A stretch of DNA of 64,000 bases from positions 11,542,193 through 11,606,192 of the forward strand of contig SCHM01000001.1 in NCBI GenBank assembly GCA_004123355.1, read 5' to 3'. The notes below the pieces were generated by a model. The model made no database searches and was not told the origin of the DNA. It was given only the letters and a program-made list of their open reading frames with translations. Positions within the stretch are counted from its first letter, which is position 1. Every line of letters begins with the position of its first letter. The DNA comes from Amphirosellinia nigrospora. Taxonomy: Eukaryota > Ascomycota > Sordariomycetes > Xylariales > Xylariaceae. The position numbers and the translations under genes were made by a program. Shown here one piece after another: positions 1-64,000 of this stretch.

Positions 1-3000
1 CTTTGTCCAGGACGGGTCGAGGACCTTGCGAAGCCGATCGGGAGACACCCGTAGTGTCACAAGAATGGGCGATTTGCCATTTGACTTTCGGCGATCCTTC
101 TCCTTGGTGGAAGTTGATATCTTGGGGGAGCCATCTTGGGCGCTTCAGTAGTTGATGATGCCAGAGATGGGTTGACTTTGGTGACTGAAAGGAGGAAGGG
201 GAGGCGTCGAAGACAAGACGTAGATGATGCTGTTGGCGACCGGATGTAACGGTAGGTAGTCAAGGTGCACTCGGTAGACAGGTAGGCTCAGTTATATAAT
301 TAGACAAGATGCGAGGGTGATCCACTGGATTCCACTCTGCTAAGCACCCAGTGTGATGCTGGCTGGCGATGGTCAGCTGGAGGTGACGTGGGCTGGGTGC
401 GATGCACAGCACAATTGGCCGGGCGGTGGTGCACTGCGGTCTAATGTAGAGCCCTGGCCTGATGCTGGCAACGATGCGGCAGTGATGCTCGCGCGTTGGT
501 GCTAGACAGGAGGTGATGGCGACGTATGATCTGGCACCGGGGCCCGAGACACCGATAGTCAGTCGTGGTGTGGTGTTGGTGTTGGCGGGTGCTGGCGATT
601 AATAGAGATGCAAGGCAGAGAGGGTAGTGTGCAGGTCAGCGACAGCGATGGTCATGGTGGTGATGATGGATGGTTTTGCACAGGAGAGGGAGTGATGATG
701 GATGGGAGAGTGAATTAATATTATGGGGGCGGCCATTGTTGCCTTTTGGTTTGGTTAAAAGTTTGGGGCTTTGGTCTCATTTTGCTCTCGGTTTGGCGGC
801 AGCGCACAATAGACGGGATGTGCTCGCTCATGCTCCTGGGCTGCTCAAGGAAATTTGTGAGGAGCCAGAGCCAGCAGCCTCCGTCGCCTTCGCGAAAAAG
901 AGTGGTGCAGCTGTGTAAGAGGGAGACGTGACAGACTCAACCTGGCCCCTGCACCCTGCTTTTTCCACTGCATTAGCCTAACACGGCCTAGTGTTTTGGC
1001 TTCCCACAGCGTTGATTGGCTCGGCGCTCCTTGATATCACGTGAAAAGGGTACGTACCGCCCAAGCCTTCGCGTCCGGATAACAAGTATCCAAGTATCAG
1101 CTGTGTTCCAGACATGTAGTGTACAAAGGCGACCTTGTCAGCCACGTTCATTTCTCTCCCTCTCCCAGGGCCCGTACTTCTGCCCGTACCTCCTCGGTGC
1201 CAACAACAATTGCAATCGCCAAACACGGATATTGCTTATTTCTCATTCACCACCTTGCCGTTTGCGGAATGCGCTGCCACCTACGGCAGATCACAGCCTG
1301 CACCACCTACTCGCCATTTATTCACCATTTACATAAGTGTTTAGTGTAGAATACTCAACAGTGCGAACCTAGCCCGGCTACAAATGTGGCACCGACTAGA
1401 GAGAGGCATCTATTATAAACCTGTGTTTGCGCAGTGTCTCCGTGTTGAGAACAAGGGCCAGACTCGCAGCTATGGGCAGTCTACGGGGCGCCCGTGATCC
1501 CACACATGCGAGGGATCGAAGCATTTAGGTAGGTGCTAACTTGGCAAACACGAATCATGACCCCTAGCAAATGCCAAATATGTTAAATAGTGTCACCGGT
1601 GATCATCGAGTCCATCTCACCATTCTAATGCACATCTGCAGGACAGAAACACCCGACACTACTAGACTAAACTATGCCAATGCACCACCATTGCCAGTCG
1701 GACGACGCATTTTGAGAAATCTCACACCGACTATCTCTACTAACCTCTCACTTGAAATATGTATACCGTCTATGTTTACTTATCGCCACTAAGATAACAC
1801 CAGCGTGCCAGCTTTTCTTTATAGCCGATGAGCCAAGCCCGAATTAAGAATGATGCTCGATGGTCCATTTTAGATTCATATGTGTGCGTCACAAACCGCG
1901 TCAGCTCCATCATCTACTGACTAGGGTTCCTGCATGTAAGTATGAGAAGGAATTCTACCAGGAGAACTCAACGTGAGACTGCCGGGATCCGCCTGCCAAA
2001 CAGGAAACTTGACGGCACTTTGCACTTAAACCTGTCATGGTGGCTCACAGCTCGTCAGTTCAACCTTAATTTGCCACGCCTAGATGTACCGGCCTCAGTT
2101 TCTACGAAGTGTCATGTTGCGAACTGATGCATTGTAACCTGGTGTGCAAGTTCAATTACCTTCCAAATGGACCGCTAGCAGATTTCCCCCAACACTGCAA
2201 CATCACCAGTCACAAGAGTTAGTCACCGATGTCTACCCTCACGTCGCCATAACCATCCAACACAGTCTTCGAACACATTAGTCATAAAAAAACCTATGCG
2301 CCATGTTGCGCGCCCCGCGTAGGCTGAGCTCGCATAAGGGACGTCAAAAGATCGCAGGGATAATGGCGACTTCAACTGATTACGGAACTTAGGTTAGTGC
2401 CTTCCGTTCAAGCCCCTTTTATTCAAAGACTTTAAAAGGTAACAACTTCTCAGTCTACTATCCGGTACAGCGTTGGAAAGGGTGTAAGCCTGGGCTATTC
2501 TACATTGCGCAGCCATGGTATATGTTGGGTGCTCAGGACCCTCACATCACTCTTTCGAATAAATACCTCGGTTTACCTCGTGACACGAACAGGTAAAACG
2601 ACAAAAGGTTAGGTTCCGGGAATTATCACCCAGCCGACGAAGGAACAGAAATTGCAGTCGCAATCCTTAGTTCATTTCCCACACGCGTTTGATCGCATCA
2701 TTTATCTATGCTATCGACGCAAACATGCACAGTTGTTGGTAGTACCCATCTCGCTGGGCCATTTGATGGCGAGAGATGGTATCAATACCAAGCGTGCTCC
2801 TTACTGGCCGCCGAGGATTTGCCAGGATACTATACGCAGGCCTACAGGTGTTATTCGGAGTCTCTGGCGGAAGGAATATGTGGTCAGTAATGATTATTTC
2901 ATTCGGACGGCCGGCAAAGAATCGAGTTGCGCCGTGACGGACCCAAACGATGCATTGTACGACGCGATGAGAAGTATGTGCCGCCCTATGCTCATTATAC

Positions 3001-3278
3001 TGTCTTTCTGACTGCCCACGTTGAGACCGTGGCGCCGCGTCGATATCTGGCCATCAATTTAACCTAACCTCGTAGTTGTATATCGCGAAAATGGAATCTT
3101 TCAACCGGATATTCGGGGTTGTCAGGTCTTTCTTCGTCAACGCATTAGCACATTACTCTTGGCTTGATCCTGGTCGAGTAGTGCCATTTCAGCGGTTTGG
3201 GCAACCTCGAACGGAAGCGGCCACGCCCTTATTATACTTACTATAGGGTAAATGAGGTTTATACCCCTTATCTTAATA

Positions 3279-3313
<35 letters not shown>

Positions 3314-4119
3314 GGAATCAAAACTCATCTCCACCACTTGTGTTACTATGTCTAAATATGCTAAATCCAAAACAAAGCCAACCTCGCCCTATATCACTAG
3401 TCCAGGAGCCGTGATGGCGGATATCGAGGTTTAGAGTGACATAGTGGGCAAAGCTCGCCTATTGGCCATTAGATTTGATTATCAACTCTGTCACCCAACG
3501 CCGCCTACGTTTTACTATCAACGCTATCAATATTACAATTACTGGTATTCTTCATCCTTGTCTTCCACCGAGCACACATCGGCTATATCGGCTTTTGCAC
3601 ACACCCGTGGCTAGGCCAATCACCATGATAATAGCGCAACCATTCATGGGCTACATCACGCCCGTAGAAAACCAGCAGGTTCATGCAACCGATAATGAAA
3701 CAAAACTTTTGTTTTCAACAAGTCCGGCATTCCTTTCACAATGGATACAAGACACTACTCCTATAATGCCCTTATTTTCAAGCACAAGGGCCACACCACA
3801 TTCTGTTCTATACTATCCAACCCAAGCCACTAAGCATCGAACTAGTTTAATGGCAATAAATCAAATGATGGTAGGAAAGGCTGTGGTGCGCTTATCCACA
3901 TTTTGCGGCTCTGCAGGGCTTGTGTTGGTGATTTAAAAATGAGTACGTAACTTGAGCTTCAAAACTGGGATTTGGGCTCAACCTTGTTCTCATCTTCGCC
4001 CATTCATTGTGCTGACTGTGGCGAATTGTGCGTCGGAAATTTGCGGAAGATTGATAGTGCTCGCAAGGAAGTATAATTCCAACAGCCCGCACCTAGCGGA
4101 GAGTTCTCAAGTGCAGTGT
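1..4119. other. Intergenic region, no recognisable gene
   Basis: No open frame here shows a recognisable domain, compositional bias or intron-linked continuation. The longest, at 3475-3936 on the plus strand (153 codons), has no familiar motif and begins at a non-ATG codon. The only conspicuous element is the poly-T run listed separately. I see nothing else I can support. Confidence 0.6.
3283..3310. repeat. Poly-T homopolymer, 28 nt
   Basis: An uninterrupted run of 28 T residues. On the minus strand it would be a poly-A tract, as at the 3' end of a retroposed copy, but I see no coding remnant or target-site duplication beside it, so only the homopolymer is claimed. Confidence 0.9.
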
Positions 4120-4138
4120 GGCCGGAATCGTTCCGGCC
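4120..4138. promoter_or_regulatory. Perfect palindrome GGCCGGAA-N3-TTCCGGCC
   Basis: Two 8-bp arms in perfect inverted repeat around a 3-bp spacer. The core reads CCG-N9-CGG, the kind of everted or inverted CGG triplet pair bound by dimeric Zn2Cys6 regulators. A second copy lies at 4567-4586. The position 610 bp upstream of the dioxygenase start codon makes a regulatory role plausible, but the binding factor is unknown. The pair could also be parts of a small non-autonomous element, because GGACCGAC-type sequence accompanies both copies in opposite orientation. Confidence 0.5.
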
Positions 4139-4566
4139 AGTGTCGGTCCACACCGGGCTGGGCACGGCCTAGGCGGGGCCAGTTATGAATCTATTACTAA
4201 ACATTGACACTTCTTTCACCACAGCTTTCAGTATACGAATAAAAGCAAGACAATAAGAAGTCTTTATTATCCGTCAAAGAGGTGCTATTGCGTTGTTGGT
4301 TCCTTGCCTGTTCGGAGTAATGCATCGTCTCGGAGGGCTGGTGATAAGACCCCTTTCCGTGATACCGGCCCTACCACTTACACGTTCACGATGACTTCAC
4401 CGAGTGAAGAGATAAATGAGATCGGGCGGTGGTGTGTCGATTTACAACTGCCCTTTTCAGTAGAAATGAGACCAGTCGGTCATTGGCGTTGTAATGGGAA
4501 GGAATCAGTTGGCTAATGGGTATTTGCAAGTCACACGTCACCGGACCGACTCCCCTCAGTGGATGA

Positions 4567-4586
4567 GGCCGGAAATAGTTCCGGCC
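4567..4586. promoter_or_regulatory. Perfect palindrome GGCCGGAA-N4-TTCCGGCC
   Basis: Same two 8-bp arms as at 4120-4138, here with a 4-bp spacer (CCG-N10-CGG). It lies 85 bp upstream of the TATA-like box and 161 bp upstream of the dioxygenase ATG, a usual place for a fungal activator or repressor site. No other copy was noticed in the window. Confidence 0.5.
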
Positions 4587-4670
4587 ACGTCTATATCAGC
4601 AGAGTTCTGGAGGTTATATGCCCGCCTGAACTTTGCTCCTCACCTCTCCAAGATTCTATCCCAACGTACA

Positions 4671-4677
4671 TATAAAT
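4671..4677 (+). promoter_or_regulatory. TATA-like box of the dioxygenase gene
   Basis: TATAAAT, 77 bp upstream of the ATG at 4748, followed by a pyrimidine-rich leader (CACCACCGTCCCATCC region) typical of fungal transcription start regions. Confidence 0.5.
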
Positions 4678-4747
4678 ACCATCCATCGTTCTCTCTTGGC
4701 TATCACACCATTGTAACACACCACCGTCCCATCCTACCCCTATCAAC

Positions 4748-6286
4748 ATGCTCATCCCTAACACATCATTTGAAGTGCTCGAAGACACAAGGCCAGAGGA
4801 TGTCTCTCTGCCGGCGTTTATGGTATCTACTACCCGTGGCTTTTTGCCTAGGATGAATCCCGTCGTTACTTTGCCAAAGGAGTTCAACGCTGTCGAGGAG
4901 TTACTACAAAGCATGCCTGTGTCAACCCAATCGGGGAATCCTGGGCTTCTCGCCACTGGCCAGTTAGGCGATGAGGTACAGAAGCTTCCTGACTTGACAG
5001 GCGAGGTCGAGAAGTATAAAGACAATATTCCTTTGATGAATGCTCTATATCGCGATTATTCCTTTCTTGCATCGGCGTATCTCTTAGAGCCTTGTCACAT
5101 GAAGTTCGTCAAAGGGGAGCCATACGGGCTAGGCAGGTCGCTCTTACCGGCTCAACTATCGCGTCCCATCGCACGATGCGCAGAGTTGTAGGTCATCCTA
5201 TCCGCATGATCTAAACCCGGGAATGAATATTTATTAACTACCTTGTATAGAACAGGCTTTAAGCCATTTATGGAGTATGCTGGCTCTTATGCCCTCTTCA
5301 ATTACCGGCTTCAGGATCCTGAGAAGGGGCTCGACTACGACAACCTGCGGCTAATTCGCGCGTTTGAACATGGACTCGACCCTTCGTCGTCCGAGGCAGG
5401 CTTCGTCCTAGTGCACGTCGACATGGTCAAAAATTCCGGCCCCATAATAGCCGGCGCGATGTCGGCTTTGTCCGCGCTCAGCAACCAAGACGTTGCAGAT
5501 CCCATCGTGAAACGGAAGACGTTCAATGACGGCCTCCGCACGGCCTTGGACGCCATGCAGAAAGTCAACAGTGTTATGGAGACAATGTGGGGGAAGTCAA
5601 AGCCGCGCTCATACACGAGCTTTCGGACCTTCATTTTTGGCATCACCTCGCAGAGTATGTTCCCAGACGGCGTGGTCTACGAAGGCATCAACGACGGCAA
5701 GCCGATGAGCTTTCGGGGCGAGAGCGGCGCGAACGACTCCATGATCCCGCTCATGGATAACCTCTTGCAGATCCAAATGCCAAGCACGCCACTTACGGAG
5801 ATCTTACAAGACTTTAGAGAGTACCGGCCCAGCAACCACCGGCAGTTCCTGGTCGAGGTGAAACGGTGCTCCGAGGACCTGGGCGTCAAGGACTTCGCGC
5901 TCGGAACTGACCCCCACCATGCTCCGAAGACTGACGAGCAGAAGGAACTGCTGCTCGAGTCGCGACGCCTGTGGATCCAGCTCCTCGACCAGGTCCGCGA
6001 CTTCCGATGGCGGCACTGGTGCTTTGCCCGCGAGTACATTCTCAAGCAGACGTCGCACCCAACGGCAACTGGTGGAAGTCCCATTGTGACATGGCTCCCC
6101 AATCAGCTACAAGCAGTCATGGAAGAGATGGTGGATATTTACGGCAATGTAGGGGGGCAAGATGGCCCCATGGATCTAGGGAAAGACTGCCGAGATATCA
6201 TGGATCTCGTCAACCGACAACGGGATATGTTGCGCAAGGAGGTAGACAAGTACTGTCAAGAACGTGGCGTCACTGTCCGCCCGTAA
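4748..6286 (+). CDS. Indoleamine 2,3-dioxygenase family protein
   Basis: Haem dioxygenase expected to open the indole ring of tryptophan to N-formylkynurenine, the first step of the kynurenine route to NAD+; cytosolic. Exons 4748-5187 and 5251-6286 join across a 63-bp intron (GTAGGT donor, TATTAAC branch-like site, TATAG acceptor), giving 491 residues, normal for fungal members. The family signature FRGESGAND lies near residues 301-309. The RHW motif carries the presumed proximal haem ligand at His402, followed by the HPTATGGSP segment and a WLPNQL stretch. The frame is intact throughout. The start is the first ATG after the TATA box, in a CAACATG context. Fungi often carry several paralogues with differing activity on tryptophan, so substrate preference cannot be judged here. 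It stands alone, with an esterase gene downstream on the same strand. Confidence 0.9.
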
Positions 6287-7182
6287 CCGATCAAAGGTAG
6301 ATCGAATTGGTCAGTCTACATAGAACTCGTAGCACAATTACAGTTTGTTATGCTATTAAATGACACGTTGCTATTGCCCCTTGGTACACAGTTCTGAGAT
6401 ACCACAAGGACCGATTGACATCGCGAGAGTTGGGATGTCCTAGACCCATTCGGAAGGACGTTTGACCTCCACATGTTTCCCCAGTCCCGTCAACCCCCAC
6501 CATCTCCACTCGATCTTTTCATGATGCGGCAGTCATCTGCCTTCTGTCTAGTGTGAGAACGAAAGAGGAGTCGTGGAATGTGACCGGGAGGCCCCATAAA
6601 ACCACTATAATGGCCCGATGTCGGTTGTATCGACCCTTTGAAGTGCTCAACTGGTAGGGCGTCGGGCAAGTGTGGATATGCAATAGGTAGTATAATAATA
6701 TTGTAAGACGCCCAGCCCATGCTCCTCCTCACTTGGTAACCAAGCACGAGGTAACCTACGATATACTACTTGACCCCCACTAGAACGATGAAGGTCTCCC
6801 TGGCCCGAGGGGGTTCGAGTGGATCGACGTCCCATCACGACAAAGGGGAGTCGGGAAGTCGTGGTTGGTTGATTCATGGGCCATCCGTGTCCCTCTGGGC
6901 AGATGTTGGGTAGGACATTGACTGGTGGTGCCTTTGATCGCGACAAGGTGCACGAATATGAAACTGCAGCTAACCGACTCCTGCTCCCGTACTACTCCCG
7001 CTCCCCGCGAATACCGTCTTCATAATTATATATAGGTAGTTTGCCGGAAAGCATGTTAAGATGAAACTGCCTCGACTTAAAATCTCCACTCTTACCCAGC
7101 CGTGGTACGCTTTGTATCATTCTGACGACATCGAATAAGCTGACTAGAACCCACCTTCAACCTCCTCAAAGTCCTAGGCACC
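6287..7182. other. Intergenic, no gene seen
   Basis: About 0.9 kb between the dioxygenase and esterase genes. A TATATA-rich stretch at 7025-7035 is a plausible TATA region for the downstream gene. No supported coding sequence. Confidence 0.5.
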
Positions 7183-8319
7183 ATGGGTTCTCATGATACT
7201 TCTGGCCTCGTGAATGCTCTCCGGCCATCAATAGCCGAGAGACTAGACCCAGTGTACCGAGATATCTATAACACCCATCAAGGTAAGCAATCTGGGGAGA
7301 TGGCAGCCGAAGTTGCGAGTGGAGGCTCACGCGATCTTAGCCGCACATCTCCGCTGCGACCAAGTGCCCTATGAAACATACAAAACAGACAAGGAAAAAT
7401 ACAGCTTCCCAACACATAAAGTCACCGGTCCCCGGCCCGAGGTAGCAAGCGATGCCATCCATCGCGTGCCCGTCACAAGCCCGGCCGGGGAGGTCGAAGT
7501 ACAAGTCTACGTCCCAACGCCCGAGGCGATAAGCAGCGGCGGGCTCGCGAACGCCGAGGGCCGCCTGCGGCCCTCGTCAACTTCCACGGCGGCGGCTTCG
7601 TGATCGGCGACCTGAAGTCGGACGAGCCGCTCGTGCGCCAGCTCTGCCAGCGGGTCGGGTGCGTCGTCGTCAACGCCGACTACCGGACCGCGCCCGAGTT
7701 CCCGCACCCGACGCCCGTCCTCGACAGCTGGGACGCGCTGAGGTGGGTGTTCGCGCACGCCGAGGAGCTCGGCGTCGACCCCGCGCGGATCGCCGTCAGC
7801 GGCCTCTCGGCCGGCGGGTGCATCGCGACCGTGCTGTCGATCCTGGCGAGGGACGAGCCCGCCCTGCCGCCCCTGAAGCTGCAGATCCTCATCGTGCCGC
7901 TGTTCGACGTGCGCTACGTGCCGGAGGAGGGATCGTGCAAGGGCGGGCCGTACGAGAGCTACGTGACCAATGAGTTCGCGCCCATGCTGCCCCTTGCGCG
8001 GCTCGTGTGGTTTTACAATTACTGGCTGGGGACGGGGCCTGATAGGGAGGAAAAGGCCAAGGATTTCCGGGCGTCTCCCCTCCTCGCCGAGTCCCACGCA
8101 AACCTAGCGCCTGCCTCTATCCGCTCTGCCGAGGTCGATCCTCTCGTTTCTGAGGCGAAGGTGTATCATGAGAAATTGTTGGCAGCGGGGACCCAAAGTA
8201 AGATGAAGATTTATAAGGGGCAGGGGCACACGTTCCCACAATGGGACGGCTTGAATCCGGGTTCAAAGGAGTTTGTCAATGATTGCATTAGTGACCTGAA
8301 GGAAGCTTTCAAGTTGTAA
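7183..8319 (+). pseudogene. Alpha/beta hydrolase, GDXG (hormone-sensitive lipase-like) esterase, frame disrupted
   Basis: Serine hydrolase of the GDXG esterase/lipase family acting on short-chain carboxylic esters. The pieces are collinear: an N-terminal segment from ATG 7183, a middle segment from about 7313 (VEAHAIL to EVQVYVPTPEA), and a catalytic segment to the stop at 8317-8319. The oxyanion motif HGGGF, nucleophile elbow GLSAGG, AEVDPL (acid) and GQGHTF (His) are all present, so the triad is complete. The middle and catalytic segments lie in different frames. The switch is between about 7530 and 7575 in very GC-rich sequence, with no plausible intron; one missing base would restore the frame. 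The first junction would need a 37-bp intron (7283-7319, GTAAGC donor), which is unusually short. Either a decayed gene or an assembly indel. Family certain, functionality doubtful. Confidence 0.75.
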
Positions 8320-8994
8320 AAGGTTAATAGTAGCGAGGAAAGCGAGGTAAATTTATTAGGATCACGTGCTGAAGGAACATATATCGTCGCATCCTGTGTC
8401 ACCACACCTTAGGATCTAAGATCTACAGCATGCAATCATGTCACCTCGGTATCGATCTGTGTTGTCTCAGCTAGGGTATCGTTTGGGGCTTATCAATGTC
8501 CCTTGTCACAGTGTTATCGCAAGAAGAGAAGCCGGGCTCAACGTTGTAAAAGACAACTTGCTTATCTATGCCTTTGGACTTGCTGTAAAGTGATCATCGC
8601 GGTGGTAGGGTGTTCATTTATCTAGATTGAAATATCCTCGTGTAGCTTTATGGACGCCTCCGTAGACATGCCTCTAGAGATACTCCTATCTCCTAGAGCA
8701 GAAAGCGATTAAAACCTGACGATCATTCGTCGTCCTTCCCTATCCCTTCTATCCCCTGTAATAATGTATCTAATGTCCGTTCAAGATCAGCTGTGACAAT
8801 TCAGTGTTCGTGTAGCTATAAAACCCAGGTGAAAGTGCAAGAAGCGTCTTAAATCCGAAGCCGCCATTTCGCGAAGGTAGTCACACGAAATGGGCTTCGG
8901 CTGCCCAAGCAGACAACCCTTGTCATACACACGAACGAATACTAACGGTTCGAAACGAAAGGTATTTCGCTATTCGGCACTTGCTTGAAGGTGC
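8320..8994. other. Intergenic between convergent genes, nothing seen
   Basis: About 0.67 kb between the 3' end of the esterase and the 3' end of the phosphofructokinase-2 gene on the opposite strand. No gene or repeat recognised. Confidence 0.5.
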
Positions 8995-10565
8995 CTAGTT
9001 CAGAGTTGTACATGAACGGGCGACTGAAATACCGTACGGTTCCTGTTGCCGCAGTTAACAGATCTTGTTTCTTTTTCTCGCTTAAAGATAGCGTGCTAGA
9101 TAGACTGCATCAAATGAGGCGGCGGCGGTCACTTACTATGTCGAAGCAATACACAGTGTCTCGGGGCATCTGGACTTCGCCAAGGTCGTCTCTGTGAATG
9201 CCGAGGAAATAAGTCACCAGTATCCGCACGACCGCCCGATGCGTGATCAAGACTAGGCTGTCGGTTGTCCTCTCGAGCTCGACAATGAGAGGACGCAACC
9301 TGACGATCAGGTCGACGTAGCCTTCCCCGCCTAGGCCTGGCCAGCGGTACTGGAGCTTATCGCGTTTTCGTGCAGCGAACTCGTTTGGGTGCTGTGTGGC
9401 GATTTGGTCGATGGTGAGACCCGCCATGTTACCGAAATTCAAGTCATCGAGCATTTTGGTGTGTGTCTGGTCGTAGTTCTCGCTTGGGAATAAGCTACCC
9501 GTCTGAACGGCCTGTGGCCATGTTGATGTCCAGACAGAGAACTGAGGCAGATGTGAGCTTGTACTCCTTTTAGCAGTCGTGCTGCCCGAGTTCGAGGCAA
9601 GGTTATGATAGTTTGATTGAACTTGTACTTACTTGGGATGAGTCTGGATTGTGGCCAGTTGTTGGCTCGGCGCACCAACTTTGACGCTGTTCCTCGATGA
9701 AGGACGCCAGGGCGCTCGCATATTTCAGCCCCCGATCGCTCAAATCCGAGTAACGGCCGATGCGCCCTTCCTTGTCGTCTAGGCTCTCACCATTGCACGA
9801 AAGCCATATCTGACGCCTTGCCAAGTTGAAATTAAGCAGGTACTCTACAATCTGGGATAAGATGTAACCTCGGATGAGGTGGGTATGCATCTTCCGCCCA
9901 GCGTCGGTCATTTGTACAAATGACAGCCCCTGCTTCTCCTCGGTGAGGCCCAAGGGCTCGTACGCCTTCTCGTAGTGCGCGACGCGGCTCCTGAAGTCCG
10001 CTAGCGAGGCTTCCGGGTCTTTGCCTGCGTAGTCGGGCCCGAATAACTTGAGCCTGATGTTGGCTTCGCGAAGCGTTTGGTTGGAGCATCGGTTCTCTAG
10101 GAAGAGGACCCTCAAGCTATCCCCGCATCTTTGCCGGACGTGGTTCAGCACGAGCTGGCGACGTGCGGACGTGCTGTTTGTTGCGTCGAGGATCCCGATA
10201 TTGCCGCCGGCGTCCAATAGAAACGCGAGTAGTTCGTCCAGGGTGTTGATGGCAAGCTGATCTCTCAGCGACACGTATTCTGGGCTCGTGGGATCAAAAA
10301 AGTTGGCGTGCGATGTCGATACCGAGCTAGGCGCCGTCTCTGAGTTGTTTGCGGCTTCTCTGCGGCGATCGCCCACATTGAATACTCGTGTCTTGTGCTG
10401 TAGCCAGTTGAGATATCTTGAAAGCTTCTTGGCGACGTAGCTTTTACCAGTTGCAGGAAGGCCCACCATAACGATGACCAGCTTTGAGCCGGTATCCTGG
10501 TGTGGCGTATACCCGATAAGCGCCTCCGTGGACCTTCGTGGACTTACTGAAATACCCATCGTCAT
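8995..10565 (-). CDS. 6-phosphofructo-2-kinase with degenerate bisphosphatase domain
   Basis: Makes fructose 2,6-bisphosphate, the allosteric activator of glycolytic phosphofructokinase; cytosolic. Exons (transcript order) 10565-9633, 9541-9137 and 9042-8995, with introns of 91 and 94 bp (both GTAAGT donors), give 461 residues. The kinase domain has the P-loop GLPATGKS at 35-42 and NVGDRRR downstream. In the C-terminal bisphosphatase domain the usual RHGE is CNGE (Cys257, Asn258), the CEEMTYEEI region reads NMAGLTIDQI, and the Arg of the KRT motif is missing. The second His (THRAV, His412) remains. The family fold continues to the end, including the EPYG tail in exon 3. I infer a kinase without phosphatase activity, as in yeast Pfk26, where Ser replaces the catalytic His. 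ATG 10565 was chosen as the first ATG of the open frame; a second in-frame ATG follows at 10559. Confidence 0.88.
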
Positions 10566-11673
10566 GGTTTGCTGAATGTTGTTCCTGAGTAGATTCAAGA
10601 CGCCAAGCCTGGTGTTGATGTCTACCGTGCCGTTTTTAATACTCAGCCATTAACCCTTGACGGGTGTTGGGATTGGTTATTTGCCTCACTCGAGCTCCTT
10701 CCCCGTGTCACCCGGTAGATTAGGTGGCTGTGATCTGACGATAGGCTTTGTGATGGCCAATGGTCCCTCGATCATGCGATGTGCGCCGCCCAACTCGTGT
10801 GGTGCCAGTAAATCGGTGATCCTGACCCCCTGAAAACCCGAACTTTACTCCACATCCGGACACCTCCGGGCTTCTCAGGGCGACTCAAGGGCCCTCGGTT
10901 CTACTCCGGACTTTCGAGGATTGAGCATTCGATCGGCCCGTGAGGGACACCAAGCTGATCGTGAAGAACCCGTTACTTCTACTTGCCACTGTACCGAACG
11001 GGCTGATAACCTTATCCTATTCTCAAAGGAAACTTAAAACGAGACGACAAAGTGGGATGATGTCACGTCGGGTTACGAGGAGATTTTTCTTACAAAGTCG
11101 CCACACGGCTTTAGCAAATTAAAATTAGGGGAAGTTGCTCAAATTCTATGAGCTCTGAGTTCTATTTAGATATTGCACTTTATGTTTATCATAGGGATAA
11201 AACATCACTTTTTCAACGTTTACTGGGCAATGGCCATTAAGTACGCATCATAATCCTATCATGTACTGGTTGCACTTCACCATTTAATCCAAGTTCTCAA
11301 AGTCAGTTTTAGGTAGAGGTATGGCAAATATTAGAACTAGATAAATAGAATAGTAATTAAATAGGTTTCTAATAGGTACAAAGGAAAATTTCATCGTTGA
11401 AATGGTAAATTATACGGTGTTGTAACTGTCAAAGTATTTGCCCCGTCTACCTTCAGCGGTAATGTCGTACGTCATTGTTTATCATATCATCACGAAACGG
11501 AGAAAACAAATGTGAACTCACAAATCCATACCAAGCCATCCTTAGCGTTTTCGACATTTTGGCCTGACTTTATACAATACGTTTTCAACGCGTTCATGAC
11601 GCCCCAGCCACCATCGAAGCCGGCGCATAATGTGAGTACCGCCTAGAAAAGCCTCGAGGCTCTCATCCTGCTT
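10566..11673. other. Intergenic, partly AT-rich, no gene seen
   Basis: Promoter side of the phosphofructokinase-2 gene. From about 11100 to 11530 the sequence becomes distinctly AT-rich without an open frame of note. Nothing else supported. Confidence 0.5.
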
Positions 11674-12728
11674 CTAACTGTAGAGTCTTTGTATACTTCC
11701 TAGTGGGTGGTAGACAACGAGACCGTGGTTATCGAAGTTAGGTTCGCGGGCGCTCAGGCTTCTGACGTGGGCCCTCCACTCGGGACAGACGGGAGACGTC
11801 CTCTCAGTACCCAAGTCTTGACAGACATTAATCTCGACTCTAATAGTCGCTGGTATTGATAATGAAGATGAGAAAGCACATACCTGAAAATCTGTAGGGC
11901 AACGTTGACATGCGCCTTCCACTTTAATAGACTCCATCTCTGTATCGTTGCCAATCCTGTGAAGTGCTATATCGAGGGCGAGTCCTAGCGAGTCAGATCG
12001 GTCATCACTGAGGCCATGATCGGGGCAATTGGGGCGGCACGTCTGTATATGAGGGCATATGCGTAGATTTCCAACAGCTTGCCTCAATTTTGGGGGGTTC
12101 GTCTCATCGTTACTTACGTCACGTCTTTCTCCGAACCCCGAGCGCCTCTTGCTCTCCTTCGTCGGACGCCTGATTAGGTGATACAGCCACGTAGACATTG
12201 AGAGAAACCGAAGCTCGCCCTTCTCGCTCTCACTATTATCGTTAATCAAGACCCTGACAATCTTAGGGAAAGCCGAGTATTCCACCTTGCTGTCTTTAAT
12301 CAATGTGCCCCAGCTCTTAGTCTTCGAAGGAGGTGCACGGTACTACTACAGTAAGGTATTCTGCGTGATACGGTTTCAGCAGCAGGTCTTGAGGTAGGAC
12401 CAATAGTAAGGACTCTGTATGCGCGCGTACTTTAGCGCGAGGTGGACATGCCGATGATCGATCGCAAGATGGCGCTCGTCGAGCCGAGACTCGCTACCAG
12501 GACCGTATGCTATAGAACTCCACCTCCTTCTACCAAGCGGATGCGATGGACTAAATTGCTCTCTGGGTAAATCGTGTTGGTCAACTGGAAGAAGGCCCCC
12601 AAAACTTTGCACACATAGTGGTCTGGGCGGTCCCGCGCGAGTAGAGTGAGATATTTTAGATAGCCTTCCCGTTTTTCGTGAATCGTATCATCAACAACTC
12701 GACCACGGCCGAGACAAAAGGGCTCCAT
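11674..12728 (-). pseudogene. Decayed fungal F-box-like hypothetical protein
   Basis: Collinear fragments resemble a large family of fungal hypothetical proteins with an N-terminal F-box. They are a LLARDRPDHYVC segment, then PVDQHDLPREQFSPSHP, a HVHLALKYARI segment, and a downstream segment (12303-11674) with ICPHIQTC and GACQRCPTDFQV, the Cys-containing core seen in that family. The first two lie in different frames, and the switch falls inside one or two codons after HYVC. A stop follows the YWSYLKTCC segment before the next fragment. I see no introns that would join them. Probably a relic, or a gene with sequencing indels. No function can be assigned beyond family resemblance, which rests on memory of the conserved motifs. 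Confidence 0.42.
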
Positions 12729-13751
12729 TGCATATTTGTGTGAATCGTGCTATTTGTTATGAAACAGAATATTCTCGGTGACGAGCTTACTTAAGTTACC
12801 TGTTTATAAGGTATACGCCACTTATTGCCCGTGCAATGAAATATAAATAACGTGGGGTGTGGGTTAATAGAGCTAAACAAGTCCTCAAGATGGAAAAGTA
12901 AGCTTTGTAATGTGTTGATTCGTTCTCGTCGGAGTTTGCGAAATCGAATACGAAGCCAGTTGCAATTCTCCGGGGCCGACGAGCAGTGAATATTTAATAA
13001 ACTGCGTACGAAAGACTCCGAAGCTGAATGGGGGAGTAGTGCGAACATTGCCATACATCAGTCGGTTGGGCTGAGCAGAAGTTGCAAATACTAAGACCGA
13101 GTTAAGGGGCTTTGATAGCTATATCTATACTAAAAGCATGGGGTAATTAAGTAGGTTATGACAAAGGGCAGGTTTTGAAATAAAGAAAAAGAAATTCTAT
13201 ACTCACAAATAAGTAACCCTAGAGCTGATGTTATGGCAAGATTGATACCCGAAATAAAAAACATATGTCCTAAATTAAGTTGGTGTACAGTAGGTAGTAC
13301 CCCTTTACGACTAAGAAGCTCGAATAATTTCAACGACAAGTGGGATGATACTCCAGAAGGTTTATTTCCTCTCCAATTCACTAATCAGAACAGCCATGCG
13401 GTCGATTGAAACCTATACGTGGACACTACTCGTCTTTGGAGTTATAAGAACTTAGTTGATTGGTAGCTTAACTCCCTCGGGGTCTAATGTAACGTAAAGC
13501 TTGCACCCTTTTTTTATTTTTTATTTTGATTGAAAGTCTCGTAAACGCAATACACTGTATACAGTTAACCTGTTTGTGAGTCCGAGTTTCCTCTAATCAT
13601 GTTAAGAAATGTATAACCTCTGCCCAAACTGCCCAACGCCCAGCATAAACACACTGTCCTGAAGAAAAAAAAGGCAGGGGTATCATTGCAGTGGTCTTTT
13701 GTTTGTCCCGAACGCCATTATACAGTACAATTCAGGTGGCTAAACACTTGC
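12729..13751. other. Intergenic, no gene recognised
   Basis: AT-rich in places. An 83-codon minus-strand frame at 13130-13381 begins with ATG and has a hydrophobic centre, but matches nothing I know and may be chance. Confidence 0.4.
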
Positions 13752-15013
13752 TCAAGTAGCAGTAACATAGCTTCCATCTTTTTGGCAGTCATTGGTCGAC
13801 TTATCACCTGTATTGTCGTCGTTACCGTTATTAAGAAGGTCCACGAGCTGCATAGACACATTATGAGATGACGCAGAAGTGGCCGCCGCATAGGGTACGT
13901 CCTGCTGCTCTAAGAGTGACGTAGAAGCAAGCGTCTGTGGAGCGGCTGCGTCTATTTGTCTGGCGATATGATTCTGGGGTTGTGCATTTTGGGCAACAAC
14001 AGATGGCGATGGTGATGGCGGTGGTGGTTGTTGTTGAGGACCTGTATACATTATCATTCGATTACAGTTCACCCTGAATCGAGATACTCCTGGAGCGGGT
14101 GCAGCGGGTTGTTCAGCTGCCTTGGGCCGCTTACGTTTCTGGGGATGTATAAGTGAGGTCGCACATTCCTCGGCCGACGAGGGGAGGCAGCGGTGCTCGG
14201 ATGGGTGTTCGGCGGATAAGATATCAGGGTAGAAGCTTCGGGGTGTGGTTCGCTGGAGAAATAGGGCGGTTGCGGCGGCTGAGTACCAGGGAAGGGCGGT
14301 GGCAACGGCTGCCAACTGGTAGGATTATGGATCCTGTCGCTGTTCAAGCGGGCTAGTGCCTGCCCGACTCCTATATCGCGAGTGGCGGCATATACTAGAA
14401 GATTGATGAATTCCTTCGGTGTTCTCTTGAAGGGGTCAAGTTCTGCGAGAATGGTGTAGAAGTGATCGCCATCTGCTATATTTGCCGTGAGACTATAGTA
14501 CGGATGGAATTGTGACGGCTGGAATTGTGGCGGCTGGAATTGTGGCGGCTGGAATTGTGGCGGCGGCTGCTGTGAAGGTGACGGTGGTGGTTGCTGTTGT
14601 TGTTGTTGTAGTTGTAGTTGTGATGGTGGTGGTCGGTTGGTGTCGTGGAGAGAGCTGCGTTTGGGCTAGGACAGTGATTTGTTAGTTACCTAAACAAGCC
14701 ATCCACAATCCACCCCACCACCCAAGTCAACATACTTGTACTGGCATCGGGGCTAGTGCTACAGGAGTCTGTGGTGCGGGGCTATGGCTGGCTGTTGACG
14801 TCGCCTCCCACGTCGCCCGTGCAGTTGTGGTTGCGATATAGCTGGCGTAACTGTAGGCGTATTCTCATCGTTGCTATTGTTGTTGGTAGAGTCCGCCGGG
14901 GTCGCAACTAGAGCTGCTGGGTATGTCTGTGTTGTTGCTACTGCCAGCGCACCGGCAGCGATCCTTTGTGAGGAATCGAGTGGTGAATCACCTGGTGGCT
15001 GGTCCATCATCAT
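13752..15013 (-). CDS. Gln/Pro-rich hypothetical protein, probably nuclear; frame breaks
   Basis: Begins at ATG 15013 (or 15010). A clear intron near 14725-14670 has a GTATGT donor, CTAAC branch site and CTAG acceptor. The second exon encodes a QLQLQQQQQPPPS stretch and four QFQPP repeats. Next comes a more complex segment, likely the conserved core (DGDHFYTILAELDPFKR to GVGQALARL), then Pro-rich sequence and a basic KRKRPK motif that would suit a nuclear localisation signal. The frame preceding the intron (ASHSPAPQTPV) differs from that of the start codon, and the KRKRPK tail is in another frame from the core. At least two one-base shifts, or unrecognised splicing, are therefore needed to read it through. 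Not recognised as a known family; possibly a transcriptional cofactor by composition only. Confidence 0.45.
14506..14565 (-). repeat. Tandem repeat, 4 x 15 bp, coding
   Basis: Unit GGAATTGTGGCGGCT (plus strand), with single substitutions in the first and last copies. Read on the minus strand within the Gln/Pro-rich gene it encodes QFQPP/S repeats. It is in frame, 15 bp being a multiple of three, so copy number can vary without breaking the protein. Confidence 0.9.
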
Positions 15014-15511
15014 GGCATATCATGCTCTCACTAAAGACACTTGAGGCTGGATTGGATACGATTGGTGAAGAATGAGGTCACTGGAGTAAAAGATAGCAAC
15101 AATCCGAAATCAGCTGTGTTGCTGGCTTGGCGTTGGCTAAACCTGGGCTGGACAAGTAAACAGACAGATGGACAGGGGATTGCGGTAGATACTGGCATCT
15201 TATAGGCTCTAATCTTGCGCTAAGCTCGGTCGGTAGTTTGGACCCGATCGCTCGGGTACCTACCAAGTTAGCCACTGATCCGCAGGCAGGCACCCTTAGT
15301 CGATGCTGTAGCTGTCAATGGATTTATTTCAAACAGAACCTACTTTAGAACCTACTGTATAAGAGATATTTGAATACCTAGACCTTTAAGCCAAGCTCAT
15401 CTTCCAGAGACGAGACTTTTAAATAACCCTAGGTAAATGCACTTCGCCAAGTATTCATTATGAGCTCTATCCGAAGATCATTTGGGGCACGCTTTGACTG
15501 TACCGATTTTT

Positions 15512-15530
15512 GGGGGGGGGGGGGGGGGGG
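15512..15530. repeat. Poly-G run, 19 nt
   Basis: Nineteen consecutive G residues preceded by a T-run and followed by TATATATGAG. Long G homopolymers are rare in fungal DNA and can fold into G-quadruplexes. The exact length is suspect because such runs are poorly sequenced. Confidence 0.85.
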
Positions 15531-16420
15531 TATATATGAGGCAGCCACTGAGTAGGAAGGTAAGGGACATATGTAGCTAGGAACCCTCGACTTAATATAG
15601 AATAGGACGCGTGGGCGCTTGAAATCTCAGTTCGGGTGTTGGCACGTGCTACATACCTGGCCAAGCACACACCTTTCACACGTGTCAACAATCATACCCT
15701 TCACGGCGACAGCCATACAATCAGAAAATAGACTGTTGTAGTACTAGACCTGAACGTAGCGGCGGCCCGGATCCCGCTTTCTCGGCCCTGAACTTAGACT
15801 AAGAAGTTGCCTACTGACCCACGGAGCTCGACGCATCATAATAGCCTCTCCGTGTAGTTGTGGCCTTCCAGATCAGCAGCGCTATGCATAAGACGCCGGC
15901 GTATGGACTACATAGAACAGTACTAAACTTAGAGAGTCGGATGGTGCCTACCTAGGTATTCGGATATTTATACTCGTAACATCGTAAGGTAGTGACGTAG
16001 AGATGCATCTGAGAATGAAGTATAAATTTGCATAGTCATCTGAAGAATCATATTCATCATCCAGTCTCCCCCACCCGGTTGAAGATTACGATTTTCATTG
16101 CGCAGGTTCCCCGTTGCTCGATCTGACCCTGCCTACGCACCCTTACTTTACTTATTAGCTCGGTGTGCTGGGATCATCCCCATCGGGTAACTCCAGATCT
16201 TAGATGAGATGAGACTCATAGCGAGTCCTACCTAGTATTTGCTCCATCCCACACCAAGTTTGCCGCGCGCGGAAAGCTTCCTCACGATTAGGAGAAGGCT
16301 TTAGATTCGGTAGCCTGAAGCACCCTGTTATTGAGCACGGCATATACTCTAGGACACGTGTTCACCATCAATTCCAACATATATATATTAACCTAAGGAT
16401 CCCTCTCGTTTGCGTTCCTC

Positions 16421-16621
16421 CCATCTTCCTCTCTACCCTCTTTTGACACCCCCTTCCCCCCTCCCCCTTCCCCTTCCTAACCCCTTTTCCAACTCCAACC
16501 CCAAAATCACAGCAACATGCCCAACACCACTCCCGTCGTTCATTGCCCTCTCACCCCAAACGCCATCAGCATTCTGAAAATTTCTTCTTCAAGTCCCTGC
16601 ATACAGCGGAGATCCCAATGA
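16421..16621 (+). other. CT-rich promoter-like tract followed by a 34-codon ORF
   Basis: About 85 bp of almost pure pyrimidine, of the type seen before strongly expressed fungal genes, leads into CAGCAACATG at 16517, a good start context. The frame encodes only 34 residues (ends at 16621) and has no recognised motif. It could be the promoter and first codons of a truncated gene, a non-coding transcript, or chance. Confidence 0.25.
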
Positions 16622-19411
16622 AAAAAAAATCACTCCCGAAGGAGAGCCAAGTGGTTGAAAAAAAATTCGGTTCCATGCAGCCCTGAGTGGGGGTTGTGCC
16701 AGACGCCTGGTCGTCCTCGGCGCCGAAGCACCTATGGAGTTAGCAGAAACAAAACCAGGGGAGAAGGGGGTAAAAAGTGAAAATCAAAAATTGTGCCGTG
16801 CTGAAGGGATCAACCGAGCGTAACAGTCTCGCTGTGCAATGAGACTGAATACTCGCGACGGGATATTCTTGAGCATCCGCGCCGACGGCTAGCATTATGA
16901 AGAAGAAAAGAAGAAGAAGAGGACAGATGGGCGAGAAGCGGAGGTTCTTATAGCCACCGCCGGACCAACTTCTCCGCTGGAATAAGCACGTCGTGGAAAG
17001 AACGCATTATCGCCCTCGCAAGTGCACACTGACGATGACAGCAAGAGAGATAGACCAAACCACCGTCTCTGCTGGTGGAGATGCAGGCGCGCCTCGTTGT
17101 CGGGCCACGGCACACTGATTCTTAGCAGGCACCTACAAGAAACTAACGCAGGACACCCCGTTGTGCGTCATCGTGCTGCCGCCAGCGTTTAAGATTCGAG
17201 ATCGAGGCCTTCGTGTCACGCACCGACAAGCCATGAATGAGATCGAGATTGCTGCGGAATCTGACAAGGCATGAACGCTGATGCCTCTCGAGGCTACAGA
17301 GTATCATGTCATCATACCCGTCACCGTTCGATACTTTGGAGAGACGTAGGTTAGCATCATGTCACGAAAAGGAAACCATGTGCAATTAGCATTATTATGA
17401 TGTATTGCATTGCATTGCTTAGCTACTTATATGTACTAAACACCAGATGTCTAGTGTCCGATACCTCCGAACAAGAGTACAACTCCCAAGAGTTGAACCT
17501 GCCCGCCAGCCCAGCTCCTAACCAGCTTTAGACAATACCTACCTAGGCAGGCAGGACATTGACGCCTGGACGCGAACGAACTCGAACATTGAAAGGAGCT
17601 TTCTGACGTAATGAGACACTTTTCCTTCGAATGCTACATGATAATCCGCACTGGTAAGTTTGTGTTGCACCAGTTGAGCCGTATGACATATGCGGATGAA
17701 AGAGCACCTTCTTATCGAACTTGCTGCTGACGATTCATCATAAGAAAGCGCGCCGCCTTTCTTACTAGACGACGGCATAGACCAGGCAGGCACCAAAGTC
17801 TAGATCAGCGGGGCATTTCTTGCCAGCAGGTTTATTTGTCGGGGAAGGGGAAAGCTACGATGAAGAGGAAGGAACTCGGACGCTTGAGGATGGCATCTTG
17901 TGATCAACTACGTCAATGTTGAGAATAGGGATGGAAACTATCAGACAATATCTATGAAAGGGATTGGCAAGTTCGACTTGATACACGCACACTCTCGAGC
18001 AGATGACGGCTATGTGGTCTTCCGCGTGAATAACTCGCCAATCTCTTAGGTCCCCAGGTAGCTTCACAGCAATTTCCAAGGCTGCCATAGACATTGACGA
18101 TCATACCTAAGCAGCCGGAAGATACGGCATCACAAGCCAATATAGTCCAATTTCATTGCCCTTTCCCTGATTTTAGTCTCTCGCATGCTGTTGTAACTTC
18201 TTAATAGACTCACCTCGCATCTTCCAACAAATAGGAAGAACGTGCAATAGTATGTAGCTCACCATATACGTACATCCAAACCTAAATGAGGATAATCTCT
18301 TGGTGAATTTCTCGTAGGAAGGCGAAGTTATTGGCATCCACCATGCCACTGGCTCTGTTCTCTCTATCATGTATACAGTCTGTCTATCTTGACATCATTT
18401 GAAACTCTTTTTGTCGTTCAACTCAACTTAATTTTTCTCAATACCCATAGATCAAGTTAGTAGTACTATCGGCCGTTAACGGCTGTACTTATGACATTGC
18501 AGTTAAACGTCTTGGCTCTGTTGTTGTTGTTGTTTGTTGTTGTGTTGCAGGGTGATCGTTCTCCTAGCCAGTGCTAACTGTACATACTAGAAAGCGACGA
18601 GCACATAGTTAGGTAGAACTTATGACAATTCTGCAGAGAATGAGGTGTTTTGTGTATACATAATCATTTTAACCCATTGTGTCTTATGAATCTTGCGACT
18701 GTATAGACAAGGCACCTAACTCCCAATGTTGGCGTCGTTGAATCGGATAAGCAACTTTACGTCAGGCTTTCCTAAAGCAGATATTCTTTCCTGAACGGAG
18801 CCAATCAGGCCCTGGCGCAGTGTATTTGGCGTGCCCTTAGGCCGATATACATTACCGATATACATTACCTAAACACACCTAGAATTTGCTATGTTAATCA
18901 CCAATGACGGGTGTGCCTACCTAATCATTCGACATAAAACACAAGTAAGATCGACTCAGGTTTGCCTATCGTTTTTTTCGTTGTTGATTATTGCAGGAGG
19001 TGCGTCTGTATCATTGTGCTTATTACCCAATTGCTCTCCGTGGGCCTCGACACCATGGTCCGTCATAGTATCTAAGCTGTACCATCATTTGGTATATCCA
19101 TATCCATACAGGGCGGGTAAATGTAGTCTGCCTCCAATAGCCGAACGTTCAACATAAATAGGAAAAGAAATGACAGTTGGAACGTCGAGCCCCTTAGATG
19201 TTAAATCCTCTCTGGGGGGTTCTATTCCTAAACCCAGCGGTCCCAGTCCGCAACCCAAAAGCCGGAACGCCCTCCTTCCTTCTGCTCCTTCTCCTGACGT
19301 ATATTTTACACAAATTCCAGAACTCCAGGATATTACATCTGGTTCGCCTTTTCAATCCCTCGGCAATGACAACCTCCTCTTAACTATATTCCCATGACTG
19401 GTAAGATTCGA

Positions 19412-22095
19412 TTACCCGCCCTGAACTCCTGTGATGGGCAGCTGCTTGTCGTTTACTAACCGGGGAAATGATGTAACAATAACAAGATACAGTCTACTAC
19501 AAGATCTGAGTGCTAATTCTTGAGTGTTAAGAGGGAGTGCTCTGGTGTCGGAAATGTCCCATGTCAGACCCTTCCGCAGAACGCGAATAGTTGTTTGGTG
19601 GTAGCCAATCGGTCTAGAGGGTGGAGGAGGTCTCTGAGCGACATGAAGATGGTGATTGTTGGTGGGCGATAATCCAGAACAAGTGTAGCTTTGTTTTGGC
19701 TCAGACGGCAATGGCACGCCCTGGGGCAATGCCGTGTAATAACCGTAGTTGGGTGTCGGGCCCCAATATGTGTTAGGCTTCGACTCAGGTGGCAGAGGCA
19801 CATACTCATGTAACACGGGGTAATAACTGTAATTGGACATGGGCGTGAAGGAATTATGAGTTGCTGGTCCATTCATGCGAAATGTAAATTCCATGTTTGA
19901 GGGCGGGGAATTGCCAGTGAAGTCAGAAACTGATCTATGGTGCGCAGGACCACCAGAGGCTGGAACACTCAGACCCCGTTCCATTGATGTCAAGAAGTCG
20001 GACTCACGCGGAGGTCTCGGTACGGGTAATGGGCCTCCGCTGTGGTTGTATTGTATGCCCTTGACATTACCAACACCGGGATTGGACGCTCTGACTTGTG
20101 CATAATGATGCGGATGACTGGGAAGTACTAGCGTATCGATGGTTTGTGGAAGAGCCTCAGCGGGTTTGAGTCGTGAGCTCTGGCGGCTTGGTGCCATGCT
20201 GACGCTTCGTTGCCGCTTACTCATATGCGTGGCGAAGTTCAACGATTGGGATCGTTTGTGTGCCGTACTTGACGTTCCTGAATTAACTTCTAAAACACCA
20301 TCTACTATGAGGTTTGGTAGAATTTCTATGTCGGGAAAGTGCATCTTTTTTTCTCATCCAGCTCATTCTTGATGCGGTCCACGATCTCAAGTATTTCGCT
20401 CGTATCATAGCCTTCCCGGCATCGGCTCGCCAACCAGGAGGGAACAGATGTGCCATTCGCGCCTCTGAGACAGGGTAGTCGGGAGATTCATCATCGTCGT
20501 TCTCCTCACTCAGGTCACGATGTTGTCTACGTTCTTGTTCACGCTTGCGCAGTGTTAAAGTCCAGCCCTGAAGAATCCCGGCTTATTCCCTGTTGCCCTT
20601 TCGCGTTCGCTCCAGTCATAAACACGGCAAATCTGCTCCCTGACGAGTCTGCATTGGAGCAACGCGTACTGTTGTATGCTGCGATATCGTTTCCGCTGAT
20701 AATGTTTGCGGCAAAAGTGGACCCAAACATGGTCGGGTATCATTCGAGTACATAATTTATTGCGCCCAAAGACGTGTGAGACGGTTTTACGAAGAGTCGA
20801 GCCAGTATTGCAATCTTTCATAAATTCGCACTTCATGGGGGTCGTCATGAGGTGGGATTGTCGTGGTTGAAGATTCCCAGAGATTGGGACTTAAAATAAT
20901 GCGGCCTGGTCTCTGTTGGGCCAGATAGGTAGTTGGTGCTAACTCGGAGATGTCGCTAGGAGGATTAAAAGTCCGATTAGGCGAGTTGAACCTTGTGGGA
21001 TCGGGCGCGGAAAGATTCCTCTTATGTATGCTGATGTTATTGAAATCAAGCGGCACCAAGTGGCGGAGCTCGGGTTTACCGTCATTGTTGCTATGATCAA
21101 GTCAGAACTAGAACAAAAGTTGGGACACGGAGGTTGGCACAATCCATAAACATAGATAATGAGTAAGCAAATCTTTGGGGCAATGAAAATAGGAACTGAG
21201 GGCAGAAAAATTCAAGACCACCGGCTACATGTTATAGAATGGTCGATGAATGCCCCAGCGGTAGAAAAGGAATATCAAGAGTTGGAAAAGGGTCGAATAA
21301 TACGAAACAATCCAGTGGCGCAGAATCCCATGGTTGGCGATGAAATCCACCTTTTCCAAGAGACCCTACCACAATCGCCCTTTTGTTTCTCGGGTCCACA
21401 GGCGTAAAAGTATCATCTGACGGAATCTAGGAGATAAAAAAGATAAATTGAAATGCTCACCTCGTAGGGGCAAAAGTTCTTGCTGGACTAATGTGCTTCA
21501 GTGAGTTGGAGCCTGATGAAGTCTTGGAGGAAATATCATATCGATTCTGTCCGTGAGCGAATGTTTCCTCTTTTATAGCTGTTGGATGGAAGCCATCTCG
21601 CCTTGGCCACCGGCAATCTTGCCCATCAGCTACCTCAGCCGAGGGAAATTCTGGGACAGTATCTATAGGCTGTACATCTCCAGCAGTAGACATGGACGAA
21701 AATCGTGAGTGAGATATTGTCGAGGGTGATGTCAACGAGGAAAAGCTACTATAGCTATCCGAGATTTTGTGTTTTGGGAACTGCGGGCTTGTCGTGTTGA
21801 CTTGCAATTCCAATAACGGCATAGTTGGCGATGACTCGACCTCTAAGTTGATCAAAGGCATTGTATAGCCATTGGCGTCCCATGGTGTCCTACTCCGGCT
21901 AGGAAGCCTGATATCGCCGACCCCACGTGATATCGACTTTCCTGAAGGCGAGTCACGAATTGAAGATGACGAATCCCCCACCTGTCCATCGTTGGGCGTA
22001 GCTGAACCTTGATTCAAGCAGTTGGTTGCCTCTATTTTTGCCCTTCGATTTAAAGCCTCATCGGCTGACGTATTAAGTAATGTGACGAGATCCAT
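19412..22095 (-). pseudogene. Conserved fungal regulatory-like protein (DHVWVHFCRKHYQR core), several frame breaks
   Basis: Starts at ATG 22095 with a Ser/Thr/Pro-rich exon ending at a GTGAGC donor near 21463, and resumes after an intron near 21090 (NNDGKPELRHLVPLDF). The core GRNKLCTRMIPDHVWVHF-CRKHYQRKRYR and a following VREQICRVYDW segment match a family of fungal hypothetical proteins I have seen in many ascomycetes. The C-terminal part has FPDIEILPNLIVD, then low-complexity Tyr/Pro-rich sequence. The family order is kept, but at least four frame changes are needed: before STLRKTVSH (about 20800), after GFFRAG (about 20560), near about 20440 where the family's SVPSWLASRC segment resumes, and in the A-run before MHFPDIE (about 20345). 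No intron explains these. Role unknown. Confidence 0.6.
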
Positions 22096-25000
22096 CGAGT
22101 TCTGCCACTACGTGAAAAGCGCTCGGCACTTGTATGCTGTCGTGGCGACAGAAGAGGTGGGACTAGAACGTATTCAACACAACCAGGGACGAGGAATTAG
22201 GGCGAGTTCCTGGTTAGCTCTGACTATTTAAGTGGTTAGCAAGAACGCGAACATCTACTGTGTAGAATCCTAGGTTGACACTTTAAAAGGGCTGACATGC
22301 TTACGGCCCGTTAGGATGTCGGGTAAGTTTTATCAAAGACGGACGATAGAGGGAACTGTAACTGAAGAAGAGTGTGTGAGTTGCATAGAATAATAGGGGA
22401 TCCTGAAAACCACGAGTGTTTTAGCCAGATCGACGCAAGGTAGCCGGTTGATGCATTGTACCGACGATGGTTTGGGGTTTAGGTTTCTTGGGATGAGATC
22501 AAGCCCAGTGATAGATCAAGATCGACTAGGTTAGCTGATAGGGTGCGGCCACAGACGAAAGCGTAGCACCGCTCCCAGCAAAAAGTAGGCACAATACTCT
22601 ATAACATCGCACGACAGCCACGACAGGCGGCTAATCCAAGAAGGTCTATCGCGTGAATGTGTTCGGTAGCGTGAAGCTCGCATGGTGGGCCTCCTAATGC
22701 AAGGCGTGGTTTGTAGCATGGCAGCCATGATAGAAGACATGGCTATGGCTACCTTATCCTTCACTTTGGGGATTGACCGACAGCCAGAGTATAGCATACC
22801 TAAACCCAGGGGAGGCGCGGTGCGATGTACGATATGTGTAGCTGGCGATCGCCAAAGAAAGGGATGGCCGAAGGCGAGTGCTGACAAGGTCACCTCTACA
22901 TGTGTACTATGTAACGCTGCGAGAGAAGTAGTCTAAATCCCTGACGTTAGCAACACCAGGCCAATGCCAAGACCCAGACCACACCACCCCCGGCTCCGAT
23001 GCGATCTTCCCGCACTACGGGGGGTCTTGCCCGGGGGGGGAGGCCTGATGCGGGGCCATGTTCATGTTCATCATGTTCATGTGCTATTCTGTTTTGTTCG
23101 TTCCTCTCCACATCAAGTGCGGTTTGTGTAGGCATTCTCGGTGCGGCACAACGGATGCGCTATATCTGGCCCGTACGCTTCAAACTGTTGCTCGGCGATC
23201 TTCTCTAGGTGTGTTCCACGGGCCAAGTTGACTGGCCTACAGTAGTGTGGAAGATCGAAACTCCAGGATAGCCTTCTAGGGGAAAGGACACCTTGAACTC
23301 CAGACACGTTGTTTCGTCAGAGTACCTACATGTTACGTACGCCGTCCTTCAAGCCTAGCGAGTCGTGCCCTGGTAGTCAGAACAGTTGAAAAAACAAACA
23401 AACATAATACTCGATAACTCACAACACTAACCCATGTTCACTCTGCCTTCAAGGTACTGCTATAATTTTCTAGAGGGGACGACGTAAGAACATGAAGTAG
23501 CATACAGGAGCTATGTAGCCTCCCACGTCTGTCTATGAGCGGTGAAAGCCTTCGGCAGGGTGCAGTGCCAAGAATATGGTGGCTGTGTGTTGAACTGGCG
23601 GCCGTATAATAAACAAGCAAGAAGAGGCTAGACTGATTCAAACGGGTATACTATGCGGCAGTTTGGCTGGAGGCTACATTAAGACTAGCTGTCTTAGGTA
23701 TGTAGGTGCTGTGTCTGATCTGCAGCGAGGAGAGAAACCGCAGGGTGGTTGATCTGCAGGCTGAGACCCGGCGAGTGGCTTGCTTGAAACTCACGAGGCA
23801 TAGCCCCCCCGTTTGATGCCGAACCCTAGGCCTGCCCTAGGTAGGTACACTAATGTATGTATGTATGTCAAGCATGCGGGCAGGCAGTGGCCCGGGAGGT
23901 ACCGAGCTTGATGACAGAAGTCCAGTAAAAAATAAGAGTATCACTTGTATCTCCACACTGCTCTGCCGATATTTTAGTAGCGTGCCTGGATAGGGCGACA
24001 ACAACAGGGGTTAGGGGAGCTGCAGCTGCGGGAGAAACGGGGCGGGTCAAGGTTTCGTGGGATAGGACAGCCAACGTACAGGGGCCTGTAAAAGTCCCGA
24101 CCAATCCTATCCCTACCTATATCGGTACTTGTCTGGTAGGTAGAATATAGTGTGACCTATATAGTACTGTCTCCAGGAAACAGATATTATGAGTTATAAT
24201 ATAATAGTTCAATCGTCTTTCTTAAGTGATGTATTTTTGGGAGTTTTCTATTCTAAGATTAGTTCGTATTGTATATTCTGGTTTCTATGATCTTTAGTGT
24301 AGGTAGTGTATCAAGCCAAGACGAAACCCGTCGGAACTTGTGTGTCGGGATTACTTAAGTACCGAGGCCCGACCTCATCGACACAAATTAAGTGCTTATC
24401 AACATCGTACACAATAACTGCTCACGATGCCATCATTTCTGGCCGGAGAAACGTCGCTGATTTTGAGAGGGAACACACGGTTAGAAAAATGTCCAAGGGG
24501 GACGAGAACGAGTTGAATGTTGAATGTTGCGCCCAACTTGGGACGACGGCCAAACCAGAACCCAGCCCCCCTTCAGTCTAGGGTTGTTGGTTTGGTTTCA
24601 CCACAACCGCGCCACAGCATGGACAGGTGCCCCCATGACCAATGTGACAGGGGTGTGGAAACGTACTATTCTGCGGCACCATGTATCCCAACGCTCGCAA
24701 TTAGATAATTTAGGTTAGATACTTGACTAGAGCGCTGCTGCGTCGGGGATACCGGGCTTTCGGACCTAGGCATTCAATCCTGCTTACGATACCTAATATG
24801 ACGGTATCTATGCAAATTGCCTACTACCTAGAGTTTTCCATCACTACATACCACCGACGCGGCCATGGACTTGCCAACAACTCCGTGCATCACAAGTAGG
24901 GATGGAGGTGAATAGGGGAGCCCAGTTGAGTATTAGGTAAAGAGGTTTGTTTGCAGTGGTGTCAAGTCGTGATCCGTGTTTCACTGCGTATCGGGACTGT

Positions 25001-28000
25001 CGCAGAAGGGCCCAAAGTCCTGAACTTGTTCCAAAAGCACGTGTTATGGCGATCCGTACGGATCATACCCATATCTACACTACAGCACGAGTCTTGTCTC
25101 ATGCCCAAGAACCAATCTACTATGGTGGCTCTCTTCCCGGGGTGTACTATTACCGGGTCGGCGTGTGCAGCTACTGTAGTTGGCCCCATTTTGAAACATG
25201 CGCTTCGAGGCGGATGGATCTGGGCAGCCAAGTGTTCCCAGGTTCGTGGGTCCGACAAGTTTAACTTAGTTCATCACAATAGGAGGGGTGAGGTGGTGTA
25301 GCTTTTGAGATTTTACTCGGACCGGGTGGGTGTATTCGATTGGCCCGACTCGTTATGCGTCACCCACTTTACACCATAGGTAGTTGATAGTTACATGAGG
25401 GTAAGTTTCCGTAACGCTGTCCCCTGTGACAATCCCTCTGGGTGTCCTTGTGCTACACCCGTGGAACAAACAAGACAAACTGTGTATGAACAAAACCCAC
25501 CGACGAGAGTGTTTTAGACCCCTTCGCGCACCAATAACCCGAAGCTGATCGGGGGCATGAGGACCACACGTTGAGTTCTAGCCTAGTGTCGGTTGCGGTA
25601 TTCCCGCTTCATTCTAGGCTTCTCTGGAGCTGTATATCCGGGGTGTAAAAACCGCCGCAAGGCACATTCGAAAGGCACTCACCAGAAGGCTGGGTCCCGG
25701 TATCCAGAATATCGCACGAGAGCCTAGTTCGTTTAGTACTGTTGAGGCTACAAGAAAGCTAAGAGTGGCGATAGAACCTATCTTGGCTCCACCAATCTGT
25801 GTAGCGTTTAGACCAGCAGGAATAGTTTACTGATGGTTCACTCGGATAAGGGGCCGATCTAGTATCGGCTGCAGGCTTATAGATGCGATTCAAATTAGAC
25901 CAAGTCACTCCAAGGTAGCGGTCATCACCATCGGATGTAGGGCCTACGGGCAACTGAGTTGCACCAGTAAATACCCTAGTAAGGTAGCGTTGTATGATCA
26001 TTTCTCGACCAAACGCCTCTCAATGGATTAGGTAAGTTTGAATTCACAAACTACGCTCAGAATAAGATAGGAGAAGATTCAACTCTGCATTCGTCTGCCT
26101 AGGCGCAGTGCATATCATGTCGAGCTTATGTTTTGAACCCGGGACGGGAAGATGTTGTCTATGCCATGCCAGGAGCATACAAGAATGTTCCTTGTTCCTT
26201 GTCCTTTTCGGCCGAGATGCCGCTTACCCGGATGGCATTGTTTTTGGATGAAGCGATGGGACGATCTCGTCAGCAGGGGACTTTACTAGAGGCTCGGATC
26301 AATGTCAAGGACATATCAAGATTAAGCCCTATATATGTGATTTCTTAACGAGGAAAGTCTCTGGCCTAGGTATTGACATGGAAAAGCTTCCATGACTCAC
26401 CCCCGGATCACTTTTGATAACCAGCAATTTCACGAGCATATAAAGTGCTTAACAAGTAACGATTCGTAAACACAATAGTTTTCAATTCATCCTAGGCGAA
26501 CTTCCCATAAATAATCTGCTCCTAAGCCCGAACGTGTCAAGCTTAGTCATTTCCCGACGCGCGGAACACATATAGCATTGACAGAAGCCGGACTCAAACT
26601 TATTTGTTCCAAAGATTTGAAATAATAATTAAATAGTAGTAAATATGCTTAAGAAGGTATGTAGACAATAGTCACACGAAGATATTATTTTCGGTATTTG
26701 TTTCCCCGTAATCAGTCTCTTCGGCCCATAAGGAATGCAGCAAGCCGCCATATACCCAGCCACATCATAGCAAGTTCAAAGTACGAAGGAAATTCTGAAC
26801 CATTATCACATGCTCGTTTGAGAGCCGCAAACAAGGGAGTCATCGTGAACCACAACTGCGGTTTGCCACCCCCAGCCATTAATATGTGACCTACATCTAA
26901 CGATGTCTATAATGTTTTTTTTTCTGACGTCATACCGTTCCACGCAATTAATAGGCGTGGCAATTAACTGGCAAGATATCTGACATGTAATCCAATTCTA
27001 AACAATCTAATTATCGAGGCGACTAGCTTTTCCAGCTCAAGTTACACTCTCTCTTAATTGTAGATATCAGTTGTATACTGAAGTAGCTCCGGTGACTTCT
27101 GCTGATAGTACAGCTAATCACAGAGTGTCTGTACACAAAGGCAAGGGAGTCCCCAAGGTTAGGGATAAATGAGAAGCCCCTTCCGTAGCCCAACCAACTA
27201 TACTCCTATTTCGATGAACTCAGTTGCGTTGTCTTTTGCTAAGCAGCCTGTCATTCATTTAGGTGATGATATCTTATTCTATATGCGCCAGGGCTTACTT
27301 ACCTCTCTAAGCAAGCAAGGGATGCCCCTATTAGGGCACTCTTCCATTTTGATATTCTCACACCCTCGTCGCCCACCTTAGGCGTACAGAGAGAGTAGCA
27401 CTGCTTACGTCTGTACGCTAGTAGGCAATCCATCCCTCGTAATTGGATGCACCATCTAAGGCGGACAAGTCTCCAACGGCTGTTGTAACCCTGGTAGGAA
27501 TTCTAGCTTCAGCCACGTCATCCCATCTCCAAGCCTATGAGTTAGAACAGCCTCGTGGCCGCAAACTGCTCGGGCAAACAAAGTGAGATGTTGTCCAAAG
27601 AACATGCTGGGTATCATTGACCATTGTTCTTCTGTTTGAACATTGGGTTGTTTTAATTATTGTACGGCAATCCATAAGGGGCCCTGAGCTGATTTCGATG
27701 AAGCAATATTATGATACCGAAGTAGCGGGAGGTTGCGATTCCGCATTAGTATGCGTTATTCTCAGTATATTGCTGCCCAATGATAAGTGGAAAATGTTCA
27801 CCCCAGGTGGGCGTCAAATGCCTTGTTTCCCAAGTTCCTTTAGTTCCTCGTTCCCAGTGCTTATTCTAGAGTATGAAGTACTCATTGGACGGTGAGCGAC
27901 TGGGGGCTGACCGGTAAGTCGATGACTTATGCATGCAGCCTGTTCGGAGATTTGGTGGAACCTGCCGGGCCATAGCATGTTGCTGCATGCTGCCAATGAA

Positions 28001-29209
28001 TGTCAGACCCTTGGGCTTGAGGCCAGGATGGCATATCCATCTTGCTGATTGGGCACTTGTGCATCAGGGTGAGTTCCTAAGTATGGCATGTAGATGCTGA
28101 TACGGCCGCTGAAGCGATACGAAAGGCCACAGCATACCTAGAATGGTCACTCTACAGGAAATTTCCTCAGCGGACATTAACTGATTCTATCACGAGGTAT
28201 GGCCAGCTCACTGGAACACTCTGTGTCCATAGAGAAGGGATGGCACTTTAAGGACCGCGCACGTGTATAGGCAACGTTGGCAACGTCGGCCTCGCGTTCA
28301 GATCACCCAGCGCTCATACCGAAGCCGATGGCAGTACAATCCACCGGTTCTCAAGCCAGTGGATCCCCTACGAAGCTGAGGCGGTAGCGTTTGAGAGATG
28401 ATATGGGCGAGGAATTGTGTAAATATGATTTTCAAGCTGTGCCACACGTTGGCTTGAAGCGGACACGTGCATCGTGGGTGAGGCGGGCAGTGCTATGCAC
28501 ACGCGCTTAGCATGCTATTCACGCCGCAGTAGGACCGTTATTTTGATAGGCCGGTAGCGGATAGTTGTTAGATTTTGAATGAGCATCATGTACTGTACAC
28601 TAAGTCGGCTAGCCAGACGGCTTAGATGAGTATCTTAAGCCCACCTGCTCTTCGATGTGGTTGGAGGGAGCCCTTTTGTTTGACTAACCGTTGGGACTAA
28701 ATTCTAGAGCCCAACCCTTAGAGACGGCTGGGTTCTCTGTACGATAGTTAGACTACATATACCTAAATGTATTGCTTTTGCCATGGCTGTAAATTTGAAT
28801 AGTCACATAATCTGTAGCAACTAGAAATTATCCATTTATAGATTTGTTCGGAAAGTTAGAGTAATGAGTACCTGTTTATGCTGATGGGTCCTAGATTTCA
28901 GCCGGGATTTCGGATATTGCAACGCCAAGTTGTTAGTGCTGACAAATTTCGTCCGCGCTCGGCCGAATACCTTGGCATCATCTTTAGGGGATTGGCTATC
29001 CTTAACTAACGCCAATATGTATTTTCGCTTCAATTGTCTGACTGACTTTGTCCTACTGCCTTACGGATGATTTTATACGAGCTATCGTTGATTGTGCTTT
29101 ACTACTTGGTACAGGCAATTTAGTTGTGGCTTTGATATAGAGCCAATACGTTTGTTGCACGTAGTGGAACTGCTATTGGATACACAACTAGACAGACAGT
29201 TCTGCCTCA
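22096..29209. other. 7.1-kb region with no recognisable gene
   Basis: Only short overlapping frames in all phases. None has motifs, intron-linked continuation or a clear start context. An ATGT tetranucleotide run lies near 23853-23868 and several TAGGTA-type motifs occur. Upstream of the regulator gene it may hold promoter sequence. A gene with many introns or heavy decay could be missed by eye. Confidence 0.5.
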
Positions 29210-31812
29210 ATGTCATCAGCACGGCGTCTCCCTGTCCGCGGTGCGGATGGAGTTACCCCTGAACCGAAGCGAAGGAAAGTCCGCAAAGGAACACGCAGTT
29301 GCTGGGAATGTGAGTGTGAACCCCTTGTGGAATTTTGGAGAGGGCGGTTTTGATGTGAACCCGAATAAATAGGCAGAAGGCGGAAGATCCGATGCTTGTA
29401 TCCTTCAGAAGACGCTGCAATTTGTGCCAATTGCGAATCTCGTGGCTCGACTTGCGTAAGCCAAGAGTTCACAGACGAACAAGCTTCAACGCCTGATCGA
29501 CGGGTAACGCAACGTCTTGGACGTGTTGAAGAAATGCTTGAGAAGTTGGTCGAAAAGATAATGCCGGACTCTTATAATGCCAGCCGAGCGCGCCCCACGA
29601 GCACTTCGCCCGCTTCGGCCGACGCTGTTGAACCGGAGTCCGACGACGGCGGTGCGTGCTCATTCTCCGTTGGCAAACCTCCCATGTTTGATGTCCTTGT
29701 ACCTCTACAAAACTGTAACGAGGCATCTGGTACCATTTGTCCCTCATTGGATGACCTCCCAACGCCAGCACCCAGCCAAGCCGAGATACCTGCGCTAGGC
29801 GCCAAGTACGGGCGTGTGTCGAAAACGTTGTACGATTTATTACCTTGCCAGCAGGATGTCGACACCATCATTGCAGCGAGCTCAGGAGCCAGCTTTGTCA
29901 TTAGTTTCTTCTCGCGATACAAGGATGTAGCTGCCGGACGAACCGTTAAGCCGTCCTCTCTGTGTGTTCCTCCGGAGCCGTCTTCACACCCAGCTGTGAT
30001 TGCGAGGCGATTGCTGCAGCTCACAAACTGTCTCCAACAAATTCAGCCTTCAACACCGCTTAAGCTCGTTACAAAAGAGTCTACTCGTTGCCTAATGGTT
30101 AAATATGTCTCAATAGTCTCAGACTTAGTGGCTTACAACGACGACCTTGTGGTTATGCGGAAGGGTTAGAGACTCTGGCTCTGATCTCGCTATATCATGC
30201 CAACGCCGGCAACCTACGGAAATCATGGCTCATGCTCCGCCGCGCAATATCTGTGGCACAGCTTATGGGCGTTGATCGATCAGGTGATAAACCGATAAAG
30301 TCTGCTGATCCAACGTCCAACCTCTCAATTCAGCTCAGTGGAAAGGCACTTTGGTTCCGTCTCAACTTCACAGACCGGTATTTGTCTCTTCTTTTGGGAC
30401 TTCCAGCTGGCACGGACGACAACTCTTTCTTGGGCAACGACCCTGACGACGAGCCGATGGATAAGCTAGAGAAACAGCACACGGTTGTCATGGGTGCTAT
30501 AATTAAGCGCAACTCTAGTAAAGGTGATGCGTCGTTTGGTATGACACAAGCCATTGATTGCGACCTCGAAACAGCAGCACGAAGTGTTGCGTCCGACTTC
30601 TGGCAGCTCCCACCAGCCAATACCTTGGCGGATATAGGGCCCGTAGAACGCATGCACACTAGTAAGTAGTTCTTGTTATTTGTTTTTCTTCGTCTTGCTC
30701 GAGCCGTTTCAAGCGCATTTTCAAGCGCATAAAGGGGCATTTCCAGAGCTGAATCATGCCTTGCAAGTGTTCTGAGCTTTTGAAGCCTACGCATGCCGCC
30801 CTTAGGATCCCAATCGCTAACTAGAAGTGTTGTAGTATCGCAACTGATGTTACAGATGAATCATCATAACCTTCTCATTCTGCTCCATCTCCCTTATATG
30901 CTTCGTGACCCAAAAGAACGGCGCTGGGACTATAGCAAGGCGACCTGCATAAGTTCATCACGACAACTCCTACGCGCGTTCATAATTTTTCGCAAGGTAA
31001 ACAATGCGTCTAATACATGCCGGCACACGGATTATGGCGCACTCACAGCGTCTATGACTTTGCTCCTCGGATACCTGGATCCGAAGCTACAGGCGCGCGA
31101 CCAGGCCACGACCGCGAAGAGAGATGCAGACCGCACGTTAATTCAAGATGCGCGTGCCCAACTCCAGCAGATGGCTGATTTGAATGGCGATAAACTTGCA
31201 CGCGAAGCCGCCTCCATCATTAGTCGTCTTCTGCCTTTATTAAGCCCGGAACTGATAACCAATTGCGGCGGTGGCAGCGAAGGGCGGGCAAACGAAGGTA
31301 GTGGCGAAGGGTCAGCGATTCACCTCGAAATCCCGTACTTGGGGACGATTAATATCAATCCATCTGCCAATACCCAGAATCCTCAGCATGACGTACAACC
31401 GCATGCCCACTCGATACCAGCCTCGCCACCCGTCATTGATGCCAATACTAATCCCGACGCCAACATGAACCAACACGACTATGTTGATTATCCGAGTACT
31501 CACACACTCTCCCACAGTACCGCACCAGTCACGACAAACTGGGACACACCATCAACTCAACAACACGCTGCCCCTGCTGAAGGAGTTCAGGCCGAGGGAT
31601 CTCACTTATTGTCAATCCCTATGGAATATAGTCAAGATTCAAACTCATACGATGACTTTAACGGACTTCCGCCCATGATGCAATTTGAGTGGTCGCAAGC
31701 ACATCTCGCCCACCCAGAGCTAGCAGCCGAAGCCGACGAGTGGACATTCCAGGGATTTGACACAACGTACTTTGAAAGCCTATTTTCATCTGGTGCACAA
31801 GGCCTTGGATGA
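29210..31812 (+). CDS. Zn2Cys6 fungal transcription factor, one frame break
   Basis: DNA-binding regulator of transcription, nuclear. Exons 29210-29309, 29373-30661 and 30806-31812. The first intron (GTGAGT donor, AATAG acceptor) splits the first zinc-binding motif; after splicing CWECRRRKIRC and CANCESRGSTC complete the six-cysteine cluster, preceded by a basic KRRKVRKGTR region. Downstream lies a fungal-specific regulatory domain (EGLETLALISLYHANAG; RWDYSKATCISSSR; CRHTDYGALTAS), then an acidic/Gln-Asn-rich tail suited to activation. One base is missing at about 30155 (GTGGTT-ATGCGG). Adding it gives exactly 798 codons with all splice phases consistent, so this is a single isolated lesion or sequencing error. 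It is the gene next to the cellulose-degradation enzymes and convergent with the dehydrogenase gene (196 bp apart). A role in controlling them is inference. Confidence 0.8.
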
Positions 31813-32008
31813 GAATGAAGTGGAAAATAGCCAGGTATTAACGGTTATGACGTGGTGGAATAGGCACGGGAATGAAGAAACGGCCACTCCGTTTTTTCTA
31901 GAGCAAATAATAATTTATGCTGTCTCTCGATAACGCGACACTTTGTACAATAACTGACTGTACCCTTTTCGCAACATAAGCATAATAGGATCATTCCTTC
32001 GTCATATC

Positions 32009-34929
32009 TCATGTATAGGGAATCAGACTTGGCTGATGATAAGCCACTATCGGGTGATGATGACGGCACCCTTCCTTCGAGACACGGCCTTGGCTTTGGG
32101 TCCGTTCTCCAGTGAATATTCTCGTAGCGGCGTTCTCCGCTGCTGTGACGATCATCGCGGAGGGGTTCGCTGTGACCATGCCCGGGAATATGGATCCATC
32201 GACCAAAAAAGATTATCCGTGCCGATACCTTGGTATCAAGATCCACCACAGCTGTGCCATTTGCGTTTCGGCCATCGTCCAATCCCATTTTGTTTGTACC
32301 TGCGAGAGTCAAGCATTAGCTGCATCTGGAGCTTTATCGCCTGATTGGTAGAGCCGAGGGCAGACTTACCCAGCCAGTGGTTCGCACGACGCTTAGCAGC
32401 GCTTACTACGATACCATCTACGTAGTCTTTGGTTGTCTGGTTCGCTGGTGGGAAAGAGAATTTGAGGTTTGGGTATCCTGAGAGAGCCTTGCGGATACCA
32501 TCAATACTGGCGATGACGGCGAGCTTGTCGTTTTCGTCCTTAAGGTACGGAGCGTCCGATACAAAGGTGTCTAATCCCTGTCGGATGGTCATGCGACCAC
32601 GAGAGGTAGAACCACGGCCGAGGTACTGACTCATGATCATTGTGCCTGACATTGATAAGCTTTTGCCTTAACAATTATCACACGGTTGCACTCACTGTTG
32701 CTGCCGGTCTGGTCGGCTCCTTCGATACGTGCCGTCCATTGGAATTGACGTATTTTACCGTCGGCCCCGAGACTTCCTCCAGAACTACATGGTATGTTAA
32801 TCTAATGTGCTGAAGATAAGGAGAGGCGAGATCACATACTACGGGTCGATATTGGGAGCAGACTGCGCGAGAATGCCGCTGCGATTTGCTAAACCTAGGT
32901 TAGAAACTCTTATCAATCAAAGCTTTTATCGCTACTTACAGAGATAGGCCGATCGGTCCGAAGGAATAGGCTTGGTCCAAGCCTCGTAGAAGTCGTAGAA
33001 GATGACATCTGGGTGGGTGATAAAAGTATCGGTCTGCGGCGGAACTATTAATAACCGGCTCACAGAGTTTCCCAGCTATACTCACGTTGACATGATCAAC
33101 AAGTTGTAACCGACAGGTAGATTGATCCACGCGTCGTCACTGACCATGGACGGGCCATCCGTTGACGACTTAACCACTTCTAACTGGTCCTTGGGCCAAT
33201 CCCACCTGAGAATCATCAGTCACCTATTGCAGGGAGGAAAAGACAGAGGTCTTACTTCGCATCAAGAACTTGGCCGAGCCAAAAGTTCCAGCAGATACAA
33301 TTACGCGCCCAGTGTTAGGCGTGACAGAGACTGTGCCATATTTATCTTGCCCGACCGTGCAGTCCAGCTCGACACCGGTTATTTGTCCACCAGTTCGAAG
33401 TGCTCGACGAGCTGGAGTGTTCATCCAAAGCTGGAAATTGTCCCTCTCAGCTGCCGTCTTCAGGTACGTGGCCATTGGTCCCGTCCGCTCGCCTCCGGAG
33501 AACATGTACGTTGTGGGACCGTAGGTACGGTTCTTTGCGCCAGGGAGTTGTTTGGGACGTCAACTGCTGTCCAACCACCCTTCTTCAACGCCGAGCTCAG
33601 AAGGTTAACCCCTTGCGACAAGTACACTTTTCCGTCGACAGATGGTTTAGTGGTTCCAGGAATGCGCTGGAATACCTTCTGGGTGGCAGCCTTCAAATCG
33701 GCGTCGTGCCATCCGGCGGGGAGTTTTCGTCCCAGTCCTTGGGGTTGGCCTACTCCTCATTAACACATAATCTAACCCGATGATCAGAGTTGGGAATTAC
33801 CTTCCACCAAAGCCCGGCATTCACGGCAGTGCCACCGCCAAGAACACAGCCGGCCATCTGATCTGTGTCCTTGCAAGCGACGCCAGCGGAGTCGACCCAG
33901 ATCTGGTTGCAAAGGCCAGGCACATCGAAACGAGTGAGGTCAGTCTTCTCAAGCCAAAGCGGTTTCATGTTTCCACCCCACATGCCCAAGGACGGAGGGC
34001 CTTTCTCGAGGAGAAGGACACTATGTCCCTTTTCACTGAGGCGATCTGCCATGGGAATACCACCAGCACCGCCACCAATGATGATGTAGTCGAATGTTTG
34101 GTTGGCCATTTCTGGATGGCAGCTACCAATTGGGTCAGGAGTCGGGTCCCCATCACCGGGGTCGGAGTGCCACAGTCCCCAGGTACCACTCTCGTTGCCT
34201 TCTCAGCCCAAGTATCATACGAGTCCTTCACAACGGTGTCCAGAGGCGCACCAAACTGGCCAAAAGCATCGTGTTGCTTGACAGTAATCTGCGAAGGACA
34301 ACTGGGGTTAGTGGGCGCGGTTTTTGAAGAAGCACGTCCGAGAACGAAAAAGCCCGAAGTGTTTGAACGCTTCCTGTTGCGCCGTTGTGGTCCCAGGAGA
34401 AACAGCCCTGACACCGGTATATAAGCTCGAAACCGGTATCGGTTACCGTGGACGATATTTGCGTCAATTGGCTTGTCCCTTATACTCTTCGGAAGGCTAT
34501 ATCCAGTCGCGTATCGGAATGATGTCAAGACCTCGTCTCCGTTGGCCCAGGCAACTAATAACAGGGCTTGTGTCATTTGTCCGGACTCGCCCAGAGACAA
34601 ACCGCACCAGCCCGTCGAACATTTCTATAATACGTTCAGCCCATGGCCATTTGAATCGTTCCCAGGGCCCAATAACGTACCAGATTCCGACGAACTCTGT
34701 GGCGTCGGTAGTTAGGGCATCGCCAGGTAGTGTCAAACCGATGGTCATATCACCCTGTACCATGTTCCGAATTCTATCCCGTGGCGGGGTCGGTATACGG
34801 GACCGGCTCCTGGGCGAGGCATGTTCGAAATGCTGGTGACAGTTAGGATTGCTCGAGCTTAGCTATATCGCGTCACTTACAAGCAGCGACGGCTAGAACC
34901 GCAGTCGCGATGCGTGAAACGCTCGGCAT
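32009..34929 (-). pseudogene. cdh: Cellobiose dehydrogenase (haem domain plus GMC flavin domain), multiple frame breaks
   Basis: Secreted flavocytochrome that oxidises cellobiose and passes electrons through its haem domain to LPMOs. ATG 34929 opens a signal peptide (MPSVSRIATAVLAVAA), then a GTAAGT intron. Haem domain: TLPGDALTTDATEFVG, GQMTQALLLVAW (Met ligand), YRCQGCFSW (disulfide Cys) and QHDAFGQFG (likely His ligand). Flavin domain: IIIGGGAGGIPMADRLSEKG (dinucleotide fold), GCVLGGGTAVNAGLWW, FSGGERTGP, NHWLG (catalytic His) and FPGMVTANPSA. All parts are in family order with several short introns, but at least six frame changes are needed, for example near 34780, 34465, 34350, 34140, 33540 and twice within about 32180-32200. 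No CBM1 at the C-terminus. It is divergent from the AA9 gene. Identity is firm; as written no functional enzyme can be made. Confidence 0.82.
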
Positions 34930-37536
34930 CTTGAGGCCAATCAGAAAGCGTCCAGTACCATAAGAAAGACGAGTCAGTTACCCTCTCAAAAGCCTGAGCG
35001 GTTCGTCACCTATTTAATATCATTGCGACGGCTTACCAAGAGAGCTAGGCTCGCTCCGCAGTTCCGGTAGGGCCACAAGGTCAGCCACATCCTGAGGAAC
35101 CCTGTTGGTGAATCCGAGGGCCACAGACATGGGCTCGATTCGGGAGCCCGAGCCGGCCCTTTGAATGGCTCATTTTGTGGCCCGCATGAGATATAGCGTA
35201 TCGGAACTATCCGGAAAGAAGAAGACAGATAAAGTTGCCCAGGTCGTTTTTGCGGAGGAAGCTGACAAGACATCCGACTGGCCAGGATAGGCGATAGCCG
35301 CTTGAGGCTGTCAGCCGGGAAGCTATAGATTCGGGGGCAATAGAACAAGTCAAATGAAACGCGGAAGTATAGTCCTGATGAGCCTGGAAGCTAAGCGGCT
35401 CAAGTCCATTGTCTTGTTCTAACTAGATTGCCTGTGCCGATAGGCACCCGGTAGCTTGGGGCACATATGCTCCCCTGAACGAAGATCAATCGAATTCATT
35501 TTGTTCAATGCTTCGATTGTGCTTGTTGCCGTTCTTCAAGTGCAGCATTGCAAGTGTGCAATCGAGTAATACCACTCTTCTCATACGACACTGACAATCA
35601 GTACCGGGAAGAGGGATTGGGGAAGTTCCCAAAGCCTCAAACATTCGGGGAACCTACGCTACACAGCTAACTTCGGCTGAATAGTGCTACCGAGCGACGA
35701 CTCTGCATGCATCCAAAGGAACGGTTCTGCGGCGGGACCGCATACAATGTGCAATTCTCCGCTGCCCAGGGGTTCCCCGCAGACATTGAAAACAACTCAT
35801 CTAAGTAAACCGAGATCCTCCCCGCAACGTTACCGATATCGCCTTAGAGCCTAAGATCAAGCGGCCTGGCAAGAATGGCCTGTCTTGAATAACAGCAACC
35901 CCGGATTCCTGCTGACTTATGCAAGATATAGCGGTTTTCTCCGCGCGAATACTAACGAGTCTCCATCTTGGCAGGCCAAATCCGTAATTGATTAACGCGT
36001 GATCTGGATAAATGGGCGCCAAACGCTCCTCTGAGGCTCTTAATTAAACGTGTCAGCTACATGCCAATTAATGCTGCTCAGCCTATATTCGGAGAGCTCC
36101 CTCCTTGACTTCTCATTTGGCAAGCCCCGTAGTAGATCAGTAACCCATCGCATAGGAAACGCCTTCGCCTCAGCAACTTTACATGTCACCTTGAATCACT
36201 AAGCGCTCACATAATTATTTCGAATCATCTCATCGGCTTCTAGGGCCGAAATGATGTTCTGCTCGCCTGCGCCCATACTGTGGCGAGTAATTCACCACGA
36301 CGTACAGATCTTCCGTCATTTACGGAGCCGGCGATCATGCATAGCCCTGATTTGCAGTTTACGATGATGAGTTAGTTCATAACGCTGAATAATGGCACAC
36401 CCATAGCGCGCCATCGCGTTGGTTCTAGTAACAGTTACAGAACGACATTACTGTTGCCGTATATTCGCTCCCGGTTATGACCAAAGCTCAGTACGGGATA
36501 TTTACTCGCGGAATTATACATCATAATGGTGCCATGTTCTCAGTGACCATGCTGACATATGGCTACCGCCCGCCGCACTTTGGAGATTCGGAAAGCAAGT
36601 TTCCATCTTACATATCTCCTTGGCGAGGTATTTCGTTTCTATCCTAGACTATCGGGAGACGGACGACAAGGAGTAATATACTCGTATACAACTTACCGCC
36701 GGTTAAGCTTTGAGCATTTGGTATTTCCCGGTAAACCACAACATATATAGGTGCTTGAGAACAGCCACATTCGATTTCATGCCGTAAGTGAACCACAGAC
36801 GCACAGCCACACTAGGGTTTGACAGCATAAGTTCCTAGATATAGAAGTTAAATAATCTAACGCAAGACCAATACATGATTAGAACTATTAACTTGAGACA
36901 TAGATCCGGTGATCTTTATTTGTCCAAGGCTTACCTGTGAGCGAACTCATCTATAGGCACAGGTATGTCTGTCAATGAAGTATAGGAAGGCGATATATGG
37001 GTCGCAACATAGTAATGATTATCATGCTCTTATCACTCTTCCTACGTTTTCTTCTGAGCGTCATCAGCCGAGTTTACAGCTAGAAGTATTATGTATTTGT
37101 GTGCGTTAATTGGTTATGGAGAGCTAGGGTAATACATGAACCTCCAATCAATATCAAGCCGCCTCGCTGACGTACCATGGTTCCTCGAAGAACTATAAAG
37201 TTTAATTCAAAGGTTATTACTTTTATGTTAATGCCGATTGGGCTGTAGAGACTCAACCTAACCCAGGCTCTTGGCCCATTTACTCGCAGCCTTGGTGCCG
37301 ATGGGCCAGACCGTTTTCTATAGAATAAAGTCGAGAAGGGGTCACAATATCAGCAGTGGACTATCAACTGCCGAGGACCACGGAGGCTACCATCCCCGCA
37401 TGTGAAGTCAGATGGCATGACGTTGAAAGAAGGTTCGGCGACGAACGATATATACCATCAATGTCTGCATCGCCCAGTTCTCATTACGTTGTAGTTAGGA
37501 AAACACGTACTTGACATTTACACCACTCTGCACAAG
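34930..37536. other. 2.6-kb divergent promoter region between dehydrogenase and LPMO genes
   Basis: Shared upstream region of the divergent genes. Two CCCCGC hexamers (near 35775 and 35820) fit the CreA carbon-repressor consensus, which is short enough to occur by chance. No gene recognised inside. Confidence 0.45.
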
Positions 37537-38623
37537 ATGAAGGGCTTCATCAAGGCTACTGTTTCGGCGGTTCTGGCTGCACAGACCGTCTCGGGGCATT
37601 ATATTTTCCAAGCCCTAGGCAAAGGTGCCGCTAAAGGCACAGCCTATGAGTTTGTGCGCCACAATACGAACCAGAATTCTCCTGTAACTGGTGCGTTTAA
37701 ACACTCCCTTTTGATACTAGTGTGGCACTCTAATACAGACTATAGATCTCTCTTCGAATGATCTTCGATGCAATGTTGGCGGTGCCACTGGCGGAAGCAC
37801 GAGCACCCTGGCGATGAACGCTGGTGACCAGTTCACATTTAGTCTCGACCAGGCTGTGTATCACCAGGGGCCAGTCTCATTGTTGGTTAACCCCCTTTGA
37901 GGAGCAGTATGGAATATATAAACGGTCAACACTAATAAAATTCTAGGTACATGTCGAAGGCCCCTGGGACGGCGGCAGACTATGATGGTAGTGGAGATTG
38001 GTTTAAAATTTTCGATTGGGGTATGCTGTTACACATGAGATGAGTGTATGAGTCCATCCCTAACTCAAAGTGCAAACAGGCCCGAAGTTCGGAGGTGGTC
38101 AGGCACAATGGACCATGACAGGTACGAAAACTACCTAGAAAAATGATGTTTCTTGTGCAAGGTATTGACATAAATATCAGGCACCTACTCCGGAAACATC
38201 CCTAAGTGTATCCCAGATGGCGAGTATCTTTTGAGGATTCAGTCTCTTGCAATGTGAGTAATTCTTAGAACTAATTTCTTCTTTTTTGCCGACTTTTAGA
38301 GCATGATATTTCTCTTTTGGGACAAAGGAGTGTTCAGAAGCTTCTTTTGAAACTCAAATAACTGAGCTCCAAATGGCCGTAACTGACTTCGATTGTTGTT
38401 GAACAGCCACAACCCCGGCGCTACTCCACAATGGTATATCAGCTGCGGACAAGTCAAAGTCTCTGGAGGCGGAAGCACGACCCCTTCACCGACAGCCAAG
38501 ATTCCTGGTGCCTTCAAGGCGACCGATCCTGGTTACACCGCAAACATCTACAGCAACTTCAATAGCTATATAGTGCCCGGTCCCTCGGTTTTACCTGCTA
38601 AGGAGGCTCATGAGTTGGCTTAG
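37537..38623 (+). CDS. AA9 lytic polysaccharide monooxygenase
   Basis: Secreted copper enzyme that oxidatively cleaves cellulose, using electrons from cellobiose dehydrogenase or small reductants. Six exons: 37537-37690, 37746-37881, 37947-38020, 38080-38121, 38181-38253 and 38407-38623. They keep one frame for 231 residues. The 20-residue signal peptide ends at VSG so that His21 becomes the N-terminal copper-binding His. The second copper His is in [10 protein letters not shown], and the [13 protein letters not shown] motif supplies the second-sphere His/Gln and axial Tyr. The second intron has a rare GTTGGT donor. No CBM1 follows. The ATG fits a CACAAGATG context and the start of the signal peptide. 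It lies between the dehydrogenase and GH5 genes, both of which have broken frames, yet this gene is clean. Confidence 0.93.
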
Positions 38624-40083
38624 TCATGGGAATAGCGGATTCGGACGACGAGCCGGACGTGGGTTCAAGCGGAATGTATATAGGGACTTATAATCATTCT
38701 TTACCATTCCTAAGGCCGACACCTTCACATGCATTTTCACAGTCAGATCTCGAAGTGGCGATCATTGCACATGTACAAGTATGCATAGCGCACATCTGTT
38801 GGAAAACTTGTCCGATAAACCCCAGTATACCACCTCCACGGGTTTCCACGGCGCGATTTGGGAGTTTCACTACCTCCTTATTCGCCGAATGTAGCAGATG
38901 AACTTATCAAAACGAAACGATCTCCCCTCTCCACATAGATCTGCCAAGAAGGGACCATTAGTGGGTTTCATGGGTCACGTTCCTCCGAATAAATTCCCCT
39001 TTTCAGTAGTCCGCTCCTAATCAAGCTTTCTCCCCCTGTGAATCGTAACGACTTTTTGTAAGCACTAGCTGGGGGCGTAAGATTACTATACTAACCAAAA
39101 CTTGATATCATGGGAGATACGCCATTTCCTACCTAATTTTGCCTATGCCAGATGTTCCAACGAGATCTATTGTTATAAAGGGCTAACCTACTGTTAGTAG
39201 TGATTGACGTCTTCTTACTTACAGTAGATAGATATGTGCGCCACGATCGCCGTCTGTCCTGCCCAAAATAGTGTGTCTATAAGAATCAATTGCAAAACGT
39301 TTGTGAGCCTGACAGTCGCCTAGTTTACTTCGTGCAGCCAATTTATGCTAAGAAGGCCATCGTTTGAGTGCATTAACCGATGATGTCACTCGCGTTAGCT
39401 GAGGATATAGTGTGGGGGTCAGATAGGGGGTCAAGAGAGGCAGAGTCAGCATCGAAGGCGATAAAACAGCGATAAAACACATGACATGCTAATGGAAATA
39501 TCGGCATCATGGTGAAGCTTCTAGCCAACCGTTTGCAATTTACATCAGTACAACAGGAAGGACCCTAAACCTAAACCCCAGCTTTGGGAAATATGGCGTT
39601 GGCCCGCTCCGAGGTTTAGTGTTGAAGAGGTATCGATCGCCTCTTTAGCCTCAAGCTAACGGCTATGGCTACGACGCATCGCGTTTCTGTTTGATAATCA
39701 GCGGCTTGGACGAGAGAACACGCTTGTTCATGCGGCTTTCTATAGACTGTTAGTTGTTCGATCTTGGATTAATGAGGTAGGTGATTGGTGAGGCTGCATA
39801 CATTCCACCTCACCTTCCTTCGGCTTGCTATCACCGTCTCCAGATATAGATAGTTCTCTATTACCACCAAGATGTGACATCACAGAGAGACCCTTACTAT
39901 CAACACGTTTGACAGCGGCCGTTAGCTACTAGCTCGAAGGAAGGTAGATAGCTAGATAGAAAAGTATATAAACAACGCTTCATGAACACCACCCCAAAAC
40001 GAGACCTATTAAGCCCATCTTTGTAGCTCACCCATCAACATCCCCCGTGCCGCATATTCCGAACCCAGCGTCTCTTTATCATC
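38624..40083. other. Intergenic between AA9 and GH5 genes
   Basis: About 1.5 kb. Contains a short telomere-like stretch (39563-39579) judged to be chance. A frame at 38626-38901 directly after the LPMO stop has no CBM or other recognisable feature. Confidence 0.5.
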
Positions 40084-41553
40084 ATGAAGCTCACTACTGC
40101 TTCTGTTGCTACGCTAGCTGGGTGCATCTGCACTCCCACAAGCGACCTCTACCAAGCGAGCTACTGGCGTTCAATACTTCGGTGTCAACATCGCTGGATT
40201 CGACTTCGGCTGCGGAACAGATGCAAGCAGCACCCGAGACCATTCACCAAAGACAAAAAACTAATGTGACGTAGGGAACCTGCGATCCATCCAAGGCGTA
40301 TCCGCCGCTGTCGGCACTCGGTGGCCCTGATGGGTAAGTCGTGGCACACCTAGCTCAACTTCGGCGATGCGGCTTGTGTGCTAACGATTCTCAGAGCGGA
40401 CAGATGTCCCATTTCTCGAAAGATCTATCTATGAACATTTTCCGACTCCCAGTTGGATGGCAGTATGTATTTCTGAGTTGTGTGATTCTCCCACAGGCGC
40501 ATGTCTGGCCATAGCCAATAACCCCCCCAACCACAAATCCACAAGTCGAATATCAACAAAACTTGAGTGGTACAATCTAACTCTAAGTTTCTTACAGATA
40601 CCTCTTGAACAATCAATTAGGTGGTACACTAGATGCCAACAACACGGTAATTACGACCAGCTCGTTCAGGCGTGCTTGGCTACTGGTGCTTCTTGTATCA
40701 TTGATGTGAGTAACCAGCTCGAAGCTTGAATTAAGTCGATAGTTACTAACAGAGAATGACTTGCAGATTCATAACTACGCGCGTTGGGACGGACAGATCA
40801 TTGGCAAGGTGGCCCAAGCATGACCAATTCGCCAATGTTTGGAGCCAGCTCGCGACGAAATAGTAAGTAATCTCAGTATCATACATTGTTAAGGAATGTG
40901 AAGAGGCTTCAAAGGCCCTCCTTTCCCTACAAGCCAGCCCAAATAGCGATAGCTGACTCCGAATGTTGTAGCGCGACTCAAGGCAACGTCTTCGGGCTTA
41001 TGAATGAGCCTCACGACGTGCCCGACACAACGCATGGGCGCAAAGCGCACAAGCTGCCGTGAACGCAATCCGTCAAGCCGAGTCCGCAGCAGGCGGTTCT
41101 GCGCATATGATCCTGATCCCAGAACGACTATACATCAGCAGCCGCGTTCCCCACGAACAGCGGCCCTGCGCTCCTGGGCGTCAAGAACCCAGACGGCAGC
41201 ACAACGGGGCTTGTCTTCGACGTGCACAAGTACTCCGATAGCGATGGTTCCGGAACGCACACTGACTGCGTTACCGATAAATCTCGTCAGCCTTCGCGCC
41301 GCTCGCCGACTGGCTGCGCAACGGCCGACAGGCCTCAACACAGAGATGGGGCGGCAACACGACTTTGCCAGCAGTATGTCTGCGACAGATCGCGTACGTC
41401 AACGCGAACGCCGACGTCTACCTCGGTTACGTAGGCTGGGCGGCGGGATCATTCGATCCCGCGACCTACGAGCTTAGCGAGGTCCCAACGAATAATGGCG
41501 GTTCTTGGACCGATACTTCTCTTATCTCAACTTGTTTCAAGAAGGCTCAGTAA
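40084..41553 (+). pseudogene. GH5 endoglucanase (subfamily 5-like cellulase), heavily frame-disrupted
   Basis: Endo-1,4-beta-glucanase related to fungal EGII-type cellulases. The ATG at 40084 (MKLTTASVATLAGC) looks like a signal peptide. Family segments follow in order: VQYFGVNIAGFDFGC, CDPSKAYPPLSALGGPDG, FRLPVGWQ-YLLNNQLGG (intron with GTATGT donor between), YDQLVQACLATGASCIID, IHNYARWDG, FGLMNEPHDV (acid/base Glu), GLVFDVHKYSDSDGSGTH, a NTEMGG segment (nucleophile Glu) and DVYLGYVGWAAGSFDPATYELSEVP, ending in a natural C-terminus. At least seven frame changes are needed in about 1.1 kb of coding sequence, besides four or so introns, so no continuous protein is possible as written. Both catalytic glutamates are still present, suggesting that decay is recent or that the breaks are sequence errors. 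Identity firm. Confidence 0.82.
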
Positions 41554-42235
41554 ATGAAATTCGAGATTTAGAGGCTGCGATTATGTTGGATATGATGTAT
41601 GACGACTTAAGGAGGTTATGTTTCTATAATCATGTATAAAACACGTGCTGGCATGAAGATATTATTCCATCTCAAGGAAGTTGTCCATGCGTCTTCCCTG
41701 TATATATCCATACCAAAGAAATGTTAAACAATCTAACGAGGTCAAATATGAAGAGAATAACTCAATTTGAATGATTACGTTCATCCTTCCGGAGATATAA
41801 GCTGTGCCAATTCCAGCAGCCAGACACATGAGATCGCCTCGTTAAAGATCCCGCTCTCTAATCTAGAAGATACGCCAGTCCTGACAAAGCTCCTTCGTGG
41901 CCCACGCGATACCGCCGAGCAGCTTCATTCAAGTCGCCAGTGCCTGGTTTTGTTGGTCGGTCACGAACTCGGATACTAGGAAGCAGCCTCCTAGGGCTAT
42001 CATAACACTGTTCCTTTAGCGACGCATCGTCTCACCTAAAGACGATTAACTTAATGACCTTATCTTTCGCGCGAGAGGCCTTCCGATCGCAACTTAAAAC
42101 AGGAGGTCACGACATAAGTATGAACTTTCCTTCAGTGAGCGTCTGTCTACGACTGAAGATCATACAGCGGGCACTGAGATGGAGATCTGACCAGGCGATG
42201 ATCTTTCCATATTGGGTCAGTCCCAATTAGTTGCT

Positions 42236-42326
42236 GGCAACGTGGCTGAGTGGTTAAAGCGTATGACTAGAAATTTCTAGCGATCATATCCCTTCGGGGT
42301 CACAGGTTCGAGTCCTGTCGTTGTCG
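42236..42326 (+). tRNA. tRNA-Ser (anticodon AGA) with a 10-nt intron
   Basis: Class II tRNA. The acceptor stem GGCAACG pairs with CGTTGTC (one G-U). The A box is in TGGCTGAGTGG and the B box in GGTTCGAGTCC. The anticodon stem TATGA pairs with TCATA only after removing 10 nt (ATTTCTAGCG) located one base 3' of the anticodon, the standard intron position. Variable arm CCC-TTC-GGG; T stem ACAGG/CCTGT. A T-rich stretch (ATTTTCTTTT) follows as a Pol III terminator. Mature length is 81 nt before CCA addition. Confidence 0.93.
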
Positions 42327-43653
42327 ACTTTGTCATTTTCTTTTGGCCCTCTATTCCGACTGCGCCTTGTAGACGAATCGTTTTTTTATGCATTCTTATT
42401 GTTTATATCAAGGCTTCCTTATTTAGACCCTGCTCCTGAAAAAGAGGTGAGTGTACTTGAAACCTACGTGGCTGCTGGGTATGACATACTGCCGAACCTA
42501 GAAGTCAGCTATATCAGGGAAGTAATGACATTGAAAAGTCCGCATGATACATTGGTATACTGATCTCTGTTTAGGTCTTGCTGAGTTAGCTGACTGTCGT
42601 ATGAATGAAGGTTGTCATCGCAGCTCCACCTGTGGGTGCATACAAAGAAGAAGTAGCTAAGTCGCCAGGTATTAGCTTCGTACTTTGTATACTTGACCTC
42701 TTTGTACATCTATATACTATGCTTTGATCCGCGGCAGGAGTATCATGATAATGTCTATAGAGTGATAATTACTGTTGTTACAAAATGAGTGACTGGTATA
42801 TGCAGTATGTTTACATAACGGAGCGTATGTGTCGAGAATCACCTGCAATTGCTGTTCGGTTCTCGCAGTGTTCAGAATAGGCGCCCAAGAGGAGACTGAA
42901 ATGGCCTTGGGAATCTAATGAACGGCGATGGCAATTGTTACACTCTAGTAGCTAGATATTACTATACTATGCCGTAATACTACAAAAATAGAAAATTGCC
43001 AAGTCGAGCCCTTGACCGTCTGCAGTTGACTATACGCATGCTGAACTCGTGACACTAGATATAGGAAAGCTTGGCAGAGGTTAACCGCGCTGCCGTCAGA
43101 TTCTACACGGGGGCACAAATCAAAGGAAAATTAATCAGACTACAATCACGAGGTATTAGTTGACGAGGAGACGAAATCAAAATTAGAAACGTGAGAAACA
43201 TATATTAAACCCGACAATGTGGGTACCAGAGCATATACGCCTAAACTCCCCTTTATCGCTTGAGGTGTGAACCAGGGTATATCTATCGTCAGGCGTCTAC
43301 CGTACTGGCATTTCTTCCAGCGACTCATTCATACATGTACAGTGTCAAGAAATACAGGCCCAAATTCACTTTGCCAATATGCTTGCTCTGCAAGCCACGC
43401 GAAAATTGGGTATCAAAAGAAAAACAAATAGAAAACGAAAAGACAAAGACAAAAACTCCAAACTCCAAACTCCATTGAGATTCGCTCTCTCATGTTTCCG
43501 TGACTCCTGCTCCCAAGAGCCAATATGCCGATTTTTTGTGAATCCGCGTGATGTTACAGGCCCAAGTCCCTGGGGGCAAAGGACTCCTCCAAATTGTGCC
43601 AACGCCGGATCCAAGACGCCGCAAGCCAATTCTCATTGCCAGCTCTTCGTCAG

Positions 43654-45043
43654 CTAGAAATAGCGGCTGATCACATTGTCATCATTGGTGCTGGATCTCC
43701 TCAAGCTCAAATTTGCCGAGCGATGGGATTTTGTCGAACGGGACGCATGCATGGTCAAGTTCGAGCTAGAAAAAGGGTCCTCGGCCTCTTCTAGCTTGAG
43801 GGGTAGCGTGATCTCCTCCGGAAACAACTCGTCATCGTCGTCATATTCAATCGACTCCCGAATGTCTGGTTGCTCTTGTACCATTGGGCCCTGAGGGTGG
43901 CCACGGAAATCTTCGTATTGGTAACGATCATCCAAATCCTCATCCGGATCAACATTGACATCGAGCGAGTCCCATCTCGCAACCTTTCCCGGTCGCATGG
44001 CATTGAACGACTCCTCGTCATCCTCGTTCCAGACTCGCTTTCTTTTTGTCCCTCGTCACAGTGGTTGTTGTCCGTGACGTTGTAGTAGCGATTTTCAATG
44101 AGGAACTCAGTTGGCGTCATGTCAATGAGAGGAAGTCTCTGGTCATGGAAAGAATCCACATCAATCAGAGGTCCCAAGGGGTAGGGAGTATCCTCTCGGG
44201 GCAATGCTGGCGCAGCAGTGGGACCCGAATTAAGCAACGACTCTTGAAGTGGTGCTATCTCACTGGGGATAATGATCCGACCGTAATTATCGTTACCAGC
44301 AAAACTAGGGTCGATGTTTTCCTGGTCGTAGATAGGATCAAACACAGGATAATATTCCTGGGCGTTGTCGTGATGCTGATTACCGGCATTGTGAGAGTCC
44401 GTGTTGTCTTCATCAAAAATAGGACGATGAAAGATAGGGTGATATTCCTCGGTACCACCGCGATGATGGTTGCTGGTAGAGTTGGGGTTGACATTTTCCA
44501 CATCAAAGAGGGGACTGTGGAGGATAGGATAGTATTGCTGTACGTTGCCACGATGAATGCTATCAGCATAAGTAGGATCAACGACTTGCTGATCACAACC
44601 AGGACCGTAGACCTGGGAGTTGCCGTAATTATAGTGACCGACATAACCAGGGTGGACGTTTTCTTGATCATGGATAGGGTCCGCATTATTGCCATGATCA
44701 TGGTCGTAGATAGGGAGTTCTGAAGCAAAATATCGGCTAATCCTACAGTCAGCTGATCACTCACTTTAGAATTTTCATAAACGAGGGAAGGAATCTTACT
44801 TTCTGCTTGCGAAAACGTGGGATTTAAAACGATGCGTCGGTGCATAGCCATTTGTGCCATCACCGCTTGCCACTCCACGAGTACCTCCTGGTTGAGGACC
44901 ACTGAAAGGTTTACATTAGAGGGAGGTGCCACGATAGAGACGTTGATGGCCATGTTTGGATGGGTAGCTGATGCTTCATCGACGTAGCTAGGTCGGACAA
45001 GGTCGTATGGGAGGGGGCGGGTGGAAGACGACGATGAAGCCAT
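43654..45043 (-). CDS. Acidic hypothetical protein with ~30-residue ENxxP repeats; frame breaks
   Basis: ATG 45043 opens MASSSSSTRPLPYDLVRPSY, with about 80 residues of ordinary complexity up to a GTAAGA donor near 44800; the acceptor CTGTAG is near 44742. The next region holds about five degenerate repeats built on P-I-F/Y-D-x-E-N-x-D/N-P, then an Asp/Glu-rich C-terminus (WNEDDEESFNAM, DVNVDPDEDLDD, EYDDDDELFPEE) ending at 43654. A KRKR basic cluster precedes the acidic part, at an A5 run (about 44045) where the frame changes by one. A second mismatch lies between exon 1 and the repeat frame. Not recognised as any family. Composition suggests a nuclear or regulatory protein of low structural order, but this is a guess. 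Lineage-specific genes of this kind are common in fungi. Confidence 0.45.
44270..44735 (-). repeat. Five imperfect ~87-90-bp coding repeats (ENxxP motif)
   Basis: In the minus-strand frame the repeats begin LPIYDHD, GPGCDQQ, PLFDVEN, PIFDEDN and PIYDQEN, spaced about 26-37 residues apart. The last parts share Asn/His-rich sequence followed by an EYxPI- or QYYPI-like segment. Frame-preserving divergence at both DNA and protein level indicates old internal duplication. Confidence 0.65.
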
Positions 45044-46647
45044 CGTGAAGATGTTTAGGTTGTGGGAATACAAGTGAGAGGTGAGAACAGGTTGTTGTAA
45101 GGAGATGTTGATGTGGTTACAAGAATGATGATTGACTGTTCTGAGGATCGCGAAATGTGCATATGTGTTGTTTTCAGATGGGAGAGGAAGGTTTAGAAGT
45201 GATGGAGGGTGGGAGAGGGGAGCTGATTATATATTGATGAGATTTAAGGTACTGAGTGGGCTGAATTATCTGCTCGGTGCTGCAAATGGTGAGAAAGCAG
45301 TGAATGAGCCCTACCTGTAGGTGTATTTCGAGTCAACTGGGAGTGATAAATGGTGTGCCACACCGCCCACTACGGGGATCTTTCTGCCGGAAATACAGGC
45401 TGCGTGGTGGAGTAAGGTTTGAGTTTCTCATGCGGGTGGTGGCATGAGGGCCAATGGCAATGAGGATCAATGCTATTGAGCTTCATCTCATTCACCGGTG
45501 GCCATGGGGTGCTGCGGTGCTGCCTAGGGCATGGCATCACGTAGGTGTCCCTGACAGCCTACATCTATACCTTCTAACTGCGGGCAGGTCATCCACGGGC
45601 CTATGGCCCGGGCTCTAAATGAGCCTGGAGGTTTCAAAATGTGAAATGCAAACGTGGGGATATGAAGTCATAAGACTAAAAATTCTCCGCTCACACTCCT
45701 TAAACACTCTTGCCATAGTTCAGTATACCAACTGCAATTTAAAAATGCAACTACCCAGGTAGTGGGTGAACCAAGATAACAACCTAACCGCAGAACCCAG
45801 AATAGAAGTTAAAAAACAACAGAGCTAGTACCTACGCGGTAGCTGGTGTTTAAGGTGCTCAGGTTGTCCAGAATAACTAACAGAATAATACCGGAAAGAA
45901 TACATTGTAGATATACACTATCCTAACCTAACTGAACCCCAATTACATCAGAAAACGTAATAAGTTATATATATAGCAACTTGCTGGCTTCAAAGTGTAG
46001 CATTGTCCCATTTGACTTATAGATTTTTGCTGACAAGTTTAAAACCACACGTTACTCTAACACTGCACAGTTAGTTAACAAGGAAAGTAGTTCAAGATAA
46101 TATACTAGAATTATCGGATAGTTAAGGTACTGCAAAAGCTTAAATATGTTTTATATGTTTCGTTGTGCCAGTGCTTTCCAAACTTGTCTTTGTTATCAAT
46201 CGAAAGATACCTACGTTTGGATTCATATTCAATTATACGAATACAAACTTACGTGTATATACACTAACATACATTCAAGTTATTTTCAAACTACTTTTTA
46301 TGGGCAATCAGATGAAAAACAGTATGTCCAACTAAGTTTTTATAAACCGACGATGTAAAACCATGCGCTTAGTTCACCGATGAGTGAGAGAAATTGGTAT
46401 ACGGAAAGGGAATCTACAGCCACTCAACTAGCCACTTTGACTCTCGCTGGTCGAGGAATGTAGTCACTATTCCCTCTATATGTGATTGATTACACACATA
46501 TCTCACACGAGTAGTAACTTTTAGGACTCTAACCTTGCAGCCAATTTCCTTACTCTGCTCTTATAAGGTTGAGACAGTCTACGTCCTTCTATTAAACCAT
46601 TCACGCTGAGAGGTTGTAAAAATCATAACATCATAGCAAAGATTCCA
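45044..46647. other. AT-rich intergenic region
   Basis: From about 45700 to 46640 the sequence is clearly AT-rich with no supported frame. This is the promoter side of the repeat-protein gene and the 3' side of the SRAP gene. Confidence 0.5.
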
Positions 46648-48315
46648 TTAAGAGCTATTAGCAAAGAACTTCGTGATCTTCTGCGTGCCAGCCGCCTTCG
46701 CCGTCTTGGCGGGACTTTTGGTGGTATTGCTCGTGGCGCTAATCGTCTGCCTGCCGCCTCGCGCGACGGTCCCTTTCTCTTCTTCGTGTCCTGGCCGCGG
46801 TTATGTGTTGAGCTACGCAGCTTGCTGGGCTTTCTTCTGCAATTCATCATCTGCTTTCCTTTTGATACCGCAAGAACTTTTCCACCGTCGTCGTCGTCCT
46901 CCTCGAACTTCAATTTCGCTTCTTCCTCCTTTTCGAGCCCTCAACCATGAACCCTTGGTTTCAGAGGCTTCGATCTCTGTTGTTCCTCTACTTTGATGCG
47001 TTCTGCTTTACGTCGATCTTATTGTCTTCCTTTCCAGCCATCTTTTTTTCATTCGCGGTAGTAGCCCCTTTAGCGAAGAAATTCGCAATATTCGATTTGT
47101 TCTCCTTGCTGTCGATCGGAATGATAAACGAGGACGAGTTATTCCCGACCTTCCCAACTTCCTGGCTCACGGGATACACCTCCAGCTCCCCATCGAATGG
47201 CGCCAGCAGCGACTGCAGTTCCTTCGACCACTTGTAGCGTCCGGGGTCGAGCCAATTGCGCAACTTTTCTGAACCGTTGTCCAGCATCGCAGGCATTCGG
47301 TCATGTAAGAAGTTTAACTGTTTATTTGAGTCTGTGGTTATGATGGTGTATGTGTACAGTTTCTCTTCATCGCCTAGTTATCCGCTTGTCAGTTTTCGGT
47401 TTCGAATATCTCACAAGAACCACGCCAAACTCTTAAGTGATTCGTGTGTCGCACCACCTATAGTGGGATGACTGGGGAGTTGACTTACTCTCGTACTGCA
47501 CCACGTCCCACAAGCCCGCGAAGCACATTAACTTGCCGTCCTTACGCTTAACGTAGTGTGGCAGCTTCTCACGCCGCCGTCCTTCTTCAACCACTCATAA
47601 AACCCCTGCGCCACCACAATGCACCGTTTCCGGGCCTTCATCGAGCTCCACATGCCGCCATCTTGCGCCAACGAGTCGTCGCGACAGTTGATGGTCTTCA
47701 TCAGGCCGCCATGACCAGGATTCCGCTTAGTCCAGAAGGGGACGAGTCCCATTTCATAGTTTGCAGTTTGTAGCGGGCGTCGTCGCTATTCGTAGAGATA
47801 TGTCGTTCAGCCGTCTCTTTATATTGTCCTCCCTTGCTCGTGTCAGGGCGATTTAGCGCCGCATCATCAGCGTCTGTCGAACTCTCTCCATTACGTTCAG
47901 ACCCTGGCCCTGCGCCCCGGTCCGGCACATCTGCGCGGTACACCACGCCGCGGTAACTTGGGGCAAAGTTGTAGCTCTGTCTTGGGCCGCTATATTCTCC
48001 TCCATCTCCTCCATTGCTGCCGCTCCCATTATCCTCGTCATCTCCATCGTCTGGGTCATCAGGTACGTCATACACCGGCATATTGTCATCTCTCAGCATT
48101 CGCATGATCTGGCTCGGCCGCTATATCCCAGTAAGTCAAAAACTACCAGGCCAACTTTAGAATAATGAAAAGTATGTTACAAATGCAAATGCCAATGAAA
48201 CTGGATCAGATATATTGATAGTGAGAAGATAGGATGAGATTGGCTGTGATAGGCCGTGATTAAGGGCATTGATGTATCTAATACATACTAGAGCTAGTGC
48301 GTATCGCCCGCACAT
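46648..48315 (-). pseudogene. SRAP-domain protein (HMCES/YedK type), frame breaks
   Basis: SRAP proteins crosslink to abasic sites in single-stranded DNA through Cys2 and shield them at replication forks; nuclear. Exon 1 (48315-48289, 27 nt) encodes MCGRYALAL with the catalytic Cys2; after a 168-bp intron (GTATGT...TATAG) exon 2 starts RPSQIMRML at 48120. Then come an Asp/Gly-rich insert, YNFAPSYRGVVYRADVP, MKTINCRDDSLAQD (Asn of the active site), GFYEWL, CFAGLWDVVQYE, a GTAAGT intron (47488-47374) and the third exon with LHDRMPAML (active-site His). The tail carries two IxxFF segments (SNIANFF, QKITKFF) and ends at TAA 46648-46650. Frame shifts: after MKW (GGG where GGGG would fit, about 47746), after KKDGG (about 47572), after NASK (about 46988) and within the tail. 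Key residues are retained, so true loss is uncertain. Confidence 0.8.
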
Positions 48316-49114
48316 CGTCGGATTTTAGATATACGTAACTTTGGACTGCTGTTGTGAGAAGCACGCCTCATTCACCTGCTTTGGGGGCCGACTGGTCAGG
48401 TTTGGGATTCACAGTATTGTCTACTAACACCTGGGCTGGAATATGACTTATGAGGGATGATACAATAGTGCTCTCAGAGGACCTAGACGAGCTCAATAAA
48501 ATGACGATAATACGAAAGTATCTTTTATGTAAGTTTTCCTATTAGGTGCGTGGATGAATATGGATTGTTCCTCGAGATGAAGTAGCATGGGTATGACGAA
48601 AGTGAGTTGCTAGTTAAACAAGTACCTAACCTAGCTAGGTTCAATTACTGGAGCAATCCGCGTTTTAGTCGCGAGATCATGTGACCATCCGCATCAAAGA
48701 ACAACCCAGACTAGCGCCAATACAGTTTTTCGCACCCTCTCCTCGATTGCAGGCACAGTTATTTGATGAGCATTCTCGACAAGTGGACAAGGGAATAAGT
48801 GGACTGGCACTTGCAACTTTCAAAGGGCTTAACCGCCTAGAATTTATGGACCGAGTTCTTTCCTGAGTCATAGGATCAACGAATCATACATTAGGTTCTT
48901 ATCTTGGCATCACAGGTTTCGCAAGCTGGTCATGATGTACCACATGAATGGCATGATATCTCAATTCATAAGAAGCTTTTCCCTGATCCCGACCCACGCC
49001 AGCAATGCCATACCTTGCCCCGAACATAGTAGTATTTGCTCTCCTATCAGAATGCTCTGATGGTATATCGGAAGAGACTTAATGACACATGACCAACTCC
49101 AGCTAAGCTTTCGC
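48316..49114. other. Intergenic, no gene seen
   Basis: About 0.8 kb between the SRAP start and the 3' end of the ribosomal protein gene. No supported feature. Confidence 0.5.
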
Positions 49115-50123
49115 TTAGACCTTGAAACCTCTTGACCTTCTGCGACCACGAGCCTTCTCGAACTTGCGGCCCTTGGACTGAACATAGGGTTTCTGCAATT
49201 TGTGTTAATCAAAGCCTGCAAAGGTGGGTAACAAAGAGGAAAACGTACCTTGTTCTTATGGGGACCCATGCCGAAGTGCTTGAAGGCCTCACGAGCGTTC
49301 TTGGGACCACGGAGCAGGAGGGTGTTGCTTCCAGGAGCACGCAGAGCCAACTGGTCCAGGGTCAGGCACTCACCACCAGCGGCAACGATGCGAGCGCGGG
49401 CAGTGGCGGTGAAGCGCAGAGCGGCGATGGTAACCTTGGGGACCTCGAGAAGGCGGTTGTCGTCGGTGATGGTACCAATAACGACAACGGTCTTGTCGGC
49501 CTGGTCACCGCGAACGACCTGAGACTTAACGCGCGAGAGCGAAACTGGGGGTCGGTTGATTCTGGACATGAACAGACGACGCAGAACGACCTAAGGCGAC
49601 CGGGCGTTACTACTTGGTTCCTGACGGCTGACGAACGTGGGATTTCAAGATAAACCTAAACGGGGCGACGCAGATCGACACGGCTTACCTTGGAGAAGTT
49701 GGAATCGGTTCGGCGAGCCAGGAAGCGGTAGAGCTTCACAAGCAACTTGAGGTAGACATTGTCGCTCTATAATACACATGCTTGTCAGCAAAACACCACC
49801 CCGCGGACTGCCAATTGGGCTACAATTGGACCATGGCTGTGTAAAAATGCAGACAAAAAGATGACGGGACATTCACAAACCTTAGGCGCCTTTCTGTGAG
49901 TACCACGGGTGTGGTGGTTGTTCAGGTCGATACCTGGAGGTGTGCAAAGCCGAAGGTCAGCTTCCTTGGTTCAAATATACTCATATCGGGATCCTGCGCC
50001 TCAACCGAGAGCGACAGGACTGCCCGAGGACGCAGCAAATGAGGCCATTTCGGGACACGGCGATCCCTCAGACACACATTTGCCACTTGTATATGATATC
50101 TTGCACAGAAATAACGTACCCAT
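49115..50123 (-). CDS. 60S ribosomal protein L18 (eL18)
   Basis: Structural protein of the large cytosolic ribosomal subunit. Five exons: 50123-50120 (only ATGG), 49933-49881, 49766-49689, 49590-49249 and 49192-49115. Together they give 184 residues, against 186 in yeast. The sequence starts [19 protein letters not shown] and continues [53 protein letters not shown] and [10 protein letters not shown], ending with a basic [13 protein letters not shown] tail. All splice junctions are GT-AG and in phase; there is no frame break. Intron richness at the 5' end is typical of fungal ribosomal protein genes. The antisense frame at 49132-49653 is a shadow. Confidence 0.96.
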
Positions 50124-50912
50124 CTTGGCGGCGGCTCGTCGGCGGTCTCGAGAGTCGACGGGATGCTGTGGTGGTTGGTGGTTAGTAGGAGTCGATGGGG
50201 AGGTCAAATTCTAACAGCGGCTGCGAAAAGTTGGAATTGGGGGTGGGATTGTGTGCGGGTGGGGGCGGTGAATGACGGCAGTTCTAGCTATCTGGCCCGA
50301 CCCACTCGCGCACGAGCCAGCTACGTGGGGTACTTGTGTGGAGGCGTACCCATAGGTATTTACAATAAGCATGCTGCAGGAGGGGGAAGTAAACCAATAC
50401 CTACCCAGATCATACTCTACTTTGAAATCACAAGCAATGTCTACGCAGAAAAAGACTTGGTTGGGCGATACGTATATCCCTACTTATTCAGTCTGTTGCA
50501 CATATGTAACCAACGCGCTTTATCCAAATACATCAATTCGATAAATTTATCTATATGCAAGCCATATTCTACTCACTGTAATGTGTGCTCAGCCGCCTGA
50601 GCACATTAAATCGTGAACCGTCTAGCAAATAATACACCTCGAGGTCGTTGTGGAAATTTTGTTTCCTAACAATATGCGCCTCTATCAACCCTCGAGACCA
50701 TGTACTAGACTCTTTCATTCCTCATAACCTATCGCAGCCAATAGCCGTCCTCTTTCCAAGCACTTTCCACAGCTTGACTGGTTCATCGTTCTCTATCGTC
50801 GGCACCCTCGGGAGTAGGAGGGACAATGTGAAGTGTAAGTCTAATGTTATTGATTACAAACTAGGTGTCGCCAAAGATAAGTCGTCTCTCGCTTGTGCGT
50901 CGGCCGCATTGC
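50124..50912. other. Intergenic, promoter of eL18 gene
   Basis: About 0.8 kb between the eL18 start and the stop of the carrier gene. Frames here show no motif. Confidence 0.5.
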
Positions 50913-52121
50913 CTATAAGTTGGTGGGTTCTTCCTTGAGCCCAATTAAGAAGTCCCGAGTGACTTCGAAGCTAAGCCAGTTGGCAGCCATACTGGGTGCG
51001 ACCTTGAGTAGGTTCGGGACGAGGCCTTTATACAAGCCGCGTATGCCTTCTTGGGCTACGATGACTTTAATAGCGTCTCCTATCGACTTGTACTGATAGC
51101 CCATACCGGACATGGTATTGATTTGGAACCTGCGTCTTAGCACATCACTAAATTACATGTCAGTTAGGTACGCTAAGCCGAGTTCCAAACCCAACTTACA
51201 ACGGGTACGTGCAGGTTTGCGCTACAGCGCCAGAAATTGCACCGGCAAGGAGCTTTCGTGCCGCGCTAGGATTCTGGTCGCCCTCTGGAGTAAGATGGTT
51301 GCGGACAAATTCGTACGTCATGAAATTCAACCCGACCTATTGAACATTGTGAGCAGGCTGGTCGTTTGTTGCCTTATCCAGGGGTGGTTTGGCAAAGGCA
51401 AACCTACATATGGAGCCACCCCAGCTACTGTAGGTAGAATCCCGCGATACAAGGCTGCCATTCCGCCTTCAGACTTGTACATCAACACCATCGTCGTCCA
51501 CATGCCCGAAGGCTTGTCTTTAGGTACGCCGCCTAAGGCGGCAAAGGAGGCCGTTTGTATAGAAAGTCGGGTTCGTACAATGTCGAGCGGGTAGGTAAAA
51601 AAGACCGAGGTTATGCCTGCTACGCCGCCACAGAAGAGCCTTTGAAGAGGACCCATGACTGTTCCTGGTTCTCTTTCGAAAAAATGCTAAACAGCAGTAA
51701 ACAGTCAACAATGTGTGCTTAAAAACTACAGACTGGGAAGGAAATTAGGGAGATTTACCCTCCTGTATAGATTATAGCTCCCGAACTGGACAGCAGAATA
51801 AGGAACTATCCGGATGCAATTTGTGCCGTTCCCACGCATGAAACCTCTCCAGCCCTCTTCTTTCCACATCTTCCCTAGGGCCTTTCCCACGCCTAGCTTG
51901 TATTCGTTATGCCCCGCGCTCTGGACTTGGAACAAAATCTTAAGCCGCTCGAGCGGCGACACAACGGTTCGCGAAACAGCACCAGCAACACCACCGGCAC
52001 CAAAAGCAGCCACTACCGGTTGGGAAGCAAACTCGATAAACTGAGCGGACCGGTTCGCGGGTGAATACTTGGCCTTTACGGCACTGGTATCTTCGAGGTT
52101 CTGGGAATAGCGATTAGCCAT
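50913..52121 (-). CDS. Mitochondrial carrier family protein, yeast YPR011C-like
   Basis: Inner-membrane solute carrier of the SLC25 family. Four exons: 52121-51759, 51686-51408, 51336-51200 and 51147-50913, giving 337 residues, with introns of 72, 71 and 52 bp in correct phase. Three carrier signatures appear in order: PLERLK in repeat 1, PLDIVRTR in repeat 2 and PFDVLRRR in repeat 3, the last spanning an exon junction. Other conserved segments are [35 protein letters not shown] and [12 protein letters not shown]. The pattern is closest to the YPR011C group, reported in yeast to move adenosine 5'-phosphosulfate and PAPS; related adenine-nucleotide or coenzyme A carriers are alternatives. An N-terminal hydrophilic stretch of about 35 residues precedes repeat 1. 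Frame fully intact. Confidence 0.9.
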
Positions 52122-54223
52122 AGCGTTCGGGAGACTCTTGGGTGGTTTGTCAGGCCGTCAAGCGAGCGAGCGAGTGCAGGCGGAAAACGTACAGACGACA
52201 TGGTTGGCCCAATCGATCGAAACAGACGAAAAGAGCGGGATAGCTATATGAGGGATGCGGTTCGCGCGTCGCGGGAGGAAGAGGTGGGTTTCGCGGTTCG
52301 GTATAAGAGTATCCAATAACGGGTCTCTCCCGCTAAGCAATAACAGTGTCACAACGCAGGGATTCGGCCGATTGCTGGGACAGCACAGCAAACAATCTTC
52401 ATTGAAAGCTAATTAGAAGTTTCGGCGGCATAGTTGGCTTTCGGAACAGGCAGCGTCAGGGCCAACATAGATAGGTAGAGGGCGAAGGGTTCGTAGCGAT
52501 GGGCGGGTTTGCTATTCGGAAGGATGGATCTAGAGCTTAGATCGGCGGAGAATGACGGAGGACGCTCTGTGGAGCCGGTGCCAATGCCGAGCGGCAAACG
52601 AGCGTTGTGCCGTGCGATGCTAGGGGGAAAAAGTAAAGCAACAAAAGGCGGAGAAGAAGTATGGCAACGTGATGAAGCAGCCGGGCGAAGGGAGACTACG
52701 TGGATGAGAAGAATAGTGTAAGTAAGTAAGTAGTAAGCGTTGCGATGGAGTGAGATTGAGATTGAGTGAGCGAGTGAGCGAGTGCAGGCCCGTGTTTGAG
52801 CTGGCAGACCGGGACCGTCCCTACCGCCTGCGGATCGTTAATTATTAGTTTTATTCTACTACGAGAAGTAGGGCTGTTGTATGACGGGCTGAACGCGCTT
52901 GAAAATTCAAATTCAGATTACCTCCCTAGGTAACGTCAGATAACGGGGTCGGGTGGATTGCACGCTACTGTAGATTACGCTGCACTGCGACTGCGCGGCG
53001 TGAGCTTGTGCCTGCGTCAGAAGACCTTTGGCAGCGGCAGCAGGCCGGCAGCAGGCTTTGACAATCCCGCCCGCCTGGGTTTGTCACCAGGTCTAAAACT
53101 CAAATCGCCTCAACTTAAAGCCAAAATCCAGCTCATTGTCCAGCACAGTCCTAAATCATAACTTCAAATTACTAAGTCTTGTGATTTCGCATCCAGCCGC
53201 CGTAGTGAGGCATCCCGATGACCTACACACCATAATCCATAATCTTCGCCACTGCAGTCTTTTTATGCAGCCGCACTGACGCTTGGCTGTCTAAAACACA
53301 CATACCGACAGCATACCCGAAAGGATCCAGAGGCGGGGTGGTTTCTTCGCTCGGGTATAAGAGCCTGATCTGGTATCAAAATAGCATGTTAGATAACTAG
53401 ATAAATAACTCTCCAAATTCGGTTTGGTTAGGGCTGGAAGGCTTCAAGTTCTAAATCATGGAAGGTTTTATTTGGGGTCCGTTGCTTACTTTATAGGTAG
53501 CTCCACGAGGCCTACGTAGGTACTTAGTTATGCGGCTTTAAATCCCTGCCTTTTAATTCAAGTTGCAACACTCCCTTTTTCAGACCGCTCTTCAAACTGG
53601 GTACAGGCTGCGATCATCAGACAACCACTACGTATACCTAACGGCTGTACCACCAGACTCTATTCTCCTCCGGCCACCCCCAGCCAGCTTTCTCGCGTCA
53701 TTAGTATCTACTAAATGTCTGGAGATTTGCCTGGCTTTCTTTTCCAACTCACGCACGTATCCAGGGTTGATCAGTAGCACCGTGGTAGAATAAGGATTGC
53801 GAACAGTAGCAAAATGATATCACATTTTAACCCTAGATAAATAGAAATGCATTCCAGGTAGTTTCCTTTGTTTACAGAATATGCCTTAGTGTAGACTCCC
53901 AGGTTTCATTTCTCTCTAGGCGGTTATCCGTACAGGTTGAAATAGATTGGAAACACATATAAGAGTACACATAAATGAAAGCGAATTTTACTACCTAATT
54001 AACTCCGTCGAATACGGTCCGCTGCTTGTAGTGAAAAGTTATGGTTCTCGGGGAAAGTTGTGCCTGTGCCTCCTGCTTGAACTACGAGGTGTTTTGGTCG
54101 GCGAAAGACTAAAATGAGCAACGGTCCAACAAGGATAAGATCTAAAAGCCCACTGTAATAAAGGAGCCTGTCTCACACCCGAAAAGATTATGAGGGCCAC
54201 AACCACTACGTAAGATGTTACTT
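52122..54223. other. 2.1-kb intergenic region
   Basis: Promoter of the carrier gene, with GAGCGAGTGAGC-type simple repeats near 52750-52790, then sequence without recognisable genes to the 3' end of the SR-protein gene. Confidence 0.5.
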
Positions 54224-55446
54224 TCAGTCAGCAACATCCAAGTCGTCGTGTTGAGGAGGTGGGCTATCAACAGCTATGCAAAGAGTTAGTTAGATTCATT
54301 AACGCGTTGGTATTGTGGGGAAATCACCTTTGCGCTCCTCGCCGTTTGTACCATTCTCACGACGATCGCGGTCATCACGGTCATCGCGATCACGATCACT
54401 ATAATCATAGTTGTTAGTGTAAGTCCTAAAGTAGTTTGCAAATCATGTTGATGCTGCATACCGAGTATCGGGACTGCGAGAGCGGTCTCGGGTGTCACGA
54501 CGATCACGGTCATAATCCCGATCCCGGTCACGGTCACGGCGATCATCCTTTCTAGGAGAATAGTCGCGAGTACTACGACGAGGTGAGGGAGAGCGAGCGC
54601 GACGAGGAGATCGACCTCCACGGGCTCCATCACGCCGGTCTCGATCACGGCCAGAGTCAAAACGCCAGGAAGCAGAAGGTGGTGTACGAGCCCACTAGGA
54701 TAAATGTCAGACAATTGATGTCACGGCCAGGCGGGATTGGGGATGCATACTTCAATCTTCAACATGTCGTCACGACCAATTCGCTTATTGTGCATTTCAT
54801 GGTAGGCATCATCCGCATCACGGCGATCCTCATACTCCACGAAAGCAAACCTTCAGCCAGGATTAGCGACGCGTCAACTCCATGATTGAGTGGTTCGAAC
54901 AAAACTTACAGTCGGCTACTAGCACTCCGAGGGGCTGGAATGTCACAACGCACAAGGCGACCATAGCTACAGGTGGTAAAGTCAGCAATCTCACAGAATA
55001 TGGTACTTTCCCAATGGCTCGCATCAAGTGCGTAGAAGCTTTGTTGTCCTGCCACGACAGACAAGCGACCCGGCGCGCGCGATGCAACTGATGATCTGCT
55101 CGACCGCTCGATCGTGGGGGGAGATGACTGAAATGGATGGTGGGCGTGTGCGTGGAGGTGGGCGTGGACAAAGAGACGGCTCGAGGACTCGACGAAGTCA
55201 AGAACGACGAAGACGGAAGACGGGGAGGACCTGGGACAGGTAGACGAGGAGGCACTTGGTGTGAGATATGGTGACATCGGACACCGTTTCCGCAGGCTGG
55301 ACGGTCGATCGATCTCACCGTGCGCGAGGACGTGGACGAGGACGACGAGGATAGCTGACATACCGTTCGAATTCGTAGGCGAGGTCGCGAGCACGCGTGC
55401 CCTGGCTGAAGCCAGTCACGTAGAGGGTGGTGCCACCTCGCGACAT
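54224..55446 (-). CDS. SR-type pre-mRNA splicing factor (RRM plus RS/RD tail)
   Basis: RNA-binding splicing regulator, nuclear. Six exons: 55446-55364, 54966-54910, 54850-54751, 54694-54462, 54425-54328 and 54273-54224, coding for 206 residues with all phases consistent. The single RRM at the N-terminus has RNP2 (LYVTGF) and RNP1-like FAFVEYED, followed by HNKRIGRDDMLKIEW. A long Arg-Ser/Arg-Asp tail (RSPRRARSPSPRR; RDRDRDYDRDRRD) and an acidic end (QHDDLDVAD) complete it. It resembles fungal homologues of fission yeast Srp1. The first intron is 397 bp, far longer than the others in this window, and splits the RRM after residue 28; such introns in SR genes often host autoregulatory splicing. 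The frame is intact. Confidence 0.9.
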
Positions 55447-56212
55447 GCTGTCTGATGCGGGTTGGTTGGCAGACAAGAAAGAAGTAGACGGGGAAAATGC
55501 AACAATTAATCAGGATCTAGTCCGCCCCAAAGCTTCTGCGAGGCCGAGGGGGACAATGCTGATGAAGTGCGAGTGGTTTTTGATGGCGAAGGAATTGGCT
55601 CCTCGCTGGTCAAGTAAGGTGTTTCGGTCAAGTGCTGGAAGAAAGTTCGACGTGGTTGGCCGGAGCTGTAGGTTCCAGCAGTCGGGGGATCTTCGGGTGC
55701 CACGCGCCTCTGGACTGATTGCCTAATATGGATTAGCTCGTAATATTATGACGTTTGCTCATCTAAGGACCTTTGTAAGCAGAACCTGCTGCAAACATTT
55801 GTTAGGTCGCTACCTAGATTCACTGCACTGGACAAATTACCTCTAAGTACCTACCTATTAGATCGGGCAACCAAGTGGTCCTCTTATTGGCTAGCTGGCC
55901 TGGATTAGAAGTACCTACTGTACAGTTCTCGAACAGGTAGTTTCCTTCATTTAATAATGAACATACTTAGTTTACAATAGACGCTGCGTCAATGCCCTTT
56001 CCCAAGGTTTACCTCTCTGCCATTAGTACAAGATTCAGGATGGACACAACGCGTTTCTCATCTTCTGATTTAGATACAAGCTATCTATCTCTACCTTTGG
56101 TATTTTCAAGCCAACCACCTAGGTATTTAGAAGTTATCTGCGGCTAAAAGTATCAGAAATCTACTATATTATTATCAACTACTATCAGATAATACCGAGC
56201 CAGAAATTCAAG
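55447..56212. other. Intergenic, no gene seen
   Basis: About 0.77 kb upstream of the SR gene. AT-rich toward 56200 with ACCTACCT-type motifs. No coding sequence supported. Confidence 0.5.
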
Positions 56213-57184
56213 GTGCTGGTTCGGCCGAGTCGCCCTCCCCGTCTCCAAATTCACAGATTCCATGGATTGAGTACCCCTCCGGCGCTCTCTACAGCAGTGT
56301 CACTGAGTATGACACATTCATCACGCTCATCCGTTAACTCGCCGTCCCTACTACCTGACGCCATGGCTCTACCACCTCAAAGCCAGACAACTAATGACGA
56401 CGCATCATTCTCGTCAACAAGAGCGATAATTAGTACGCGGTCGGGAACACCGTCAATACCAGCGCCGTCCTCCAGTCAGCAGCCGGATGCATTGTCAACA
56501 GATGCACTCCGTGGCCAGCAGTCAAATAGGCCGAGCACAACTATGTCCGACAACTCAAACCAATCACATAATTCTACGGTCGCTGAGCAAACCCCCGGAT
56601 TTGTAGATGCAGTTGAGAACCGACTGGCTACCGCAGAGGCAGCGAATCCAGATCCTCCTAGTATGGGCATGGTAGAGGCCGGGCAGACTTATATCGAGGA
56701 ATGGGTGAATTATAATGACATAGAACATCCGGATTGGGGCACGATCGAGTGCTAGGAGCAACTCGGGCCAGATGCTGACTTGGCGGAAGTCCAACGACGT
56801 CTTCGCGAGGGAGAGGAACGCCGCAACCGGGTTCGTGAGCAACAGCAAGGTCCTAGAGCAAAGTTCTCTGAAGAGCCTTGGGCGTTCGTGGCCGGATTCT
56901 TTTAGCAAACTGAGAAGACACTTCACCGCGAAGCGAAACAGCTAGGTCGCCGTATTGCTGCTCTATCGTCCCGAAATACGTATCTGGAGTTGTATGACCG
57001 GGTGCACGAGTCAAGACAAAGAGTGCGTGAGCAATGGCTCAACCGTAGACGAAGACAAAGACGAGCTCGTACTGAAGCGAGGTACCCAGAGTTTGTCGGA
57101 GAGTTTTGGCAGCTCGTTGAACCAGAAATTAACGCTAGCCCCAATAAACTGCGGCGTGTAAATGACCGGTGTCCAGATTTTTGA
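56213..57184 (+). pseudogene. Hypothetical protein with two in-frame TAG codons
   Basis: One frame stays open from 56213 (first ATG 56309) to a TGA at 57182-57184 except for TAG at 56753-56755 and 56903-56905. The N-terminal half is Ser/Thr/Pro/Gln-rich (SQTTNDDASFSS, RGQQSNRPSTTMSDNSNQ). The second half is charged and helical (EVQRRLREGEERRNRVREQQQ, ELYDRVHESRQRVREQWLNRRRRQRR), probably coiled coil and basic. Continuity of composition across both stops indicates one gene. Both TAGs would be CAG (Gln) before a single C-to-T change, and CA-to-TA is the hallmark of RIP mutation. I do not recognise the family; a gag-like or accessory origin is only a guess. Confidence 0.55.
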
Positions 57185-58554
57185 AGCGAAATTTGAGATC
57201 ATCAGGCTCCAAGCGCAACGCAAACGAGGAAAATCATGAGCTTGCAAACTTGGCTGGATTGGCGGGTTCGGGTTAATAGGGGATTGCATCACGATGAGGT
57301 AAAGCATACCCCTATCATACATAATGGGCAAATAATGAATATCGAGAGAACCAGCAGCGTTCTAGGAATTAAACACAGCAGCGCATAACCACCACACATT
57401 ATTGCAGCATTTCCCTGAGGTAGAATCCATAGCATAGCGTAATAGACTATTATTCTATCTATTGCAATGAAGCTATTTCCAAGCCCTTATACTAGGCCCT
57501 TGTAACGCTTACCTTCCTCGTCAGAGGCTAGGAAGGAATATAGAACCGTCAAACACGGGGTTCGGTTTCCCTATTCAATTTTATATCATTCTTTTCCTTG
57601 AAAATTTACTAAGTTGATGGTGAAATTTAATTTGGGAGTATTTAGTCAACTACCAGGTAGTTAACATACACCATTCCTGTGAGGAATAGCTGAAGGTATC
57701 ACACCTTGCCTAGAATCACTAAATGTAATTGCGTGACAACAACAATTGAAACTATTTTGGTTCGAGGTGTTATTATGGTTTGTTATTGTTTTTGGTCTGG
57801 TGAGGGGTTGTGGAGGGTTTTATTGTCTGGGGCGCAGCGACCTGTTGCTATCTACTATACGGGGTTACCTACTTGCACAATAAGACCAAAGTAGTCGAAA
57901 TGGGATTAACATCTAATAGAAAAGGGTTCTACTACCTATAAAGTATACCACCCACTCCACGGGTTAGAGGTCTTGTATATGCCTGCTTCCATGATATGAA
58001 AGCCTTGGAAAAGGGTAACCGAGACTACGAGTCAATCGCGTTAATTAACATAGCAGCTGGCGAGTTGGCTAAGCTATTACTCAGCTGGCTTACCTAGAGA
58101 GAGGAAGGTGAGGTGTTTCGTTTAAGAACACCTATTAACAACTGCGACTGCATCTTCTTAAGCTAGGATTCGATTTCTAGGATTGATTTCATGCGAATTA
58201 ATAAAGGAGGTGATACCGGAGCCTCTCGGGAATATGCTTCGCCGAGATCGGGTTAGAAAAGTATCAGTCGTCGGGCCGTTGAATTCTCTCCATACATAAG
58301 CTGAACTGAGACAAAATCTAGTATAATCCTCCCATGAGACATTGTGTAAGACACTGAGAAATCATATGACTATCGACCAATGATATTGGGCGGTCAAATT
58401 CAAGGCTTTGCACTTGGAATAGTCGGAGACAGTCCGACTGCCTTTCATGCTACCATCAATAGCCACAGCGACTACCTAGGTAGGTACCTAGGTACGGAGG
58501 TCTGTAAGGTACCTACTACGCTATGCGCTTAGAGTAGGTGCGATATAGCTAGTG
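57185..58554. other. AT-rich intergenic region
   Basis: About 1.4 kb without a supported gene. A compact palindromic cluster of CCTAGGTAGGTACCTAGGTAC lies at 58475-58495, directly before repeat copy A. Confidence 0.5.
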
Positions 58555-58728
58555 TTAGCTGCAGCGGACTATGGGTCTAGCCAACTTAGGTAGGTAGGCC
58601 CACAGGGTATATAGGTATCTTGCCAGCTTCAGGGCGGTCCGAAAGTCTGCTTGCCGAGCCGTCACACCGTGCATAATTTATTTAACCTGCGCTATAAGCC
58701 AATGCCAAGGATAATGGTCAACTTTGGC
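58555..58728 (+). repeat. Direct repeat copy A, left flank of P450
   Basis: Shares four ordered blocks with copy B (62819-62923): TAGCTGCAGCGG; GCCCACAGGGxxTATAGGT; a 26-bp block ending TGCTTGCCGAGCCG; and a 37-bp block (58692-58728) identical except for one base. Copy A has extra sequence between blocks. The mismatches inside the last two blocks are transitions only. Confidence 0.85.
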
Positions 58729-59639
58729 ATAGACCCCCGGAGATACTTTTTTTATAAAAAATAATGTTCGCAACCCGCACATGCTGATGACGAACACGGG
58801 TAGCAATGAGTTTTCGGGAACCGGCTTCTTGCTTATAGCAAGTTTTCTTTTTTGACCAAGACAGTTTAATGCTCTAACAAGTGGCTGTCACTATGTCAGC
58901 CTGCATGAAATGCTTTTTCTTTATTGGTTGGCCACATATGACTACAGAGGAGGTCATTGCTACCCCTTAGAAAAGTTGTGAACACCTCGTCTCGGCTTTA
59001 CATCACATTGTAACACACCAGCAGTAGATAAATGCAATATTCGCTATTTTTGACCTCGAAACAGCCGTGGGTTGGCAGATATGGCGCGCCTACTCCTGCG
59101 ACCACTTTTGGCTCTTCATGCAGGCGTACATTTCCTTCTCTATGTTCACAGTACGATATAAAAAATATTTTGAGAACACAACATGTACAGTTCAATAAAA
59201 AGGAGTTGAGTTTTAAGAGGAGAACCTGCACAATCGTCTACAATATGGTCACATGAATAATTATGATTTGTAAATTATATCATCAATTAGTTGCTAGTAG
59301 ACGGAAAACATGCAGCTAGTAGCTTAGTATAATATACACTTAATTGCGGCAGCAGGTGGGTTGGTGATACCACTGTACTCAGGTAGCATTGGAGATAGGT
59401 TTCACGTTGTGTGATACTCGCCACGAATGTCATCCGGTACATAGGTAGAGAGTTGATCGTTGGCTTGATAAGGACGACCATGCATCTGATTATGATATCA
59501 ATAGAAAAAGCAAAATAAATGGCACTCTCTGTGGTGCCCACCCTTGTCTTTATAATTACCATTCTACTCGCTCTATCTTCTCGTTAGATTGAGAAGAGTA
59601 CAACAATTATCTTCAACTTCACGATACTGAGTAGTTATC

Positions 59640-62029
59640 ATGGCCAATACCGATATACTCATAGGAAACCTCCTCTTGGTCGCCGCGGCAGTCATCGGCG
59701 TGAAGATTATCCAACTTGTCTTCAAACGAAACCCAGGTCCTTTGCCTCCAGGCCCCAATGGCTGTAAGTAATAGTAGCAGCGTCTTTCTTACCCTAACAT
59801 AAATGGGAGTAGTCATAGAGCTACGACCATCCGCTGGAAGCTTCCCATAGATCCGAACAAATGTCACCCAACTACTGACCCCAAGCGTTACAGGGCCCCT
59901 CCTAGGAAACATCAACGATCTTCCCACTAACGGGGAACGGGAATGGGAACATTGGTTGAAACACAAGGACACTTATGGTCTGTCATATGTTTTCTCCTGG
60001 TCAAGTCCTTTATTCTCCAAGGTTCACGTGTATTGTGATGGGACGTCTTAAAGTGCCTACTAACATGCTAAATGAAAATAGGACCTATCAGCTCCGTGAC
60101 GGTATTAGGGACCACCATCGTGATATTGCATTCTCAAGAGCTAGCGGTCGAGCTATTAGAGAAGAAATCTTCGAAGTATTCATCGCGTCCGAAGCAAGAA
60201 TTTTCCGACTTGTAAGTAATTGCCGATACTGCTTTCTTCGCGGCACAGAGGCTCACTCATATTAAGTGTCGGCTGGTCCAACCTTTTCGGCCCCATGCAG
60301 ATCGGCGACAGGCACCGTCTTTACCGAAAGGTTGCGCATCAATTGATTGGTACTCAGTTGACTGTCATGCCATATGTGCCATTGCAGGAGAAAGAAGTGC
60401 ACCGATTTCTTTTTCGTGTTTTAACGAAGCCAGAGAAATTCCTTGATCACTTGAGGACGTACGTCAAATACGATGCTCCACTGTGTTATATGATGACCAA
60501 CTGATGCCAATATGACAGTGAGGCCGGTGCAATAATCCTCAAAATTGTATACGGGTACACGATAGAGCCGCACACGCCGGATCCCCTGGTCGACAGTATA
60601 GGTTAGTCATTGGAGTACTTCATTCTACGTATTAGAAACACAAATTGCCCTAGTAGGCATGTTTCAATTTGCAAGTCTTGCAACCGCCCTATACTTCTTA
60701 TTACGGGAAAGATTATTGACTCTGGTGTTATATATAGACGAGGCCATGATTCATTTTGCTTCAGCCGTTACTACGGGGAGCTGGTGGGTAGATATCATTC
60801 CTGCTTGTACGTTGTCCCTCATACCAATACTTTCGGCGAAGACTGGGAAGCTTAACACTTATAGTGAAATACATCCCCGAGTGGATGCCTGGCACAGGGT
60901 GGAAGAGAACAGGTAAGGCATGGCGAGCCGTCTTGAAAGAAGTCTCAGAGAAGCCATTGCTATTCGCTCAACAGCAACTGGCCAATGGCAACTCTGAAAA
61001 GTCATTCGTCACGGACTTCTATGAGAGTAGGGGTGGTACTATTTCCCCGTTGGATCACGAAACTCTCAAGTGGGTTGCTGTAAGTAATTTACCCACCATT
61101 ACGTGCCTGTCTAGGCCTTCCTTAGTAGCTTGATCACATCTCTTAGTGAACCACAGCACTGACGATAATTGCAATAGATGAACATGTATGCTGGTGGGGC
61201 TGATACTGTACGTCGGACCTCCAACAATTCGCCCAGACAATATTCGACAATGATTAAATTAACCTGCTAACTAGAACGTCAATACGATGACATCGTTCTT
61301 CTTCAACATGACCGTGTTTCCTGAAGTCCAGCGCAAGGCTCAAAAGGAGATTGATCGGGTTATCGGAACTGGCCGGCTCCCTATGTTCAGTGACCGAGAG
61401 AGCCTTCCTTATGTGAACGCCATAGTAACGGAGGCATGGCGCTGGCACCCCGTAGTTCCTATGGCTCTCACCCACGCCACAACCGCCGAGGACATTGTCG
61501 ACGGGTTTTATATTCCTAAAGGGTCGCTGGTTCTGCCCAACATTTGGTAAGTAGCTTTTTCACAAGTACTGTTACCACGAACGCCTCGAATAATAGAATA
61601 AGTCTACCTGGAATCCTCTCAAGTTAACCACATATAGGTGGTACACACATGACCCAGAGGTGTATCCCAATCCATCTGAGTTCGACCCGTCCCGTTACCT
61701 TGGTCCAGATCCGGGCTCCAGATCCCCAGATCCATGTTTGGGGCTATGGACGTAGGATTTGTCCTGGACGGTATCTCGCTACTTCCTCCGTGTGGATCAC
61801 CATTGCCCAATCCTTGGCTGTCTTTAATATCAGCAAGGGCGTAGATGAGAATGGTCGTGAAATCGAACCAATGGCACGATTTACACCAGGCGTTATCAGC
61901 CGTCTGGAGCCCTTCAAGGCTACAATTAAGCCTCGGAGCCCACAACATGAAGCGTTGATTCGTAAAGTTGAGGAACTTCATCCGTGGGAAGCGAGTAATG
62001 CGGATGAGCTGCGGGAGATCGTGATTTGA
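59640..62029 (+). CDS. Cytochrome P450 monooxygenase, one frame break before the haem motif
   Basis: Membrane-bound haem monooxygenase of the ER, of the O-methylsterigmatocystin oxidoreductase-like (OrdA-like) group common in ascomycetes; substrate unknown. Ten exons: 59640-59763, 59894-59977, 60082-60211, 60267-60458, 60519-60601, 60738-60806, 60865-61079, 61178-61207, 61275-61546 and 61638-62029. Features: N-terminal anchor (residues about 5-28), PGPLPPGP hinge, YAGGADT (I-helix oxygen motif), a VTEAWRWHP segment (ExxR is ExWR), FDPSRYLG, and haem motif WGYGRRICPG with Cys441. One extra base lies near GGG 61713-61715: GG would give GPDPAPDPQ and a total of exactly 529 codons. As written, translation stops before the haem Cys. 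It is flanked by direct repeats A and B, with no other biosynthetic genes nearby in the window. Confidence 0.85.
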
Positions 62030-63552
62030 ATATGGCCGGATTGGGGTCTTCAATCACCAAACTTGACCGATAATGATGGAACTGTCTAACATAGAATGGA
62101 AAATACTGTGGTTACTTTTAGTTAGACGAAGGAGAAGCACATATGTGGTTGTCTATTCCCACGACTGTCTTACTTAATTTCAACGCTTGTAGGCCGCTAT
62201 AGTTATTCTTAAGACATGTGCGCATTGGCCAAGGACTACCCAGACAGCTATCACACGGATAAGCCACATAGCCACTAGGCACAGGACCACGAGCCATACA
62301 GAGTCCTGACTGACTGATGACATCCGACCGCTCCTCGAGGAGCCTAGAACCAGAGGTCTGGGGCCCCTTGAATTCTGTCTGTAAATAAGACTATGAGTGA
62401 GGTTACATTCTAGTCAAAATTAGGAAACCGGAGATCCTACAGATCCCAAACAGATTTATTAGCTGAATAAAACTACATTCAAGCCCTTGTCATAATTCTT
62501 CTGTACAACGTCACTGTTACACGTATCTCGCCTACGGATTCAGCCCTCGGCAATTTGTGGCCGCACAGGCCAACGGAGATTTGTTGGGGTGGTCCGATAA
62601 ATATAGGCTAGCCAGGTCCCGCGTCCTCTGCTGGGGCATCTAGAGAGTAAGAGGTCTTTTGACGCCATAGCCAATTATTAGATTTGAAGGAAAGAAGCTA
62701 TTCCCAAGTCCTCGAATTGAAATCGCCTTCCTAAGAATTTAGGCCGTTAACGGTCTGTAAGATAGCATAGCACTAACTAACGCTATGTGTTTGGGTAGGT
62801 AGAGTACCTAAGTAGGTATAGCTGCAGCGGCCCACAGGGCGTATAGGTGGTTCGAAAATCTGCTTGCCGAGCCGATTCAGCCTGGACTATGAGCCAATGC
62901 CAAGGATAATGGTCAACTTTGGCTTTGTCGCGAAATTCAGGGGCAAGGGCTGAGTCACGTGGTACGGAGACGTGATGTTTATTTCAAGACAGAATCCAGG
63001 GTTAGGAATCGGTGAGCGTGCTAACTGTATGTGTATTCTGGCGCCAGGGGTAGAGGCCTCCCGCAAATAACCCTTGCTAATGAATACGGACGTCCAATTC
63101 AGCCTAACATTTGCGCCTCGGCCACCGCCACGTTAAAACGCAGGTAAAAACGGTCATTGCTAGCTATTACCTAGTCTCTGTTGCAATAGGAAACTGAGCG
63201 TATTGTCATCAATGAATGCTTAGCCATATGGGTCACCTTAGGTAGCTCATCGCGCATCGGGTAGCTCAATGTCCACTGTGGCTGAGTACACTAACATGAT
63301 AGGCATACTCATCGGCCAGCGAGACCCGCATGTAGGATCTTTGGACGATGGATATGCTCTGTCAGTAGAGGAAGCTGATCTATTTATTCATATAGATCTG
63401 TGCGAGGGCGCGTGCCTGGACGTTGCTCGAGCCGGTGAATGAGTCATAGGAGACATACTTGCCAGGATACTTAATTGTTTTAGTAGCTTCAAGCTATACG
63501 CTCAAGTCTCATAGCCAATATTTAATAATCATACATCGCGTGAAGAGCTTCA
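62030..63552. other. Intergenic region containing repeat copy B
   Basis: About 1.5 kb between the P450 and the gene at the right edge. Apart from the direct repeat no feature is recognised. Confidence 0.5.
62819..62923 (+). repeat. Direct repeat copy B, right flank of P450
   Basis: Same orientation as copy A and more compact: the four shared blocks are nearly contiguous. Block 4 (CTATGAGCCAATGCC onward, 62887-62923) differs from copy A by a single G/A change. The P450 gene lies between the two copies. Confidence 0.85.
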
Positions 63553-64000
63553 ATGGCTGAACTCTTGAGTGACGACGAGTTCATAGAGCTCTCCCTACTC
63601 AGGGACTTCGAGACCGACGCGTTGATTGCAGCCAGGTTCTTAAATGTCGACGAACAACTATTGCGCCCCCTTGACCAGGAGCTCGTTATAAGATTCGGAG
63701 AGGTTGATTTGAGCGTCACAGCAGGTGTAGCGTACCCTACCTGCTCAGTAACCTGGCATGTCAAGAATCACGCACTTTCACGAACGTCCGTCGACAGTCT
63801 ACGCGGAACACTACGGAAGATTGTAGATGCAGCTAAACTTATCAATAACCTTTCGCGATGGCAGAACCGGGAAGCTGAATGTGAGATGGGAATTTTCGAC
63901 CCATTACAGGTAGTTTTGCAGCTTGCTGAAGCCACTCGATCACACGTCGGCCATTCTGTCCCTCCGCTGGATCAACTGAGCAAGAGATCGACAACTACCT
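63553..64000 (+). CDS. 5' part of a hypothetical protein, possibly RWD-like; cut by window end
   Basis: An open frame from ATG 63553 runs 149 codons to the end of the window with no intron. It starts MAELLSDDEFIELSLLRDFE, an acidic helix of the kind that begins RWD domains (E-x-x-x-L-x-x-x-F/Y). Beta-strand-like segments follow (LVIRFGEVDLSVTAGVAYP; CSVTWHVKNHALSR), then a helix (LRGTLRKIVDAAKLIN). The YP-containing strand and the closing helix fit an RWD-type ubiquitin-conjugating-like fold, but the match is weak and from memory. Product length and the rest of the domains are unknown. Confidence 0.6.
   Translation, partial: MAELLSDDEFIELSLLRDFETDALIAARFLNVDEQLLRPLDQELVIRFGEVDLSVTAGVAYPTCSVTWHVKNHALSRTSVDSLRGTLRKIVDAAKLINNLSRWQNREAECEMGIFDPLQVVLQLAEATRSHVGHSVPPLDQLSKRSTTT

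Follow-up and report, generated by a model that had tools for sequence, protein, structure and literature searches.

A cellobiose dehydrogenase (CDH), an AA9 LPMO and a GH5 endoglucanase are encoded side by side, next to a Zn2Cys6 transcription factor gene, in the 64,000-nucleotide stretch of DNA analysed here (the window; C1:11542193-11606192 in a genome of 48.1 Mb and 11 contigs; its genes contain short introns and encode fungal domains). The types of enzyme suggest a filamentous, cellulolytic member of the Pezizomycotina. The four genes probably form an ordinary CAZyme neighbourhood, in which the enzyme genes are served by genome-wide cellulase regulators, the Zn2Cys6 gene is present by chance, and the breaks in the CDH and GH5 reading frames are mainly indels of the assembly. 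The neighbourhood itself is real, and is an uncommon but already-known kind of arrangement. Its enzymes plausibly cooperate, by analogy with such enzymes in cellulolytic fungi generally. The features are as follows.

29210-31812, + strand: Zn2Cys6 transcription factor gene (the regulator), with a C-x2-C-x6-C-x9-C-x2-C-x6-C zinc cluster, a weak Fungal_trans match and a first intron at 29310-29372
32009-34929, - strand: CDH gene, with an AA8 cytochrome domain and an AA3_1 flavin domain; ends set by eye, ATG and TGA checked
34930-37536, no strand: 2607-base upstream region common to CDH and AA9, which are transcribed divergently
37537-38623, + strand: AA9 LPMO gene, intact, six exons, 231 amino acids
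40084-41553, + strand: GH5 endoglucanase gene of the Trichoderma Cel5A/EG-II type, from Pfam and PDB sequence matches

Position 29210 is the A of the regulator's ATG, and 41553 is the final base of the GH5 stop codon. Pfam and PDB sequence searches bear out the earlier note, which had placed these four loci next to each other on these strands, with no unrelated recognisable gene between them: six-frame scans of the gaps at 34.9-37.6 kb and 38.6-40.1 kb yielded no Pfam family. The divergence of the CDH and AA9 genes over a 2.6-kb upstream region, also claimed there, is equally clear, as the two start at 34929 and 37537, respectively. The enzyme identities that had been read from conserved motifs hold as well, on domains, motifs and PDB chain matches together.

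The CDH gene carries a CDH-cyt domain (E 3.5e-26) and a GMC N domain (E 2.8e-5), both on the - strand, and the cytochrome domain precedes the flavin domain within a single gene, which is the expected order. Its pieces, lying in three frames, tile PDB entries 4qi6 and 4qi7 from about residue 25 to residue 766, with 57% identity to a composite of the 4qi6/4qi7 chains. The FAD-binding GxGxxG block (GGGAGG), the NHW block and the NPSA block all align with these chains, and we take the His and Asn of the latter two blocks to be the catalytic residues. The window CDH thus shares the AA8 cytochrome and AA3_1 flavin domains of the ascomycete class II CDHs represented by 4qi6 and 4qi7. CBM1 has no match anywhere in the window, so that both CDH and GH5 appear without this module; for CDH, this fits the CBM1-less subclass, IIB. 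In the genome's CDH on contig C5, a CBM1 match lies about 1.8 kb from the flavin-domain match. The closest AA3_1 relative of the window CDH, at C4:9280904-9281170 (C4:9.28 Mb), is 73% identical over 89 residues.

The AA9 domain is matched on the + strand with E 8.5e-22, and the gene consists of exons 37537-37690, 37746-37881, 37947-38020, 38080-38121, 38181-38253 and 38407-38623. A signal peptide, recognised by eye, is followed by His1, and the second His and the tyrosine of the ISCGQ block are present; we take His1, the second His and this axial Tyr to be the copper ligands. The spliced mature protein matches PDB 8b7p, the closest solved chain, over residues 1-201 of 211 (E 1.5e-45) with all three ligands aligned, and differs from it by a ten-residue tail past the match.

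The GH5 domain is matched on the + strand with E 9.3e-10. Pieces of the gene tile PDB entries 3qr3 and 5d8w, with 60% identity to the 3qr3 pieces, and the homology extends across the catalytic domain, including the NEPHD motif with the acid residue of NEP; the second catalytic Glu falls in a block with an uncertain frame. The window GH5 is therefore like EG-II/Cel5A (3qr3, 5d8w) in sequence and in NEPHD, and differs in the frame broken in this assembly and in having no CBM1 match.

What would these enzymes do together? Judging from family membership, the CDH flavin domain would oxidise cellobiose, and the haem domain would pass electrons to LPMOs, possibly to the neighbouring AA9, which would in turn cleave cellulose oxidatively; the GH5 endoglucanase would cut the opened chains. 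The enzyme genes would most likely be induced through genome-wide cellulase regulators, not the adjacent Zn2Cys6 protein, whose presence may best be explained by chance. CDH transfers electrons to AA9. The earlier note had read the genes as one functional chain; the identities of its members stand, while the electron transfer that links CDH to AA9 is general background and not a result obtained here. According to PMC6540522, joint action of CDH and LPMOs is a possibility.

Is the neighbourhood a selected unit? The genome contains at least 28 AA9, at least 16 GH5, at least 9 CDH-cyt and at least 4 close AA3_1 loci (matches grouped within 3 kb), and among the loci listed, the window is the only site where members of different families among AA9, CDH and GH5 come within 15 kb of one another. 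For any CDH-like locus to have an AA9 no more than 6 kb away and a GH5 no more than 10 kb away, the probability is 0.9-1.8e-4, a post hoc figure that assumes 2-4 CDH-like loci and uniform placement. The proximity of the three enzymes is thus unlikely by chance, so that selection for clustering is conceivable. At C5:173984-182537, a span of 8.6 kb contains an AA9 together with three CBM1 matches, of which one is probably part of that AA9; this is another possible cellulase gene group.

These figures, together with the uninterrupted 2.6-kb gap between the divergent CDH and AA9 genes and a GGCTAAA site in the AA9-GH5 gap (one against 0.11 expected), are what a selected, co-regulated cluster for oxidative cellulose degradation would offer, with a divergent CDH/AA9 promoter and the adjacent Zn2Cys6 protein driving all three enzymes. 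We nevertheless consider such a cluster unlikely. A distance of 2.6 kb is long for a promoter shared by two genes, and both the regulator and the upstream regions, described below, speak against it. Moreover, no CDH-AA9-GH5 cluster surfaced in the literature searched. Fungal CAZyme clusters, as in Phlebia radiata and Trichoderma reesei, likewise bring lignocellulose-active genes together, some of them co-expressed, and the single CDH gene of P. radiata adjoins a putative catalase gene, both being upregulated on spruce (PMC6540522). Among the clusters met in this literature, none combined CDH, AA9 and GH5.

The Pfam matches of the regulator are weak: Zn_clus reaches E 0.0096 and 16.5 bits against a cut-off of 21 (exon 2 alone), and Fungal_trans reaches E 1.9e-4 and 21 bits against a cut-off of 23. 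When exon 1, with the ATG at 29210, is spliced over the first intron, which is GT-AG, all six cysteines come together as CWEC-RRRKIRC-LYPSEDAAI-CANC-ESRGST-C. The CWEC and the nine-residue loop contrast with the ACAEC, ACEVC and ACDQC and the five- or six-residue loops of CLR-1, CLR-2 and XlnR (N. crassa/C. thermophilum). Judged from these residues, the zinc cluster is not of the CLR-1, CLR-2 or XlnR type, which places the regulator outside the three cellulase-regulator types compared. Its two overlapping frames could be joined by any of 17 GT-AG stretches; a frame break is not established because introns could join the frames, and we do not claim that the regulator is broken. In about 6 kb 5′ of it (23001-29002), six-frame scans gave no Pfam family.

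For binding sites, we scanned the upstream regions 28211-29210, 34928-37536 and 38624-40084, in this order below. The XlnR, XLR-1 and CreA motifs used are general knowledge. The CLR-1 and CLR-2 motifs were taken from PMC12911045; having been defined in other genera, they may not apply to this fungus. CLR-1 sites are absent from all three regions, as are CLR-2 sites, for which 0.25, 0.65 and 0.37 were expected, too few for the absence to mean much. GGCWWW occurs 6, 9 and 7 times (4.1, 10.6 and 5.9 expected), GGNTAAA 0, 1 and 1 times (0.4, 0.9 and 0.5 expected), and CreA-like sites 0, 8 and 7 times (3.1, 8.1 and 4.5 expected); the GGCWWW and CreA-like counts are about the window mean. The AA9-GH5 gap contains six TATAWA matches against 1.9 expected, with palindromic matches scored twice. 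None of the GGCWWW, GGNTAAA, CreA-like and TATAWA counts is claimed as a signal. CLR-2-type sites occur 16 times in the window as a whole, compared with 12.2 in shuffled sequence; one lies just within regulator exon 1 (29222-29238) and another in CDH coding DNA (33699-33715).

Zn2Cys6 genes are also common, with at least 131 matches in the genome, a list from which the window's regulator is itself absent, and one is expected by chance within 6 kb at a rate of 3% (131 genes) to 7% (300 genes, an assumed number). Co-regulation by the adjacent Zn2Cys6 protein, which the earlier note had offered as an inference, is therefore unsupported: the zinc cluster is unlike those of CLR-1, CLR-2 and XlnR, sites for CLR-1 and CLR-2 are missing from the three upstream regions, and such genes are frequent. 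A tie of the regulator to cellulose, or its control of the three enzymes, would be a supposition without support.

How should the broken frames be read? According to our frame aligner—self-built and unvalidated, with introns restricted to GT/GC-AG and counts that shift with the penalty—the CDH model has eight introns, about nine frame changes (8-14 by penalty) and no in-frame stop, and CDH thus has no uninterrupted reading frame in this assembly. The GH5 model has five introns, of which the first (40223-40274) is GC-AG, and four frame changes (4-8 by penalty), again without an in-frame stop; one further change, found by eye, lies in the signal peptide. The AA9 frame, between the broken CDH and GH5, is open without a single change.

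The same kind of break occurs throughout the assembly. The unlinked C5 CDH has ten frame changes in 2.2 kb (6-12 by penalty). After removal of three loci below the score cut, four duplicates and the window gene from the 30 AA9 loci given, 12 of the remaining 22 have at least one frame change, with 18 changes in 11.7 kb (1.5 per kb) and two in-frame stops, and four distinct GH5 paralogues have five changes in 3.2 kb (1.6 per kb). By a different, more conservative count from match tables, which accepts only junctions with fewer than 30 nt between pieces and hence no room for an intron, frame-changing junctions occur in 6 of 10 chaperonin loci (0.71 per kb), 5 of 10 HSP70 loci (0.67 per kb) and two of nine CDH-cyt loci, the window's included. 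In the window's ribosomal L18 gene, the gaps between Pfam pieces are all compatible with introns. A living fungus is hardly likely to have lost the function of half its chaperonin and HSP70 loci, which points to indel errors in the assembly as the main cause. In addition, 16 genes, all chosen for having frame changes, contain 45 of them against two in-frame stops, and the sites favour homopolymers, with a run of at least three at 71% of them versus 52% of random coding sites (P 0.003). We therefore read the breaks mainly as indel errors: they are assembly-wide, reach essential genes, lie preferentially at homopolymers and are accompanied by few in-frame stops. Programmed frameshifting was rejected, as only one of the nine window CDH sites falls within three residues of a C5 CDH site.

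The frame shifts inside conserved CDH and GH5 blocks had first led us to entertain a pseudogene reading, which was mostly dropped after the chaperonin and HSP70 genes showed the same. In this reading, which we regard as quite unlikely, CDH and GH5 decay next to an intact AA9 in a fungus that is losing its attack on cellulose. Their densities of 4.2 and 4.3 frame changes per kb do exceed those of the other AA9 loci, the GH5 paralogues and the essential genes, and the unbroken AA9 between them fits decay. Against it, neither gene has an in-frame stop, introns can be placed throughout (within the GT/GC-AG limit of the aligner), the FAD-binding and catalytic blocks are retained, and the second CDH, on another contig, is broken at equal density and at mostly different sites. 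The window GH5 and the two CDHs exceed the background to an extent not fully accounted for; closer homologues reveal breaks more readily, which may be part of the reason. Indels disrupt many genes in this assembly, so accurate reads are needed before any gene is taken as lost.

A dedicated oxidative-cellulose module—CDH with its own AA9 partner, a divergent promoter, an adjacent endoglucanase and, in the same cluster, a Zn2Cys6 regulator of cellulose genes not known before—is improbable. Because the genome has at least 28 AA9 loci, the window AA9 need not be the particular partner of the window CDH, and that the one serves the other is a conjecture without support, on which sequence alone gives no answer. 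If the adjacency were conserved, it would indicate which of the roughly 28 AA9s the window CDH serves, and perhaps a new regulator. An origin of the region by segmental or tandem duplication is extremely unlikely: several paralogues do occur elsewhere in the genome, but the region contains no ungapped repeat of at least 40 bases in either direct or inverted orientation (seed 14), and no match to CDH-cyt, AA9 or GH5 lies within 15 kb of the nearest AA3_1 relative, at C4:9.28 Mb.

Elsewhere in the window, indoleamine dioxygenase-like and alpha/beta hydrolase matches lie on the + strand at 4676-8319, and a tRNA, the single Rfam match, lies at 42236-42326. A 49-base direct repeat (58680-58728 and 62875-62923, 90% identical) flanks a P450 match.
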